Below are positions 1 through 54,353 of a stretch of 54,353 nucleotides of DNA, piece by piece; the first letter of the stretch is position 1, and each line of letters starts with the position of its first letter. A program made the position numbers and the translations under genes. Origin of the DNA: a virus; the IMG/VR virus record IMGVR_UViG_3300025617_000030, positions 1 through 54,353 of that record; one strand, written 5' to 3'. A model generated the notes under the pieces. It did no database searches. It saw only the letters and a list, made by a program, of their open reading frames with translations, and was not told the origin of the DNA.

Positions 1-284
1 TCGTGTGGTCAGAGCGCTCTGGGTGTCTTCGCGAAGAGCTGATTCCTGAGTATGAGATTCAGCCTGGTCGTTCTTACGATAAGGTTGTCATGATGAAAGC
101 TGGCGGAACGCAGATGTCTGCTGCTGGTTTCATCGTTAAGAAAGATACGAAGAAGTTCCGTCAAGGTGACTTGTTAATGTCTGCTGGCTGGTCAGCTCCT
201 GCGACAAACTTTGCTCGCGGCAACTTAGATGATCTCGAAGCCGCGGCTGCGAACGGAGCTCTACGTTGGACGGGGATTCAATAA
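1..284 (+). CDS. Hypothetical phage protein, 5' truncated
   Basis: The frame is open from the window edge, so the true start is probably outside; a GTG at 3 is only the first possible start. The visible 93 residues contain the stretch SAAGFIVKKDTKKFRQGDLL followed by MSAGWSAPATNFARGN, a compact basic-aromatic pattern that I associate with conserved small proteins of T4-like marine phages, but no function is known to me. The stop overlaps the start of the next small gene (ATAATGG), which fits a translationally coupled early operon. Confidence 0.6.
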   Translation, partial: VWSERSGCLREELIPEYEIQPGRSYDKVVMMKAGGTQMSAAGFIVKKDTKKFRQGDLLMSAGWSAPATNFARGNLDDLEAAAANGALRWTGIQ

Positions 285-388
285 TGGAATACACACAGAA
301 TTTTTATGATGTTTTGGTTGTGCTCGGTGTATTGGGCACAATCATAGGATTTCTCGCTGGTAAGGGTGAGTTATTCAAGAATTGGTAA
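284..388 (+). CDS. Small single-pass membrane protein (34 aa)
   Basis: ATG at 284 overlaps the upstream stop codon. The 34-residue product has a short polar N-terminus, one hydrophobic segment (about residues 10-25, VLVVLGVLGTIIGFLA) and a polar C-terminus with K/E/N, so it is probably a small inner-membrane protein. The tight coupling to the upstream gene and the good hydrophobic profile support it as real. Function unknown. Confidence 0.55.
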   Translation: MEYTQNFYDVLVVLGVLGTIIGFLAGKGELFKNW

Positions 389-397
389 GGAAATATA

Positions 398-985
398 ATG
401 GCTAAACGTGAAAAAACTATTTTAACTGACTGCGATGGCGTGCTCCTTGATTGGGAATACGCCTTTGAGCAGTGGATGAAAAAACATGGATACACACTGT
501 ACTATCCAGAAAGTTACAAAGTAACTGAAAAGTACGGTATCCCCAAGGAAGAAGCGAATAAGTTGACACGGATGTTCAACGAAAGTGCTTGGATTCGTCG
601 GTTGAGTCCTCTTCGTGACGCTGTCAAGTACGTTAAGAAACTGCATGAAGATCATGGTTACGTGTTTCATGCAATCACTAGTCTGAGTGACGACCAATAT
701 AGTCAGCATCTTCGGACAAAGAATCTTCGTGAGTTGTTCGGTAATACTGCATTCGAGGATTATATCTACCTTGATTGTGGTGCCGACAAAGACGAAGTTC
801 TTGCACCATACAGCGGCACAGATTGTATTTGGGTTGAAGACAAACCTGAGAATGCCGTTGTTGGTAAAGAGTTAGGTCTTGATGCGATCCTTATGGATCA
901 TAGTCATAACCGTTACTTTGATGAAAAACCTCTTGGAATTACTCGTGTGAGTAATTGGAAAGAGATCTATGAGATGATAGTATGA
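398..985 (+). CDS. HAD-superfamily phosphatase (5'-nucleotidase-like)
   Basis: 195 aa. The N-terminal DCDGVLLDW carries the HAD motif I aspartates D11 (nucleophile) and D13 (acid/base), preceded by hydrophobic residues as expected for the first beta strand. AITSLS near residues 91-96 fits motif II (Thr/Ser), and WVEDKPENA near 146-154 fits the acidic motif IV that holds Mg2+. Known members hydrolyse phosphate from nucleotides or polynucleotide ends; here a deoxynucleotidase or DNA-end phosphatase role is inferred. An SD-like AAGGAA lies before the ATG, and the stop overlaps the next start as ATGA. Confidence 0.8.
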   Translation: MAKREKTILTDCDGVLLDWEYAFEQWMKKHGYTLYYPESYKVTEKYGIPKEEANKLTRMFNESAWIRRLSPLRDAVKYVKKLHEDHGYVFHAITSLSDDQYSQHLRTKNLRELFGNTAFEDYIYLDCGADKDEVLAPYSGTDCIWVEDKPENAVVGKELGLDAILMDHSHNRYFDEKPLGITRVSNWKEIYEMIV

Positions 986-1518
986 AAAAAGTGATAGCGG
1001 CTACGGCCATTCTTCTCCTTGCAGGTTGTTCTGCAAATCCCTTTAAGTCTGATACCACACAGATCAAAGCATCATCAGGTGCAAACTCTGTTCCTACATG
1101 GTATCTCGAAACACCAAAGGACAATGGTGTGATCATCTATGCCTCTGCAACAGGTATCTCTGATGACATGCAGTTCTCTATGGATAAGGCTATGCACGAA
1201 GCAAAGGTCACTCTTGGTGATAAGGTTGGTACGCTCGTATCATCCGAGACCAAGAAGTATATTGGTGACAATGCTGCAGGAGCTTTGAGTCGGACAACAC
1301 AAAAAACAGAACGAGTATCTAAGTCTGGTTTTAAGAATGTCAATGTCTCAAACTATATTGTTGAGAACAAAGCAATCTTTACCGAGAGTGGAAATTACCG
1401 CACATACGTACTCCTCAGCCTGAATATCGAGGGAGCTCCAGAACCAGAACCTGAGGTGACAAATGACTTCTCTCAAGAAGACGACGCTCGCGCTAACGCT
1501 GCTCTTGATCAGCTCTAA
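982..1518 (+). CDS. LPP20-like outer-envelope lipoprotein
   Basis: 178 aa. The N-terminus MKKVIAATAILLLAGCS is a clear type II signal peptide with lipobox LLAGC, so the mature protein would start at Cys16 and be lipidated. The body (TWYLETPKDN, then a long amphipathic region with KAMHEAKVTLGDKV) resembles LPP20-type lipoproteins. The C-terminus is acidic and Ala-rich. A virus-encoded lipoprotein could act in superinfection exclusion or as the outer-membrane part of a lysis complex; neither is shown. It starts in the ATGA overlap of the HAD gene, and the signal peptide of the next gene begins inside its last 56 bases. Confidence 0.75.
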   Translation: MKKVIAATAILLLAGCSANPFKSDTTQIKASSGANSVPTWYLETPKDNGVIIYASATGISDDMQFSMDKAMHEAKVTLGDKVGTLVSSETKKYIGDNAAGALSRTTQKTERVSKSGFKNVNVSNYIVENKAIFTESGNYRTYVLLSLNIEGAPEPEPEVTNDFSQEDDARANAALDQL

Positions 1519-1771
1519 TGCTTCGGCATTAGACTTTCTTACTTGGAGTGTCGGCGATTGGATCGGAAAGGTTGATACATTTGTTGATTCATATGATGAA
1601 CCACGACACTACGGCGGAAGTGGCTGGTGGAAAAAAGGACAGCCAAAAGTAACTCATGAGTTCATTGATAAGTTTCTTGTGAGAACGACGGAACAGCAAA
1701 TATGTTCTGACCAAGGGTGTACAGCTGTTGTGAATCGTGTTATAATAAGAGAAAGATACGAACAAAGGTGA
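1463..1771 (+). CDS. Small exported protein
   Basis: 102 aa. The N-terminus MTSLKKTTLALTLLLISSNA, followed by SALDF, is a classical Sec signal peptide with probable cleavage after ASA (about residue 22). The mature part of about 80 aa is rich in Trp and has two cysteines (ICSDQGC) that could form a disulphide in the periplasm. The start lies inside the lipoprotein gene in another frame, and the signal peptide is convincing enough to accept this 56-base overlap. Function unknown; the adjacent lipoprotein suggests a joint envelope role. Confidence 0.7.
   Translation: MTSLKKTTLALTLLLISSNASALDFLTWSVGDWIGKVDTFVDSYDEPRHYGGSGWWKKGQPKVTHEFIDKFLVRTTEQQICSDQGCTAVVNRVIIRERYEQR
1718..1746 (+). promoter_or_regulatory. 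TGTACA-N17-TATAAT promoter
   Basis: TGTACA at 1718-1723 and a perfect -10 TATAAT at 1741-1746 are separated by 17 bases. It lies at the end of the exported-protein gene, and transcription would begin about 20 bases before the 32-aa gene at 1776. It is one of seven exact sites of this type in the window. Confidence 0.7.
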
Positions 1772-1775
1772 TTTT

Positions 1776-1874
1776 ATGAAGTATCAATTAATGGTAGACC
1801 CAACCCCAATGGGTGACCTGAAGTTCACTACAGCCGGTGACTACATTTATCCTGGAAGTGATCCACAAGAATGA
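1776..1874 (+). CDS. 32-aa protein with GDLKFTTAGDYI motif
   Basis: A short gene after AAAGGTG, directly downstream of a strong promoter. Its stop overlaps the next start (ATGA at 1871). Residues 12-24 (MGDLKFTTAGDYI) recur almost exactly at the C-terminus of the 183-aa protein ending at 3386, which argues that this small frame is translated. It has no hydrophobic segment and I know no function for it. Confidence 0.6.
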   Translation: MKYQLMVDPTPMGDLKFTTAGDYIYPGSDPQE

Positions 1875-2269
1875 TTAGCTACTCCACCAACTGGATGGGA
1901 CCAATCTGTATGGATTGGTTCCGTGAAAATGGATTGACCGAAACAGTTACAAAAACTGTATACAGTGAGAGGCAACGAGACATTCTTCGGAATAGTCATC
2001 CTGATATAGAAGTTGGTGATACCTTTGAGCACGAGATAGTTGTAATCAGTTACAGTGGTGGTCGTATGGATATCCGCGATGACACCAAAGCAGGCTATGA
2101 TGGTTGGAATGAATACTCACTACCACTGATGCGAACCGAAGATTGGAATGATTTTAGTTATTGGTTGGATGGCTTTGAGACAGAAGAACTGTGGAGTTTG
2201 GAAGACATACTGGAAGAGTATCGTCAAGACACCGGGCATGTTATACGATGGTGGAAAGAAGATGAGTGA
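1871..2269 (+). CDS. Hypothetical protein (acidic, Trp-rich)
   Basis: 132 aa, coupled by ATGA to the 32-aa gene. It is rich in Asp, Glu, Trp and Tyr, has no signal peptide or membrane segment, and ends IRWWKEDE. The middle (VGDTFEHEIVVISYSGGRMD) looks like a small beta-rich domain. The stop overlaps the next start at 2262. Not recognised. Confidence 0.65.
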   Translation: MISYSTNWMGPICMDWFRENGLTETVTKTVYSERQRDILRNSHPDIEVGDTFEHEIVVISYSGGRMDIRDDTKAGYDGWNEYSLPLMRTEDWNDFSYWLDGFETEELWSLEDILEEYRQDTGHVIRWWKEDE

Positions 2270-2504
2270 AATACCAGGAACAATCAAGAACATGACGCAT
2301 GAACAACTCCAAGACTATGCTTGGTGGTTAGTCAAAAGAGTAGGTGAGTTAGAGCGTGAAAGGAAGTTCTCAAAAGTATCTCGTGTTGAAGTGATTGGAC
2401 TAGAAAAACGTGAGTATGTTCGATACTTCAAGGATGGCGAGTTTATGGATTGGGATTTACAAGACGATGACCGCACATTAAAAATTTTTATCGATAGGTG
2501 GTAA
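2262..2504 (+). CDS. Hypothetical protein (80 aa)
   Basis: I chose the ATG at 2262, overlapping the end of the upstream gene, rather than an upstream ATG at 2148 that would add 38 residues overprinting that gene. The product starts MSEIPGTIKNMTHEQLQDYA, has a helical charged N-terminal half and a beta-like C-terminal half (KREYVRYFKDGEFMDWDLQ). Unknown function; part of the early operon. Confidence 0.6.
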   Translation: MSEIPGTIKNMTHEQLQDYAWWLVKRVGELERERKFSKVSRVEVIGLEKREYVRYFKDGEFMDWDLQDDDRTLKIFIDRW

Positions 2505-2508
2505 AAGA

Positions 2509-2838
2509 ATGATTGATGAAAAAATGCAAGTGCCAGCAGAACAAGGTATTACTCCGGCCGCATGGGTAATTCTTGAAGTTAACCATGAAGGCGAACAGTT
2601 TCAAAAGGTTCTTGCCGGATGGAGTGGTGGTTACTTACACGGTGACAGTTGGAGACTCTCGAGCCCCATCAGCTCGATTGACATCACCATTGACGATGAT
2701 AAATTAGTGGTGTACACCGAGTCCGGTTCGTGTTATAATCTATACAAAGGTTCGAAAGGTTTGCGCATGAGCATTGGCGGAATCTACAACCAACTAAAGG
2801 AGAGTTACGGCGATAAAGTCGTTATAGTGGACTTATGA
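2509..2838 (+). CDS. Hypothetical protein (109 aa)
   Basis: Soluble acidic protein with alternating hydrophobic residues (ITPAAWVILEVNHEG, KVLAGWSGGYLHGDSWRLSS, DKLVVYTESGSCYNLYKG) suggesting a beta-barrel or beta-sandwich fold. An SD-like AAAAGA lies before the ATG. The stop overlaps the next gene (ATGA). A promoter for the downstream genes lies inside its 3' third. Not recognised. Confidence 0.65.
   Translation: MIDEKMQVPAEQGITPAAWVILEVNHEGEQFQKVLAGWSGGYLHGDSWRLSSPISSIDITIDDDKLVVYTESGSCYNLYKGSKGLRMSIGGIYNQLKESYGDKVVIVDL
2711..2739 (+). promoter_or_regulatory. TGTACA-N17-TATAAT promoter (intragenic)
   Basis: TGTACA at 2711-2716, then 17 bases, then TATAAT at 2734-2739, inside the 109-aa gene. 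It would transcribe the gene starting at 2835 with a leader of about 90 bases. Exact match to the promoter family of this window. Confidence 0.65.
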
Positions 2839-3386
2839 AGATTGTGCATGAATCATTGTTTGTGACAGATAAGATCGCAGATTTCTATTCCGAAAAGGAT
2901 GGTGTGCCGGTCAAGTACGTTTGTACATCTGCGCTCGGCGGACAGGAGTTTGCGGTAGATGTTTTCTATCGCTCTACCCCGCATCCAGATTTCGGCAATC
3001 ATTACTTTGGCATCTACCGAAATCCACATTGGGCTGGATCAAACGTTATGATTACCAACGCAGATGTGATCGAGGAACTTAAGTTTGGTATGGTCGAAGA
3101 TGATGATGGTAACTTCCATTACTCTGCGCACAGGCATGATTATAAGATGCTTGAGAACGGTAACATGATAGACGGTGGACGAGCATATGTTCGTACTAAC
3201 ACAGACACAACAATGTTTAAGGTGAAAGACGGTGAGTTTCAAGAAGTACCTATTGAAGATGCTTCAGGTACGGACGAAGAAGTTTCCAAGATGGAAGAAC
3301 AGGGTAGCGTGGGATCTGAGCAAAGAGGGGTAATGGGAGATCTTAAATTTACCACTGCCGGAGACTATATCAATGGAAAAGATTGA
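2835..3386 (+). CDS. Hypothetical protein ending in GDLKFTTAGDYI tail
   Basis: 183 aa. Residues 1-130 form a soluble aromatic-rich domain (DVFYRSTPHPDFGNHYFGIY); residues 135-160 are an acidic linker; residues 165-183 repeat the MGDLKFTTAGDYI peptide of the 32-aa gene at 1776. This looks like fusion or duplication of the short gene onto a larger protein. The start overlaps the upstream stop (ATGA). Function unknown. Confidence 0.65.
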   Translation: MKIVHESLFVTDKIADFYSEKDGVPVKYVCTSALGGQEFAVDVFYRSTPHPDFGNHYFGIYRNPHWAGSNVMITNADVIEELKFGMVEDDDGNFHYSAHRHDYKMLENGNMIDGGRAYVRTNTDTTMFKVKDGEFQEVPIEDASGTDEEVSKMEEQGSVGSEQRGVMGDLKFTTAGDYINGKD

Positions 3387-3564
3387 TAAATACATTCAAC
3401 CTCTGATCGATCGTATTAGTGATAGGCTATACGATCCTGAGCCAGCTTATGACGAGCCGCTCGAGCATATGGAAAGAGGCGAATTACAATATCTACATGA
3501 CTTACTTAGGAAATTGCAAGATGGCAACAAAGAACGATGTGACTGGAGACACCATTCGCAGTAA
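3373..3564 (+). CDS. Hypothetical small protein (63 aa)
   Basis: Starts inside the last codons of the upstream gene. Charged and mostly helical (MEKIDKYIQPLIDRISDRLY, then ELQYLHDLLRKLQDG), with no membrane segment. It overlaps the next gene at 3521. Unknown function. Confidence 0.55.
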   Translation: MEKIDKYIQPLIDRISDRLYDPEPAYDEPLEHMERGELQYLHDLLRKLQDGNKERCDWRHHSQ

Positions 3565-3676
3565 AGTTTCTTCTAAGGAGTATCAAGATAACTGGGAAAG
3601 GATATTTGGCGATAAAGAATGGATTGATGACCAGCTATCTGATAATCCAACCGAATCGGTAGAAGAAGATGAGTGA
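3521..3676 (+). CDS. Hypothetical small protein (51 aa)
   Basis: The frame is open further upstream, but the ATG at 3521 (MATKNDVTGDTIRSKVSSKE) gives a normal hydrophilic protein and keeps the overlap with the preceding gene short. The C-terminus is acidic (ESVEEDE) and overlaps the next start by eight bases. Unknown function. Confidence 0.5.
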   Translation: MATKNDVTGDTIRSKVSSKEYQDNWERIFGDKEWIDDQLSDNPTESVEEDE

Positions 3677-3917
3677 TATGTTTGATTTTGGCTTTACCGC
3701 AGTTGATGAAACTGAATTAGAGGCGGTACAGCAAGCGCAAAAGGTTGCGGTAGAAGCAGAAGGTACGGCGGATCGGTTGAATAACCTTTATAATGCAATC
3801 CTTCCCCTTTTATCCAATCTTAAAAAGAATCCTGAAAAGGATTATATCTATTGGCCTAATCGTATCGAAAAGGTCGAACAATTCGAAGACATGATATATA
3901 AAATCGTAAAGGACTAA
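3669..3917 (+). CDS. Conserved T4-like marine phage protein (82 aa)
   Basis: The pattern MFDFGFTAVDETELEAVQQA, a helical middle, and KNPEKDYIYWPNRIEKVEQF near the end is one I recall as widely conserved in cyanophages and other marine T4-like phages, with no assigned function. Predicted to be mostly helical and cytoplasmic. It is followed immediately by the M15 peptidase. Confidence 0.75.
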   Translation: MSDMFDFGFTAVDETELEAVQQAQKVAVEAEGTADRLNNLYNAILPLLSNLKKNPEKDYIYWPNRIEKVEQFEDMIYKIVKD

Positions 3918-3919
3918 TT

Positions 3920-4384
3920 ATGCAATTATCAAAAAACTTCACAATGGCTGAGTTCACAAAGTCACAGACTGCAGAACGTAAGGGCATTGACAATACACCA
4001 GAAGGAGAGCACTTCGATGCTGCAGTCGCTCTTTTCGAAAATGTTGTACAACCTGTACGAGATCACTTTGGTCCTACTGTGCTTAATAGTGGTTATCGTT
4101 CCCCTGAGCTTAATGCTGCTGTCGGTGGATCTGCTACATCTCAGCATTGCAAAGGTGAAGCTGCTGATATCGAAGTACCGGGAGTTCCAAACGCGGATCT
4201 CGCAGAGTGGATCCGGGATAATCTCGATTTCGATCAACTCATTCTTGAGTTCTATACTCCAGGTATCCCTGATTCTGGTTGGGTTCATGTTAGCTATAAA
4301 GCTGATGGAGATAATCGTAAATCTATTCTAACTGCTTCTCGTATCGACGGTAAGACTGTTTACTCGGAAGGCATCAACTCATGA
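3920..4384 (+). CDS. M15-family peptidase, probable endolysin
   Basis: 154 aa. Zinc ligands of the M15 (VanY/D-Ala-D-Ala peptidase, M15_3-like) family are visible: H76 in SQHCKGEAADI, D83 in the same motif, and H123 in GWVHVS; E110 is a candidate catalytic acid. The family cleaves peptide cross-links of peptidoglycan. There is no signal peptide, so release would need a holin; a holin-like gene lies nearby on the other strand. The first 20 residues (LSKNFTMAEFTKSQTAERKG) are typical of the phage members. As the gp5-like hub protein in this window lacks a lysozyme domain, this is the only evident muralytic enzyme here. Confidence 0.82.
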   Translation: MQLSKNFTMAEFTKSQTAERKGIDNTPEGEHFDAAVALFENVVQPVRDHFGPTVLNSGYRSPELNAAVGGSATSQHCKGEAADIEVPGVPNADLAEWIRDNLDFDQLILEFYTPGIPDSGWVHVSYKADGDNRKSILTASRIDGKTVYSEGINS

Positions 4385-4698
4385 AGATAATCGCACTCAC
4401 AGCGTTATTGATCTTCAGTACGTCTGTGAGTGCGATCGAACCGTTTGAAATAAACATGCCTATGGTGTGCGGTGATACAAAGAATCTCGTTGATGGACTC
4501 AACGATAAGTACGGTGAAGAGATCGTATTCATGGCACCGAGTAAAAACTCGAATGGCGATAATATGTTTCACTCCCTATGGATTAACTACGATACAAAAA
4601 CATGGACGTTTATCGTAGTGAATCGAGAGAAAGGAATCACGTGTGTTATGGGTTCAGGCGATGGATTAAAAATGTTTTTCCCAGGTGTCTCTACCTAA
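4381..4698 (+). CDS. Small exported protein
   Basis: 105 aa. MKIIALTALLIFSTSVSA is a Sec signal peptide with cleavage expected after Ala18. The mature part has two cysteines (C31, C89) that could pair in the periplasm. It is coupled to the peptidase by ATGA, suggesting a lysis or envelope role, which is inference only. Its 3' end runs into the convergent small gene ending at 4691. Confidence 0.7.
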   Translation: MKIIALTALLIFSTSVSAIEPFEINMPMVCGDTKNLVDGLNDKYGEEIVFMAPSKNSNGDNMFHSLWINYDTKTWTFIVVNREKGITCVMGSGDGLKMFFPGVST

Positions 4699-4861
4699 CC
4701 CATCGGACACACGATAGCTTTACGTTATCGTGTCCCTTGAAGTCTGACTCGTACATAGCATCTAACATAGCTATGCACTCATCCATACCATTATATAACC
4801 CCTGATCATAGACGACCATGTTTCCACTAGTCGTCATGATCATTAGTATGAGAACCCACAC
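4691..4861 (-). CDS. Small exported/membrane-anchored protein (about 57 aa)
   Basis: Reading the - strand from a GTG at 4861 gives a hydrophobic N-terminus (MWVLILMIMTTSGNMVVYDQ) followed by a soluble tail with two cysteines (DECIAMLDAMYE, then DNVKLSCVRW). The GTG lies two bases after the stop of the upstream - gene. An ATG at 4843 would give a 50-aa version. The hydrophobic start and Cys pair resemble small phage exported proteins. The gene converges with and overlaps by eight bases the + strand exported protein. The start is uncertain because no clear SD is seen. Confidence 0.5.
   Translation of the reverse strand: MWVLILMIMTTSGNMVVYDQGLYNGMDECIAMLDAMYESDFKGHDNVKLSCVRWVR
4803..4842. other. 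Long imperfect hairpin
   Basis: The arms at 4803-4816 and 4830-4842 (TGATCATAGACGAC against GTCGTCATGATCA) are complementary except for one bulged base, with a 13-base loop. No T-run follows on either strand, so it is not a standard terminator. It overlaps the start region of the small - strand gene and could affect its translation. Confidence 0.45.
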
Positions 4862-4862
4862 G

Positions 4863-5405
4863 TTAGTTAGCTAATGGGTTATCTAATGCTCGTTGCAACT
4901 TCTTATTCAAACGATCTTCAACTGCTTTGAGCTCACGTTCTGTGTTTGTTTGCAAACGGTCTTTCGCTTGGTCATAATCATTCTGTAGTGAATCACGCTT
5001 GTTCTCAAAACGCTCTTCTGCGTTATTGATCATCTCGCGTACGTCGGATTCAGCCTCTTTAATATCGTCCTCAACTTCATCTACGATCTTTTCGATACGT
5101 ACGATATCATCACGTAGATCGTTTTTGATATCAGACACACGGTCAGCAGTCGCATTCATGTTATCATCCATGAGCTTTACTTCATCTTTGACTGCATCCA
5201 TCTTTTCGTTTAGGACCGAAAGCTTCTCATGTAATCCGGAAAGGTCTGGTGCCTCATACTCAGTGATACGCTCACGCATATCCATGTAGTCTTTATAGAC
5301 CTCAAACCCTCCCCACAGAGCACCACCAGCGGTTGACAGTGCAGTGAGCAGGATCATCATCTTTCCACCGCGGAATGTCATTCCGCCAACTTCAAACTCT
5401 GCCAT
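4863..5405 (-). CDS. Membrane-anchored coiled-coil protein
   Basis: 180 aa. A short N-terminus is followed by one membrane segment (about residues 16-36, MMILLTALSTAGGALWGGFE) and a long, highly charged coiled coil from about residue 60 to 172 (DKL/EE/KD heptad-like pattern, for example NEKMDAVKDEVKLMDDNM). The architecture recalls spanin or holin-associated proteins, and it sits next to the holin-like gene, but I cannot assign it. Proteins of this shape are common in T4-like marine phages. Confidence 0.7.
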   Translation of the reverse strand: MAEFEVGGMTFRGGKMMILLTALSTAGGALWGGFEVYKDYMDMRERITEYEAPDLSGLHEKLSVLNEKMDAVKDEVKLMDDNMNATADRVSDIKNDLRDDIVRIEKIVDEVEDDIKEAESDVREMINNAEERFENKRDSLQNDYDQAKDRLQTNTERELKAVEDRLNKKLQRALDNPLAN

Positions 5406-5414
5406 TACTTACTC

Positions 5415-5744
5415 CTATTTCTTTTTGTTTGCTATCGCATCGGCACCAAAGAATGCTGATACTAAAACAGCGATCGATGCAAAATACGTTGGTGCAATAT
5501 CCGCAATTAAGTTAGCTGCCTTATCTAACCCAAATGCAGATGTTAAAAATATACCGATCGGATATAACAATAGACCAAATAGGGAGAACCATGCCATCTT
5601 ACGAATAGCATCACGTTGAGCATCTTTGTCCTCAAGCTCTTTGCGCTTGAACTCAATATACATTTCCCTTTCTTCAGGTGTTACAACACCATCACCATTT
5701 GTATCAGCTGGATGAAATCCAGACTGTTTAATTTCTTCTTCCAT
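5415..5744 (-). CDS. EF-hand plus two-TM holin-like protein
   Basis: 109 aa. Residues 14-25 (DTNGDGVVTPEE) form a complete EF-hand loop with Asp/Asn/Asp at 1, 3, 5 and Glu at 12. A helical charged linker follows, then two hydrophobic segments (about 50-71 and 80-101, with FFGADAIANKKK at the C-terminus). Two short membrane helices and a basic tail fit a holin or holin-like regulator; the Ca2+-binding loop on the cytoplasmic N-terminus would be an unusual control element. The stop lies nine bases before the coiled-coil gene start. Confidence 0.7.
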   Translation of the reverse strand: MEEEIKQSGFHPADTNGDGVVTPEEREMYIEFKRKELEDKDAQRDAIRKMAWFSLFGLLLYPIGIFLTSAFGLDKAANLIADIAPTYFASIAVLVSAFFGADAIANKKK

Positions 5745-7756
5745 TATTGATTCCTATTATATTGCATGTCAATCATTTGTTCATGCAGTAATTGTTGAGC
5801 CAAGCCGTTACGTAAACCACTTCGTGATTCAGGTAGCTGCTCGTCCTGGTACATTTGGGCATCAGGAAGATACCCACCATTCATGGCCCGACTGTATGAA
5901 TCAAAGTCAGGTACATAGTTTATCAATGCTAAAACCGTTGCTTGGACCGCTTGTTGTGCTTCTAGCGAAGCAGCATTCGACATATCATTTGCTAAGTTTG
6001 CTGCTTTCTTTGCGACCGCCTTTTTCATCTTATCTCGCTTCGATTCTTTTCGTTCGCTATCCGACTCTCCGGATTCAGAATCCCCACTGCTATCATCTTC
6101 GGAACTATCTTCGCTTGATTCTTCTCGTCCGTCCTCATTAGTGTCCCGTCCTGAATCCATTGGCTCTGCCACATCACCACCGGGCTCCGGTAAATCTTCC
6201 TCATTTACTTCTTCCACTTCTTCCTGTTGATCAGGTTCTGGTTCCATGTTAGTAACAGGTTCTGTAACCACAGCGGCGAGCGTGGGGCTATCAGACAAAT
6301 CAGATAAGATACTATCAACGGTTGAGTCTCCTGTTGCTGATGGCATTCCGATTTCTTCTGGATCAGTGACCGGCACTGTCTCCGTCTGTGCTGTAGAAAC
6401 CTGCGTCTCCGTACTTGTTGTCTCTTCATTGAAGATATTCTCCTTTGCGTAGGCTTCATTATAACCTTCACAAGATCTATCATATAAAGCGTCAAGTGAG
6501 CATTGATATTCTAAATACGCTGCCTCGTAACCGGGGCATCCGGTATCAAATAGGGAATCTGCTGAACATTCATAGGCGTACAAAGCGTCTGCGTATCCGG
6601 GACATGTTGCATCAAATAGAGGATCAAGGCTACATTGATAGTCAAAGTAAGCACTAGCGTAACCAGGACAACTTGCATTGTATAGGGGATCTGCAGAACA
6701 TTGTTGGTCGAAGTAGGCTTGAGCATAACCTGGGCACCCCGAATCGTAAAGTGGATTTGCTTGACAGTTTAGATCGTATTGTTGTTGTGCATATGCTTCT
6801 GCGTATCCATTGCACGATGGGTCATATAGAGGATCGGCTGCACAAGGATCAGATCGATAGATTAAACTTAATGCAACATCTTTGACTTCAGGTCCATAGT
6901 AACCGGACCAATATCCACCATCTCTTCCAATGATTTGCAATTGAATGTTCTGAGGATCTTGATATGATTGTTGAAAAATTTCAGTTCCTGATTCTGTATG
7001 CCAATCTTGAGACCCTGCAATTGTTTGACCTACAGCACCACTATAATCATAAACATATTGTTCAACCTCATTTCCATTCGCATCTTTGACAGTTACGATG
7101 AACTGTAATTCATCAGTATGAACTTGATAGTAGTTGTTAGAACCGTGCTTGCCAATTAAACGATAAGTCCATTCATACTGGTATCCATCCACAGAAATAC
7201 CAGATAATGCCAATGCTTGGTTAATGGCAATTGTTTGAGCAAGAACATCACGCCCATAAGAGAACATGATTGTTTGTGTTGTATTATCAATCATTGCTCC
7301 ACTACCAGAGATACTAGAACAGCACCCACCTGGATCGTTGCCATATACAGCACCACTCCAATCTTGCCAATCAACAAGATTATCACTGAGAATTAATGCG
7401 CTTACATTACCGGCAGTATCATAGGAACCGTTATTAAGAATTCTATAATCTGTGATACCGTTCGGTCCCCAATTCGGCATTCTCTGTTGAGCATTCAAGC
7501 AGATCTCAATAGGACCTGCCAAAACTTGATTGATATCATCTCTGAAACACGCACCATATGGATTAGAAGTAATACCATCAATACTTCCACCCATACTCAG
7601 ATATTGATCACGCCATGGATTTAGATTTGTAGTTCCCCAAGAACCATCTAAATCAACACCATCCATTGATCCTGCGTATGTTTTAGAATGCGCCAGTAAG
7701 AGCAAAAATGAGAGCAGAAGTAGCAATACCCCAACCCCAGCCTTCGAACTTATCAT
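5744..7756 (-). CDS. Large exported protein with six Cys-rich repeats
   Basis: 670 aa. Signal peptide MISSKAGVGVLLLLLSFLLL with likely cleavage near residue 28. Residues 30-300 are a beta-rich Gly/Tyr/Asn domain; 305-440 carry six repeats of the form CxxDPLYDxxCPGYxxAY; 445-575 are Ser/Glu/Asp-rich low complexity; the end is a basic helical segment. Regularly spaced cysteines imply disulphides outside the cytoplasm. It may be a cell-envelope protein made during infection or a virion component; the neighbours (holin-like, exported proteins) favour an envelope location. Its start lies inside the upstream gene. Confidence 0.7.
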   Translation of the reverse strand: MISSKAGVGVLLLLLSFLLLLAHSKTYAGSMDGVDLDGSWGTTNLNPWRDQYLSMGGSIDGITSNPYGACFRDDINQVLAGPIEICLNAQQRMPNWGPNGITDYRILNNGSYDTAGNVSALILSDNLVDWQDWSGAVYGNDPGGCCSSISGSGAMIDNTTQTIMFSYGRDVLAQTIAINQALALSGISVDGYQYEWTYRLIGKHGSNNYYQVHTDELQFIVTVKDANGNEVEQYVYDYSGAVGQTIAGSQDWHTESGTEIFQQSYQDPQNIQLQIIGRDGGYWSGYYGPEVKDVALSLIYRSDPCAADPLYDPSCNGYAEAYAQQQYDLNCQANPLYDSGCPGYAQAYFDQQCSADPLYNASCPGYASAYFDYQCSLDPLFDATCPGYADALYAYECSADSLFDTGCPGYEAAYLEYQCSLDALYDRSCEGYNEAYAKENIFNEETTSTETQVSTAQTETVPVTDPEEIGMPSATGDSTVDSILSDLSDSPTLAAVVTEPVTNMEPEPDQQEEVEEVNEEDLPEPGGDVAEPMDSGRDTNEDGREESSEDSSEDDSSGDSESGESDSERKESKRDKMKKAVAKKAANLANDMSNAASLEAQQAVQATVLALINYVPDFDSYSRAMNGGYLPDAQMYQDEQLPESRSGLRNGLAQQLLHEQMIDMQYNRNQ
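6437..6844 (-). repeat. Six tandem Cys-rich peptide repeats
   Basis: In the exported protein, about 22-26 residues repeat six times: C-x3-PLYD-x2-C-x-GY-x2-AY, with variants LFD and ALYD. Two cysteines per repeat are kept in all six copies. The DNA of the copies has diverged, so the repeat is old or under protein-level selection. Confidence 0.8.
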
Positions 7757-8237
7757 TACGTCTCTCGTTTGCTGCTTGTTCAGTAGGTTTCAACTCGGGA
7801 TTTGCATCCCAAAGTTCTTTGGCTTCGGTACCAATCTTCCCTTCATAGGGACATGGTGTACCTGCCATTTCCATTGCAGAGAATACTCGTGGGTCACCAC
7901 ACATGACGGATACTGCAGCTACTTTCATACCCATGTCATATAGGGTTTTAGATAGCTTGAGTCGTTCACAGTTCATATCGCGTACAGTTTGGCCACCCGA
8001 GATACCAAGTATCTGAGTTTGTACTGCACCGGAAACACCAACCGTACATAGGTCAGTATTAGATGAATTAATAGAAGGTGAAATTGCCGATGATGGCGGC
8101 GACTTCACAGTTGTTTCAGTTTTACCTGTTGTTGTAACTGTGCTATTTGAAGTCGAGTCAGTGACAATTGGATCAGCTCCAATTGCTAATGATGTATACA
8201 TAATAAAGCTAGCACAGATAGCTAGCTTTTTTAACAT
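7683..8237 (-). CDS. Exported protein with C-terminal membrane segment
   Basis: 184 aa. Signal peptide MLKKLAICASFIMYTSLAIG with cleavage expected near ADP (about residue 21). A Ser/Thr-rich linker (residues 25-60) is followed by a domain with four cysteines and a C-terminal hydrophobic stretch (GWGIATSALIFALTGAF). A purine-rich SD (GGAGAGAGGACA) precedes the start, and a - strand late promoter lies 31 bases upstream. The last 74 bases overlap the signal peptide of the next gene in another frame. I recall similar proteins in cyanophages; no function is known. Confidence 0.7.
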   Translation of the reverse strand: MLKKLAICASFIMYTSLAIGADPIVTDSTSNSTVTTTGKTETTVKSPPSSAISPSINSSNTDLCTVGVSGAVQTQILGISGGQTVRDMNCERLKLSKTLYDMGMKVAAVSVMCGDPRVFSAMEMAGTPCPYEGKIGTEAKELWDANPELKPTEQAANERRNDKFEGWGWGIATSALIFALTGAF

Positions 8238-8263
8238 TGTCCTCTCTCCAGAGTTTTATTGTC

Positions 8264-8857
8264 ATGTCTATTTATAAAATACATATACTAGGAAATGGTA
8301 AATCTGTACATTATTTTGACAAATCAGAAGGTCTAAGGGTCGGCTGCAACTTTACACAGCCAAGATATAAACCCGATTGGACGATGATTGCAGATATTAA
8401 GCCAGTCAAAAAGTTCTATGAAGGCTACCGCCTCTGTTGTCCTGCGATTCTAACAGAACGAGCACATCGATTTACAATACATAAAAGTGTAAAGCTAAGT
8501 AAAGAATTTCTAAACGTAATTGATGTCGTCGAGTTTATTCGTTGGATGGATGTATGCAAACAGTGGGGAGCTAACTCAGCTCAACATGCAACACACTATG
8601 CAATACAGAGAACTCCTGAAGTCCAAGAGGTTCATATATGGGGATGCGACTCACTATGGTCATCCGACATAGAATCTAGTACCGACAAAATCGTACATAA
8701 GAATCTAGAGTTTATGAACACGCAGAACATCTATTACGTATGGAGAGACTACTGGGACAAGATCTTTTCGAATAGTCCCAATGTACAATTCACTGTCCAC
8801 GCTCCTGAGAAACCATTTTTAAAGGAAGCGCCTAACTTAAAATGGAATAAAGTATGA
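8264..8857 (+). CDS. Rossmann-like surface-sugar-related protein (tentative)
   Basis: I chose ATG 8264 (MSIYKIHILGNGKSVHYF) because the beta strand plus GNGKS loop should be near the N-terminus. IHILGNG, VGCNF and MIADIKP give an alternating beta/alpha pattern seen in DUF115-like proteins linked to glycosylation of cell-surface material. No catalytic residues can be assigned. It is followed with four-base overlaps by a methyltransferase and a glycosyltransferase, which supports a glycan-related role. Confidence 0.55.
   Translation: MSIYKIHILGNGKSVHYFDKSEGLRVGCNFTQPRYKPDWTMIADIKPVKKFYEGYRLCCPAILTERAHRFTIHKSVKLSKEFLNVIDVVEFIRWMDVCKQWGANSAQHATHYAIQRTPEVQEVHIWGCDSLWSSDIESSTDKIVHKNLEFMNTQNIYYVWRDYWDKIFSNSPNVQFTVHAPEKPFLKEAPNLKWNKV
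8269..8276 (-). promoter_or_regulatory. T4-type late promoter TATAAATA
   Basis: TATTTATA on the + strand reads TATAAATA on the - strand, 31 bases upstream of the exported-protein gene start at 8237. It would drive the 8.2-4.7 kb envelope block late in infection. It lies inside the 5' end of the divergent + strand gene. Confidence 0.7.
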
Positions 8858-9375
8858 TGAGATGGTATGTCCTTGAGAAGATAATCAAGGAAAGAGGTTA
8901 CGTAATTGGTGCTGAACTTGGTGTATGGAGAGGTAAGACATACAAGCATCTTCTCTCAGAGTGTAGCAGCCTAACACTTATTGGCGTTGACCTATATGAA
9001 CCCCAACCGGATTCAGAAGGACCCGAGAAGTGGGTACCAGGTGAAAACGGACACGAGTGGGATCATAATAAGTATTATAGTGATATTCAAAGCTTTCAAA
9101 GTAAGATAGGTGAGAGAGCAAGGTTCTATAAGATGACGACATTAGATGCAGCAAAAGAAGTAGAAGACGCATCACTTGATTTTGTGTTCATCGACGCTGA
9201 CCACTCATACGAAGGAGTCAAGAATGATATTGCTGCATGGTCGCCAAAGGTAAGAAACGGTGGTTGTGTCATAGGACACGACATCGACTGGGATCCAGTT
9301 CTGCAAGCTGTCACAGAAGAGTTCGGATCTGATTTTGTAAAACTAGATGACAATGTGTGGTGTGTGAATAAATGA
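8854..9375 (+). CDS. Class I SAM-dependent methyltransferase
   Basis: 173 aa. The motif I-like stretch GAELGVWRGKTYKHLL near residues 19-34 and the acidic LIGVDLYEP after the second strand fit SAM binding; FVFIDADHSYEGVKND matches the Methyltransf_24 signature, where Asp/His bind metal or substrate. Substrate unknown; similar enzymes sit in sugar and polysaccharide clusters. It overlaps its neighbours by four bases on each side and sits between a probable glycan protein and a glycosyltransferase. Confidence 0.8.
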   Translation: MMRWYVLEKIIKERGYVIGAELGVWRGKTYKHLLSECSSLTLIGVDLYEPQPDSEGPEKWVPGENGHEWDHNKYYSDIQSFQSKIGERARFYKMTTLDAAKEVEDASLDFVFIDADHSYEGVKNDIAAWSPKVRNGGCVIGHDIDWDPVLQAVTEEFGSDFVKLDDNVWCVNK

Positions 9376-10037
9376 TTACAGTTGCATGTGTGAAGTGGGG
9401 AAACAAGTATACCTCGCAGCATGTAAACTCACTAGCTCGCATGATTCATGAGCATTCTACGTTTGACTATGAGTTTATATGCCTGACCGATAGACCTAAT
9501 GGCGTTGAGCTAAGAACAAAAGAATTCACATCAGATGAGATCGAAGGATGGTGGGCAAAGATGAATCTATTTGCCGATCACGGATTTCATGACAAGGTAT
9601 TATATTTCGATCTAGATGTAATTATTCATCGAAACATAGATTGTTTGGTTCAAGACTCGGATAAGTCATTTGTGTCAATCCGTGACTTTCATTACCCAGA
9701 TGTGTTTAATTCATCTGTGATGTTCTGGGATCGTGATGCAATGAGAAACCTCTGGGATACTTACGAACAGGATCCAACCAAACCACGCGAGATCCATAAA
9801 GGTGATCAAGACTATATCACTGAGTTAGTAAAGGCAGGTGATGATTGGTCCACCTATCCGGATGAGTGGACTTGGTCATGGAAGTGGGGTGATGAAAGAA
9901 CAAACAAACCAGTCAAGCAAAAACAGTTCCACCTGACAAAAGAATCAAGAGTTGCAGTCTTCCACGGCCGGCCGAACCCGTGGGAAATAGATATGAATGA
10001 ATTCAATAAAACTGTGTACAACAACCAGAAATCTTGA
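9372..10037 (+). CDS. GT-A type glycosyltransferase
   Basis: 221 aa. CVKWGNKYTSQHVNSLARMI opens the nucleotide-binding fold, KVLYFDLDVIIH contains the DxD metal/nucleotide-sugar motif, and FNSSVMFWDRD is the typical acceptor-side segment. Family close to GT8-like bacterial/phage enzymes. A paralogue with the same opening (CVKWGDKYSAEYVN) lies at 40266-40931 on the other strand. Probably modifies host surface glycans, virion proteins or DNA bases; the sequence does not decide. The tmRNA promoter lies in its last codons. Confidence 0.8.
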   Translation: MITVACVKWGNKYTSQHVNSLARMIHEHSTFDYEFICLTDRPNGVELRTKEFTSDEIEGWWAKMNLFADHGFHDKVLYFDLDVIIHRNIDCLVQDSDKSFVSIRDFHYPDVFNSSVMFWDRDAMRNLWDTYEQDPTKPREIHKGDQDYITELVKAGDDWSTYPDEWTWSWKWGDERTNKPVKQKQFHLTKESRVAVFHGRPNPWEIDMNEFNKTVYNNQKS

Positions 10038-10043
10038 TATAAT
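10015..10043 (+). promoter_or_regulatory. tmRNA promoter, TGTACA-N17-TATAAT
   Basis: TGTACA at 10015-10020 and TATAAT at 10038-10043 with 17 bases between, overlapping the end of the glycosyltransferase gene. The expected start (about 10050) coincides with the 5' end of the tmRNA acceptor piece. Confidence 0.75.
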
Positions 10044-10049
10044 AGATAT

Positions 10050-10330
10050 TATTGATTCAGTGAGGCTGATGATAAGACATTTGGACGTGGGTGCGATTCC
10101 CACCACCTCCACCATAAACACACAAACTTGCAAGTTGTAGTGTGTTTATGATGGGGGTGAACAGGTTCGACAGGTGTTGGAAGGTCAGAAGAGAATCACC
10201 TAAAGTAACTGCAAACGATAGCACTTACGCCCTTGCTGCCTGATTAGGCTAGCGGAGTCACAACGAGGCTTGGCAACAGAATCCCTTACCTTGGGACCGT
10301 TGCTCCTGGACAAGAGTTTAAACTGTCCAC
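10050..10330 (+). ncRNA. ssrA: Circularly permuted (two-piece) tmRNA
   Basis: The 3' half comes first: T stem/loop GTGGG-TGCGATT-CCCAC (10087-10103), acceptor strand CACCTCC (10104-10110), then A and an encoded CCA (10112-10114). A 38-base spacer folds into a perfect 9-bp hairpin (TAAACACAC with GTGTGTTTA). The 5' half follows: acceptor strand GGGGGTG at 10153-10159, which pairs with CACCTCC and has G3:U70, the alanine identity pair; then the D-arm-like GGTTCGACAGG. Bases 10174-10188 pair with the segment ending in AAGACAT (about 10065-10079) as helix P2 with an internal loop. A tag frame lies at 10211. This order is known from alphaproteobacteria and some cyanobacteria and betaproteobacteria. 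The outer ends are estimated; a 6-bp hairpin (10307-10329) probably closes the coding piece. Confidence 0.92.
10211..10243 (+). other. tmRNA tag reading frame, tag (A)ANDSTYALAA
   Basis: From the GCA resume codon the frame reads ANDSTYALAA and stops at TGA. It follows AGTAACT, the expected upstream context for the resume codon. The AND start and ALAA end match known degradation tags, which are recognised by ClpXP-type proteases. The middle (ST) lacks the acidic/Asn residues usual at that place. Confidence 0.88.
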
Positions 10331-10341
10331 TTGGAGGATGT

Positions 10342-10527
10342 ATGCATCAGAAATATGAGTACCCACAACAATTTGAACCAGCAGACTTATCTGAGGGATA
10401 CGAGTATGTTCATTGGTGCATTCGCCATGGCATCGAAATAGACTTCTACAACCTTCCGCCTGAGCTCATCGGCGATCTTCTCACCATAAAGATAAAAGAA
10501 TTTTCAAAACACGATATAAGTGATTGA
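10342..10527 (+). CDS. Hypothetical small protein (61 aa)
   Basis: ATG 10342 follows GGAGG (10333-10337); longer versions would run back into the tmRNA and are rejected. The product MHQKYEYPQQFEPADLSEGY and onward is aromatic and acidic (HWCIRHGIEIDFYNLPPELI). Unknown function. It may be translated from a transcript that also carries the tmRNA precursor. Confidence 0.55.
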   Translation: MHQKYEYPQQFEPADLSEGYEYVHWCIRHGIEIDFYNLPPELIGDLLTIKIKEFSKHDISD

Positions 10528-10569
10528 AAACCCTACCGAAAAAAAAGTGAAAAAAAACTAAAAAAAGTG

Positions 10570-10597
10570 TGTACATCTCCTGGTAACTTGGTATAAT
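10570..10597 (+). promoter_or_regulatory. TGTACA-N16-TATAAT promoter with A-tract and operator-like palindrome
   Basis: TGTACA at 10570-10575 and TATAAT at 10592-10597, spacing 16. An A-rich tract (about 10539-10567) precedes it like an UP element. The -10 runs into the palindrome ATGGTACCAT at about the start site. Bases from the -10 to the SD (TATAATGGTACC, then GAGGAGA) are repeated exactly at 12558. Confidence 0.8.
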
Positions 10598-10625
10598 GGT
10601 ACCATAATCAATGAGGAGATACATT

Positions 10626-10886
10626 ATGTTGAAATTTGAAAACCTTGCTCAAGTCGGTGACCGCATCCGTGCTTACGACTTCATGGGTAACAAGGAAGCC
10701 TTCATCGAAGGTAAGGTTGTCGCGAAAGGCGCAATCACCCACCCTGTCACAGGTATGTACATGTACGAAGCGTACAGCATCGAGATTGACGTTGATGGTG
10801 CGGATTTTGGTCGTGAGGGTGACGTAGGTTACGTACCTTTCGAATCTGGTATGATGGAATATGATGATCGTGTGGAGTTAGTGTAA
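10626..10886 (+). CDS. Hypothetical early protein (86 aa)
   Basis: ATG 10626 is set by the SD GAGGAG about nine bases upstream, in a leader directly behind a strong promoter. MLKFENLAQVGDRIRAYDFM and the following GKVVAKGAITHPVTG suggest a small beta-barrel. It resembles conserved early proteins of T4-like marine phages, function unknown to me. The stop overlaps the next start (TAATG). Confidence 0.65.
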   Translation: MLKFENLAQVGDRIRAYDFMGNKEAFIEGKVVAKGAITHPVTGMYMYEAYSIEIDVDGADFGREGDVGYVPFESGMMEYDDRVELV

Positions 10887-11053
10887 TGAAAAATGAAATG
10901 ATGGACGCAGTGGTTTACAAGATGATGTTGGATTTGGACCGTATCGCGAATGATATGAACGAAGATCAAAAGGCTCAGGTTCGTAAGGCAATGAGCGCGT
11001 TAGTCCGGTTGCGTGTCTATGTTTCCACTGAAGAGGAAGCCGTCAATGCGTAG
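10886..11053 (+). CDS. Hypothetical small helical protein (55 aa)
   Basis: A short frame missed by length cutoffs. The ATG overlaps the upstream stop (TAATG) and the stop overlaps the next start at 11046. The sequence is helical and charged (MKNEMMDAVVYKMMLDLDRI, then EDQKAQVRKAMSALVRLRVY). The coupled position on both sides supports it. Unknown function. Confidence 0.6.
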   Translation: MKNEMMDAVVYKMMLDLDRIANDMNEDQKAQVRKAMSALVRLRVYVSTEEEAVNA

Positions 11054-11273
11054 CATTGACGTGCCAGGTGCAAAAGAGATCTTCGCGAAACAGGATGAGC
11101 TCCTGAAAACTTTCACAGTCAATCGTGGATACATCAAAGCCGCAATGGCAATCCACGAGGCTGTGCGCGATGATTACTTCTTTGAGAGGATGCGTAAGCT
11201 ACGTGCCTCTACTTCCTACGATCGTGCCGCAAAGGCTTACTACGATAAGCACGGCACTAAAGGAGAGTTCTAA
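11046..11273 (+). CDS. Hypothetical protein (75 aa)
   Basis: I chose ATG 11046 (MRSIDVPGAKEIFAKQDELL) over an in-frame ATG at 11013, which would overprint more of the preceding gene. Mostly helical and basic (FERMRKLRASTSYDRAAKAY). The stop overlaps the next start (TAATGG). Unknown function. Confidence 0.6.
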   Translation: MRSIDVPGAKEIFAKQDELLKTFTVNRGYIKAAMAIHEAVRDDYFFERMRKLRASTSYDRAAKAYYDKHGTKGEF

Positions 11274-11512
11274 TGGAATCAATGTCAAATGCTCAAATGA
11301 TGCAGTGGCTCCGGACGAAGATGGATGCTGTAGAGATCGAGATCAGGTACCTAGAAGAAATCTTGTGTACAACAAATGGTCCAGCAAATGAGTTAATTAA
11401 TTCACTTTTTTTGCAAAAAGCTATGTACAAAGACTATCAAACAGAGTATAATAGGTACTATAAAAAATGTCAAGAGGAGAAGCTTAATGACACCACAACA
11501 GAAAGCCGCTAG
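11273..11512 (+). CDS. Hypothetical helical protein (79 aa)
   Basis: Coupled at TAATGG to the upstream gene. Two helices are likely (MDAVEIEIRYLEEIL, then QKAMYKDYQTEYNRYYKKC). A promoter for the next gene lies inside its coding sequence. Unknown function. Confidence 0.55.
   Translation: MESMSNAQMMQWLRTKMDAVEIEIRYLEEILCTTNGPANELINSLFLQKAMYKDYQTEYNRYYKKCQEEKLNDTTTESR
11424..11452 (+). promoter_or_regulatory. TGTACA-N17-TATAAT promoter (intragenic)
   Basis: TGTACA at 11424-11429 and TATAAT at 11447-11452, spacing 17, inside the 79-aa gene. The next gene (11487) follows after an AGAGGAG SD, giving a short leader. Confidence 0.7.
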
Positions 11513-11765
11513 ACTTCAACTTATTCGTGAGATCGCAGAGAAGTACGAGAACAAAAACTTGTTCGCAAAGAAGATGCGTATGCAAGCAATCCGTGCTCGT
11601 AAGATCTCAGAAGCTCAGCAACTGAAAGAAGAACGTCAGCTTGATCGTCAGCTACAAAAGCTTGACGAGAACCACAACCACTGGACAGACGCATCTGCGT
11701 TTGCTAAGCAAGCGGTTGGTGATACGTTCATCGCTACCACACGCTTTGACAACGATTGGGACTAA
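11487..11765 (+). CDS. Hypothetical basic helical protein (92 aa)
   Basis: ATG after AGAGGAG. Strongly charged, Lys/Arg/Gln-rich helix over the first 60 residues (MTPQQKAARLQLIREIAEKY, then KKMRMQAIRARKISEAQQLK), then an acidic/aromatic tail (TRFDNDWD). It could bind nucleic acid, which is only inference. It overlaps the end of the preceding gene. Confidence 0.6.
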   Translation: MTPQQKAARLQLIREIAEKYENKNLFAKKMRMQAIRARKISEAQQLKEERQLDRQLQKLDENHNHWTDASAFAKQAVGDTFIATTRFDNDWD

Positions 11766-11766
11766 T

Positions 11767-12096
11767 ATGTCTACTCCAGCCTGGAAAAAACGTGCACGAC
11801 AAGAGATACACGTCAAGCAAAAAGAGAAGCGTGAGTATGAGAAGCTTCTCTCAGGAATCAGCAAGGTAAAGCAAGAGTTCAAGGATTACAAGCCGAAACA
11901 AGCATTTACTCGTGATGTCAAAGAGTATCCGAGTATGTCTACATCAGATGTGATTCCTGGCACTTGCTCAAAGACTGAGCCACAGCAGTATAGTGGTGAC
12001 TACATTGTTGGTATTGCTACTATGCATAAATCAAATCTCGTACCAGTCGGTAAGGATCAAGACCCGGCAGAGTACGCCACGATGAGACGTAACTAA
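11767..12096 (+). CDS. Conserved T4-like phage hypothetical (109 aa)
   Basis: Start ATG 11767 (MSTPAWKKRARQEIHVKQKE) directly after the previous stop. A basic helical N-terminal half is followed by a conserved-looking C-terminal segment GDYIVGIATMHKSNLVPVGK. I recall this C-terminal motif in many cyanophage and marine T4-like genomes; no function is known. It overlaps the next start (TAATGG). Confidence 0.7.
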   Translation: MSTPAWKKRARQEIHVKQKEKREYEKLLSGISKVKQEFKDYKPKQAFTRDVKEYPSMSTSDVIPGTCSKTEPQQYSGDYIVGIATMHKSNLVPVGKDQDPAEYATMRRN

Positions 12097-12263
12097 TGGA
12101 AATAGAACTTATAGATTATAACGAGGATACCGGCGTTATGAATCTAAACCTCGATGAGGAAGCAAGGCAATATCTGATCGAGTTAGGTATGAATGCGCTC
12201 TTAAAACGAGCTATAAACGAAATGATAGAGGAATATGAAGATGAACAGACAGCAGATGATTGA
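12096..12263 (+). CDS. Hypothetical small acidic protein (55 aa)
   Basis: A short frame coupled to both neighbours: its ATG overlaps the upstream stop and its end overlaps the next start by about 23 bases. MEIELIDYNEDTGVMNLNLD is followed by a helical half (ARQYLIELGMNALLKRAI) with a Leu/Ile pattern typical of phage-conserved small proteins. Function unknown. Confidence 0.6.
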   Translation: MEIELIDYNEDTGVMNLNLDEEARQYLIELGMNALLKRAINEMIEEYEDEQTADD

Positions 12264-12510
12264 AGCTCTTCGCAAGGGTTATTGTAACGTAGAATTCACC
12301 AAGGTAAATGGTGAGACACGGATCATGGAATGTACGCTTAAAGAAGACATGATTCCTGATAATATGCGTCCTAAGACTGATGGCAATCTGTCAGAAGGTG
12401 TTGAGCGCACGATCGATGTTATTAAAGCTTACGATGTTCGTGCAGCCGGCTGGCGTTCATTCAAAGTAGATAATGTTCTTAACTTTGAATCATACAGTGT
12501 TGATTCATAA
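12241..12510 (+). CDS. SH3-fold WYL_2/DUF2693-like protein
   Basis: ATG 12241 is preferred because the SD GAGGAA lies at a normal distance; the ATG at 12235 is too close. MNRQQMIEALRKGYCNVEFT plus KVNGETRIMECTLKEDMIP and AYDVRAAGWRSFKVDNV is the pattern of the small SH3-like proteins found in many T4-like phages (WYL_2/DUF2693). Related folds bind ligands or nucleic acid as regulators; the role here is unknown. It is the last gene before the second A-tract promoter. Confidence 0.7.
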   Translation: MNRQQMIEALRKGYCNVEFTKVNGETRIMECTLKEDMIPDNMRPKTDGNLSEGVERTIDVIKAYDVRAAGWRSFKVDNVLNFESYSVDS

Positions 12511-12534
12511 AAAGAAAAAAAGCGAAAATAGTTG

Positions 12535-12563
12535 TGTACAAACCTCATTTTATGTCGTATAAT
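12535..12563 (+). promoter_or_regulatory. TGTACA-N17-TATAAT promoter, twin of 10570
   Basis: TGTACA at 12535-12540 and TATAAT at 12558-12563. Like the site at 10570 it has an A-rich tract upstream and the ATGGTACCAT palindrome right after the -10. The two copies are identical from the base before the -10 to the SD. Confidence 0.8.
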
Positions 12564-12592
12564 GGTACCATAATCAATGAGGAGAACAACAC

Positions 12593-12778
12593 ATGACTAC
12601 ACTTGATATGATTAAAGAGCTCAACGCTATGGTTGCTAATTCAATGATCCAACCTACTCTTGCTTCAAAAGCGATCACATACATCTCACAAGCGGATGCA
12701 GATGAGATCGACGATTTCGATTGCATGAAGACAAGTGAAGCAGTTGACATGGTTTTAGATATTGTAAGGTACATCTAA
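12593..12778 (+). CDS. Hypothetical protein (61 aa)
   Basis: ATG 12593 with GAGGAGA upstream in the promoter leader. Short helical acidic protein (MTTLDMIKELNAMVANSMIQ, then SEAVDMVLDIVRYI). The stop overlaps the next start (TAATGG). Unknown function. Confidence 0.6.
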   Translation: MTTLDMIKELNAMVANSMIQPTLASKAITYISQADADEIDDFDCMKTSEAVDMVLDIVRYI

Positions 12779-13908
12779 TGGCAGTGCGTAAGAAAAAAGT
12801 AGTTGTTCCACGTCGTCCAAAGACCGGACTCGGTGCAGTTCCATTGGACCACAAGCGTGGGTTCGAAGCAATCAAGTATTATTTTCACTATGAGTTAGAC
12901 ACGAAGTCATGTGCTTCGTGCATCAAAGATTATGTAAAGCGTGAATATACAGAGGAACAGGCAAAAGCAATTCTCTTATGTCCTGAGTATAAGTTCACGA
13001 TAATGAGTCACCACGCAGCCACAGCCTTTCTATTAACGAAAGACTATGACTTCGGTGAAAAGTACTCGGTGTATCCACCTGCCCTCAAGAAGTATTGTGA
13101 TGAACTACTTGTGATGGGGCAGACGCTTCTTGAAGAGAAAAAGCAAGAAGCAACCGCCACAAGCAATATCGTTGTCCTCTCTCCTCAGCAACGACTTGCT
13201 CGCAAGGTCAATAACACGATCATGCGCGACCTCGATGAGCTCGAGGATAAGTGGATCACCGGGGACAAAGCATCAATGGATATTATTCCTGCGATGCAAA
13301 AGTATGAACTCAAGGGTGCGGCCGTTCCCCTCATTAGGCCCACCCTTGAGGGATTACTCCTTGATTACAAAGATGCTTATGAGAAGAACTGCGAACAAGC
13401 AGTAGAAGGTTATTCGCATCTGACACGACGTGAGATCAAGCGTCGTGCCACAGAACTTGAGAAGATGTTATCTGACCTTGACTCATTCACTAGCATGCAA
13501 AAAGCAAAACGTACGGTTCGTGCGAAGAAGCCTAAGGCTGCTGACAAGCAAGTTGCAAGGGTCAAGTACAAGAAGGAAGATGGTGACTACAAGATTGCAT
13601 CGATCAATCCTACACAGATCGTTGGTGCGAACCAGCTATATGTCTTCAATACAAAGTATCGACAACTCATGGTGTATGTCACGACAGCGACAAAAGGCTT
13701 TGAGGTGAGTGGTACATCAATCAAGAACTTTGAATCAGATCTGTGCACGAAGATCACGATCCGTGCAAACAAGGTCGATGAGGTTCTCAAGGCTGTTCTA
13801 AATAAGACGCCGAAGCAGATCGATAAGTTCTTAGATACTATAAATAGCAAACCATCCGTACCAAACGGACGTCTCAATGAAGAGACGATATTACTCAGGG
13901 CGATTTAA
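12778..13908 (+). CDS. Conserved T4-like marine phage protein upstream of gp33
   Basis: 376 aa. Basic N-terminus (MAVRKKKVVVPRRPKTGLGA), a helical middle with Cys pairs (KSCASCIKDYV), a Lys/Arg-rich linker (AKRTVRAKKPKAADK) and a C-terminal part with KYKKEDGDYKIASINPTQIV and VYVTTATKGFEVSG. Its place directly before gp33-gp59-gp32 is conserved in cyanophage-like genomes, and its basic regions suggest nucleic acid or replisome contact, but no function is established that I know of. A late promoter lies near its 3' end. Confidence 0.7.
   Translation: MAVRKKKVVVPRRPKTGLGAVPLDHKRGFEAIKYYFHYELDTKSCASCIKDYVKREYTEEQAKAILLCPEYKFTIMSHHAATAFLLTKDYDFGEKYSVYPPALKKYCDELLVMGQTLLEEKKQEATATSNIVVLSPQQRLARKVNNTIMRDLDELEDKWITGDKASMDIIPAMQKYELKGAAVPLIRPTLEGLLLDYKDAYEKNCEQAVEGYSHLTRREIKRRATELEKMLSDLDSFTSMQKAKRTVRAKKPKAADKQVARVKYKKEDGDYKIASINPTQIVGANQLYVFNTKYRQLMVYVTTATKGFEVSGTSIKNFESDLCTKITIRANKVDEVLKAVLNKTPKQIDKFLDTINSKPSVPNGRLNEETILLRAI
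13839..13846 (+). promoter_or_regulatory. Late promoter TATAAATA
   Basis: TATAAATA inside the 376-aa gene, about 60 bases before gp33. It would allow late expression of the late-transcription accessory protein. The coding context makes it less certain than intergenic copies. Confidence 0.5.
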
Positions 13909-14132
13909 TGGAAGAAGTTATTCTCACAAAGAAACGATTTGAGAAGATGGTAGAAGAAAAAGTTACCACACTCTCTATGAGTTACATGGATGCGATCCTC
14001 AAGGTATGTGAGGATCGAACCATTGATCCGGGTGATGTAAGCAAGTTCATTACACCGGTGATTAAACAAAAGGTTGAGGCAGAAGCTATCAATCTCAATA
14101 TGATGAAAGGCGGGAACACCTTACCACTATGA
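13908..14132 (+). CDS. 33: Late promoter accessory protein gp33-like
   Basis: 74 aa. The segment YMDAILKVCEDRTIDPGDVS followed by KFITPVIKQKVEAEAINLNM and a short tail is the conserved core of T4 gp33-like proteins of marine phages. In T4, gp33 bridges RNA polymerase and the gp45 clamp so that gp55-RNA polymerase initiates at TATAAATA promoters; the many such promoters here fit. Order gp33-gp59-gp32 matches T4-like genomes. It overlaps both neighbours by one to four bases. Confidence 0.8.
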   Translation: MEEVILTKKRFEKMVEEKVTTLSMSYMDAILKVCEDRTIDPGDVSKFITPVIKQKVEAEAINLNMMKGGNTLPL

Positions 14133-14704
14133 TTGCACCATTTGAAGCATTTCGTTATTATCAAGCCTTGAAGCTTCACTTTGATTCAGACTCATATGAT
14201 GCAGTCAAGTACAACTACAAAACATCTGTGAAGCAGCAGTCGTTTTGGAAACGTAAAGATAAGTACTTCTTTGCAAAGGCTGGTAACCGTTTTAGTAAAG
14301 TACCAGAACTCATCAACTTCTATGTTGCCCACTTCATTAGTGATGTGAAGTGGATAGGCGAGATGGATAAAGATGACATCTATGTTCAATGGTGTAAGAA
14401 GATACAGAGCATCTCATATACCTTTGAACAAGAGATATATAACTTATCAGAGACCGTTGATTCATTCAATGATCTCTTTGAGATTGATACACACCCACTC
14501 GTTGTTACAAAGTATCTAGAGGGTGATGTCAGTCTCGAGACGCTTGTCATTTTAGACAGGCTGACCGGTTTCGTTCAGCGGGCAGGTATCACGGAAACAA
14601 TTATCTGGCCTGATCTGAAACGAAAGATCCTGAAGTATAGACCTTTCGTCAACGTCGATGAGATGAAGATGAAAAATATTATACTAAAGGTGTTTACATC
14701 ATGA
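14129..14704 (+). CDS. 59: gp59-like replicative helicase loader
   Basis: 191 aa (T4 gp59 is 217). MIAPFEAFRYYQALKLHFDS opens the N-terminal HMG-like domain; YDAVKYNYKTSVKQQSFWKR and YFFAKAGNR are typical of the family. gp59 loads the gp41 helicase on gp32-coated DNA. It sits between gp33 and gp32, as expected. The gp32 promoter lies at its 3' end. Confidence 0.85.
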   Translation: MIAPFEAFRYYQALKLHFDSDSYDAVKYNYKTSVKQQSFWKRKDKYFFAKAGNRFSKVPELINFYVAHFISDVKWIGEMDKDDIYVQWCKKIQSISYTFEQEIYNLSETVDSFNDLFEIDTHPLVVTKYLEGDVSLETLVILDRLTGFVQRAGITETIIWPDLKRKILKYRPFVNVDEMKMKNIILKVFTS

Positions 14705-14721
14705 GCAAATCGTGATACAAT
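14693..14721 (+). promoter_or_regulatory. gp32 promoter (TTTACA-N17-TACAAT)
   Basis: TTTACA at 14693-14698 and TACAAT at 14716-14721, spacing 17, about 40 bases before the gp32 start. A sigma70-like site; it differs from the TGTACA family in the -35. Confidence 0.55.
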
Positions 14722-14759
14722 ATACACTGTAAATACACTGCAATACAAAGGAAAATACT

Positions 14760-15671
14760 ATGTCATTTCAAAACCTCAAGTCCCGCTCTGCGGATATCTC
14801 CAAACTCGTAGCTGCCGCTGAACAAGCAGGTGGTGGTTCTCAAGATAAGAAGTCATACGGTGATGATCGTTACTGGCGTCCTGAAGTGGATAAGTCAGGT
14901 AACGGCTATGCTGTTCTTCGTTTTCTCCCAGCACCTGAAGGCGAAGATCTTCCATGGGTGAAGTACTGGGATCACGGTTTCAAAGGTCCTACCGGTCTTT
15001 GGTACATCGAGAACTCACTGACTACTATCGGTCAGCCAGATCCAGTCTCTGAGATGAATACTCAGTTGTGGAATACTGGCAATGATGAAGACAAGAAGAC
15101 TGTACGTGAACGTAAGCGTCGTCTCCACTATGTGTCTAACATCATGGTTGTCTCTGATCCTGCTAACCCACAGAACGAAGGCAAAACCTTTATGTTCCGT
15201 TATGGTAAGAAGATCTTTGACAAGATCATGGACGTCATGCAGCCTGAGTTTGCTGATGAGGAACCAGTAAATCCATTCGATTTCTGGGAAGGTGCTAACT
15301 TCAAGTTGAAGATTCGTAACGTCGAAGGTTATCGTAACTACGATAAGTCTGAGTTCGATTCTGCTTCTAAGTTGGCAGATGATGAGAAGCTTGAGTCAAT
15401 CTACAACGGTCTGTATTCACTTGCCGAAGTGGTTGATCCAAAGAACTTCAAGTCATATGACGAGCTTAAGACTAAGCTCCACCGTGTGCTTGGTGAAGAT
15501 GCTGTGTTTACCACAGCTGAGCAAGTCTCATTGGACGAGACTGCTCCTGCACCATCATACACCGCTGCACCAGAGCCTGTTGCTACAGCGGCTCCGGCTC
15601 CCGCTATGACTGCGGATGACGATGAAGATGATACTTTGTCGTACTTTGCACGACTCGCGAACAGCGAATAA
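14760..15671 (+). CDS. 32: Single-stranded DNA-binding protein gp32
   Basis: 303 aa, like T4 gp32 (301). N-terminal MSFQNLKSRSADISKLVAAA includes the basic cooperativity region, then the OB-fold core (GYAVLRFLPAPEGEDLPWVK, YWDHGFKGPTGLWYIENSLT, NPFDFWEGANFKLKI). The C-terminus is Ala/Pro-rich and ends in an acidic tail (DDDEDDTLSYFARL) for replisome contacts. The zinc-binding Cys of T4 gp32 are absent; there is no Cys in the core region. An AAAGGAAA SD precedes the ATG and a strong terminator follows. Confidence 0.93.
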   Translation: MSFQNLKSRSADISKLVAAAEQAGGGSQDKKSYGDDRYWRPEVDKSGNGYAVLRFLPAPEGEDLPWVKYWDHGFKGPTGLWYIENSLTTIGQPDPVSEMNTQLWNTGNDEDKKTVRERKRRLHYVSNIMVVSDPANPQNEGKTFMFRYGKKIFDKIMDVMQPEFADEEPVNPFDFWEGANFKLKIRNVEGYRNYDKSEFDSASKLADDEKLESIYNGLYSLAEVVDPKNFKSYDELKTKLHRVLGEDAVFTTAEQVSLDETAPAPSYTAAPEPVATAAPAPAMTADDDEDDTLSYFARLANSE

Positions 15672-15674
15672 GAG

Positions 15675-15699
15675 AAAGGGACCTTCGGGTCCCTTTTTT
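15675..15699 (+). terminator. Rho-independent terminator after gp32
   Basis: A GGGACC stem with a TTCG loop closed as C-TTCG-G and GGTCCC (15678-15693), then six T. AAA before the stem pairs with the T-run, so it may act on both strands between the convergent gp32 and tape-measure genes. Confidence 0.92.
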
Positions 15700-17701
15700 A
15701 TTTCTCCAACATGCGCCAGAGATTATCACGACTGTGTGGTGAATCATCACTCTGTAGAACTGCAGGGCTCTGATTATTACCTTGACTACCAGTAAAGTAG
15801 TTATTATTCACAATAGGTTGTTGCTGACCGAATGCGTTACGCATATCTTCAAGTGAGTTACTCATCATGTTGATTCGATCTGCTGCCATCTCGTAATCAT
15901 TCATATCCAACCGGTTGATCTTCGTTGTTCCATCCTTAATCGCAGATGAGAAACGGCGATAACCACTACCTGCGCCTGCAAGGTCAATCATAGCAAAGCG
16001 AGCAAGCGAATCAGTAAGCTTGTTGAATCCTTCTAGCTTGGTTGCATCGATTTCTTCAAGCGGCTTTAGATTCTTAACCATCTTTTCGAAGATCGTATCA
16101 TCATTCTCTGTACCAAAGATCGCATCAAAGACCTTCGCTACCTGATCACCGATAGCACCAAGACCCTGTGCACCGAGTAGACCTACCATTGCAGGCCCAA
16201 GCAGTGCAAGTGCAGGAACAACCTTCATAAGATTTTCACCGTCAAGTCCTTCAAGCTCTTTCAGTCCGAGTGCGAAGTTCTTGATGATTGGCACAGCACC
16301 GGATCCGTCAACACCAATTGCACCGGCAAGATCACCGATACCAGCGAAGCCAGCAAAGAAGGCTGAGATCCCGGCACCGATTGCTCCCATACCGATAGTA
16401 AACTTTGCAAGTGCAGCTGGACTCGTGACCATACCTACAATACCGCCTGCAGACATCAGAACACCTAACGCTGTCATTGAGTCTTGATCAAGGTAGCTAA
16501 CTGACTCAGCAAATCCTTTGACTGCTTTTTGTACCCCGGTAAAGTCAGCACCTAGAGCAGCGATACCATCAATAGCAGCGAACGGTGCTAGGAACGCAGT
16601 GATACCCAGACCCATTGCACCCATACCCATCACGAATGATGCTTTTTGCTTTGCGGTAGTAATCTTACCGAGGATCGCACCGGCACCGAACAATGCAAGA
16701 AGTGTTGCACCTGACTTAGCGTCTAGGTTACCTACTGCAGCCGAGAATCCTTTTGTAGCCTTCGCGATACCACTAAAGTCGGCGCCAAGCCAAGTAAGTG
16801 CCGCATCACCAGCACCGAGTCCTACAAAGAATGCAGCAATACCAGCGCCGATAGCACCAATACCAATAGCGAATGATGCAGGGTTACGACTTAGAATCGC
16901 AGCGATTCCGCCTGCACTTATGATACCACCGAGTGCGGCCATTGCTTCAGGCTTCAGTGAGAGGATTGCATCAGAGAATCCGGTCATTGCTGCTTTGAGT
17001 TTTGGAAAATTAAAGTCTGCGTTTAGCCACTTGAGTCCATGTTCACCAAGACCAAGTGCGCCAAAGAAAGCAGGAATTGCAGCACCTAGAGCAGCGATAC
17101 CAGTAGCACCGCGTGTGCCACCAATTGCACCAAGTCCCATGATACCGCCAAGGACAACGAACGTATCCTTTGGCAACGAGAGAATCATATCAGAAAAACC
17201 TATCGCAGCCTTCTTAATATTTTCGTAGTTGTAACTTCCGTCTAACCAACCAAGTGCTTTATCACCAGCAGACAACGCGCCGAAGAACGCAGGGATAGCA
17301 GCACCAAGTAATGCAATACCACCGACACCCTTTAAAGCAGCTGCACCTAGAGCACCAATCGCAGCGAGGGCTCCTATACCACCTATATTACCAAGTGAGA
17401 ATCCTTTACCAGATCCGCCGCCTGTTTTAACACCGCCTGCCTTTGAGATCTTTTCAAGGGCTGCAATCATCTTTTCATCACGGGCTTTACGCTCACGACG
17501 TTCTTCTTCATCTAAGGAATTATTTGCTTCAGGTGGTTTGGCAAGGATCTTTACCATTTCCTCGACACGGAACATAGACTTCTTTATCTCGAGAAGATGC
17601 CTACGAGAGTTACGACCATCGCGTTCTATCTCATATATCGAGTTAGCCGAGCGTTGGTTAACTTCTTTCAGTTCTTGGATCAGATCACTTAGTTCTGCCA
17701 T
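15698..17701 (-). CDS. Tape-measure-like tail protein (gp29-like position)
   Basis: 667 aa. Residues 1-95 are a charged coiled coil (LIQELKEVNQRSANSIYEIE). Residues about 105-500 are hydrophobic Gly/Ala-rich with about five repeats of roughly 75 residues (GIGAIGAGIAAFFVGLG, then ADFSGIAKATKGFSAAV). The C-terminus has NNYFTGSQGNNQ and ends SRDNLWRMLEK. Such a hydrophobic, helical, repeated protein next to hub genes (gp26, gp51) fits the tail tape measure, the position of gp29 in T4 (590 aa). Homology to gp29 itself is not obvious. Confidence 0.65.
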   Translation of the reverse strand: MAELSDLIQELKEVNQRSANSIYEIERDGRNSRRHLLEIKKSMFRVEEMVKILAKPPEANNSLDEEERRERKARDEKMIAALEKISKAGGVKTGGGSGKGFSLGNIGGIGALAAIGALGAAALKGVGGIALLGAAIPAFFGALSAGDKALGWLDGSYNYENIKKAAIGFSDMILSLPKDTFVVLGGIMGLGAIGGTRGATGIAALGAAIPAFFGALGLGEHGLKWLNADFNFPKLKAAMTGFSDAILSLKPEAMAALGGIISAGGIAAILSRNPASFAIGIGAIGAGIAAFFVGLGAGDAALTWLGADFSGIAKATKGFSAAVGNLDAKSGATLLALFGAGAILGKITTAKQKASFVMGMGAMGLGITAFLAPFAAIDGIAALGADFTGVQKAVKGFAESVSYLDQDSMTALGVLMSAGGIVGMVTSPAALAKFTIGMGAIGAGISAFFAGFAGIGDLAGAIGVDGSGAVPIIKNFALGLKELEGLDGENLMKVVPALALLGPAMVGLLGAQGLGAIGDQVAKVFDAIFGTENDDTIFEKMVKNLKPLEEIDATKLEGFNKLTDSLARFAMIDLAGAGSGYRRFSSAIKDGTTKINRLDMNDYEMAADRINMMSNSLEDMRNAFGQQQPIVNNNYFTGSQGNNQSPAVLQSDDSPHSRDNLWRMLEK
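16202..17389 (-). repeat. Hydrophobic ~75-residue repeats in tape-measure-like protein
   Basis: Recurring units with GA-rich membrane-like stretch, then GD/LxWLxADF, then KAxxGFSxA, then LxxLxxAGxI. About five units are visible; boundaries are approximate. Unit number could set tail length or membrane contact. Confidence 0.6.
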
Positions 17702-17702
17702 T

Positions 17703-17855
17703 TTACTTTACCTGTTGTTTAATCCTGTCGTTTTGTTCTTCAACATGCTGTATCAGGAGTGCGACGTAAATATCTCTTTCCCACGGCAACATTGCCTCAA
17801 TCTCTGTTAGCGAATATTTGTGATGCTGCATCATCGCAAAGTTCGTACGGAACAT
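17703..17855 (-). CDS. 51: gp51-like baseplate hub assembly protein (50 aa)
   Basis: A short - strand frame between the tape-measure and gp26-like genes: MFRTNFAMMQHHKYSLTEIE followed by AMLPWERDIYVALLIQHVEE. The YSLTEIE-x-MLPWER-x-IY pattern recalls the small gp51-like proteins that follow gp26 in cyanophages; T4 gp51 is much larger (about 249 aa). A GAGG is close to the ATG. It ends one base before the tape-measure start region. Confidence 0.65.
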   Translation of the reverse strand: MFRTNFAMMQHHKYSLTEIEAMLPWERDIYVALLIQHVEEQNDRIKQQVK

Positions 17856-17881
17856 TGCCTCAAGTGTGTTGTGGGAAAGAG

Positions 17882-18592
17882 CTATCCGAAAAAATCGGCC
17901 AAACCTTCCAGCACCATATCATTTGATGATCCACATTTTGTGCAGTCAAACTTTACTTCTTCGCTCATCTTCGGGAACTCACCAAAGAATTCCTGTACCT
18001 TTTCAAATTGTTCCTTGCTTAATGATTCAAGGAACTCAAGTAGTTCTTGTGGTGTATGATCCTTTGCATCATACACGTTCTCGGCATCCCAAATAGAATC
18101 AATCGATGATGCAATCAATCCAAGCATGATATCAACCGTGCTGTCACCTGCGTCTTTCATCATACGTTCAACAGTATGAACTGTTGGGAATCGCATCTTA
18201 ATACCGACGTCATCAGAGACCTGAACCTTTGCTTCAGCCTGTGGGTTACCTTTTAATTTAATCTGGTCAAGGTTAATTGTGACCTCATTCTTCTCTTGGC
18301 ACTTACTACATTCCAAAAGAACTGTCGATGTCTCACCAACCGACTTTGCACGAATCTTAAGAAAAATATACTCAAGGTCGTACATCGCTAGCTTGTTAAT
18401 GTCTAGCTTATTAAATGTACATGTCTCAATGATATCACGAATAACTTGCGTGATCTGATTCATGTCCTGTGTTTCGAGAACCGTCAGAAGAACCTTTTCT
18501 TCTTTGACAACAAACGGTCTGTATTTAATTGTCTCTCTGCTCGAGGGTACTTCCAATTCATAGGTTGCTGTATTCAGCACTGGTAAAGCCAT
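17882..18592 (-). CDS. 26: Baseplate hub subunit gp26-like
   Basis: 236 aa (T4 gp26 is 208). MALPVLNTATYELEVPSSRE and KYRPFVVKEEKVLLTVLETQ are the conserved N-terminus of this family; the family assembles the baseplate hub. Two CxxC pairs (CSKCQEK and CTKCGSS) suggest one bound zinc. The SD AGGAGA precedes the ATG. Located between the tube-like gene and gp51, as expected for hub genes. Confidence 0.8.
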   Translation of the reverse strand: MALPVLNTATYELEVPSSRETIKYRPFVVKEEKVLLTVLETQDMNQITQVIRDIIETCTFNKLDINKLAMYDLEYIFLKIRAKSVGETSTVLLECSKCQEKNEVTINLDQIKLKGNPQAEAKVQVSDDVGIKMRFPTVHTVERMMKDAGDSTVDIMLGLIASSIDSIWDAENVYDAKDHTPQELLEFLESLSKEQFEKVQEFFGEFPKMSEEVKFDCTKCGSSNDMVLEGLADFFG

Positions 18593-18601
18593 AATAATCT
18601 C

Positions 18602-19240
18602 CTATAGGGCGTTCGTCAATACATTAGCTGCGATTCCGACTGCTGACCCTGCGAAGTTTGCTGTTTCCCAATCATCATACGCAAAGTTAACTGTCACTCT
18701 CACAATTTGGTTTTCGTTACTGTTTCCAAGTTCAATAGACGATACCGAGGTAGGGAACGCGCGCTTGAGTCGGCAAGTATAGATCGGTACATGTTGATCG
18801 TTTAGTTGCTGAATGTAAGCGTCGACGGTGTAGTCATTTTTGAACTTCAGTGTTTTATTTGCGGTATCTACGATTTGCTCTTGCCATGTAGTAAACAACT
18901 TTTTGATGTAGTAGTCACCTGTCAAGAGAAATGTAAATGAGACTTCGTCGTTGATATAAGCATATGGTTGCTTGACTGTCTTCATCGACGTAGCATAATC
19001 TGTTGTAGCAATCGTACGACCCGGAAGCTGAGCTGTTTCACAAAGGAGTGAGATCTCACGTGGATCGTTGAAGATCTGCATTGGGTTTGTATTGCCAGAT
19101 GCAATGTTTGATAGAATCGTACCTGCGTTCAAGCTGATGAGAGGTAACGGGATGTACACAGAAAATCGATTTGATTTTGCTACTCCGGTACGTCGACCAA
19201 TCGTCGTCTTGAGTGTATCAATATCCATTGGCAATGCCAT
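18602..19240 (-). CDS. Tube-fold protein, gp54/gp19-like
   Basis: 212 aa. CETAQLPGRTIATTDYATSM, VSFTFLLTGDYYIKKLFTTW and CRLKRAFPTSVSSIELGNSN form the pattern of the gp19/gp54 tail-tube family. As it lies with hub genes, a role as baseplate-tube junction (gp54) is more likely than the main tube subunit, but gp19-like tube protein cannot be excluded. The start overlaps the end of the upstream gene. Confidence 0.7.
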   Translation of the reverse strand: MALPMDIDTLKTTIGRRTGVAKSNRFSVYIPLPLISLNAGTILSNIASGNTNPMQIFNDPREISLLCETAQLPGRTIATTDYATSMKTVKQPYAYINDEVSFTFLLTGDYYIKKLFTTWQEQIVDTANKTLKFKNDYTVDAYIQQLNDQHVPIYTCRLKRAFPTSVSSIELGNSNENQIVRVTVNFAYDDWETANFAGSAVGIAANVLTNAL

Positions 19241-19827
19241 TAGATCTTACTCCTAGAATCTTTGTAAACTTGTGTAGCAGTCGCACCCTTGAATCTTTGT
19301 ACTGGTAGAAACAAAGCGATCTCCCATTCTGTTGGCTCAACTTTTGCAATACGTGAATCGACGTGACTGGTAAGATAATGCTTGAAACAAGGCTTAAAGT
19401 ATCTCATCTTTCTTGCACTCTGTAGAAGACTGTACCTAGCCCTCAACCGAGTTGACTCGTCGTATTTGTTATTGCTCATTGTATCCATCAAAGAATCAAA
19501 GAAACGTGCACGTAGATTAGGTGGTAGGTAATGAAGGTTTAATCCATAAAACCCACCAGGAGCACGATCGACCATAATGATCAATGGAAACTGGTCATAA
19601 AAAGGTAGTGTTTCTTTATGCTTAGGATCATAATAAAACATATACATGTCACCCATGCGTGGGCGTGACACCTTTTTAACAGCCTCATCTTTCAGTAGAG
19701 ACTGTCTATTGATGTTCCGCATGTTTTTCACCTGGTTCCGAAACCATTTCATTGATTCGTCGGAACGAGGTTTCACGCCTGCACGGAAAGCTTTGACCTG
19801 TAGGTCTTGAAACAGTGTATTTGCCAT
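19240..19827 (-). CDS. DNA end protector gp2-like (tentative)
   Basis: 195 aa. ESMKWFRNQVKNMRNINRQS and MGDMYMFYYDPKHKETLPFY with NLHYLPPNLRARFFDSLMD form a pattern I associate with the DNA end protector (gp2) of T4-like phages. gp2 sits on packaged DNA ends and protects them from RecBCD-type nucleases. The neighbour gp4 supports this, as genes 2 and 4 are adjacent in T4. A late promoter precedes the start. Confidence 0.55.
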   Translation of the reverse strand: MANTLFQDLQVKAFRAGVKPRSDESMKWFRNQVKNMRNINRQSLLKDEAVKKVSRPRMGDMYMFYYDPKHKETLPFYDQFPLIIMVDRAPGGFYGLNLHYLPPNLRARFFDSLMDTMSNNKYDESTRLRARYSLLQSARKMRYFKPCFKHYLTSHVDSRIAKVEPTEWEIALFLPVQRFKGATATQVYKDSRSKI

Positions 19828-19832
19828 ACTGT

Positions 19833-19840
19833 TATTTATA
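19833..19840 (-). promoter_or_regulatory. Late promoter TATAAATA
   Basis: TATTTATA on the + strand is TATAAATA on the - strand, six bases before the ATG at 19827. This spacing is too short for a normal leader on that gene, so it may serve the downstream hub genes, or the true gene start may be later. Confidence 0.5.
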
Positions 19841-19842
19841 CC

Positions 19843-20289
19843 TTATCCTTTGAGGATTTTAATTCCTAATCCACGAAGTGTATCTTCATGCCATATCTGG
19901 AATATATAGCCACGATCTAAAGCGTATGAATTAGCGGCTTCCCATTTGGATTGGTTCTTCACATAGGTCATTACCTCGGTCACATAACGTTTTGTCTTGC
20001 GCTTCGGTTCTTTTGGTGGGACTGTTTCTTTCTTTGGTTTGATCTCGATCAGGTATTTTTTGCCGTTAGCAGCCTTGAAGTACAGGTCAATATAGTAACG
20101 GTGAATACGGTTATCAGTCTTACAGCGGTATGGTATTACCACTTCTTCTGAGTTCCACTCAACAATGTCAGTGTTTTCATCCAGCCAACGAAATGTATTT
20201 CGTTCCCACAGTGATCGAAAGACTACTCTGGTTGGATCACCCTTGTATTTTTGTGGGTTTTTTACTTTGTATTTTCCCTTGTAAGCCAT
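19843..20289 (-). CDS. 4: Head completion protein gp4 (gp50)
   Basis: Start chosen at ATG 20289 (MAYKGKYKVKNPQKYKGDPT), the conserved N-terminus; a longer frame to 20346 adds a non-conserved stretch. 148 aa, close to T4 gp4 (150). VVFRSLWERNTFRWLDENTD, VVIPYRC, YYIDLYFKAANGKKYLIEIK and TYVKNQSKWEAA fit the TnsA-like nuclease fold of the family (E, D, E-x-K). It completes filled heads so tails can join. Its start codon overlaps a + strand late promoter. Confidence 0.88.
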   Translation of the reverse strand: MAYKGKYKVKNPQKYKGDPTRVVFRSLWERNTFRWLDENTDIVEWNSEEVVIPYRCKTDNRIHRYYIDLYFKAANGKKYLIEIKPKKETVPPKEPKRKTKRYVTEVMTYVKNQSKWEAANSYALDRGYIFQIWHEDTLRGLGIKILKG

Positions 20290-20296
20290 ATAAATA
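20289..20296 (+). promoter_or_regulatory. Late promoter TATAAATA for the baseplate operon
   Basis: TATAAATA in the divergent gap, 26 bases before the gp48-like start at 20322. It overlaps the start codon of the divergent gp4 gene. Confidence 0.8.
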
Positions 20297-20321
20297 ACAT
20301 TAAAGTCTATTGGAGTTGAAA

Positions 20322-21107
20322 GTGCAAAAGTATAAATTCCCATCAAATATTGAGGATCAGCATGCGATTATGCGTCTTTCAATCTTCGAACGGAACAATG
20401 ATCTCATCGAAGGTGATCAGCAGTTTGTTGCTACTAACAACCAGCTTTCGAGCATACTACTATATATGCCCACATCAATTCAGTTCAATGACGGCCTTAC
20501 ATTTGAAAACGTAGATATGTCAAATGTTGTGAGTCTCATCTCAGATGGGATTGATGCAGTACGAGGTGGAGGAATTGGTGATGCAGAAGCACGAGATGCA
20601 TTACCATCTCTACAAACACGTGCTATTTCAAGAGTCGCTGGGTCAGGCGGTGTTTTTGGCGGGCTTTCATCTCAAGCGCTGATTCGTAGTGGACAGGTAC
20701 TCAACCCACGAACTGCACTTCTTTTCCGTGGTCCAATCTTACGACAGTTCTCATTTACCTTTAAGCTAATTCCAAGTGACAAAGGTGAGGCAGATCAGAT
20801 TCAAGAAATCATTAAGACAATTCGTCTGAACTCTTATCCTTCGGTTGATGTGTCTCAGTCAGAATCAGTGTTTAGTTTTCCAAATGTATTTCGCATTTCC
20901 TTTGTCGAGAATCCTAATTCAGAAAGTGGTGTGAATACACTCAAGATGATTAACATTGCTGACACATATTGCACTGCGATTTCGACAAACTATAACCCAA
21001 CGGCAAATGCTTTTTATGAGGGTGGATATCCATCAGAGATTGACTTGACGTTGACATTCCAAGAGACACGTGCTCTGAACCGTAACAGTATCGAGCAGGG
21101 ATTCTAA
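20322..21107 (+). CDS. 48: Baseplate tube-cap protein gp48-like
   Basis: 261 aa from GTG 20322, set by TGGAG six bases upstream; upstream TTG codons are less likely. MQKYKFPSNIEDQHAIMRLS opens the protein, a Gly/Ala-rich middle follows, and the C-terminus SEIDLTLTFQETRALNRNSI is the typical end of the gp48/gp54 family that joins baseplate and tail tube. T4 gp48 is longer (364). The stop overlaps the gp53 start. Confidence 0.7.
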   Translation: MQKYKFPSNIEDQHAIMRLSIFERNNDLIEGDQQFVATNNQLSSILLYMPTSIQFNDGLTFENVDMSNVVSLISDGIDAVRGGGIGDAEARDALPSLQTRAISRVAGSGGVFGGLSSQALIRSGQVLNPRTALLFRGPILRQFSFTFKLIPSDKGEADQIQEIIKTIRLNSYPSVDVSQSESVFSFPNVFRISFVENPNSESGVNTLKMINIADTYCTAISTNYNPTANAFYEGGYPSEIDLTLTFQETRALNRNSIEQGF

Positions 21108-21826
21108 TGCGTTATTTCAAGTACTTTCCAAAGATTAAATACGACCTAGATAATAACAAGCAAACACGAGAGATCGTCGATGTTTTTCGTCTAGCTAAAA
21201 TCGTAAATCAAGTTGACGATGATATTTCATTCTATAGACTATACACTATCCAAGAAGGTGAGAGGCCAGATCATGTTTCACAAAATTTATACAAAACTCC
21301 TGATTACTATTGGACGTTTTTCTTTGTTAATTCTAATCTAAAGAATCTCTATATTGACTGGCCGTTGACCTTCGATGAGATGAATAGTAAGATCGAAGAA
21401 GAATACTCAGGTGAGTATTTGAAAGTAGATAGCTATGACCTCTTCGATCAGTTTGTTCTGAATGAAACGATTACTGGTCTTCAGTCAGGCGCAACAGCAG
21501 TTATCACTGACAAGAACCCAACGCTTGGATGGATTCGTATCAAGGATAGAACAGGATCATTCAATAGTGGTGAGCTGATTTTCCAGCAGGTCGGTGATGA
21601 CATCTATAGCATTCAGATTGATTCTACACAAGGTCCATTTAAGTTTGCTCCAGCTCAATATGTCTTTGATGACGAAGTAGTAAATCGTGATACACCGAAT
21701 GCTGCGATCGTCACGTACTCGGATCTTGAGATCGAAAAGAACGATGCGAAACGAGAGATTCGAGTGATTCGTCCTGAGTTTGTTGACTCAGTTAAACGTC
21801 AGTTCAGAGAAGCTATTAATGCCTAG
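21107..21826 (+). CDS. 53: Baseplate wedge subunit gp53
   Basis: 239 aa. MRYFKYFPKIKYDLDNNKQT, RLYTIQEGERPDHVSQNLYK and TPDYYWTFFFVNSNLKNLYI (LysM-like start of gp53) identify the family. An extra beta segment (NETITGLQSGATAVITD) near residues 124-140 makes it longer than T4 gp53 (196). It overlaps the next gene by eight bases. Confidence 0.88.
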   Translation: MRYFKYFPKIKYDLDNNKQTREIVDVFRLAKIVNQVDDDISFYRLYTIQEGERPDHVSQNLYKTPDYYWTFFFVNSNLKNLYIDWPLTFDEMNSKIEEEYSGEYLKVDSYDLFDQFVLNETITGLQSGATAVITDKNPTLGWIRIKDRTGSFNSGELIFQQVGDDIYSIQIDSTQGPFKFAPAQYVFDDEVVNRDTPNAAIVTYSDLEIEKNDAKREIRVIRPEFVDSVKRQFREAINA

Positions 21827-23111
21827 TTATAAGCCGTCCACCGTACGCGTCTATGATGTTTTTATCGAGTCGCATAACGGTAAGATTCTAAACATCACGG
21901 ATTTATTTTCCTCGATCACGATTAGTGAGAGTCTATGGAATCCTACACTTATCGGTGCAATAGAGCTTATTGACGCTGCAGGCCTGTTGGCTGAGTTGCC
22001 TGTCATTGGCCAAGAGAAAGTATATTTTCAGATCGAGAGAGCCGATGCAGTTTATCAATATGAGTTTAGAACAACACATGTAGAAAAGGTTTTGCACAAC
22101 AACGCATTTACTTTACAATATGTAATTAACCTAGTCGAAGAATCATTCTATAACAATTCAATTCAGTTGGTATCACAAAGCTTTACAGGTCCAATATCAA
22201 AGACAGTCGAGATTATTCACAATGACTTCCTTGAAAAAGACATTGATGTAGAAGCAAGTTCAGGTAACTATAACCTGGTTGTACCGAACTGGAGTCCGTA
22301 CTCTGTGATACGGTGGTGCATGAGACGTGCACGTAACGAAAATAACTCACCTATGATGTTGTTCTCTTCATTATATAACGGTACTCAAATGAAATCAATT
22401 GAGACACTCTTTGAGCAGGATCCATTTGCTGAGTACTATCGTAGTAAAAAGAATGAAGCTGATGTAAATCCACAAAAGATGCAACAAGGAGATTTCCCGG
22501 ACTTCGATGCATTTATGAACTCGGCCTCAGAATTTTATGAACTTGAAGTCGGACCTACTCTTGAGACACTTCATAAGGGTGCGTACGGATCAAAAACACT
22601 TTTAGTTGACACGTCGAAGAAATCATACAATCTGTTTGATTTTAAATACAAGGATCAGCAAGATAAAATCGTAAAGCTGTCAAAAGAAACCGTGATGCCA
22701 GATTCTTTCTCTATCCTTGGTCAGTCAGCAAATGATTTTACCACGACAAAGCAGATGAACTTTGCCCATTCGTCTGGTAGTTTTGATGATGGTTCATTGT
22801 CATATAACAGTGATGTACTTAACACAGAGCCTTTCTTCAACTCATACCTACATACGTTGAATAACTATAGATACCGATTGAAGGTCAACGGTCGATTTGG
22901 TTTAGGTGTAGGTCAATGCGTTGACTTAAACATTACAAAGAATATTCTAAAGACCGCCGAGAACTCTAACATGAGTGATGAGAGACGGTCAGGCAAACAC
23001 ATTATTACAAACCTAAAACATATCATCGTACGTTCAGGTGACAACTACGATTACGCAATGGTGTTTGATGCGGCAAGAGATAGTATGGAGAAACCGATAG
23101 ATGCAGAATGA
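21819..23111 (+). CDS. 27: Baseplate hub protein gp27-like
   Basis: 430 aa from ATG 21819 (MPSYKPSTVRVYDVFIESHN), overlapping the gp53 stop; an upstream ATG at 21780 would overprint more. VRVYDVFIESHNGKILNITD and WNPTLIGAIELIDAAGLLAE with VPNWSPYSVIRWCMRRARNE fit the gp27/hub fold (tube-like beta domains). T4 gp27 is 391 aa. It precedes the gp5-like spike, its usual partner in the hub. Identification rests on pattern and position. Confidence 0.7.
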   Translation: MPSYKPSTVRVYDVFIESHNGKILNITDLFSSITISESLWNPTLIGAIELIDAAGLLAELPVIGQEKVYFQIERADAVYQYEFRTTHVEKVLHNNAFTLQYVINLVEESFYNNSIQLVSQSFTGPISKTVEIIHNDFLEKDIDVEASSGNYNLVVPNWSPYSVIRWCMRRARNENNSPMMLFSSLYNGTQMKSIETLFEQDPFAEYYRSKKNEADVNPQKMQQGDFPDFDAFMNSASEFYELEVGPTLETLHKGAYGSKTLLVDTSKKSYNLFDFKYKDQQDKIVKLSKETVMPDSFSILGQSANDFTTTKQMNFAHSSGSFDDGSLSYNSDVLNTEPFFNSYLHTLNNYRYRLKVNGRFGLGVGQCVDLNITKNILKTAENSNMSDERRSGKHIITNLKHIIVRSGDNYDYAMVFDAARDSMEKPIDAE

Positions 23112-24441
23112 TAATATGACATGGTTTTTTGGTGTCGTAGAAGATCGTAACGACCCCGAAGAAAAAGGACGTGTTCGCGTTCGTGTCTTTGGTGACCATA
23201 CAGAAGACAAGACTAAGATTCCAACAGAAACTCTTCCATGGGCTCAGGTAATGATGCCGGTGACGTCAGCTTCAATTGGTGGTATCGGTGAGTCCGCAAC
23301 AGGTATTGTTCAGGGATCCTGGGTTGTTGGATTCTACATGGATGGTGATTCAAGACAGTCACCTTTGATTATGGGTACGATTCCAGGTGACTCTAAACCC
23401 ACACGAAACAGTGTTGGATTCGGTGATCCTGATGGTGTACATCCTGTCAGATATGGTGAACCTGATACTCCGTATGCTGCACGAGCTGTGACCTTCATGA
23501 GCCATGCATCATATATCTCAAAGCAGGATACGCGTGTTGAGCAGGTTGAAACAGCGGTTCCTCCACGTGTCACGTCTGTATCACAGGATTATAACGATTC
23601 ATACTATACTCGACCTACATGGGATAGTCCACAACACTATGAAGGATTTGAGCCTAACTATCCATACAATAAAGTCACCGAGACAGAGTCAGGTCACGTT
23701 TTTGAGATCGATGACACACCACTCAACGAACGTATCTCTCAGTACCATAAAGCAGGTACTAACTATGAGATTCAGTCTGATGGTACAAAGCACGAGACAA
23801 TTGTCAAAGACAACTACACAGTTATTTTTGGTGACGATCATGTGTATATCAAAGGTAATGCAAATATCACAGTCGAGGGTGACTTACGTCAGCTGGTAAA
23901 AGGAAATTACCACCTCGAGGTAAATGGCGATAAGACTGAATTGATCCGAGGATCAATACAAAGAAAGATCAACAACTCAGAGCATGCAGAGATCGGCTTT
24001 GAGCGAGCAGTCAATGTCGGCGGAGATGATAAGCTTCGTGTATCGGCTGATCAAACAATCTATGTTGGTAAAACACGTGATGCAACGATAGGTACGACTG
24101 ATGACGTCTATGCCGGTACGTCTGCTATGTTGGCGACAGGAGGTGGGTTAACACTTTATGGTGGTGCCTCGGCTGCATTGAACTCAACAAATACTGTTGT
24201 ATCCGGGTCAGTATCTCTTAACTTAGATTCGATTGCTGCATTGAATATTACGTGTGATAACTTGATGACGATTAACGCTGCGACTGGACCAGGAGGTGTA
24301 CTTGCCGTGAATGCTATCAACGGTACAGTTGCATTTACATCTGGTGACGTAGTTGCAAATAACATTAGTCTTGTTACACATACTCATACTGATACTCCTG
24401 GCCTTGGTGCTGGAGTGACATCTCCTCCAAACGCGGTGTAA
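23101..24441 (+). CDS. 5: Baseplate central spike gp5-like, lysozyme domain absent
   Basis: 446 aa. The N-terminal OB-fold (MTWFFGVVEDRNDPEEKGRV, VVGFYMDGDSRQSPLIMGTI) is followed by a linker, then beta-helix needle repeats (GDDHVYIKGNANITVEGDLR, NGDKTELIRGSI). The end HTHTDTPGLGAGVTSPP has H427-x-H429, the metal-binding tip motif of contractile spikes. There is no lysozyme domain between OB-fold and needle, as in cyanophage gp5 and unlike T4 gp5 (575 aa). The start overlaps the gp27-like stop; ATG 23116 is a possible alternative. Confidence 0.85.
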   Translation: MQNDNMTWFFGVVEDRNDPEEKGRVRVRVFGDHTEDKTKIPTETLPWAQVMMPVTSASIGGIGESATGIVQGSWVVGFYMDGDSRQSPLIMGTIPGDSKPTRNSVGFGDPDGVHPVRYGEPDTPYAARAVTFMSHASYISKQDTRVEQVETAVPPRVTSVSQDYNDSYYTRPTWDSPQHYEGFEPNYPYNKVTETESGHVFEIDDTPLNERISQYHKAGTNYEIQSDGTKHETIVKDNYTVIFGDDHVYIKGNANITVEGDLRQLVKGNYHLEVNGDKTELIRGSIQRKINNSEHAEIGFERAVNVGGDDKLRVSADQTIYVGKTRDATIGTTDDVYAGTSAMLATGGGLTLYGGASAALNSTNTVVSGSVSLNLDSIAALNITCDNLMTINAATGPGGVLAVNAINGTVAFTSGDVVANNISLVTHTHTDTPGLGAGVTSPPNAV

Positions 24442-24444
24442 AAT

Positions 24445-25464
24445 ATGACAGAACTAGTATGCGGAAAGAGCATTGATTTTACTGACTTACTGACAGTAAA
24501 GAATGCAATCAAGGTATCATCACTGCTAGGACGATTAGGTACCACATCACTCGTAGCTTCATCGTCGACAGCGACAGGGCTCATCAGCAATTTACAGAGT
24601 GCTATCGATACCGGCGCTCAGATTGCAAGTGGTGATTTCTCGGCTATTACAGGTTTAGCGGGAGAAGAGTACTCATCATATATCTCTGAGCTTCGTGATA
24701 AGTGGGGTGACATATACGATGAGTTTGATGACTACATTGCAGCCATCCCAAGTGCAGAACAGATTATCGCAGGTGCCGAGGTACCTGATATATGTAGTCT
24801 GATACCTAATAAAATTCGTGTCCCAAATGATGATGGTACGTTTGAAGTCATTAGCCTACCACAGGTATCTGCTATTGCAGACGCTGCACCATCTCGTGAG
24901 CAAGCACTGACACGCACCGTTGTTGATAAGGCACAAAATAATTCTGAGAACTCACCTGCTACTGAGCTTACGAGGATTGATGTTATCACTGACTACGAAA
25001 CAAAAGTAGCATTACCGATTAAGAACTATCTGGATTCTTACTTTGTTGGTCTGACTGAGTCACTCATAGATATTAGAAAAACATATGTAGAAGATGAGAA
25101 GTGGCAACAAATACTACAGAAGGCAGCTGATACTGGACTCACACTTGACGAGTTAGATCAGAACGGTTCGTTTACCACTGTCGAGGCGTCATTCTATCGT
25201 GATTATGTTGACAACTACCTCTCTCAGAGTAAGTCATTGTCAGTACGTCGTGCTAAGATTAAAGCGTTAGTGAAGTCATACGAAAAAACCGTGGCTGGTC
25301 GTGTGCCGGCAGATGACTTTAATTTTGAGTATAACAAATATAAAGTCAACGAGAGAGTGTTTAATCCGACTGATGCCGAAGCGCTTGCTAATGCATTAGC
25401 TATTATAGGCGATAATGATGCAGCCGTGATTAATTACTATAAATACTTCAATATCTTAAATTAA
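24445..25464 (+). CDS. Virion/baseplate-associated hypothetical protein
   Basis: 339 aa between gp5 and gp25, in the structural operon. N-terminal helices with Gly/Ala/Ser-rich stretch (TTSLVASSSTATGLISNLQS), then charged helices (YVEDEKWQQILQKAADTGLT). A protein at this position is common in cyanophage-like genomes. No function assigned. Confidence 0.65.
   Translation: MTELVCGKSIDFTDLLTVKNAIKVSSLLGRLGTTSLVASSSTATGLISNLQSAIDTGAQIASGDFSAITGLAGEEYSSYISELRDKWGDIYDEFDDYIAAIPSAEQIIAGAEVPDICSLIPNKIRVPNDDGTFEVISLPQVSAIADAAPSREQALTRTVVDKAQNNSENSPATELTRIDVITDYETKVALPIKNYLDSYFVGLTESLIDIRKTYVEDEKWQQILQKAADTGLTLDELDQNGSFTTVEASFYRDYVDNYLSQSKSLSVRRAKIKALVKSYEKTVAGRVPADDFNFEYNKYKVNERVFNPTDAEALANALAIIGDNDAAVINYYKYFNILN
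25438..25445 (+). promoter_or_regulatory. Late promoter TATAAATA (tandem 1)
   Basis: TATAAATA in the last codons of the preceding gene, 42 bases before gp25. Confidence 0.6.
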
Positions 25465-25466
25465 GG

Positions 25467-25474
25467 TATAAATA
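25467..25474 (+). promoter_or_regulatory. Late promoter TATAAATA (tandem 2)
   Basis: TATAAATA two bases after the preceding stop and only six bases before the gp25 ATG, so a transcript from here would be almost leaderless; the copy at 25438 may be the active one for gp25. Confidence 0.6.
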
Positions 25475-25479
25475 ACAGT

Positions 25480-25920
25480 ATGCCACGTACACAAAATTTA
25501 TCAGATTTAGATCTTAAAAAGTCGATCATCACCGCAAGGCAGTCGGTGTACTCTGACTTTGATCTATCACTCAAACCACATCCAAACACGGGAGATATCA
25601 CAACACTTCGTGATATTAACTCTGTTCGTCAGTCTATTAAGAACCTGATTCTTACAAATCCTGGTGATAGACCCTTTTCTCCTAACCTTGGATCAGGCGT
25701 ACGTGGACTCTTATTTGAACCTGTTGATGCGTTCACGGCACTTGACATCAAAGAAGTCATTGAGACCGTAGTGTCTAACTTCGAGTCACGTGCACAGCTT
25801 TTAGATGTGACGGTCACAGATGAAGCAGACAATAACAGGTACCGTGTACAAATACAATTCCAAATTATTACTTCACTCGATACGGGTGAGGTTGATTTCT
25901 ACGTCGAGAGATTACGCTAA
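25480..25920 (+). CDS. 25: Baseplate wedge subunit gp25
   Basis: 146 aa (T4 gp25 132). LKPHPNTGDITTLRDINSVR, LILTNPGDRPFSPNLGSGVR and GLLFEPVDAF are the clear GPW/gp25 signature. It initiates the sheath on the baseplate. The stop overlaps the gp6 start (TAATGG). Confidence 0.93.
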   Translation: MPRTQNLSDLDLKKSIITARQSVYSDFDLSLKPHPNTGDITTLRDINSVRQSIKNLILTNPGDRPFSPNLGSGVRGLLFEPVDAFTALDIKEVIETVVSNFESRAQLLDVTVTDEADNNRYRVQIQFQIITSLDTGEVDFYVERLR

Positions 25921-27782
25921 TGGCAACTACATCAAATAACAGACTGAATGTTACAGAACTGGATTTTGATCAGATCCGTAGTAACCTAAAAACATACTTG
26001 GAAGGACAGACACAATTCCAGGATTATGACTTTAACGGTTCTGGTATGTCAACTCTCATTGACGTATTGGCATACAATACATTCTATAATGCTTTTAACG
26101 CGAACGTACAGTCAAACGAGTTATATCTTGAGACTGCACAAGTACGTAATAACGTGGTATCACACGCTAAAACACTTGGTTACGTACCACGTTCTGTCAC
26201 TTCATCTTTTGCTACTCTTGATGTGACAGTTAACAATCCAGTTGGATCACCTTCTACACTGACACTCAATCGTGGCACTGTGTTCTCTACACGTATCGAT
26301 GACAAGACGTATGCGTTTGTAAACCTAGAAGCACAAACTATTAACCCGGTTGATGGTGTTTACAAGTTCTCTAATCTCACTGTCAATCAGGGTAAGATTC
26401 GTTCGTTCGAATACGTCGTGGACAATACGTCACTTAGTAAGTCTTATGAAATTCCTGATGCGAATGTAGATACAGCTTCTCTTATCGTAAAGGTACGACC
26501 TAACCGCGCGTCAGACGATGAAGCGACATATGCACGTGTCACTAATGTTGTTGATGTAGATGGTGAGTCACAGGTATACTTCCTTCAAGAAGGCCTCGAT
26601 GGTAAGTTTGAGGTGTACTTCGGTGATGGGATCTTTGGTAAGTCAGTCGAAGCCGGAAACGTTATCGAATTAGAATATCTTGTAACGGACGGCGAAGTAG
26701 CAAATGGTGCTTCGGTGTATGCACTCGAAGGTAATGTCGAGGGTAACACAAATGTCACGGTCTCAACAGTTGCTAGATCAGCTGGTGGGTCGGATCGAGA
26801 AGAGATTGATTCGATTAAGTTCAACGCTCCACTTTCTTTCTTGTCTCAGAACCGAGTTGTAACAGCCGATGACTATGTAACGATCATCAAGAACAACTAT
26901 TCAAACGCAGATTCAGTTGCGGTATGGGGTGGAGAAGAAAATGATCCTCCACAATACGGTAGCGTGTTTGTATCCATTAAGCCTAAGAATGCCGAGACAC
27001 TTGACGAAGCTCAAAAGCAGTTTATTATCGATGATATCTTAAAGACAAAGAACCTTGTATCGATTACTCCACAATTAGTAGATCCGTCATACACGTATCT
27101 GTCACTTGAGGTATTCTTTAAGTACGATCCAAACCTGACATCATTGACATCTGGTGAGCTTCAGCAGAAAGTATCTCAAGTTATTTCGGACTACAACGAT
27201 ACCGACCTCAAACAGTTTGATGGCGTATTCCGTCACTCAAAACTCCTTGGTCTCATTGATGATAGTGACGCGTCGATTCTAAATACAACAGTACGTGTCT
27301 TCATGCAGAAGAGGTTTGTGCCTACCGTCGGCCAGTCACTGAAATATACCCTTGAGTTCTCTTCACCACTCTACACAACAGTGTCGAATGAAGACGTCAT
27401 TGAGTCAACTGCATTTACTTACAATGGATTCACTTCTTTCTTCGAAGATATCCAGCCAGATCTAACAGAAGGCACAACACAGCATCGACTACAGATCTAT
27501 AGATTTGCAGGTAACCAGAAGATTATTCAGGTACAGGATGCAGGGTACATTGTTCCGGAAGAAGGCCTTGTCATCCTCTCATCATTTAACCCAGAATCAT
27601 TCGTTGGTGATTACATTACGATCACATCATCTCCTGATTCAAATGATGTTGCACCGAAGCGTAACCAGCTTCTACAAATTGACATGAACCAAGTTACGAT
27701 TGAACCACAAGTTGATACGATTGCGACAGGTGGTGTGGTCGCCGGTATCGGATATCAAACAACTCCGAGACATAGCAGCTAA
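25920..27782 (+). CDS. 6: Baseplate wedge subunit gp6
   Basis: 620 aa (T4 gp6 660). LDFDQIRSNLKTYLEGQTQF, DYDFNGSGMSTLIDVLAYNT and FNANVQSNELYLETAQVRNN are the characteristic N-terminus; GDGIFGKSVEAGNVIELEYL and SADDYVTIIKNNY-like segments match the J-like fold. Two gp6 chains link each wedge. The stop overlaps the next start. Confidence 0.93.
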   Translation: MATTSNNRLNVTELDFDQIRSNLKTYLEGQTQFQDYDFNGSGMSTLIDVLAYNTFYNAFNANVQSNELYLETAQVRNNVVSHAKTLGYVPRSVTSSFATLDVTVNNPVGSPSTLTLNRGTVFSTRIDDKTYAFVNLEAQTINPVDGVYKFSNLTVNQGKIRSFEYVVDNTSLSKSYEIPDANVDTASLIVKVRPNRASDDEATYARVTNVVDVDGESQVYFLQEGLDGKFEVYFGDGIFGKSVEAGNVIELEYLVTDGEVANGASVYALEGNVEGNTNVTVSTVARSAGGSDREEIDSIKFNAPLSFLSQNRVVTADDYVTIIKNNYSNADSVAVWGGEENDPPQYGSVFVSIKPKNAETLDEAQKQFIIDDILKTKNLVSITPQLVDPSYTYLSLEVFFKYDPNLTSLTSGELQQKVSQVISDYNDTDLKQFDGVFRHSKLLGLIDDSDASILNTTVRVFMQKRFVPTVGQSLKYTLEFSSPLYTTVSNEDVIESTAFTYNGFTSFFEDIQPDLTEGTTQHRLQIYRFAGNQKIIQVQDAGYIVPEEGLVILSSFNPESFVGDYITITSSPDSNDVAPKRNQLLQIDMNQVTIEPQVDTIATGGVVAGIGYQTTPRHSS

Positions 27783-28657
27783 TGTATTACGATATTGAAA
27801 GTGTATTACCCGAGTACCTAGTATCAGAAAAGCCTGAACTAGTTGCTTTTATCAAAGCCTACTATGATTGGCTAGAGCAAGATGGTAATCCTGGAAGTGT
27901 AATCAATAAACTATCAATGTACCGTGACATGGATCGTGTTGCAGTAGAGTTTCTCGAGTATCTGCAACGTGAGATCGCGATATCGATTCCAGCTAATATT
28001 CGTGCTGATAAACGTAAATTGTACAAGAATGCTGTAGACATCTATTTGTCACGTGGATCAGAGCCTTCATACAAGGCCTTGTTTAACTTAGTATTCAATG
28101 ACGAGATCGAACTATTCTTCCCTCGTGTAGATATCCTAAAGCCTTCAGACGGTAAGTGGGATGCAGCAAACCAACGCTGGTTGAATGACGACGGTAAACT
28201 ATCTGTAAAGAAGTTTATTCAGGATTCACGGTTCTATCAGTCATTCTCATATGTAATTAAGACTGGACAGACAATTGACTTTTGGCGTGACTCGGTCAAA
28301 ACGTTGTTACACCCAGCTGGCTTTGCATTCTTTGGACAAGTATCAATTCTGTCTGATGCAACGAAAAAGATGCCTAAGGTTCAGCCAGGTGAAGATGAAG
28401 TAACGGATCAGGGAGTACCAATCATTCTCCCGGTAGTTCAGGTACCTGTCAGAGTCGCTGGATTCTTAGATATTAAATTTACTATTTTTTCCCAAAGTGA
28501 TATCAAACTTGGGCCGACATGGATGCATATTGATCGATATAAATTTATTAATGATGAACCCATATCACGGTATGGGATTTACAACGTTGGTGATGCGATT
28601 GAACATGCGAAAACGAATATCTCTATTCAATCAGATATATCAACCACAACAGTATAA
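27782..28657 (+). CDS. Baseplate-associated structural protein (possible gp7-like)
   Basis: 291 aa, between gp6 and gp8, where T4 has gp7 (1032 aa). MYYDIESVLPEYLVSEKPEL, YYDWLEQDGNPGSVINKLSM and LSRGSEPSYKALFNLVFNDE recur in cyanophage-like genomes. It could be a short counterpart of the gp7 wedge core; the similarity is positional only. Confidence 0.6.
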   Translation: MYYDIESVLPEYLVSEKPELVAFIKAYYDWLEQDGNPGSVINKLSMYRDMDRVAVEFLEYLQREIAISIPANIRADKRKLYKNAVDIYLSRGSEPSYKALFNLVFNDEIELFFPRVDILKPSDGKWDAANQRWLNDDGKLSVKKFIQDSRFYQSFSYVIKTGQTIDFWRDSVKTLLHPAGFAFFGQVSILSDATKKMPKVQPGEDEVTDQGVPIILPVVQVPVRVAGFLDIKFTIFSQSDIKLGPTWMHIDRYKFINDEPISRYGIYNVGDAIEHAKTNISIQSDISTTTV

Positions 28658-28660
28658 ATA
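28653..28660 (+). promoter_or_regulatory. Late promoter TATAAATA before gp8
   Basis: TATAAATA overlapping the stop of the upstream gene, 32 bases before gp8. A GGAG lies between. Confidence 0.75.
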
Positions 28661-28691
28661 AACCCAAACAGGTAATGGAGTTTTAACACAA

Positions 28692-30020
28692 ATGGCCGCA
28701 ATCATTACTCAAGACATGCGGATTAAGAATGCATCTAATTTTATTGATACAATTGCAGATGCTGGCGAATCCATCTATTTTTATATCGGACGTTCACAAG
28801 AATGGCCCAACTCAGATTCTGATGTTGCCGATCCAGAAGATAGCACTGCAAAAGTTAACGAGACAAAGTCAAAAATCTTTGCGATGAAGATCGTCGCTGG
28901 TTCTGATGTCACAAATGCTATTACACGGTATAACTGGACATCAGGTCAGACATATTCAGAGTGGGATGACCAAGACGAACTTATTTACAATAAGCAGTTC
29001 TATGTAATCACCGACGAATTTAACGTCTATAAGTGTTTACAAGCAGGAACTGGTCCGTCACTGAACAAGCCGACAGGTACTAACACCGCTGCTCAAAACG
29101 ATGAGAGCGCTGATGGTTATATCTGGAAGTACATGTTTACACTTTCAGGTACTCAGTCAACTAAGTTCTTGACTAACTCATTCATTCCAGTTTATACGAC
29201 AGACCCTGCGGTTGATGACGGATCACAACAATATAATGTTCAAGCTGCAGCTGCAGACGGTGGTATTCACCGAATCAAAGTAACAGCGGGTGGTTCAGGT
29301 TACACATCAATCCCAACCGTTGTAATTAACGGTAATGGTTCAGGTTGTAGCGCGAGTGCAACGATTGATGTTAACACCGGAACGGTAACTGCGATTGATG
29401 TTCCTAAAGTATCTGTTGGATCTGGATATAGCATTGCATCTGTAGAGATCACTGGCGGCGGTGGTACTGGAGCAACTGCTCGAGCGATCATCTCTCCGGC
29501 GGGCGGACACGGGTACGACCCGGTACGTGAGCTAGGGGGTTACTTTATGATGGCTAATATTCAACTAGACGGTGCAGTAGGTGATGGTGACTTCCCAATC
29601 GACAATGATTACCGTCAGCTAGGTCTGATGCGTAATCCTCTGAACTTTGGTACTTCAACAGTAGCCACGGCAACTACGTTAAATACAACATATACGATCA
29701 ACTATACAAATGGTTCAGGTACTTTCCTGCCAGATGATTTGATCGAGGGATCAGTCACAGAAACACAGGCTTATATTGATTCTGTAGACACAACGAATGA
29801 AAAGGTACGTTACCACCAAGAAGCTGCTTCTGGCTTCGGTACATTCCAGGTTGGTGAAACAATCACTGGATCTGTGTCAGGTGCAACTGCTACTATTTCA
29901 AGCGTAGACGATCCTGAATCTGATCCATTCACTGGTGAGATTCTTTACATTGAGAATCGTACCCGAGTGAATCGCTCAGAAAATCAGATTGAAGACATTA
30001 AACTTGTTCTAGAATTTTAA
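28692..30020 (+). CDS. 8: Baseplate wedge subunit gp8-like with beta inserts
   Basis: 442 aa (T4 gp8 334). SNFIDTIADAGESIYFYIGR, YRYNW-like and ADGYIWKYMFTLSGTQSTKF are family signatures. Extra residues come from two inserted repeat regions: about 195-275 (GGSGYTSIPTVVINGNGSGC type) and about 330-400 (FQVGETITGSVSGATATISS type). gp8 binds gp7/gp10 in the wedge. The inserts may form surface-exposed beta domains. Confidence 0.85.
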   Translation: MAAIITQDMRIKNASNFIDTIADAGESIYFYIGRSQEWPNSDSDVADPEDSTAKVNETKSKIFAMKIVAGSDVTNAITRYNWTSGQTYSEWDDQDELIYNKQFYVITDEFNVYKCLQAGTGPSLNKPTGTNTAAQNDESADGYIWKYMFTLSGTQSTKFLTNSFIPVYTTDPAVDDGSQQYNVQAAAADGGIHRIKVTAGGSGYTSIPTVVINGNGSGCSASATIDVNTGTVTAIDVPKVSVGSGYSIASVEITGGGGTGATARAIISPAGGHGYDPVRELGGYFMMANIQLDGAVGDGDFPIDNDYRQLGLMRNPLNFGTSTVATATTLNTTYTINYTNGSGTFLPDDLIEGSVTETQAYIDSVDTTNEKVRYHQEAASGFGTFQVGETITGSVSGATATISSVDDPESDPFTGEILYIENRTRVNRSENQIEDIKLVLEF

Positions 30021-30031
30021 GGTATTATTAA

Positions 30032-33000
30032 ATGGCTATCGACTTCAACAATGATCCGTATTTCGATGATTTTGACGTAGCCGGGGCTGACGGTCTAACA
30101 CCCAAAGAAAAATACTATCGTATTTTATTCCGTCCTTCGGTTGCTCTTCAAGCTCGTGAATTAACACAGCTTCAGTCGACTCTTCAAAATCAGATCTCAT
30201 CCTTCGGCGATCACATGTTTGAAGACGGAGCAATGATCATTCCAGGATCAACTGCTGTTGATAAGGAATACGGCTTCGTAAAATTACTTGATAGCTTTGG
30301 TGGTAGTGACATTGAGACATACCTATCAGAACTCAATGGTACAAAGGTAACTGGCCAGACGACTGGTGTCGAAGCAAAGTGTGTCGGTGTTGTATCACGT
30401 ACTGATGGTGGTGATCCTCCAACACTGTTTGTTAAATACCTTAACTCTGGTACCGATAAGGTCACAAAGCAATTTGCAGCTGACGAAACACTTATCTCAG
30501 ACGGGACTAATACCCGATCGGTTACAATTGAAGCGGCAGCTGAGACTCCAGTAGGATTTGGATCTGCGGCTAAGATCGAACCAGGTGTATACTATGTAAA
30601 CGGAACATTTGCATACGTAACTACTCAGACATTAGTCCTGAGTAAGTACTCTACCAATCCATCTGCTCGTATCGGTTTGACTATCAGTGAAACTACTGTT
30701 TCAGCTCAAGAAGATCAGACGCTCAATGATAATGCTGCAGGCTCACCTAACTTCGCTGCTCCTGGTGCGCACCGATATCAAATCACTCTGACCCTTGATT
30801 CAAAAGATATTAATGGAACAGACGATGATAACTTCATTGAACTGATTCGTATCGTATCAGGTAATATCACAAAGCAAGTACGATCAACCGAGTACGCAGT
30901 ACTTGAAGATACACTTGCGCGACGGACATACGACGAATCAGGTAACTATACTGTTCGTCCATTTAATATCGATGTACGAGAGCATTTAAAGGAAGATGGT
31001 AATCGTGGTATTTACACTGCCGCTGAAGGTGGTGATGAGACAAAGCTAGCCGTTGGTTTCGAACCCGGTAAAGCATATGTTCGTGGATACGAGATCGATA
31101 CACTCTCTACTACATACGTTGATATCGATAAGGCACGTGATACACAACAGTATATTAACTTTATTGCACCGTTCTTCATTGGTAACTATACGCTCGTTAA
31201 TACAGTTTCTGGTATCCCACAAATTGATGTCAATGAGAAGCTAGAGCTACTTGATAACACAAGTGGTGGTGCAGTTGTTGGTTCGGCTCGGGCCCGTGCA
31301 TTTGAGTACGACTCAGGTACAGCTGGAACTTCGGGTGCGGTTTATAAGTTATACCTGTTTGACATTCAAATGAATACAAATAAGACATTCTTAGAAGACG
31401 TCAAACAGATTCGTGCACAGAATTACACAGCCGGAACTTTCGAATTCATTGGTAACACAGTTCTTGATGGTAGTTCATACGCTCAGATTATCACGCCGCC
31501 TAGCGCAAAGAACAATATGTTCATCCAGCTTCCGAATAACACTGTAAAATCTATTCGTAACTCTGCTGGTGAGATCGACACATCGATTCAGGTCACTCGT
31601 GTGATTCGACGCAACCTGACTGGTGGCATATCATCAATTAACTTGACAACTACTGGTGAAACGTTTGAAACGCCTTATGATCCAAATGACTACACAATGG
31701 TCGGTGACGATGGAACTGTATATGACCTAGATGCTTCAACTGGTCGTCTTACACTTGCAAGTGGTGACAACACAACACTTAACATTGACTTGTCTGGTGA
31801 AGTTTCTGTCCCAGCATCGGTTACCATTATTGCTACAGTTAATGTTGGCCAAGCACAGCATAAGCAGAAAAACTTACAGTCTAACTTCAACCATAATATT
31901 GACAGTCCGAATAGTACTGCAAACGGTTATGACTCACTGGGTAAAGCTGACATCTACCGTTTAGTTGGTGTATATGATTCACTCAATCCTGGTGTAAATG
32001 CAACAACATCTGACTTGGATATCACTGAACGTTACGAGCTAGATGACGGTCAACGTGATAACTTCTACAACCTAGGTCGTATACGATTGAAGCCTGGCTT
32101 CTCGTCACCAACAGGTCGTATCCTCGTTGTGTTTGATTACTTTACTCATACGTCTGGTAACTACTTTGCTGTTGATTCATACTCACCTGCACAGGTAGAT
32201 TACGAAGATATTCCAACGTATAACTTGGCCGGTGAAACAATCCAGCTTCGTGATGTATTAGACTTCCGTCCACGTATCGCTGATAGTGGTGATGACTTCG
32301 ACGAAAACGATGGTGCAGAAAACTTAGAGATACCACGTGTCGGTTCTAATATGACACTTGACTTTAATTATTACTTGCCACGTATCGATAAAGTCTATCT
32401 TGATCCGAATGGTAACTTCCGTGTTCTTGAAGGTGTATCATCACCTAACCCGGCTACACCACCAGATCCAGATGATGGTATGGTGATCTATAGCCTGTAC
32501 ATGAATGCATACACATTTAATACAAGCGACCTGACACCTAACTTTATTGACAACAAGCGTTATACAATGCGTGACATCGGACGTCTCGAGACTCGAATCA
32601 AGAACCTCGAGTACTATACTTCATTGTCACTGCTTGAAAAAGAAACTGCTGACATTCAGATCCTTGATACTAACAATGTTGATCGATTCAAGTCAGGGTT
32701 TGTTGTTGATCCATTCTATGGTCACAACGTCGGTAACCCATCAGATCCTGACTACCATATCTCGATTGATGCTGAAAGAGGTGAAGCTCGTCCACAGTTC
32801 TACGAAGATTCAGTTCGTATCAACATTAATGAGTCGCTCTCTTCTAACTACCAGATTACAGGTGATGTGGTATCGCTTCCGTACTCTGAAGTCAAGCTGA
32901 TTGAACAACCATTTGCTTCTCAGGCAGAGAACGTTAACCCATACGATGTATTCCAATGGGTAGGTCAGATCGACATGTCACCATCTAATGATGACTGGAA

Positions 33001-35338
33001 AGACACTGAAACACGGCCGGAATTGATTGTTGATAATCAAGGGCTCTTCGATGTTGTTAACTCACTCTCTGACGAAGCAGGTGTGTTAGGTACTGTTTGG
33101 AACGAATGGGAAACACAATGGGCTGGTCGTGAGATTGTAGTAGGTTCAAGCGATACCCAACGTGATGGTCGTCGCTTATTCCAAGACATTATTACGGCGC
33201 AACAGGCAACACAAGCACGATCTGGTATTCGTACTTCGGTATCACCTGATACGATTCAAACATCTTTCGGTGAGAGAGTTGTTGACATTCGTATGGTACC
33301 ATTCATTCGTTCACGCCGTGTCAAGTTTAAGGCAACACGTCTGAAGCCTAATACCAAGTTCTTTGCGTTCTTCGAAGACGTAAACGTATCAGACTTCACA
33401 CGTCCTATCTCGGCTTCGAACTTTGTACGCTTTGTTGATACACCAGTTGATCCTGAACCAGATCGTGATGCGGTGCGTCACCCTGAGTTGACGTCAACTG
33501 ATATTACTAACGGTGCAAATGCATTGTTCTCGGATGCTACTGGTACACTTCACGGTGAGTTCTACATTCCAAATACAGACTCAGTCAGATTCCGTACAGG
33601 TAACCGGTTGTTTAAGCTCATTGATACTGACTCAGGTATCGATGCGAACATTACTTCATCGGCACGCGCTACATACTCAGCTAATGGTCTGGTAGAGGTC
33701 AAGCAAGAAGTATCACTACGTTCACCAAGCTTGATTCAAGAGAACGTACAAGATATTAACCGTAACGTTACGATCTTCAATACCTCGACACGTACTGTTG
33801 GATGGGTTGACCCATTGGCACAAACGTTCTTGATTGATACAGATAACGGTGCATTCCTCACAAAGGTTGGTATTTACTTTAAGTCTAAGGACCTAAACAT
33901 TCCTATCACCTTACAGATCCGTGCAGTTGTCAATGGTTACCCATCGAATGAGATCGTACCATTTGGTGAGGTTGTACTACCAGCTGCCAATGTGAATGTT
34001 TCAGAAGATGCATCGGCAGAAACTCTGTTTACACTTCCATCTCCAGTTTACTTGAGACAGGATACTGAATACGCTGTGTGTCTGCTCGCTAACTCAAATC
34101 AGTATGAGGCTTGGATAGCTGAGCTTGGACAAAACGCAATTGGTACAACACGACGTATCTCTACACAGCCATATGCTGGTGTAATGTTTAAGTCACAGAA
34201 CGGTTCAACATGGTCTGCTGACCAAACAAAAGATATGAAGTTTACCATGTATCGTGCATCATTCGATACATCTGCTTCACAGGTTGTATTCCAGAACGGT
34301 AACGTACCACTTCGTAACTTACGACTCAATCCTTTCTTCACGACTTCTTCGTCTAGTAAGGTAATTGTCAAACATCCTAACCATGGAATGTTTGAGGGAT
34401 CTGAGGTTGCGCTGACTGGTTGCGATGCATCAGTAAATGGTATTCCAGCTTCTGACCTGATCGGACAGTACACTATCACAGATGTTGAGATCGATCAGTA
34501 TCAGATCACGGTAAATACTGCTGCTACATCAGACGGAAATGGTGGTGGTGCAAATGTGTTTGCAACAGAGGATAAGCGTCTTGATGTTATGAATCCTGCG
34601 ATTCAACAGATGATTCTGCCTAGTACGAATATTGCTTATGAATTCAGGGCAGCAAATACTAAATCACTTGCTGGGTCTGAGACTAACTTGTATGAGGTAC
34701 CAGTTACCTACTCACAGGTTGTGGCAAACACAAACTACTATCCAGATGCTCCAAAAGTAATTGCATCTTCTGTGAATGAGACAATTAACGTTAACCTAGA
34801 TAAGTCATTCTGGTTACGTGCTACACTGTCTTCTGCTGCAGAGAACCTGTCGCCGATGATTGATCTTGAAAGAACATCGATTGTTTCGGTAAGTAACCGA
34901 ATCGATAATCCGAAAGATCCATTGTCATCAGAGACTGGTAAAAACTCGGTTGTTGGATTCACTGAAGAAACAGAAGCAACTGGTGGTTCTGCGCTTGCTA
35001 AGTATATCACTCGTAAGATTACACTGAACAATACATCAGTAAGTCTGCGTATCGTATTTGGTGGTAACAGACCTGCTGGTTCATTTATCGATGTTTACTT
35101 CAAGACACAAGCATCTGAAGATGAGACACCGTTTGATGAAATCGGATGGACACTGGCAACTATTGATTCCACTGTACCTACAACAGATGATCGCACGATC
35201 TTTAGTGACTATGAATACACTATAGATAATATTACACCAAACTTCAATGCATTTGCCGTGAAGGTTGTAATGAGATCACAGAGTTCAACTGCTGCTCCAC
35301 GTATTCGAGACTTTAGAGCTATCGCGTTAGGTACATAA
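30032..35338 (+). CDS. Very large virion structural protein (DUF4815-like)
   Basis: 1768 aa, the longest gene here. The N-terminus (PYFDDFDVAGADGLTPKEKY, RILFRPSVALQARELTQLQS, QISSFGDHMFEDGAMIIPGS) matches the DUF4815-type phage structural proteins that follow gp8 in cyanophage-like genomes. The rest is beta-rich, with jelly-roll-like segments and few cysteines. The position suggests the outer baseplate and fibre attachment (functions of gp9/gp10 in T4), but this is inference. Confidence 0.75.
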   Translation: MAIDFNNDPYFDDFDVAGADGLTPKEKYYRILFRPSVALQARELTQLQSTLQNQISSFGDHMFEDGAMIIPGSTAVDKEYGFVKLLDSFGGSDIETYLSELNGTKVTGQTTGVEAKCVGVVSRTDGGDPPTLFVKYLNSGTDKVTKQFAADETLISDGTNTRSVTIEAAAETPVGFGSAAKIEPGVYYVNGTFAYVTTQTLVLSKYSTNPSARIGLTISETTVSAQEDQTLNDNAAGSPNFAAPGAHRYQITLTLDSKDINGTDDDNFIELIRIVSGNITKQVRSTEYAVLEDTLARRTYDESGNYTVRPFNIDVREHLKEDGNRGIYTAAEGGDETKLAVGFEPGKAYVRGYEIDTLSTTYVDIDKARDTQQYINFIAPFFIGNYTLVNTVSGIPQIDVNEKLELLDNTSGGAVVGSARARAFEYDSGTAGTSGAVYKLYLFDIQMNTNKTFLEDVKQIRAQNYTAGTFEFIGNTVLDGSSYAQIITPPSAKNNMFIQLPNNTVKSIRNSAGEIDTSIQVTRVIRRNLTGGISSINLTTTGETFETPYDPNDYTMVGDDGTVYDLDASTGRLTLASGDNTTLNIDLSGEVSVPASVTIIATVNVGQAQHKQKNLQSNFNHNIDSPNSTANGYDSLGKADIYRLVGVYDSLNPGVNATTSDLDITERYELDDGQRDNFYNLGRIRLKPGFSSPTGRILVVFDYFTHTSGNYFAVDSYSPAQVDYEDIPTYNLAGETIQLRDVLDFRPRIADSGDDFDENDGAENLEIPRVGSNMTLDFNYYLPRIDKVYLDPNGNFRVLEGVSSPNPATPPDPDDGMVIYSLYMNAYTFNTSDLTPNFIDNKRYTMRDIGRLETRIKNLEYYTSLSLLEKETADIQILDTNNVDRFKSGFVVDPFYGHNVGNPSDPDYHISIDAERGEARPQFYEDSVRININESLSSNYQITGDVVSLPYSEVKLIEQPFASQAENVNPYDVFQWVGQIDMSPSNDDWKDTETRPELIVDNQGLFDVVNSLSDEAGVLGTVWNEWETQWAGREIVVGSSDTQRDGRRLFQDIITAQQATQARSGIRTSVSPDTIQTSFGERVVDIRMVPFIRSRRVKFKATRLKPNTKFFAFFEDVNVSDFTRPISASNFVRFVDTPVDPEPDRDAVRHPELTSTDITNGANALFSDATGTLHGEFYIPNTDSVRFRTGNRLFKLIDTDSGIDANITSSARATYSANGLVEVKQEVSLRSPSLIQENVQDINRNVTIFNTSTRTVGWVDPLAQTFLIDTDNGAFLTKVGIYFKSKDLNIPITLQIRAVVNGYPSNEIVPFGEVVLPAANVNVSEDASAETLFTLPSPVYLRQDTEYAVCLLANSNQYEAWIAELGQNAIGTTRRISTQPYAGVMFKSQNGSTWSADQTKDMKFTMYRASFDTSASQVVFQNGNVPLRNLRLNPFFTTSSSSKVIVKHPNHGMFEGSEVALTGCDASVNGIPASDLIGQYTITDVEIDQYQITVNTAATSDGNGGGANVFATEDKRLDVMNPAIQQMILPSTNIAYEFRAANTKSLAGSETNLYEVPVTYSQVVANTNYYPDAPKVIASSVNETINVNLDKSFWLRATLSSAAENLSPMIDLERTSIVSVSNRIDNPKDPLSSETGKNSVVGFTEETEATGGSALAKYITRKITLNNTSVSLRIVFGGNRPAGSFIDVYFKTQASEDETPFDEIGWTLATIDSTVPTTDDRTIFSDYEYTIDNITPNFNAFAVKVVMRSQSSTAAPRIRDFRAIALGT

Positions 35339-35538
35339 TGAAATTAAAAGTTGAAGGTCGTGAGGACCTGGTAAGAGATACCAGGTCTCATGCGATCATA
35401 AACACCGATGAGACAGCCTTGGAAAAGGCCAGAGAAAGGGCTGCAAAGGCAGCAGAGAAGAATAAAGAGTTTGAAGATCTGAAATCAGATGTTCAAGAGA
35501 TTAAGAAACTATTAAGTCAATTAATGGATAGGGTATAA
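35338..35538 (+). CDS. Small coiled-coil structural protein (66 aa)
   Basis: Starts at the overlapping TAATG of the giant gene. Strongly charged helix (TALEKARERAAKAAEKNKEF then DLKSDVQEIKKLLSQLMDRV) with heptad Leu/Ile at the end, suggesting an oligomerising coiled coil. Common at this position in related phages; function unknown. Confidence 0.65.
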   Translation: MKLKVEGREDLVRDTRSHAIINTDETALEKARERAAKAAEKNKEFEDLKSDVQEIKKLLSQLMDRV

Positions 35539-35539
35539 C

Positions 35540-36241
35540 ATGGCAGTAACAAATGTCACACTTCAAGACTCCTTTGACGATTGGCGTCAAAAGACAAATA
35601 CGATTGCATCTGACGTCGGCGATCTCAGTGCACTGACCGGTTATACATCGACCAATATCGTAGCTGCCCTGAATGAGGCTAAATCGGTTGCATCATTCAA
35701 TGACAACCTAATCTTGAATGATACGAGTGGCGACGGAACTACCGTGTTTAATACTACGGCCGCTAACCTAAATATTAATATTGACGGAACCACTACACTT
35801 GCACTTGACGAGAATGGTAACGTAGCTGTCACAGCAAACTTAACCGTTGGTGGTACAGCCGAGATTACAGGTAATACTGAAATTGATGGGACACTTTCAG
35901 TTTCTTCGGGTGCGACGATCACGGGTAACGTGACTGCTCGTAGCGATTTGTATCTTGGTTCAAACAACGCTGGATCAACATATACATATTACTACGATGA
36001 CACAGCCAATACTTTCCGTTATATTGTATGGGATGATACTGCACGTGAGTTCCAGCTTCAGGACAGTGACGGCGTTGATCGTGTCATCATCCATAGCAAC
36101 TCACCACTTGCAGGTGGATTGCTAAATGAAAATACTGTGGATCACACAAAGTTTTATAATGATGTCAACTTCAAAATCCTTGATTCTTCAGGCGGAGTAC
36201 TGAAAAGCTTATGGGGTGCTGGTGACAATCCAGGAGATTAA
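35540..36241 (+). CDS. Fibre-like virion protein (beta-helix repeats)
   Basis: 233 aa. The N-terminus (NVTLQDSFDDWRQKTNTIAS) is typical of phage structural attachment domains; residues about 55-135 are short beta-helix repeats (GTTTLALDENGNVAVTANLT, TEIDGTLSVSSGATITGNVT). The C-terminus is a small globular domain (VDHTKFYNDVNFKILDSSGG). Probably part of a fibre or baseplate spike. Confidence 0.65.
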   Translation: MAVTNVTLQDSFDDWRQKTNTIASDVGDLSALTGYTSTNIVAALNEAKSVASFNDNLILNDTSGDGTTVFNTTAANLNINIDGTTTLALDENGNVAVTANLTVGGTAEITGNTEIDGTLSVSSGATITGNVTARSDLYLGSNNAGSTYTYYYDDTANTFRYIVWDDTAREFQLQDSDGVDRVIIHSNSPLAGGLLNENTVDHTKFYNDVNFKILDSSGGVLKSLWGAGDNPGD

Positions 36242-36243
36242 TT

Positions 36244-37185
36244 ATGGCAATTCGCAGACCATTGAAAATCGAGGGAACTGATCTTAAACAGTTCTCTGAC
36301 GATGAACTCTTAGATATGAAGCAGCATATGGCTAACATATATTCTGCATCACCGACTAACTATCTACGATATCTTACCACCGGTGGAAGCCTAGGAACTA
36401 TTGAAGACACAAGGCTGACTTCAGGTACCGCTGTCTCTGAGACCGGTAACCAAGATGCAGATGACGATGGTGCATCTGAATTTCCAACAGAGCTGGAGAC
36501 CGGTGAGCCTGAAACAAAAACAGTTCAGTTCAGTCGAATCGATCACGTAAACTCTCCTCCATCACCAGCTGAGCTCGGTACAAGTGGCACACATTATTTT
36601 ATTTACTTTAATGCAGAAAACAATGTACAAGTGATGACACTGCAGGATATGATTGATACGTTCGCGCCATATGTAGCGGACTACATGGCATATAACAAGT
36701 ATACTATTTCAACTGCTGCCACACTTAGTGGTTACGCAGAAATGGGTGTTGTATATGCAGACACGCGTGCAGATGTAGCGGCTTATGCAGCAGGTAATAT
36801 CGGAGGAACTGGTACTATTCAGGATCTACCACAGACTATAGCAGAGTATCGGCTATATGGTAAAAACAATTTCACAGTATCTCCAATACAACCAGCATAT
36901 ATTGATTCAAACAACAACATTCGTGTCATGTCTGATGTTGACCGTAATAGTCGGCTGTATGAAGTATCACGACATGCACTGACAAATGTGGCTGGTATGA
37001 TCCCGGACTTCTCGATCGATGGACCGGGAACTACATTAGGATCAGTTATGACGAATACAAAGCTCAATGGATCAGGCAACTATCAGACAAGGTTTGTTGG
37101 TGTTGATGATTACAGAGCACAAGAATTCCCGAACGGATCGTCAGAAGTAGTTAACCAATACAGATTAAAGGGTACGTTAGTATGA
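36244..37185 (+). CDS. Virion structural protein, cyanophage-type
   Basis: 313 aa. MAIRRPLKIEGTDLKQFSDD, then NIYSASPTNYLRYLTTGGSL, then GYAEMGVVYADTRADVAAYA. I recall this N-terminal pattern from annotated structural proteins of cyanophages next to tail genes. It overlaps the next start (ATGA). Exact place in the virion unknown. Confidence 0.65.
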   Translation: MAIRRPLKIEGTDLKQFSDDELLDMKQHMANIYSASPTNYLRYLTTGGSLGTIEDTRLTSGTAVSETGNQDADDDGASEFPTELETGEPETKTVQFSRIDHVNSPPSPAELGTSGTHYFIYFNAENNVQVMTLQDMIDTFAPYVADYMAYNKYTISTAATLSGYAEMGVVYADTRADVAAYAAGNIGGTGTIQDLPQTIAEYRLYGKNNFTVSPIQPAYIDSNNNIRVMSDVDRNSRLYEVSRHALTNVAGMIPDFSIDGPGTTLGSVMTNTKLNGSGNYQTRFVGVDDYRAQEFPNGSSEVVNQYRLKGTLV

Positions 37186-37682
37186 TTTTAGAAAATGGTA
37201 AGTTCACAGAAGCGGTGTATGCTTCAGGACGTAAAGACCTTATTACTGCTCTATGGCGTTATGACGGAGCAGATGAGTTCATTGAAGTCAACATTGAGAC
37301 TGATTTAGAAAACGAGATGTATATTACGCTTCTCGACACCTTTACTGTTGATCAGATCTCTAACATGACGAATGATAAGCATAAGCGTGAGATCGCAGCA
37401 TTCGAAGCTATGATGAAAGATGTCGGTGAAAAGTTTGGTTTGCTTTATAACGCCGATGCCCTTGCAGAACATAACGGTAAGAAAGAAGTACATAGTATTG
37501 ACCACATCTTCGAACCACCAGAAGGAACTGAGGGTGAGGATCTGTTGTTCAACCTGAAGCTTAGAGTATTTGACATGGACGAAGTCAATGACTCAAAGCG
37601 TACGAAGGTAAAGAAACAACTAAGAGAAGCAAAGACTCCACTAGAAGTACTTTACCTTGCAGGTAAGTTCCTATACGAATAA
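37182..37682 (+). CDS. Hypothetical protein at end of tail operon
   Basis: 166 aa, acidic and helical (MILENGKFTEAVYASGRKDL, then FEAMMKDVGEKFGLLYNADA). ATGA-coupled to the structural gene. Its 3' end overlaps the convergent glycosyltransferase by 12 bases with no terminator between. A chaperone or assembly role is possible but not shown. Confidence 0.6.
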   Translation: MILENGKFTEAVYASGRKDLITALWRYDGADEFIEVNIETDLENEMYITLLDTFTVDQISNMTNDKHKREIAAFEAMMKDVGEKFGLLYNADALAEHNGKKEVHSIDHIFEPPEGTEGEDLLFNLKLRVFDMDEVNDSKRTKVKKQLREAKTPLEVLYLAGKFLYE

Positions 37683-38357
37683 ATCGTAGTACTTCCAGTT
37701 CTTAGGCCGGTTGTCCATATTAGTAAAGTGAACGAATTTGACATCATCGTGAAATTCGCCACCCATGAACATGAAAGGATTGCCGGTCTTTTCTTTATAA
37801 AGACGATTCATACGACCGATCGAACTGCGCTCTGACTCACGGGCATCCATCCTTGCAAACCATGCATCAGGCATAGAGATCATCTCAAGCTGTTCCTTTG
37901 CCGATTCCTCTACAAAGTTTTGTTCACCATTAATAGGGCCTGTGGTTACACCTTCCTTGATGTATTTTGTTTGCCAGTAGCCCGGGTTCTCCATGAACTT
38001 ATCATAGATGTATTGACAATCCTTTGGATAGTACTTGTAGAGTCCACCATTGACCTTCCAACCATGAGCGGACGTATCATTACCTCTCCACCAATTCGGA
38101 GCATGTGCAAACTGGCCAGGTTCAATAGGAAACTCAAATAACTTTGTGTAGTCACCTACAAGCAAGACATCGATATCCATGACACATACAGGTTCATCTG
38201 ACCCTGTGTTCATGGCAAGCATCTTATTCCACTGTAGTTTTATACGTCTGTCGTATTCATCACGGATCCATACAAACTCATAGTCTAGCTTAGACTCAAG
38301 GTATTCTTCGTACTCAGGTCCGTAACGATCACCGATTCTAACCGCGTAGATTTTCAT
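37671..38357 (-). CDS. GT-A-like glycosyltransferase
   Basis: 228 aa. CVMDIDVLLVGDYTKLFEFP has the DxD motif in a hydrophobic strand context; PVCVMDID and the acceptor segment GWKVNGGLYKYYPKDCQYIY are typical of GT8-like/unclassified phage transferases. First gene of the accessory island on this side; it converges with the tail operon. It overlaps the next gene by 20 bases. Acceptor unknown. Confidence 0.7.
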   Translation of the reverse strand: MKIYAVRIGDRYGPEYEEYLESKLDYEFVWIRDEYDRRIKLQWNKMLAMNTGSDEPVCVMDIDVLLVGDYTKLFEFPIEPGQFAHAPNWWRGNDTSAHGWKVNGGLYKYYPKDCQYIYDKFMENPGYWQTKYIKEGVTTGPINGEQNFVEESAKEQLEMISMPDAWFARMDARESERSSIGRMNRLYKEKTGNPFMFMGGEFHDDVKFVHFTNMDNRPKNWKYYDLFV

Positions 38358-39645
38358 TATAAAATGGATCCTTAAAAACGTTTTTACCCATGACCACGGT
38401 GTTTTCTAACTCATAGTAACGCAACAAGCTTTGATGGATTTCTTGTGGTCTCATCTTATGTAGTAGGAACATATAAGAGAAGATATTAGAGAATGCAATC
38501 AGGTTTGTCTTTGACTCATCGACATCAAGCATATCATTTACAACATCACATTGTACAAACTCAACGTCCTTGACCTTGTGAATCACATCTACCCACTTTT
38601 GATCGTCAAAGTATGTTAGGTTCTCTTTGACCACGTCTGTCCTGTAATCAACGGTATCGATGTAGCAGTCGTGGTTCTTACCGATGTATCGTGATACTGT
38701 ATCGATATCCTCAGGTTTATTCACCCATTCATACAATAACTGTTTCCATTTGAGAGAAGTTGTGTTATAATCAAATACGACAAGCTTAGTTTTCTTGTGA
38801 CCAAACTTATGCCATAGGTACTCGGCCATCTCACCTGATGCCGGTGAATAGATGACATCATATTTTCTCTGTGGGATCTTCTCATATTTCTTCAGTTTCT
38901 CATTGTTCTTGACGTACACAATATTGTTTTCACGGTTTCTCTCCATGTCTAACATCTCAGACATCTTTTCACGTTCAGGATATGTAAAGAACTTACACGT
39001 ACGTTCCATATCAAAGTTGAGTATCTGCTTACCGTCTTCAAGAACCTTTGTGATATATTCGGCCATGTGACACTTTTCGACTTCACCCCACTGATCAGAT
39101 GGCTTGACCCAAAACGGAGTGTAGTCATCATGTACATTCCCTTCTGATCTCTCTGGGATCATAACCTTGCCGGTGTAATCACCCCAGACCATGGGTCTGC
39201 CAATCTGACGCCAGTGCCTTAGGTCCATGAACATTGTTTGTAAATGTAATCGACCGTATGGTTTATGTGGGTGAAAGAGTAGGTGACCACGACACACCGT
39301 TTCTGATTTACAGAACTTATCAAAGTAGTCTGCAATAGTCTGTGGCGAATCTGATTGATACGACTGATAAAACGTACCGGTCAATGAGATCATTGCATGA
39401 TCGTATTCATCTGACTGTTCGAGTGCTTCATCAAGATTACGAGTGAAAATGACGTTGCAGTCCTTTGATCCACGGTTATTCCAACCAATACCTGTGAACC
39501 AAGTCAGAGTTGTAAGGTACTCATGGAACTCATTCCATTCTAACTTAGGATAGAGTACAATGATATGAACACGTTTTGATGATTTGTCTGTGTTATGATT
39601 TGAGTTCTCAATGATGTACTCACCTAGTTCTTCAAAACTCAGCAT
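38338..39645 (-). CDS. Hypothetical, possible C-terminal methyltransferase fold
   Basis: 435 aa. The second half shows a Rossmann-like pattern (KYDVIYSPASGEMAEYLWHK, KLVVFDYNTTSLKWKQLLYE, VEFVQCDVVNDMLDVDESKT, LIAFSNIFSYMFLLHKMRPQ), which fits a SAM methyltransferase-like domain without a clear glycine motif. The first half (TWFTGIGWNNRGSKDCNVIF) is not recognised. It overlaps genes on both sides inside the island. Confidence 0.5.
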   Translation of the reverse strand: MLSFEELGEYIIENSNHNTDKSSKRVHIIVLYPKLEWNEFHEYLTTLTWFTGIGWNNRGSKDCNVIFTRNLDEALEQSDEYDHAMISLTGTFYQSYQSDSPQTIADYFDKFCKSETVCRGHLLFHPHKPYGRLHLQTMFMDLRHWRQIGRPMVWGDYTGKVMIPERSEGNVHDDYTPFWVKPSDQWGEVEKCHMAEYITKVLEDGKQILNFDMERTCKFFTYPEREKMSEMLDMERNRENNIVYVKNNEKLKKYEKIPQRKYDVIYSPASGEMAEYLWHKFGHKKTKLVVFDYNTTSLKWKQLLYEWVNKPEDIDTVSRYIGKNHDCYIDTVDYRTDVVKENLTYFDDQKWVDVIHKVKDVEFVQCDVVNDMLDVDESKTNLIAFSNIFSYMFLLHKMRPQEIHQSLLRYYELENTVVMGKNVFKDPFYNENLRG

Positions 39646-40297
39646 TCGGATGTTCCTTGCGCACAGAGTCTACAAACAACTGGCGTCGTTCTTTATTCGA
39701 CCCACCATGAATGATAAAATGAAACCGTGGTTCCCTACTAAAGTTTGCTGCCTCATGAAAGCAACCATTGTTAAACCAGTAACACTCGCGTGGTTGGAAC
39801 GGTACTTCTTCAAGTGTATCGGCATTGCGTAGATAGCAGTTGTCTGGTTGTGTGATACAGATGTTCATCGCTGTCATGACGTTATTCTTGAGCGGCATTC
39901 CAGGTTTCCACTTGTGTGTATCAGTATGCTTACGAATAAAACCCCATGGTTCGAGTAGCATAAAACGACAACGACCATACAGACCATTGTTCGGAAATGT
40001 GTTCTGCAACCAGTCTGTCATTACAGGTGCTAGGTCACATAACTCGGTCCAATGATACTTTTCTTTGTTTGGATTATAACCTGTGATATTCCATGCATCA
40101 CCGTGTAAAGTAGCTGATGCCCAACCTCTACCATCATTCATACGGTGTGAAGTGAACAGTCCAAGGTCATATATGTCCCTTGCTTCTTGCTGTACTTTGG
40201 CCGGGATTTTTATGTCTGCTTTGAGATATAAGAGGTTGTTATCGGTACACCATTGCAGTGCACGTTCAAACTCTCCAGCAGTCTGTGATCCATCCAT
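39632..40297 (-). CDS. Asp/Asn beta-hydroxylase-like Fe(II)/2OG oxygenase
   Basis: 221 aa. H124-x-D126 (RKHTDTHKW) and H181 (GCFHEAANFS) can form the iron triad; R188 or R191 can bind 2-oxoglutarate. This layout fits the double-stranded beta-helix dioxygenases (Asp/Asn hydroxylase or prolyl hydroxylase-like). Likely substrate is a protein or small molecule. It overlaps a glycosyltransferase by 32 bases at its start. Confidence 0.75.
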   Translation of the reverse strand: MDGSQTAGEFERALQWCTDNNLLYLKADIKIPAKVQQEARDIYDLGLFTSHRMNDGRGWASATLHGDAWNITGYNPNKEKYHWTELCDLAPVMTDWLQNTFPNNGLYGRCRFMLLEPWGFIRKHTDTHKWKPGMPLKNNVMTAMNICITQPDNCYLRNADTLEEVPFQPRECYWFNNGCFHEAANFSREPRFHFIIHGGSNKERRQLFVDSVRKEHPNAEF

Positions 40298-40931
40298 CTA
40301 ATTCTTCCTGTTTCTTGCCTTCATTCAAAATGCAGATCTCGTAGTCGTCACGTTTCTTTTTGGCATACGGATCTTTTTTATATGTCGCACCCTTCCAGTA
40401 ACTGTAGGCAATACCAGTTTGAAAAGTATCGACGTCGATGTCTTCATTAAATAGGAACTTATCAATCCCTTTGTACTTAAACAGAATCTTGTCACGATGA
40501 TTCTGAAAGTAGTTATATACATCCAGGCCTTGGTCACCTGACCACTTCATGACCGATGAGTTATATAACGTAGGAAAGTCTTGTCCAAAGCCAGGCTCCA
40601 AGAATCCTTGTTTCCACTTTGAGTATAACACCGTGAGTGTCCTTGTCTCTGTTGTGTACAACCGAGAGAACTCATTATGTATGACAATATCAAGGTCAAA
40701 TAAGATATTATCGCCTGATTGAAACTTGTTTAGGACGTGTAGCTTATTCCACCAGCCTTCTAAGTCTCCCGGGAGTGTGCACGTGTCCGCCCACGGGACC
40801 ACGCCGGTAGTATCATCAGTGTGGCAATAAAACTCAAAAGGGCCTGGGCAAAACTGATCAACCATACTATAGAGTCGGTTTACATACTCGGCCGAGTACT
40901 TATCACCCCACTTCACGCAGTGTATATTCAT
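40266..40931 (-). CDS. GT-A glycosyltransferase, paralogue of the 9.4 kb gene
   Basis: 221 aa. CVKWGDKYSAEYVNRLYSMV and NILFDLDIVIHNEFSRLY (DLD metal motif) with TLYNSSVMKWSG match the protein at 9372-10037 in order and spacing. The two copies share the same length and architecture but are much diverged. It is coupled by a four-base overlap to the upstream methyltransferase-like gene. Confidence 0.78.
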   Translation of the reverse strand: MNIHCVKWGDKYSAEYVNRLYSMVDQFCPGPFEFYCHTDDTTGVVPWADTCTLPGDLEGWWNKLHVLNKFQSGDNILFDLDIVIHNEFSRLYTTETRTLTVLYSKWKQGFLEPGFGQDFPTLYNSSVMKWSGDQGLDVYNYFQNHRDKILFKYKGIDKFLFNEDIDVDTFQTGIAYSYWKGATYKKDPYAKKKRDDYEICILNEGKKQEELDGWITDCWRV

Positions 40932-41503
40932 AATGTACCTATGACCATGTATCTCTCGTATCGATCGTTGACTTGTGTATCTGCATAATATATATTATTG
41001 AGTCCGGTAGACTCAACGAACTCATCGAGTGAGTTCTTGCAATTCGTATGCTCAGGTATGTGATGATAGTTATTTGACTGTAGTGCATAAACAGGAAAGG
41101 CCGAGACGATATGGTCTTTCATATCAGGCATATGTTCACACGATGTATTGATTACGGTGTCGTATGTTGCCATGTTAATTGACTCCATACGACCATGGAT
41201 ACTTGTTGAGTTGATTGCAGCGTTATGTGCAAACTCATTCGCAATGTTATGTACATGTGGATCGGCATCGAAGCAGGTTATCTTGCTGGTGTGCCTCAAT
41301 AAATAAGGTAGTACTGTGGCATACCATGATCCAATGATACATATGTTCTTTGGTGAATGGTTCTCGTACAAATGCTCAACAAGCCATAACTTTGACTTGA
41401 TTTGAGAATGTGAATAACTTTGAGCGAAATCATGAACCTGTGAGATATCACCTATTCCACGAGTCGTCTTTGATACTGCTTCTACAAACTGTTGGTCGAT
41501 CAT
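40928..41503 (-). CDS. SAM methyltransferase-like protein
   Basis: 191 aa. ICIIGSWYATVLPYLLRHTS resembles motif I, KITCFDADPHVHNIANEFAH gives the acidic residue after the second strand, and YDTVINTSCEHMPDMKDHIV the post-motif segment. Similar proteins are common in cyanophage-type genomes near sugar genes. Its start codon overlaps that of the divergent radical SAM gene (41501-41504). Confidence 0.65.
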   Translation of the reverse strand: MIDQQFVEAVSKTTRGIGDISQVHDFAQSYSHSQIKSKLWLVEHLYENHSPKNICIIGSWYATVLPYLLRHTSKITCFDADPHVHNIANEFAHNAAINSTSIHGRMESINMATYDTVINTSCEHMPDMKDHIVSAFPVYALQSNNYHHIPEHTNCKNSLDEFVESTGLNNIYYADTQVNDRYERYMVIGTL

Positions 41504-42758
41504 GAAAAAATTTTGGTGTCCCGAACCCTATATGACATTTGAACAACGTACGTTTGGTAACTACGGTGTTTGCTGCCGTTCTTATCCCTTACCGTACACG
41601 ATGAAGGATAAGAGCATCGAAGATCATTTCAATTCTGATGAAATGAAAGCTATTCGATCTGAAATGGAGTCTGGTGAACCTGGGCCCTTTGTTTCTAAGT
41701 ATTGTGAAAAATGTATTGCTCATGAAAAGTCTGGTGTTACATCACGACGTCAGCATAGGATTAACCAGCTAGAGGATGCACCGCAAAGCTTTCGCGATCG
41801 TGTTAATGATATTATACACCAATCAGAGCAAAGTGTACATCTATTTATTCAGAATATGGCATTTTATTCGCTTGAGTTTAAGTTCTTTGGTAACCTGTGT
41901 AACCTAAAGTGTATGATGTGTCACCCACATCAATCATCATCGCTTGCAGCTGAGTGGAAAAAGCAAGGCAAGTGGGATGGGCCTACACATATTAACAGCT
42001 ACAATGATATCCAAAGCGAAGACTTTTACCGCGATATGGATATCATGATACCCAATAGCCTTGAGCTTAAGTTCACTGGTGGTGAGCCACTCATGAACAG
42101 AGATATCCTTGACTTGTTACAATACTGTGTTGATAAGAAGTATGCAAAGAACATCAAGCTTGTAATTATTACGAACGGCACAAAGCTGCCAAAAGAATTC
42201 TTGAATATACTGAACTACTTTAAAGAGATCACGATCAATGTATCCCTTGATGGTGTATTCGAGGTAAATGATTATCAGAGGGTAGGATCATCGTTTGATG
42301 TGATCGACCGTCATATCAACCAGCTTATTCGATTCCCGAATGTAAAGGTTCAAGTGACTGCTGCAGTGACCGCTATCAATGTTGGTAGGATTCACCAGGT
42401 CGTAAAGTATGCAGAGAGAAAGAATATCTATGCAGATATATCTAGTATAGTACTAAAACCAAAACATCTGTCTGTATCAGTATTACCCAGGAGGATACGT
42501 GACATATACATTGAAAAGAACAAAGGACTCACAGAGGTTATATCCGCATTGGATCACGATGACGTCGAGAGCGAGAAACTGCTTCCTGCTTTTATACAGA
42601 CCTTACGAAACAAGGATGCAAGGGACGGAACAAATTTCATTGACATCATCCCGGAGCTAGAACATGAACTACGAGAGACTATTGACATACGGACACTTCA
42701 TTCCGCTGACTCTTACCTGCGATCCCACCAGGCTTCTCAGTCAGATATCGAAATTTGA
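41502..42758 (+). CDS. Radical SAM enzyme with extra Cys sites
   Basis: 418 aa. C133-x3-C137-x2-C140 (NLCNLKCMMCHPH) binds the SAM-coordinating 4Fe-4S cluster; ELKFTGGEPLMNRD supplies the GGEP motif; VSLDG and the following strands complete the barrel. N-terminal Cys (C6, C24, C25, C68, C71) lie in GNYGVCCRSYP and KYCEKCIAHE, the layout of twitch/SPASM-related extra cluster sites. The substrate is unknown; peptides or sugars are typical. It ends overlapping a 2OG oxygenase by 95 bases. Confidence 0.82.
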   Translation: MKKFWCPEPYMTFEQRTFGNYGVCCRSYPLPYTMKDKSIEDHFNSDEMKAIRSEMESGEPGPFVSKYCEKCIAHEKSGVTSRRQHRINQLEDAPQSFRDRVNDIIHQSEQSVHLFIQNMAFYSLEFKFFGNLCNLKCMMCHPHQSSSLAAEWKKQGKWDGPTHINSYNDIQSEDFYRDMDIMIPNSLELKFTGGEPLMNRDILDLLQYCVDKKYAKNIKLVIITNGTKLPKEFLNILNYFKEITINVSLDGVFEVNDYQRVGSSFDVIDRHINQLIRFPNVKVQVTAAVTAINVGRIHQVVKYAERKNIYADISSIVLKPKHLSVSVLPRRIRDIYIEKNKGLTEVISALDHDDVESEKLLPAFIQTLRNKDARDGTNFIDIIPELEHELRETIDIRTLHSADSYLRSHQASQSDIEI

Positions 42759-43284
42759 TTGGCATCAGTACAACAAGTCAAAGCCAAACAATCCTAGATA
42801 TGGTTTATCGGTTACATCAATGGACGGTGAACTAGATGGGAAAGACTTAGATTCACTATATGAGTACAGTGTTAGAAACAATACTGTGTGTGATGAACTT
42901 TCGTTTCGTGAACTCACCGATGTATATTTTAGCTCAGAAGAGGTAAGAAAGGCTGTTAACCCGTTCCAGGAGTGGATTGGCAGGACACACCTCTTGAACA
43001 TGAAGAAGGGCGGTTATTTCCCTCCGCATCGAGATGATCGAGGTGATGACGAGCAACTGGCTTATCGTATTGTCATACCTCTTACGAAGTGCAATCCACC
43101 GGATAATTATTTTATTCATGACGGAAAGCTACTACATTTCGAACACGGACGAGCTTACTTCGTTAATACAAATTTAACGCACTCGGTGTTTTCTTTTGAT
43201 GATAACTGTGTTATGATGGTTATGAATGTGGAGTGTTGCGACGAGTCCATGAAAGAACTCGTCGGTATGTTTTATAACTTATGA
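42664..43284 (+). CDS. Asp/Asn hydroxylase-like Fe(II)/2OG oxygenase
   Basis: 206 aa. H122-x-D124 (PPHRDDRGDDEQ) and H173 (NLTHSVFSFDD) give the iron triad; PRYGLSVTSMDGEL is the N-terminal pattern I associate with phage Asp/Asn hydroxylase-like proteins. The ATG at 42664 lies 95 bases inside the radical SAM gene; the conserved-looking residues before M53 support it. It converges with the next gene by 13 bases. Confidence 0.75.
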   Translation: MNYERLLTYGHFIPLTLTCDPTRLLSQISKFDWHQYNKSKPNNPRYGLSVTSMDGELDGKDLDSLYEYSVRNNTVCDELSFRELTDVYFSSEEVRKAVNPFQEWIGRTHLLNMKKGGYFPPHRDDRGDDEQLAYRIVIPLTKCNPPDNYFIHDGKLLHFEHGRAYFVNTNLTHSVFSFDDNCVMMVMNVECCDESMKELVGMFYNL

Positions 43285-44012
43285 ACTTCTTTCCAGCCGT
43301 AAGCCTTCTGACCCTTTGAGTTAATTGCTCTGTAGTCGTGTAAAGGTTCCTTACCATTGGCAACAAAGTTAATGAATCGACGGGTCGCAGTACCTGTTGT
43401 ACCACGTGCCTCTGCACGATGCCAGCACTCGGGCAGGTTAGCCCAGAAGATTGCGACGTTGTTACCATATCGGAAATACTTTTCTTCTACCTTCTTGCCA
43501 GATGTGTCATACTTTTCAAGGTAAAAGTTTGCTTTCTCATCATGGTCCATGGCTTCACGAAAGTAAACCATTCCGGTATAGATCTTTGCACCTCCATCAA
43601 TGTGAGTGCCCTTTAGTTCGATACCTACGTCTTCTTTTTTCGTGATAGGTGAGTAACCACCATACTTGAAAACATACTTGTTAAAGTCAGACCAGTATGA
43701 ATCAGGCTTATCAGGGTAAGCTTCTTTGAGTTTTGGAAGTAGATGCTGCTCAAGGATAGCAAGTAGATCTTGTGAGTTATCGAGTGCACGAAGACCTGCA
43801 GAGATCTCATCTGGGAAATCTTGCATATCATCAATTTGATCGGCAGATAGTTCTGACCGTGTAGGTTCAAACTCGTCGACTGCTCTGAGATAGTTAGGTA
43901 GTGTCTGCGTATTCGTCATCGCCTTGACTACTGATAGATCCGAGAACAACTCTGGGATTACAACATGAGGCCAAGGGTCGTCAAAATATTGTACGTTAGA
44001 TAGGTTTAGCAT
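43272..44012 (-). CDS. Prolyl-hydroxylase-like Fe(II)/2OG oxygenase
   Basis: 246 aa. H137-x-D139 (LKGTHIDGGAKI), H198 (LPECWHRAEARG) and R211/R212 (ATRRFINFV) are the expected facial triad and 2OG arginine. DDPWPHVVIPELF at the N-terminus is typical of prolyl 4-hydroxylase-like proteins in phage. Preceded by a late promoter 28 bases upstream. Confidence 0.8.
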   Translation of the reverse strand: MLNLSNVQYFDDPWPHVVIPELFSDLSVVKAMTNTQTLPNYLRAVDEFEPTRSELSADQIDDMQDFPDEISAGLRALDNSQDLLAILEQHLLPKLKEAYPDKPDSYWSDFNKYVFKYGGYSPITKKEDVGIELKGTHIDGGAKIYTGMVYFREAMDHDEKANFYLEKYDTSGKKVEEKYFRYGNNVAIFWANLPECWHRAEARGTTGTATRRFINFVANGKEPLHDYRAINSKGQKAYGWKEVHKL

Positions 44013-44658
44013 TTAGATCTCCGAGATCAATCATGTCTTTATTTATATAATAAACATCACCTTTTGGGTGGCGTTTTCTGGCTTGATCAGCGTCTTTTGC
44101 AAAAACAGTGTATGGTGTACCTACGAGTCCAGCAAGGTGAGATGTAGAACCTGGATAACCATAGTGTCTCTTTGCATGTTTTAAATATTTGTGTACATCT
44201 GCGATAGGCATGGTATAATCTAAATATACCACATTAAGGTCAGGAGGTACAATGACATCTACATACTTCCATTCTTCCCAGTCGTATTTACGTTTTGCAA
44301 ACTCAGGTTCTAGCTTCTGAACCGTGATGTAATCACCATTACCTATCCAACCGTCAGAGAACTTCCATACAGGCAGTGAACCAGTAAAGTTCATGGTATC
44401 TAGCTTCTCGGCTTTACCATCAAAATATATCTTTCGGTCCTTACCTTCCATGGCAGAGTTAATGTACAATAATCGATCAACTACTGTTTCTGAATCAGCG
44501 TCTTTATATTTTTCGTAAAGCTTTTCGTCACCGTCATAATGTATCGATTCATATCCCATGATATATGCATAGGATAACGACCATACCATATCACCGTAAC
44601 CAGGCTTAAAGACTGTCTCGTACACGGTACCACTCCTCTGCGTAATTTGTCGTTTCAC
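43996..44658 (-). CDS. GT9-like glycosyltransferase (tentative)
   Basis: 220 aa. VFKPGYGDMVWSLSYAYIMG near the N-terminus resembles the GD-x-nonpolar motif, and YPGSTSHLAGLVGTPYTVFA the nucleotide-sugar site of heptosyltransferase-like GT-B enzymes (GSxxHLAGLxGTP). It is about half the size of a full GT9 enzyme, so one Rossmann half may be reduced. The start at 44658 overlaps the upstream gene by 53 bases; a GTG at 44625 is an alternative. Confidence 0.6.
   Translation of the reverse strand: MKRQITQRSGTVYETVFKPGYGDMVWSLSYAYIMGYESIHYDGDEKLYEKYKDADSETVVDRLLYINSAMEGKDRKIYFDGKAEKLDTMNFTGSLPVWKFSDGWIGNGDYITVQKLEPEFAKRKYDWEEWKYVDVIVPPDLNVVYLDYTMPIADVHKYLKHAKRHYGYPGSTSHLAGLVGTPYTVFAKDADQARKRHPKGDVYYINKDMIDLGDLNAKPI
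44040..44047 (-). promoter_or_regulatory. Late promoter TATAAATA on the - strand
   Basis: TATTTATA on the + strand; TATAAATA on the - strand, 28 bases before the oxygenase start at 44012. It shows that at least this part of the island can be expressed late, with virion genes. Confidence 0.7.
44192..44219 (+). promoter_or_regulatory. TGTACA-N16-TATAAT site, antisense
   Basis: TGTACA at 44192-44197 and TATAAT at 44214-44219 on the + strand, inside a - strand gene. No + strand gene starts within 2.7 kb, so it would produce an antisense or long untranslated RNA, or may be inactive. Confidence 0.45.
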
Positions 44659-45241
44659 AACCAGGTATCCACGGTCCTCCTGTTGTATAGTGTAGCGCTT
44701 TCGGCTTTGATGTCACATACCAATCAGTCAAATAGTTCCACTCAAACGGGATCGATCCGATATCGTAGTCATTCAACCAACTAAACTGATGTAGCATTGA
44801 CGCTCTTGTATGGTTCACAAAGTCAACCGAGAGTGTTGCATTCATCGGATGTCCACAGTTCCATACAATCAAGCTTGACCAGTTCTTGCGAGGATAATCC
44901 TTTTGTGGCATGCCGCCCATCTTATGTGTTGTATTTGGATGATATTTGTGTTTGACTACACTTACTGCCTTTGACTTGTCGATCCCATCAAGCATCTCAT
45001 TGATGTCTTCAAGAAATAGAAAGTCGTTGTCACAAAAAACAGCGTATCCACTATAGTCACAAAGGTATGGCACAAGAAATCGTGAGAACGCAAACTCAGT
45101 TGATTCACCAGGTTCACGTCTCTTAAAACCCCTGACCTCATCACGCTTTAAATCGATCAGCTCGTGATCAGATCCGATACTTGCTTTACATACCTCAGAA
45201 GCTTCGGGGTATCTTGAATCCCATCCAACAAATATTTTCAT
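44606..45241 (-). CDS. GT8-like glycosyltransferase
   Basis: 211 aa. MKIFVGWDSRYPEASEVCKA is the opening of a GT-A enzyme; YAVFCDNDFLFLEDINEMLD carries the D-x-D metal motif; WSSLIVWNCGHPMNATLSVD and GSIPFEWNYL are acceptor-side segments. Its start overlaps the upstream oxygenase gene by four bases. Confidence 0.72.
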   Translation of the reverse strand: MKIFVGWDSRYPEASEVCKASIGSDHELIDLKRDEVRGFKRREPGESTEFAFSRFLVPYLCDYSGYAVFCDNDFLFLEDINEMLDGIDKSKAVSVVKHKYHPNTTHKMGGMPQKDYPRKNWSSLIVWNCGHPMNATLSVDFVNHTRASMLHQFSWLNDYDIGSIPFEWNYLTDWYVTSKPKALHYTTGGPWIPGCETTNYAEEWYRVRDSL

Positions 45242-45732
45242 CTCATCACCTTGATCGTGTGTCCGTCTCTGACTGTGTCATACATAAAATTTACTCTATC
45301 GGTTTTTCCATGGTTCCATGCATAATGCAATTGTGTGTCGTCAAATGTAAAAAACGTTCCAGGCTCAAACATCGTGTCTTTACCATTGACATTGATACCT
45401 GCATCTGCAGATGAGTACAAGCAAAGGTGGGATCTCCATACGTGATCGGCATAGTCGTCGTAACCACGATGTGGCTTGAGCATGCAACCAGGCCTAAGAA
45501 TTGAGAACGCGCAGTTGATCATACCATCAATGAGTGGGTCTAGTCTAGTTGACCTGATAATCTTTTGTTTGTCTACGAGAAAGATCGTATCCCAACCTCT
45601 ATTATAGAGATCCTTTTCCACCCACTCATGAGCCTCTGAAGAGATCTCATCATAGACTTCCCGGATGAGATCAATAGAGTTTTGAATGGTCGTATGCAAT
45701 TCTGTGTACAATTCTTTCTTCCATATTTTCAA
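45238..45732 (-). CDS. Aspartyl/asparaginyl beta-hydroxylase-family oxygenase
   Basis: 164 aa. H88 in LKPHRGYDDY, the HLCLY strand, and H136 plus R146 in LHYAWNHGKTDRVNFMYD give the Asp_Arg_Hydrox pattern, which often uses two histidines without the usual acid. The family hydroxylates Asp/Asn or amino acids. The 5' end overlaps the next gene by 62 bases in another frame. Confidence 0.78.
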   Translation of the reverse strand: MKIWKKELYTELHTTIQNSIDLIREVYDEISSEAHEWVEKDLYNRGWDTIFLVDKQKIIRSTRLDPLIDGMINCAFSILRPGCMLKPHRGYDDYADHVWRSHLCLYSSADAGINVNGKDTMFEPGTFFTFDDTQLHYAWNHGKTDRVNFMYDTVRDGHTIKVMR

Positions 45733-46444
45733 ACGGCCAACGCTTGTGAATCGAAAGCCATTGTTCAGATATCACTACATCACCATCTTCCCAGTCATGA
45801 TGATACATGTATTTTTCCTGTAGTACATGTTCCACGAGTTCATCATATAGTTCTTTGTCTATCCCATCAAGGATCTGCAAGAAGGGAAAGAATAAACCTT
45901 TTTGTCCCTCTTCATTAGTGTAAACCAACGGTTGAGGGTTAGCATAATTGACATGCTCATGGAAGTAATCTGTTGTCGAGTACTTACCACTTTGATAACC
46001 ACATATGACAGTTTCTCTTTCGACCCTTAGTTTCATCTTATCAGACAGATCATTGTATGCCTCGATCATATTAATCCAAGATGTGCGAGATCCCTTTGTG
46101 TTTGATACACCATGAATCCATATAAATGGTTTACGATCTGGATTCGATGGTGAGTTAGCATGCCAATCTAAAACAGATTTATGCCCGAAGAGACCTGGAC
46201 GACCCTTGTCATCTTTCTTACCAGTGACACGGATGATACCTTTATGAGCTCGAATGTTTTCATACCTAGGATCATCCGAGTCTTCAATATCACCGACAGC
46301 AGAACAAATACCGTACTCATCCTCTGGTTGCATCTTTTGATTCTTAAATACAACAACAGTCTCACGCATTACCTGACGATGAATGTTACGTATCTCATCA
46401 CCAGACAAAGAGTTAAGATTAATCTCATAAATTACGGGTTGCAT
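45671..46444 (-). CDS. TauD/TfdA-like dioxygenase
   Basis: 257 aa. Overall order fits the TauD family: VVFKNQKMQPEDEYGICSAV, then W94-H95-A96-N97 in the place of WHxD, and H233 with R244/R248 toward the end. N97 in place of the usual Asp leaves the facial triad altered, as in some phage members I recall; activity is therefore uncertain. It is coupled by overlaps to both neighbours. Confidence 0.7.
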   Translation of the reverse strand: MQPVIYEINLNSLSGDEIRNIHRQVMRETVVVFKNQKMQPEDEYGICSAVGDIEDSDDPRYENIRAHKGIIRVTGKKDDKGRPGLFGHKSVLDWHANSPSNPDRKPFIWIHGVSNTKGSRTSWINMIEAYNDLSDKMKLRVERETVICGYQSGKYSTTDYFHEHVNYANPQPLVYTNEEGQKGLFFPFLQILDGIDKELYDELVEHVLQEKYMYHHDWEDGDVVISEQWLSIHKRWPFENMEERIVHRIAYDHSKLY

Positions 46445-47007
46445 GATTTAAGCTCCTTGAGAAAACTATCGTCTCCCCATGTATAAAAAAATTGTGGTAC
46501 GCTTCTATATAGTAGCATTTGAGGGTGTGCAATATACGGAGTATTGAATCGTTTGAGTATGTTCTCCATACTGTTCTTTTTACCTGATATATAGTTTCGC
46601 GTGAAGAAGACTGTGTCTATACCAAAGTCGGTATGGTGAGGATAATTATTATAGAAATTATATATCTCACCATCTAGATATTTCCATAGCTCTCGATTTT
46701 GCCAATGATTCTTTCCTCGATCTACATCGATGTGTAGATCAGGCCTACGGTAGAGACGATTAAATCCACGGGCAACATTAGCAGGTAAGTCAGGATCCTG
46801 ATACAAACCAAACATACCAATGGGCACATCTCGGTGACAGAGAACTGTAATAAATACAGATGATGGTATTAGGTCATGCTTATAATTATTTTTATACGGA
46901 TTGGTCTCATCGGTTGCTGCCGTCAAAAGCAGATCCATGTACCCATCAAACCTTTTACGGGTCACAACGAAACTTAAATCATAAGAAAGTTTATGAACAT
47001 GAAACAT
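46432..47007 (-). CDS. Acyltransferase-like hypothetical protein
   Basis: 191 aa from ATG 47007 (MFHVHKLSYDLSFVVTRKRF); a longer frame to 47031 would reach further into the divergent desaturase gene. VFITVLCHRDVPIGMFGLYQ is compatible with a GNAT-like strand, but no acyl-CoA signature is clear. It overlaps the TauD-like gene by 13 bases. The start lies inside the divergent desaturase gene start. Confidence 0.5.
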   Translation of the reverse strand: MFHVHKLSYDLSFVVTRKRFDGYMDLLLTAATDETNPYKNNYKHDLIPSSVFITVLCHRDVPIGMFGLYQDPDLPANVARGFNRLYRRPDLHIDVDRGKNHWQNRELWKYLDGEIYNFYNNYPHHTDFGIDTVFFTRNYISGKKNSMENILKRFNTPYIAHPQMLLYRSVPQFFYTWGDDSFLKELKSCNP

Positions 47008-47793
47008 AGTATTTCTCTTCACCCGCAGCATCTTTTCTTGTATGCCAGCGTTGTATTATCAATCGGCGGGTTAATCTATTACCCATTCGAAAATATTTAT
47101 TTAGCACTGATCGGTGCGTTTGTGTACAGTTGCCTTGGGTTGACAGTGGGGTATCACCGTCTTCTTACACATGATTCGTTCAAGACAAATATCTGGATCG
47201 CTCGATTGCTTTCGTTGTTCGGTGCCGTATCCAATAATGGATCACCATACTCATGGTCAGCATCTCATGTGACACATCATATAACGTCGGATACAGAACA
47301 AGATCCTACATCTCCGAGGCACTATAGTATATATGACCTATACCACCAAGTCACCAGTGCAGAAGACAAGCGAATTAAGTCTACAAGCTTTTCAGTAAAA
47401 AAGGCTTCGCTCAAGATACAAAAACGATTGTTCAAAGATCCATTTCAAAAGTTTCTTACTGAACAATATTACTATGTACTTTTTGGCTTTCCTATGATAC
47501 TATTAGTTTTGTTCGGACTAGAGTTTACTCTGTTCTTTCACGCGATGGGTACATTATTGAGTATAACTATTGTGGTGCTGAGTACGATATACGGTCATAA
47601 AGAATACCGATATACGTACCGGCCGTACGACACACCTGATAAAACAGTGAACAATATACCGTTTGCCTTGATTACATGGGGCGAGACACTACATAATAAC
47701 CATCACCAAAATCAAAAGAACTGGAACTTCAGCCATCGGTGGTATGAGCCAGACATTGGTGCATGGATCGTGAGACTTATTAATGATCGATAG
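46993..47793 (+). CDS. Fatty acid desaturase (stearoyl-CoA desaturase type)
   Basis: 266 aa. All three His boxes are present: H55-x4-H60 (YHRLLTHDSF), H92-x2-H95-H96 (SHVTHHITSD) and H234-x2-H237-H238 (LHNNHHQNQ). Membrane segments (about 14-30, 34-54 and 160-200) fit a four-helix integral membrane desaturase. It would introduce a double bond in acyl chains using O2 and reducing power from the host. It overlaps the downstream aminotransferase by 11 bases. An alternative start is M3 (46999). Confidence 0.9.
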   Translation: MNMKHSISLHPQHLFLYASVVLSIGGLIYYPFENIYLALIGAFVYSCLGLTVGYHRLLTHDSFKTNIWIARLLSLFGAVSNNGSPYSWSASHVTHHITSDTEQDPTSPRHYSIYDLYHQVTSAEDKRIKSTSFSVKKASLKIQKRLFKDPFQKFLTEQYYYVLFGFPMILLVLFGLEFTLFFHAMGTLLSITIVVLSTIYGHKEYRYTYRPYDTPDKTVNNIPFALITWGETLHNNHHQNQKNWNFSHRWYEPDIGAWIVRLINDR

Positions 47794-48916
47794 CCTGATA
47801 CCGTTTTCGTTTCCTGGTAAAATTAAATCAAAGACCATTGAGAGGTTTTTACCCCATGGATACACCGTTGATGGTGTAGATTATTACGATGGGCTATCAA
47901 ACAAATGGGACTTTTCTCTTGGATATAAAAGAGAAGAGATCATTGATTACGTCTCAGAACGTATGAAGTCACACCCGGCTTGTAAGTTTGAGATGATGTC
48001 ACCTGGTGTCGAAGAACTCAATCATGAACTAGATACAATTACAAATGGTGATTTTGCTGCATCGTTTTACACACTCTCAGGATCTGATGCTGTCGAGTCC
48101 GCGATACGAGTTGCATACCATTACCATCGGAATCGTAAGCACGTGATTTGTTATAACGGTAGTTATCACGGAAGTACGCAGTTTACAAGTGAACTGACTT
48201 CTATATCAATAGCAAATAACCGTACGATTGCAAGAACACACATTGTTCATCACATCGATCCCGACGAGCTCGAGGAAAAAATTCTAGAGATAGGGCCTGA
48301 CGATGTTGCTTGTATTTTAAAAGAACCTTTCTCGATTCAGACTTCATCTGTTGTTCTTTCACCTGAGTACTACAAGAGAGTGCGTGAGCTGTGCGACAAA
48401 CATGATATCCTTTTTATTGTCGATGACGTCGCTCTCTGTATGGGTAAGACAGGTGAGTGGTTTGGCTACCAAAGGTTCGAGATGGAACCTGATATCGTTG
48501 CCTTCGGTAAGTCAGTCTCGGCTGGATACTATGCACTCGCCGGAATCCTAGTCAATGACAAAGTACTTCAGAGGCTGAGAGGTAAGTTACTCTCGATGGG
48601 TTACACACAAAGTCCACACATGCCTGGAATATACTCGGCTTTAAAGACTATAGATACCATTAGAAATGAGGATCTATTGAACAATGTAAAGAGCATGGAG
48701 GATCAAACTCCTCACGGTAATGCAATTGGATGTTACCTTTCTATTGAGGCTCAGAGCACTGCTGCATCTGAGTTACGTAACCAGGGAATCATTGCGTCTG
48801 GCTCTAAGTTTAACACACCTCATACACTAAGGTTTATGTTCCAGATCGATACTGACCTGAGCCACCACGCTGATGTTCTACATAGGGTATACTCCCTTCC
48901 CTCAGTGGTACTCTAA
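47783..48916 (+). CDS. Class III PLP aminotransferase/aminomutase-like
   Basis: 377 aa, shorter than typical glutamate-1-semialdehyde aminomutase (about 430). TLSGSDAVESAIRVAYHYHR, CYNGSYHGSTQ (Y128-H129 stacking region), LFIVDDVALCMGKTG (D214/D215) and VAFGKSVSAGYYALAG (K243, Schiff base) are the class III active site. The C-terminal domain is reduced. Known relatives act on amino-sugars or glutamate semialdehyde; a sugar-amino step would fit the glycosyltransferases nearby. Last gene of the island. Confidence 0.82.
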   Translation: MIDSLIPFSFPGKIKSKTIERFLPHGYTVDGVDYYDGLSNKWDFSLGYKREEIIDYVSERMKSHPACKFEMMSPGVEELNHELDTITNGDFAASFYTLSGSDAVESAIRVAYHYHRNRKHVICYNGSYHGSTQFTSELTSISIANNRTIARTHIVHHIDPDELEEKILEIGPDDVACILKEPFSIQTSSVVLSPEYYKRVRELCDKHDILFIVDDVALCMGKTGEWFGYQRFEMEPDIVAFGKSVSAGYYALAGILVNDKVLQRLRGKLLSMGYTQSPHMPGIYSALKTIDTIRNEDLLNNVKSMEDQTPHGNAIGCYLSIEAQSTAASELRNQGIIASGSKFNTPHTLRFMFQIDTDLSHHADVLHRVYSLPSVVL

Positions 48917-48946
48917 TATTATATCATGATTTCTTTGTTCTGTACA

Positions 48947-48954
48947 TATAAATA
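48947..48954 (+). promoter_or_regulatory. Late promoter TATAAATA (fibre operon, distal)
   Basis: TATAAATA in the 118-base gap before the fibre genes, 81 bases before the 49035 start. A TGTACA directly upstream has no TATAAT at the right distance. Confidence 0.7.
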
Positions 48955-48990
48955 ATACAAAGGTTTGCCCATATCCAGGGTTTGAAATCT

Positions 48991-48998
48991 TATAAATA
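48991..48998 (+). promoter_or_regulatory. Late promoter TATAAATA (fibre operon, proximal)
   Basis: Second TATAAATA, 37 bases before the start at 49035. Tandem late promoters suggest strong late expression of the fibre block. Confidence 0.8.
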
Positions 48999-49034
48999 AA
49001 TGTAAGTAAAACACTATATGCTGATGGGAAGTAA

Positions 49035-49370
49035 ATGGCTGTAGTAGCTAATATAACAATTGATCAAGGATCTGCTTTCGACTCTACGATTGACGTAGAA
49101 GACGCTGGCGGTAATCCAGCAGATCTAACAGGTTACTCTGCACGAGGTGAGATTCGTAAGACTTATGCCTCATCGACCGCAGTGACTTTTTCTGCAAGTG
49201 TATCAGACCCGTCAAATGGCAAAATAAATATATCGCTAAGTGGTGACCAAACCGGTGCAATGAAAGCCGGCCGATACGTATACGATGTTGAGGTGGTGTC
49301 TTCTGGAGGCGTGATTACTCGAGTAGTTGAGGGTCAGGTCGAAATAACTCCACGAGTTACAAGGGTCTAA
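49035..49370 (+). CDS. Small virion appendage protein (beta-sandwich)
   Basis: 111 aa. ANITIDQGSAFDSTIDVEDA, then ARGEIRKTYASSTAVTFSAS and GRYVYDVEVVSSGGVITRVV resemble the BppU/adaptor-type beta domains that attach fibres. A GGGAAG precedes the ATG. First gene behind the tandem late promoters. Confidence 0.65.
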   Translation: MAVVANITIDQGSAFDSTIDVEDAGGNPADLTGYSARGEIRKTYASSTAVTFSASVSDPSNGKINISLSGDQTGAMKAGRYVYDVEVVSSGGVITRVVEGQVEITPRVTRV

Positions 49371-49371
49371 A

Positions 49372-49584
49372 ATGGCTTTAAAAGGTACACTCAACGTTCA
49401 GCAGGAAATCAAGGCAAAAACAGTTGCTGTAGTTCCTTCTGCCAGTTTATTGGATCTCAATGATGTAGATTCATCCCAACTTGATGATGGTGCAGTGATG
49501 ATTTATGATTTAAGTTCACAAAAATTTGTGTTGACCCAAGAGGTGAAGAACCCAAACACAAAAATCATTGGAGGTAGCTTTTAA
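49372..49584 (+). CDS. Small structural protein (70 aa)
   Basis: MALKGTLNVQQEIKAKTVAV, then LLDLNDVDSSQLDDGAVMIY. The LDLNDVD/LDDGAVMIYDLSSQKFVL pattern is like the SIDDLSDVDT-x-GQVLKWDG units of the large fibre downstream, here as a single unit. It is coupled to the next gene by an overlapping stop/start (TTTTAATG). Confidence 0.65.
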   Translation: MALKGTLNVQQEIKAKTVAVVPSASLLDLNDVDSSQLDDGAVMIYDLSSQKFVLTQEVKNPNTKIIGGSF

Positions 49585-51260
49585 TGTCCACCGTCATTAA
49601 ACTCAAATATTCGAGTACGACCAATCAGCCAGCTGATGATCTACTCCAACTAGCCGAACCGGCGTATTCCTACGCGTCGGACAGGCTGTTTATAGGCGCT
49701 GACAACGCCGGAACAATTATCCCTCATGTCATTGGTGGTAAGTACTTTACCGACATGTTGGATCATACAGCTGGAACTTTGACTGCTTCATCAGCAATCA
49801 TCGTCGACGCCAACTCTAAGATTGATGTACTCAATGTCGATAACTTAACACTCGACGGTAATACATTATCTTCTACAAATACGAATGGTGATATCACACT
49901 GAATCCTAACGGAACAGGTGGTATTAGTCTAAGTGCTAACACAACTGTTACTGGATCTCTTACTGTATCCGGTGCAATGGATTTCAACAACCAGCTTTCT
50001 GTACAGTCACTGAATGTCGAAGATCTTACCTCCGGTCGTGTCGTTCTTGCCGGTACATCTGGTGAACTAGAAGACGCCGCTGGATTTACATATACTGTTA
50101 GTTCAGGTGGAGAAGTAGATCTAGTTGTTGCTGGTTCGCTTTCCGTTGATAATGTCGATATTGACGGTAATGACATTTCAACATCTAATACGAATGGTAA
50201 CCTAACTCTTACACCAAATGGTACTGGTCTTGTTGTTATTAACAAGGATACTGGACTTAAGATTGCATCTGGTACAGAAGCATCTCGCCCAGCTGCTGGA
50301 ACTGTTGGCGATGGTGTTATTCGATTCAACGAAACTTCTAACCGTTTTGAAGGTACTGTCAGTGGTTCTTGGGCAGGTCTCGGCGGTGTTGTTGATATCG
50401 ACCAAGATACTTACATTGATGCAGAAGAAAATGCTGACGAAGATATTCTTCGCTTCTACACTGCTGGAACCCAGCAACTTCAAGTATCGGGTGCTGGTGT
50501 TGTAGTTACCGACGGTGTCGGACTTACTGTTAACGGTGGAATCGATGTCGATAATATTAACATCGATACCGACACAATTAACATTAACGGTTCAACGATT
50601 CAGGGCACTGGTAACTCCTCGGCGGGTACCATTGTACTTGATCCTGCTCCTGCAGCTGGTGACAACGGCGGTGACTTGGTTGTTCGTGGTAACCTACAAG
50701 TTACTGGTACAACTACAACTGTCAACTCAACTGTTGTTGAGATCGCTGATCCAGTTATTGTCCTCGGTGATGATTCAACCACCGATTCACTTGATCGTGG
50801 TGTCTCACTCAAATATAACGATGGTGCTGCAAAAACTGCATTCTTTGGTTGGGATCGTGGTTCTGATAACAACTTCACGTTTGTTGTTGATTCAACTGTT
50901 GCTGATGCTAAGTTCAACAATCTAAAGCTTGCTGGTTCAATTACCGAAGTCGATGGTGCTGCCCCAACCGCTGGTCAATTGTTAATCGGTAACGGTACTA
51001 ACGGTGATTTGCAACTTGGTACTCTGAGCGCTGGCGATTCGGTTACAGTTACGAATACCGACGGTGGTATTGAGATTGATGTCGATGCTTCGACTGCAGT
51101 TGCAACAGCCGACATTACTGACACTGGTGACGGTGTTGTCGATTATGCTCCTGCTTCGGCTAATGCTACTTCACGCGGTGCTTCGACGTTTGCTTCAGAA
51201 CAGTTTAATGTATCATCTGGTCATGTGGTTATTACACAGATCGAAGGCGGTACGTTCTAA
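49584..51260 (+). CDS. Tail fibre-like protein with beta-helix repeats
   Basis: 558 aa. N-terminal attachment domain (KLKYSSTTNQPADDLLQLAE, PAYSYASDRLFIGADNAGTI) and a shaft with repeated units (DNLTLDGNTLSSTNTNGDIT about residue 85, and again about 188 and 325). The end (ATSRGASTFASEQFNVSSGH) is a typical conserved C-terminal cap in cyanophage fibres. Probably trimeric, outside the baseplate. A hairpin terminator follows. Confidence 0.75.
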   Translation: MSTVIKLKYSSTTNQPADDLLQLAEPAYSYASDRLFIGADNAGTIIPHVIGGKYFTDMLDHTAGTLTASSAIIVDANSKIDVLNVDNLTLDGNTLSSTNTNGDITLNPNGTGGISLSANTTVTGSLTVSGAMDFNNQLSVQSLNVEDLTSGRVVLAGTSGELEDAAGFTYTVSSGGEVDLVVAGSLSVDNVDIDGNDISTSNTNGNLTLTPNGTGLVVINKDTGLKIASGTEASRPAAGTVGDGVIRFNETSNRFEGTVSGSWAGLGGVVDIDQDTYIDAEENADEDILRFYTAGTQQLQVSGAGVVVTDGVGLTVNGGIDVDNINIDTDTININGSTIQGTGNSSAGTIVLDPAPAAGDNGGDLVVRGNLQVTGTTTTVNSTVVEIADPVIVLGDDSTTDSLDRGVSLKYNDGAAKTAFFGWDRGSDNNFTFVVDSTVADAKFNNLKLAGSITEVDGAAPTAGQLLIGNGTNGDLQLGTLSAGDSVTVTNTDGGIEIDVDASTAVATADITDTGDGVVDYAPASANATSRGASTFASEQFNVSSGHVVITQIEGGTF

Positions 51261-51270
51261 GAATACAAGC

Positions 51271-51291
51271 GGGGGATCTTTATCCCCCTTT
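51271..51291 (+). terminator. Hairpin terminator after the fibre gene
   Basis: A 7-bp stem GGGGGAT/ATCCCCC with loop CTTT (51271-51288) followed by TTT. The T-run is short, so termination is probably partial and allows read-through to the next gene. Confidence 0.65.
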
Positions 51292-51312
51292 GACTTGCCT
51301 CTTTAGGCTTAT

Positions 51313-51320
51313 TATAAAAG
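51313..51320 (+). promoter_or_regulatory. Possible degenerate late promoter TATAAAAG
   Basis: TATAAAAG lies 13 bases before the start at 51333 and just after a terminator. It differs from TATAAATA in the last two bases, so activity is uncertain. Confidence 0.35.
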
Positions 51321-51332
51321 GTCTTTACCTGG

Positions 51333-53213
51333 ATGTCGACAAATATTATACACAAGAGAACCGCCGTATCCGGTCGTTCTCCTACTACATCGCAACTACA
51401 GTTTGGTGAGATCGCGGTCAACACAGTTGACGGTGCAATTTACTTTAAGATCAATGATGGTTCAGATAGAATCATTGAGGCGACAAAAGATCGCTTTGTA
51501 TTCGATGTAGTAAATAATGGTTCAGGTGCGTACACCTACTCGGGTGTAGGTCTATCGTCTGCAGATAATCCAACACTTTATCTTACTCGTGGCGCTACAT
51601 ACGAATTTCATGTAGATGCAACAGGTCACCCTTTCTATATCAAAACTGCTGCTAACACTGGTACAAGCGATCAGTATACGAGTGGTGTTTCAGGACAGGG
51701 AACAGAGACTGGTATCGTCACGTTTACGGTACCGATGGATGCGCCTAGTGTACTATATTATATTTGTCAATTCCATGCATCGATGGTTGGTACAATCCAT
51801 GTCATTGATCAGGGCCTAGAATACACAGACTTTACTGTCACGACCGCTACCGCATCTGGTAACGGTGCTCTTACATTTGATTCGGCAACAGGCGAGTTTA
51901 CATTTACTCCAGCTGATGTACCTACGTCTACAACTGAGTTGTCTGAAGGAACAAATCTTTATTATACCGATGCGAGAGCCGATGCCCGTATTGGTCTTGC
52001 CTCAATTGATGATCTCTCTGATGTTGACACAAGCACAACTGCTCCTACAACCGGACAAGTACTCAAGTGGGATGGCGCTAAGTGGGCACCAGGTGATGAT
52101 GCGACAGAGGGTGGCGCAGGTTTAGATGCCGACACTCTTGACGGTCAGGATGGTTCATACTACCTCAACTATAATAACTTTACGAATACACCTACCATTC
52201 CTTCTGTTCTCACGGATCTTAGTATCACGGACGGAACAAACGGTCAGGTACTTACGACTGATGGTGCTGGTAACTTCACATTCACTACCGTTTCAAGTGG
52301 TGGTGGAATTGCACTAACAGATCTCTCTGTAACAACTGCAGCTGCTTCAGGTGGTGGATCACTATCATACGATAATACAACAGGCGTATTTACGTTTGCT
52401 CCTGCAGTTCAAGTTACAAGCATCGATGACTTATCCGATGTTGATACTACAACTGCTGCTCCTACAAATGGTCAAGCTCTTGTTTGGGACGGTACTAACT
52501 TTGTACCTGGTACTGTTGCATCTTCTGTTACATCTATTGATGACCTAGACGACGTCGACATCACGACTACGACTCCTACCACCGGTCAAGTACTAAAGTG
52601 GGATGGATCGAAGTTCATTCCTGGTAATGATATTCAGGGTACTGGTGGCGGTGGTACATCAGGTGGCGGTGGATTTGAGTCACGTGTATATGTGTACTCG
52701 ATTAGTGCAAATACAACATCTGTTACTGGTGCAGATGACAACGGCGATACACTCTCTTTTGATGGTGATAGCGTCGAAGTTTATGTTAATGGTGTTCGTC
52801 TTGTAGGACAAACGGTTGACTATACAGCATCTAGCGGTAACACAATCAACTTTACAGAAACGGTATTTAACGGTTCTATTGTTGAAGTTGTTGTCCTCGA
52901 GAAGATTAACACAGATGAGGTTTCGCTCACAGACCAGCTTCCAGGGACAGTATACTCTTTTGATGCTACTAAGTATCGTTCAGTGAAACTTATTATTCAG
53001 ATGACACATTCTACGAATGGTTATCATGCAACGGAAGTATTGTTGATTCATGACGGAACAACAGCATACATGACCGAGTACGCAACAGTATTTACGTCAG
53101 CGTCACTTGGGGTTGTTGATGCGTCTATCTCTGGTGGACTTGTGAATGTAACAGTCGCGGCAACAACAGCAAATACGGATGTGAAAGCCAAGGTTCTCAC
53201 GATCGAAGTATAA
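51333..53213 (+). CDS. Tail fibre with cupredoxin-like domain and GQVLKWDG repeats
   Basis: 626 aa. N-terminal attachment (NIIHKRTAVSGRSPTTSQLQ, FGEIAVNTVDGAIYFKIND). Residues about 53-158 form a beta domain with H99 (ATGHPF), C145, H148 and M151 (YYICQFHASMVG), the four ligands of a type 1 copper site. Residues about 224-432 hold three SIDDL-x-DVD units, each followed by GQ-x-L-x-WDG, after DVPTSTTELSEGTNLYYTDA. The C-terminus has DSVEVYVNGVRLVGQTVDYT and a beta cap. Probably a receptor-contacting appendage. Start at ATG 51333. Confidence 0.78.
   Translation: MSTNIIHKRTAVSGRSPTTSQLQFGEIAVNTVDGAIYFKINDGSDRIIEATKDRFVFDVVNNGSGAYTYSGVGLSSADNPTLYLTRGATYEFHVDATGHPFYIKTAANTGTSDQYTSGVSGQGTETGIVTFTVPMDAPSVLYYICQFHASMVGTIHVIDQGLEYTDFTVTTATASGNGALTFDSATGEFTFTPADVPTSTTELSEGTNLYYTDARADARIGLASIDDLSDVDTSTTAPTTGQVLKWDGAKWAPGDDATEGGAGLDADTLDGQDGSYYLNYNNFTNTPTIPSVLTDLSITDGTNGQVLTTDGAGNFTFTTVSSGGGIALTDLSVTTAAASGGGSLSYDNTTGVFTFAPAVQVTSIDDLSDVDTTTAAPTNGQALVWDGTNFVPGTVASSVTSIDDLDDVDITTTTPTTGQVLKWDGSKFIPGNDIQGTGGGGTSGGGGFESRVYVYSISANTTSVTGADDNGDTLSFDGDSVEVYVNGVRLVGQTVDYTASSGNTINFTETVFNGSIVEVVVLEKINTDEVSLTDQLPGTVYSFDATKYRSVKLIIQMTHSTNGYHATEVLLIHDGTTAYMTEYATVFTSASLGVVDASISGGLVNVTVAATTANTDVKAKVLTIEV
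52002..52630 (+). repeat. Three SIDDLSDVDT/GQVLKWDG repeats in fibre
   Basis: Units begin near 52002, 52418 and 52532. Each encodes SIDDL-S/D-DVD-x-TTT/A-PT-x-GQ-x-L-x-WDG. The first two are separated by about 320 bases of other fibre sequence; the last two are close to direct tandem. Confidence 0.7.
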
Positions 53214-53216
53214 ATA
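53209..53216 (+). promoter_or_regulatory. Late promoter TATAAATA before small fibre genes
   Basis: TATAAATA overlapping the stop of the fibre gene, 15 bases before the gene at 53231. An AGAGGA SD follows. Confidence 0.75.
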
Positions 53217-53230
53217 GGTAAGAGGAATAT

Positions 53231-53539
53231 ATGTCTAAAGCAAACGAACTATCACAACTAGGACAAGGACTTGTAGTCGACGGCAGCGGTAACATTACTG
53301 CGATCGCAATTGACAACTACCTTGACTCTTATGTGACAACAAATTCACTTGCTACAGAATCGTATGTTACTACAGCTGTGTCAAATCTAGTCGACTCAGC
53401 ACCTGGAACATTAGATACTCTTAACGAATTAGCAGCGGCTTTGGGTGATGATCCTAACTTCGCAACAACAGTAACAAACTCACTGGCATCAAAGGCAAGT
53501 GTTGATGACGCAACAGCATTAGCGATTGCACTGGGATAA
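53231..53539 (+). CDS. Short fibre/appendage protein (102 aa)
   Basis: MSKANELSQLGQGLVVDGSG, then LATESYVTTAVSNLVDSAPG and TLDTLNELAAALGDDPNFAT. The NLVDSAPGTLDTLNELAAALGDD motif is common in phage fibre and collar-type proteins. SD AGAGGA. Probably a small virion appendage. Confidence 0.7.
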   Translation: MSKANELSQLGQGLVVDGSGNITAIAIDNYLDSYVTTNSLATESYVTTAVSNLVDSAPGTLDTLNELAAALGDDPNFATTVTNSLASKASVDDATALAIALG

Positions 53540-53542
53540 GAT

Positions 53543-53878
53543 ATGGCAAATACGTTTAAACTACAAACATTTGACGGGTCAGCAACAAGCGCAGATACAG
53601 AAATGACTGTATATACAGTACCTTCTGCTACGACTGCTGTTGTTCTTGGTTTGACTCTTTCAAATATCTCAGGGACAACTATATACTCAACTGTCTTGAT
53701 CGAGAACGCAGATGGTGATAATGTTAACTTTCTGAAAGACATTCCGATACCAACTGGTTCTGCTGTAGAGGTTATGTCTGGCAACAAGATTGTATTGAAT
53801 ACGACTGATGTGTTGAAGGTAAAGAGTGATGCAGCAAGTTCACTTGACACATCATTGAGTATCATGGAGATCACCTAA
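53543..53878 (+). CDS. Small virion protein, paralogue of the next partial gene
   Basis: 111 aa. MANTFKLQTFDGSATSADTE, then MTVYTVPSATTAVVLGLTLS and an immunoglobulin-like strand pattern (STVLIENADGDNVNFLKDIP). The opening MANT-x-K and the VYTVPSA motif recur in the truncated gene at 54282. Overlaps the next start (TAATGG). Confidence 0.65.
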   Translation: MANTFKLQTFDGSATSADTEMTVYTVPSATTAVVLGLTLSNISGTTIYSTVLIENADGDNVNFLKDIPIPTGSAVEVMSGNKIVLNTTDVLKVKSDAASSLDTSLSIMEIT

Positions 53879-54279
53879 TGGCTAACTATATCGGTAATAG
53901 CCCAGAAACGATTATTCGTTCAAAGCAAGATGCTACTAAGATTGTAGCTACCGGTGGCCAAACAGAATTTACTGCTGGTCTTGATTTTGCACCTACTGAT
54001 TTTGTACAGGTGTTCCTAAACGGTATTCGTTTGATTGAGACAGATGACTATACAGTAGGTAACAATACAATCACTCTGGGATCTGGAGCTGCTCTTAACG
54101 ATGAGTTGATTGTCACTACTACAACACAGACTTTAGATGTCGATACATACTCAAAAGTAGAAACGGATGCACTCCTCGCTACAAAGGCATCATCAGCTGA
54201 TGTTACTGCAGCGATTACATCTGATAATGTCACAGACGATGGCAACGCATTACTTAACGCATTGATCTTTGGTGGATAA
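53878..54279 (+). CDS. Small virion appendage protein
   Basis: 133 aa. MANYIGNSPETIIRSKQDAT, then FVQVFLNGIRLIETDDYTVG, like the VEVYVNGVRLVGQTVDYT stretch at the end of the large fibre. The end carries DVDTYSKVETDALLATKASS, a fibre-type coiled/trimer motif. Structural role in the appendage is inferred. Confidence 0.65.
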   Translation: MANYIGNSPETIIRSKQDATKIVATGGQTEFTAGLDFAPTDFVQVFLNGIRLIETDDYTVGNNTITLGSGAALNDELIVTTTTQTLDVDTYSKVETDALLATKASSADVTAAITSDNVTDDGNALLNALIFGG

Positions 54280-54281
54280 CA

Positions 54282-54353
54282 ATGGCAAATACACTTAAAA
54301 ATGTGGTAACAAATGGAGTAGGAACAACAGAGGCGACCCTCTATACTGTTCCT
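54282..54353 (+). CDS. Small virion protein, 3' truncated by window
   Basis: Frame open to the window end: MANTLKNVVTNGVGTTEATL then YTVP. It has the same opening and YTVP position as the gene at 53543, so it is a tandem paralogue with a different loop sequence. Confidence 0.6.
   Translation, partial: MANTLKNVVTNGVGTTEATLYTVP

Follow-up and report, generated by a model that had tools for sequence, protein, structure and literature searches.

At 10050-10334 (+) of the window, by which we mean the whole 54,353-nt stretch analysed here, a 54-kb linear virus record, lies a circularly permuted tmRNA gene, identified by covariance models, by ARAGORN and by direct reading of the sequence (Table 1). 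RF04321 (tmRNA_permuted) matches over its full length (model 1-213) at 10054-10243 with 97 bits (E 1.2e-17) against a curated gathering cut-off of 47 bits, and RF01849 (alpha_tmRNA) matches at 10011-10290 with 75.1 bits against a cut-off of 50 bits, so that both are full-length matches well over their thresholds. RF01849, the alphaproteobacterial type, is the top-scoring permuted subtype, an assignment in which overlapping lower-scoring matches of the same clan are omitted, and the window's mRNA-like piece is shorter than the alpha consensus of this model. ARAGORN places a permuted tmRNA at 10022-10334 with the tag ANDSTYALAA. For the DNA pattern of the permuted order the expectation in shuffled sequence is 0, and the tmRNA folds more stably than its shuffles (z-score -2.7).

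A first-pass annotation, made from the letters alone, had described a tRNA-like 3' half with encoded CCA ahead of the 5' half, a 38-base hairpin spacer, acceptor halves joined with a G3:U70 pair, a P2 helix that can form across the two pieces, and a tag frame. All of these parts are present, with a spacer of exactly 38 nt and with G3:U70 as the alanine identity pair, and the covariance-model search that it had proposed returned the scores given above, not the score no better than that of shuffled sequence that it had named as speaking against a tmRNA.

Table 1. Features of the tmRNA locus, its promoter motif and its downstream module, with separate genes of segment families in other contigs
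Feature	Position	Strand	Basis or remark
Promoter motif at the tmRNA	10015-10043	+	TGTACA, 17 nt, TATAAT; extended -10 TGATATAAT (10035-10043), TG before TATAAT
Further motif copies	1718-1746, 2711-2739, 10570-10597, 11424-11452, 12535-12563, 44192-44219	+	
Further motif copies	48918-48946, 41811-41839	-	
tRNA-like 3' piece (acceptor piece)	10054-10114	+	RF04321 alignment; start is model start; ends in CCA
P2 strand GACATTT	10076-10082	+	Sequence reading, consistent with RF04321 pairing; partner 10172-10178
T arm GTGGG-TGCGATT-CCCAC	10087-10103	+	RF04321; covarying T stem
Acceptor 3' strand CACCTCC	10104-10110	+	RF04321; U70 at 10108
Encoded CCA	10112-10114	+	Direct reading; preceded by A73
Intervening segment, 38-nt hairpin	10115-10152	+	-10.8 kcal/mol; predicted to be removed in maturation
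Acceptor 5' strand GGGGGTG	10153-10159	+	G3 at 10155; mRNA-like 5' piece begins here
P2 strand AGGTGTT	10172-10178	+	Sequence reading, consistent with RF04321 pairing
Tag reading frame	10211-10243	+	ARAGORN; GCA resume codon, ANDSTYALAA, TGA
Remaining mRNA-like piece	10244-10334	+	ARAGORN end 10334; alpha model to 10290; 3' end predicted
61-aa ORF	10342-10527	+	Directly after tmRNA; Shine-Dalgarno overlaps tmRNA 3' end
gp33 late-transcription coactivator	13908-14132	+	PF16805, E 9e-21; phrog_254; opens conserved downstream module
gp59 helicase loader	14129-14704	+	phrog_269, E 2e-51
gp32 single-strand DNA-binding protein	14760-15671	+	phrog_224, E 7e-115
Segment family as separate gene	L368 4142-4270		Directly beside tmRNA
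Segment family as separate gene	L060 2720-2815		Directly beside tmRNA
Segment family as separate gene	L217 6133-6219		Directly beside tmRNA

Promoter and genome context

Nine copies of a TGTACA-N16..18-TATAAT motif are present in the window, where 0.03 would be expected, and one of them precedes the tmRNA. Several copies sit shortly upstream of start codons, TG often precedes TATAAT, and the repeated motif is probably the early promoter of this phage. A promoter at 10015-10043 would put the start of transcription close to 10050, where the tmRNA model match has its 5' end; the extended -10 element shares bases with the stop codon of the preceding glycosyltransferase gene (9372-10037). The earlier claim that the tmRNA stands under its own promoter is borne out at the sequence level by the excess of the motif, and the motif and model matches support reading the interval as a permuted tmRNA gene of a T4-like phage under a promoter-like element.

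That the carrier is a T4-like phage, as also proposed, agrees with the T4-type structural and replication genes in the window: gp6, gp5, gp2, gp59, gp32, gp33, baseplate wedge and hub, and tail tube. The gp6 protein is nearest to those of the cultured phages Melnitz (42.7% identity), Mosig (40.9%) and HTVC008M (40.2%), and gp32 is nearest to those of cyanophages (about 58%). These gene comparisons identify the contig as that of a T4-like marine myophage, with Melnitz, Mosig and HTVC008M as relatives. The window also holds a metabolic cluster, with a radical SAM protein (41502-42758), a TauD-type dioxygenase (45671-46444), a fatty-acid-desaturase-like protein (46993-47793) and a weak aminotransferase match (47783-48916).

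A single metagenomic contig could in principle be an assembly chimera or include host DNA. We regard this as extremely unlikely, as the junctions are identical in an independent contig (L206, with the same locus unchanged save one undetermined base downstream), T4 genes flank the tmRNA on both sides, and the synteny recurs across dozens of contigs as well as in the cultured phage Mosig. The 61-aa ORF directly downstream has no convincing family or phage match, and no relatives except the identical copy in L206. Mosig has gp33 at this place, and gp33 was ruled out as the identity of the 61-aa ORF, with no alignment and no family match; the window's own gp33 lies about 3.6 kb from the tmRNA.

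Conservation among phages and proposed role

Scanning viral contigs with a pattern for permuted tmRNAs with short spacers gave at least 120 matches. Of the matches listed, 51 are loci with recognisable gp33, gp59 or gp32, and every one of the 51 has gp33 on the tmRNA strand and downstream of the tmRNA; the same rule holds for gp59 (46/46) and gp32 (30/30). The phage tmRNA thus has a stable home upstream of the module that encodes the late-transcription coactivator and replication proteins. In 49 of the loci listed, tmRNA and gp59 distances are correlated (Mantel r 0.58, p 0.0002), which indicates that the gene has travelled, or been inherited, with the phage core. The same kind of scan returned no match in bacterial contigs, for which the patterns were too strict. 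Matches by blastn include Bohxovirus and the schitovirus Alcaligenes phage QDWS595 (L005), and in the latter ARAGORN finds an unannotated permuted tmRNA at 2943-3319 with the tag ANDNVYAAAA.

The fold can be followed in the T stem, which the search pattern left free; the acceptor stem was fixed by that pattern and so gives no independent evidence. Of the 110 distinct phage copies among the matches listed, 103 have a fully paired T stem, and all four Watson-Crick types occur at its positions 1 and 2; the window's T loop, TGCGATT, is found in 10. This covariation shows that the fold has been kept in phages. Among 65 distinct phage tags in the matches listed, 64 end in AA and 42 in ALAA, and together with the T-stem pairing these endings indicate that the tRNA-like part and the tag are both maintained.

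The tmRNA was present in 3 of 50 records picked by gp32 similarity, which is a lower bound, many of these records being fragments, and which includes L127, where ARAGORN alone missed the gene and the covariance model detected it. That no tmRNA was found in most close gp32 relatives implies a dispensable gene, and this patchiness would suit a gene taken from a host not long ago and now drifting without a function. Such a history is nonetheless quite improbable, for fold, tag and promoter are intact, the place of the gene is conserved, it is co-inherited with the phage core, and the compensatory T-stem changes among phage copies largely refute it.

We therefore favour, with a probability of roughly 0.8, the view that the window gene is functional and encodes a two-piece tmRNA of alphaproteobacterial type in a lytic T4-like marine phage. 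The steps of its action are proposed by analogy with bacterial two-piece tmRNA. Host RNA polymerase would transcribe the gene from its sigma70-like promoter, host tRNA-processing enzymes would cut out the hairpin to leave two base-paired pieces, and host alanyl-tRNA synthetase would charge the product with alanine. Host SmpB would then bring it to ribosomes that have stalled on nonstop or broken messages, a frequent event, presumably, during the destruction of host DNA and mRNA. Rescue would free ribosomes for phage translation, and the stalled peptides would be marked with (A)ANDSTYALAA, a typical degradation tag.

SmpB was found neither in the window nor in the complete Mosig and Melnitz genomes, so host SmpB would be needed, and why phages keep a tmRNA yet rely on host SmpB is a testable question. 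The absence of a phage SmpB also suits a different role, in which the phage RNA acts as a decoy, binding SmpB or alanyl-tRNA synthetase of the host so that trans-translation there is blocked. There is precedent for this in the tmRNA of mycobacteriophage DS6A, which has a tRNA-like domain only, and a molecule similar to it is reported to inhibit tmRNA (PMC4131195, PMC11915505). However, a decoy would need no reading frame, whereas the window's tag is open and ends in ALAA, and 64 of the 65 distinct phage tags among the matches listed end in AA; we consider the decoy unlikely, and ribosome rescue remains our preferred role for the RNA.

Small reading frames in long intervening segments

No ORF was found inside the window's 38-nt intervening segment. 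The corresponding segments are 114-154 nt in Melnitz and in L127, L137 and L165, which are among the closest gp32/gp59 relatives. Scans for segments of 92-122 nt and of 123-153 nt gave at least 120 matches each, and requiring the acceptor and T stems left 204 distinct long segments among the matches listed. The ends of these segments pair at 8 or 9 of 9 positions in 94% (3% in shuffled sequence), and all 16 loci sampled scored above the RF04321 or RF01849 cut-off.

Of these 204 listed segments, 28 hold a complete ORF that starts with ATG, is 20 codons or longer and has a Shine-Dalgarno sequence. Dinucleotide shuffles gave 1.8 (maximum 5), and the reverse strand gave 1; further ORFs extend past the segment and stop within the tmRNA 5' piece. 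Segments of 90-154 nt with Shine-Dalgarno-led ORFs occur in L127, L137 (L207), Melnitz (L003), L344, L368, L385, L374, L292, L263, L247 and others. The ORFs fall into several conserved, mutually unrelated families, among them MWIYKC..EGFRD, MYYVMNLKTG.., ..GDLSKHRLHTTKYEDLCK, MNWDWHWISWFKG.., ..YICINNYS.., MFDRLTEFF..YLSG and MKHYINWF...; the Melnitz segment would encode MFKWLSKTRLVVITRDYF... Ten representative ORFs had no match in PHROG, and of three compared with isolate phages two had no match and one had a match at E 0.5 in a terminase gene.

Most clean families with at least three members have pN/pS of 0.23-0.46, indicating purifying selection, and two mixed clusters of poorly alignable members have 0.64-0.76. 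Variable sites at the three codon positions number 104/75/184, a third-position excess with p 7e-12, in which columns within a family are partly dependent and the choice of families for protein likeness favours the result somewhat. These patterns make it likely that the nested ORFs are real translated genes.

Some of the segment families also stand outside the segment, next to the tmRNA or away from it, as with MNWDWHW beside the tmRNA in L368 and YEDLCK in eight loci. In three contigs, L368 among them, such families form separate genes directly beside the tmRNA (Table 1), which suggests cassette exchange. In T4-like marine phages the segment may be a slot in which small-protein genes of roughly 21-54 residues are exchanged; the nested genes themselves are well supported by sequence. 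The window would be a short-slot member without a cargo gene, and its near relatives L127 and L137 bear unrelated cargo ORFs there.

The stop codon often lies either 10-12 nt before the segment end or, as in the L292, L374, L418 and L247 families, 13 nt into the 5' piece of the tmRNA (GGGG..GAAATAG). Where it lies inside the 5' piece, excision of the segment would separate the message from its stop codon, and we conjecture that the resulting nonstop message could be a substrate for the phage's own tmRNA, giving a self-limiting loop.

Intervening sequences of tmRNAs have been reported to hold a tRNA-Ala in one case and a repeat in another (PMC11915505), and we did not find protein genes in these segments described in tmRNA papers (PMC11915505). 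If translated, the nested ORFs would be a new arrangement, with protein genes in the excised part of a phage non-coding RNA precursor, so that the precursor would be tmRNA precursor and message simultaneously. They would then have escaped annotation through the tmRNA label that the region bears.

Comparison with known phage tmRNAs

The first-pass annotation had been unsure whether phage copies of two-piece tmRNA had been described. They have: the Melnitz tmRNA was described in 2022 in a study that counted 53 two-piece structures in genomes of phages (50 marine or aquatic), and the neighbouring transcription coactivator and early promoter were noted and similar roles proposed (PMC9004378); SsrA is annotated in the GenBank records of Mosig and Melnitz; and a 2025 tmRNA database holds 79 phage sequences (PMC11915505). 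Phage two-piece tmRNA is therefore already known as a kind, of which the window is a further member, so that one more phage is known to carry a ribosome-rescue RNA of its own. What we add to this literature is the 51/51 gp33-gp59-gp32 synteny among the matches listed, the T-stem covariation in 110 copies and the absence of SmpB from Mosig and Melnitz.

The SsrA of Pelagibacter phage Mosig EXVC030M (MT647606) resembles the window's tmRNA in being permuted, of alpha type, with a short hairpin spacer (44 nt in Mosig) and upstream of gp33-gp59-gp32. Its tag is GEDNFALAA rather than ANDSTYALAA, and gp33 directly follows the tmRNA in Mosig, then thyX, whereas in the window the two are separated by the 61-aa ORF and by small genes spanning about 3.6 kb.

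To our knowledge, the tmRNAs of the mycobacteriophage Bxz1 group and of Bacillus phage G are not permuted. These phages, which like the window carry an ssrA gene, belong to groups other than the window's (PMC4131195). The SsrA of Methylophilales phage Melnitz (MZ577095-8; PMC9004378) is, like the window's, permuted, of alpha type and upstream of gp33-gp59-gp32. A glutamine riboswitch just after the Melnitz tmRNA match has no counterpart in the window, where RF01739 is absent from 9000-15800 even at E<=1; RF01739 is present in Melnitz and in L221, where its match at 1019-1072 (-) likewise follows a permuted tmRNA directly. The Melnitz intervening segment is 142 nt long and has a Shine-Dalgarno-led ORF, in contrast to the 38-nt, ORF-free segment of the window.
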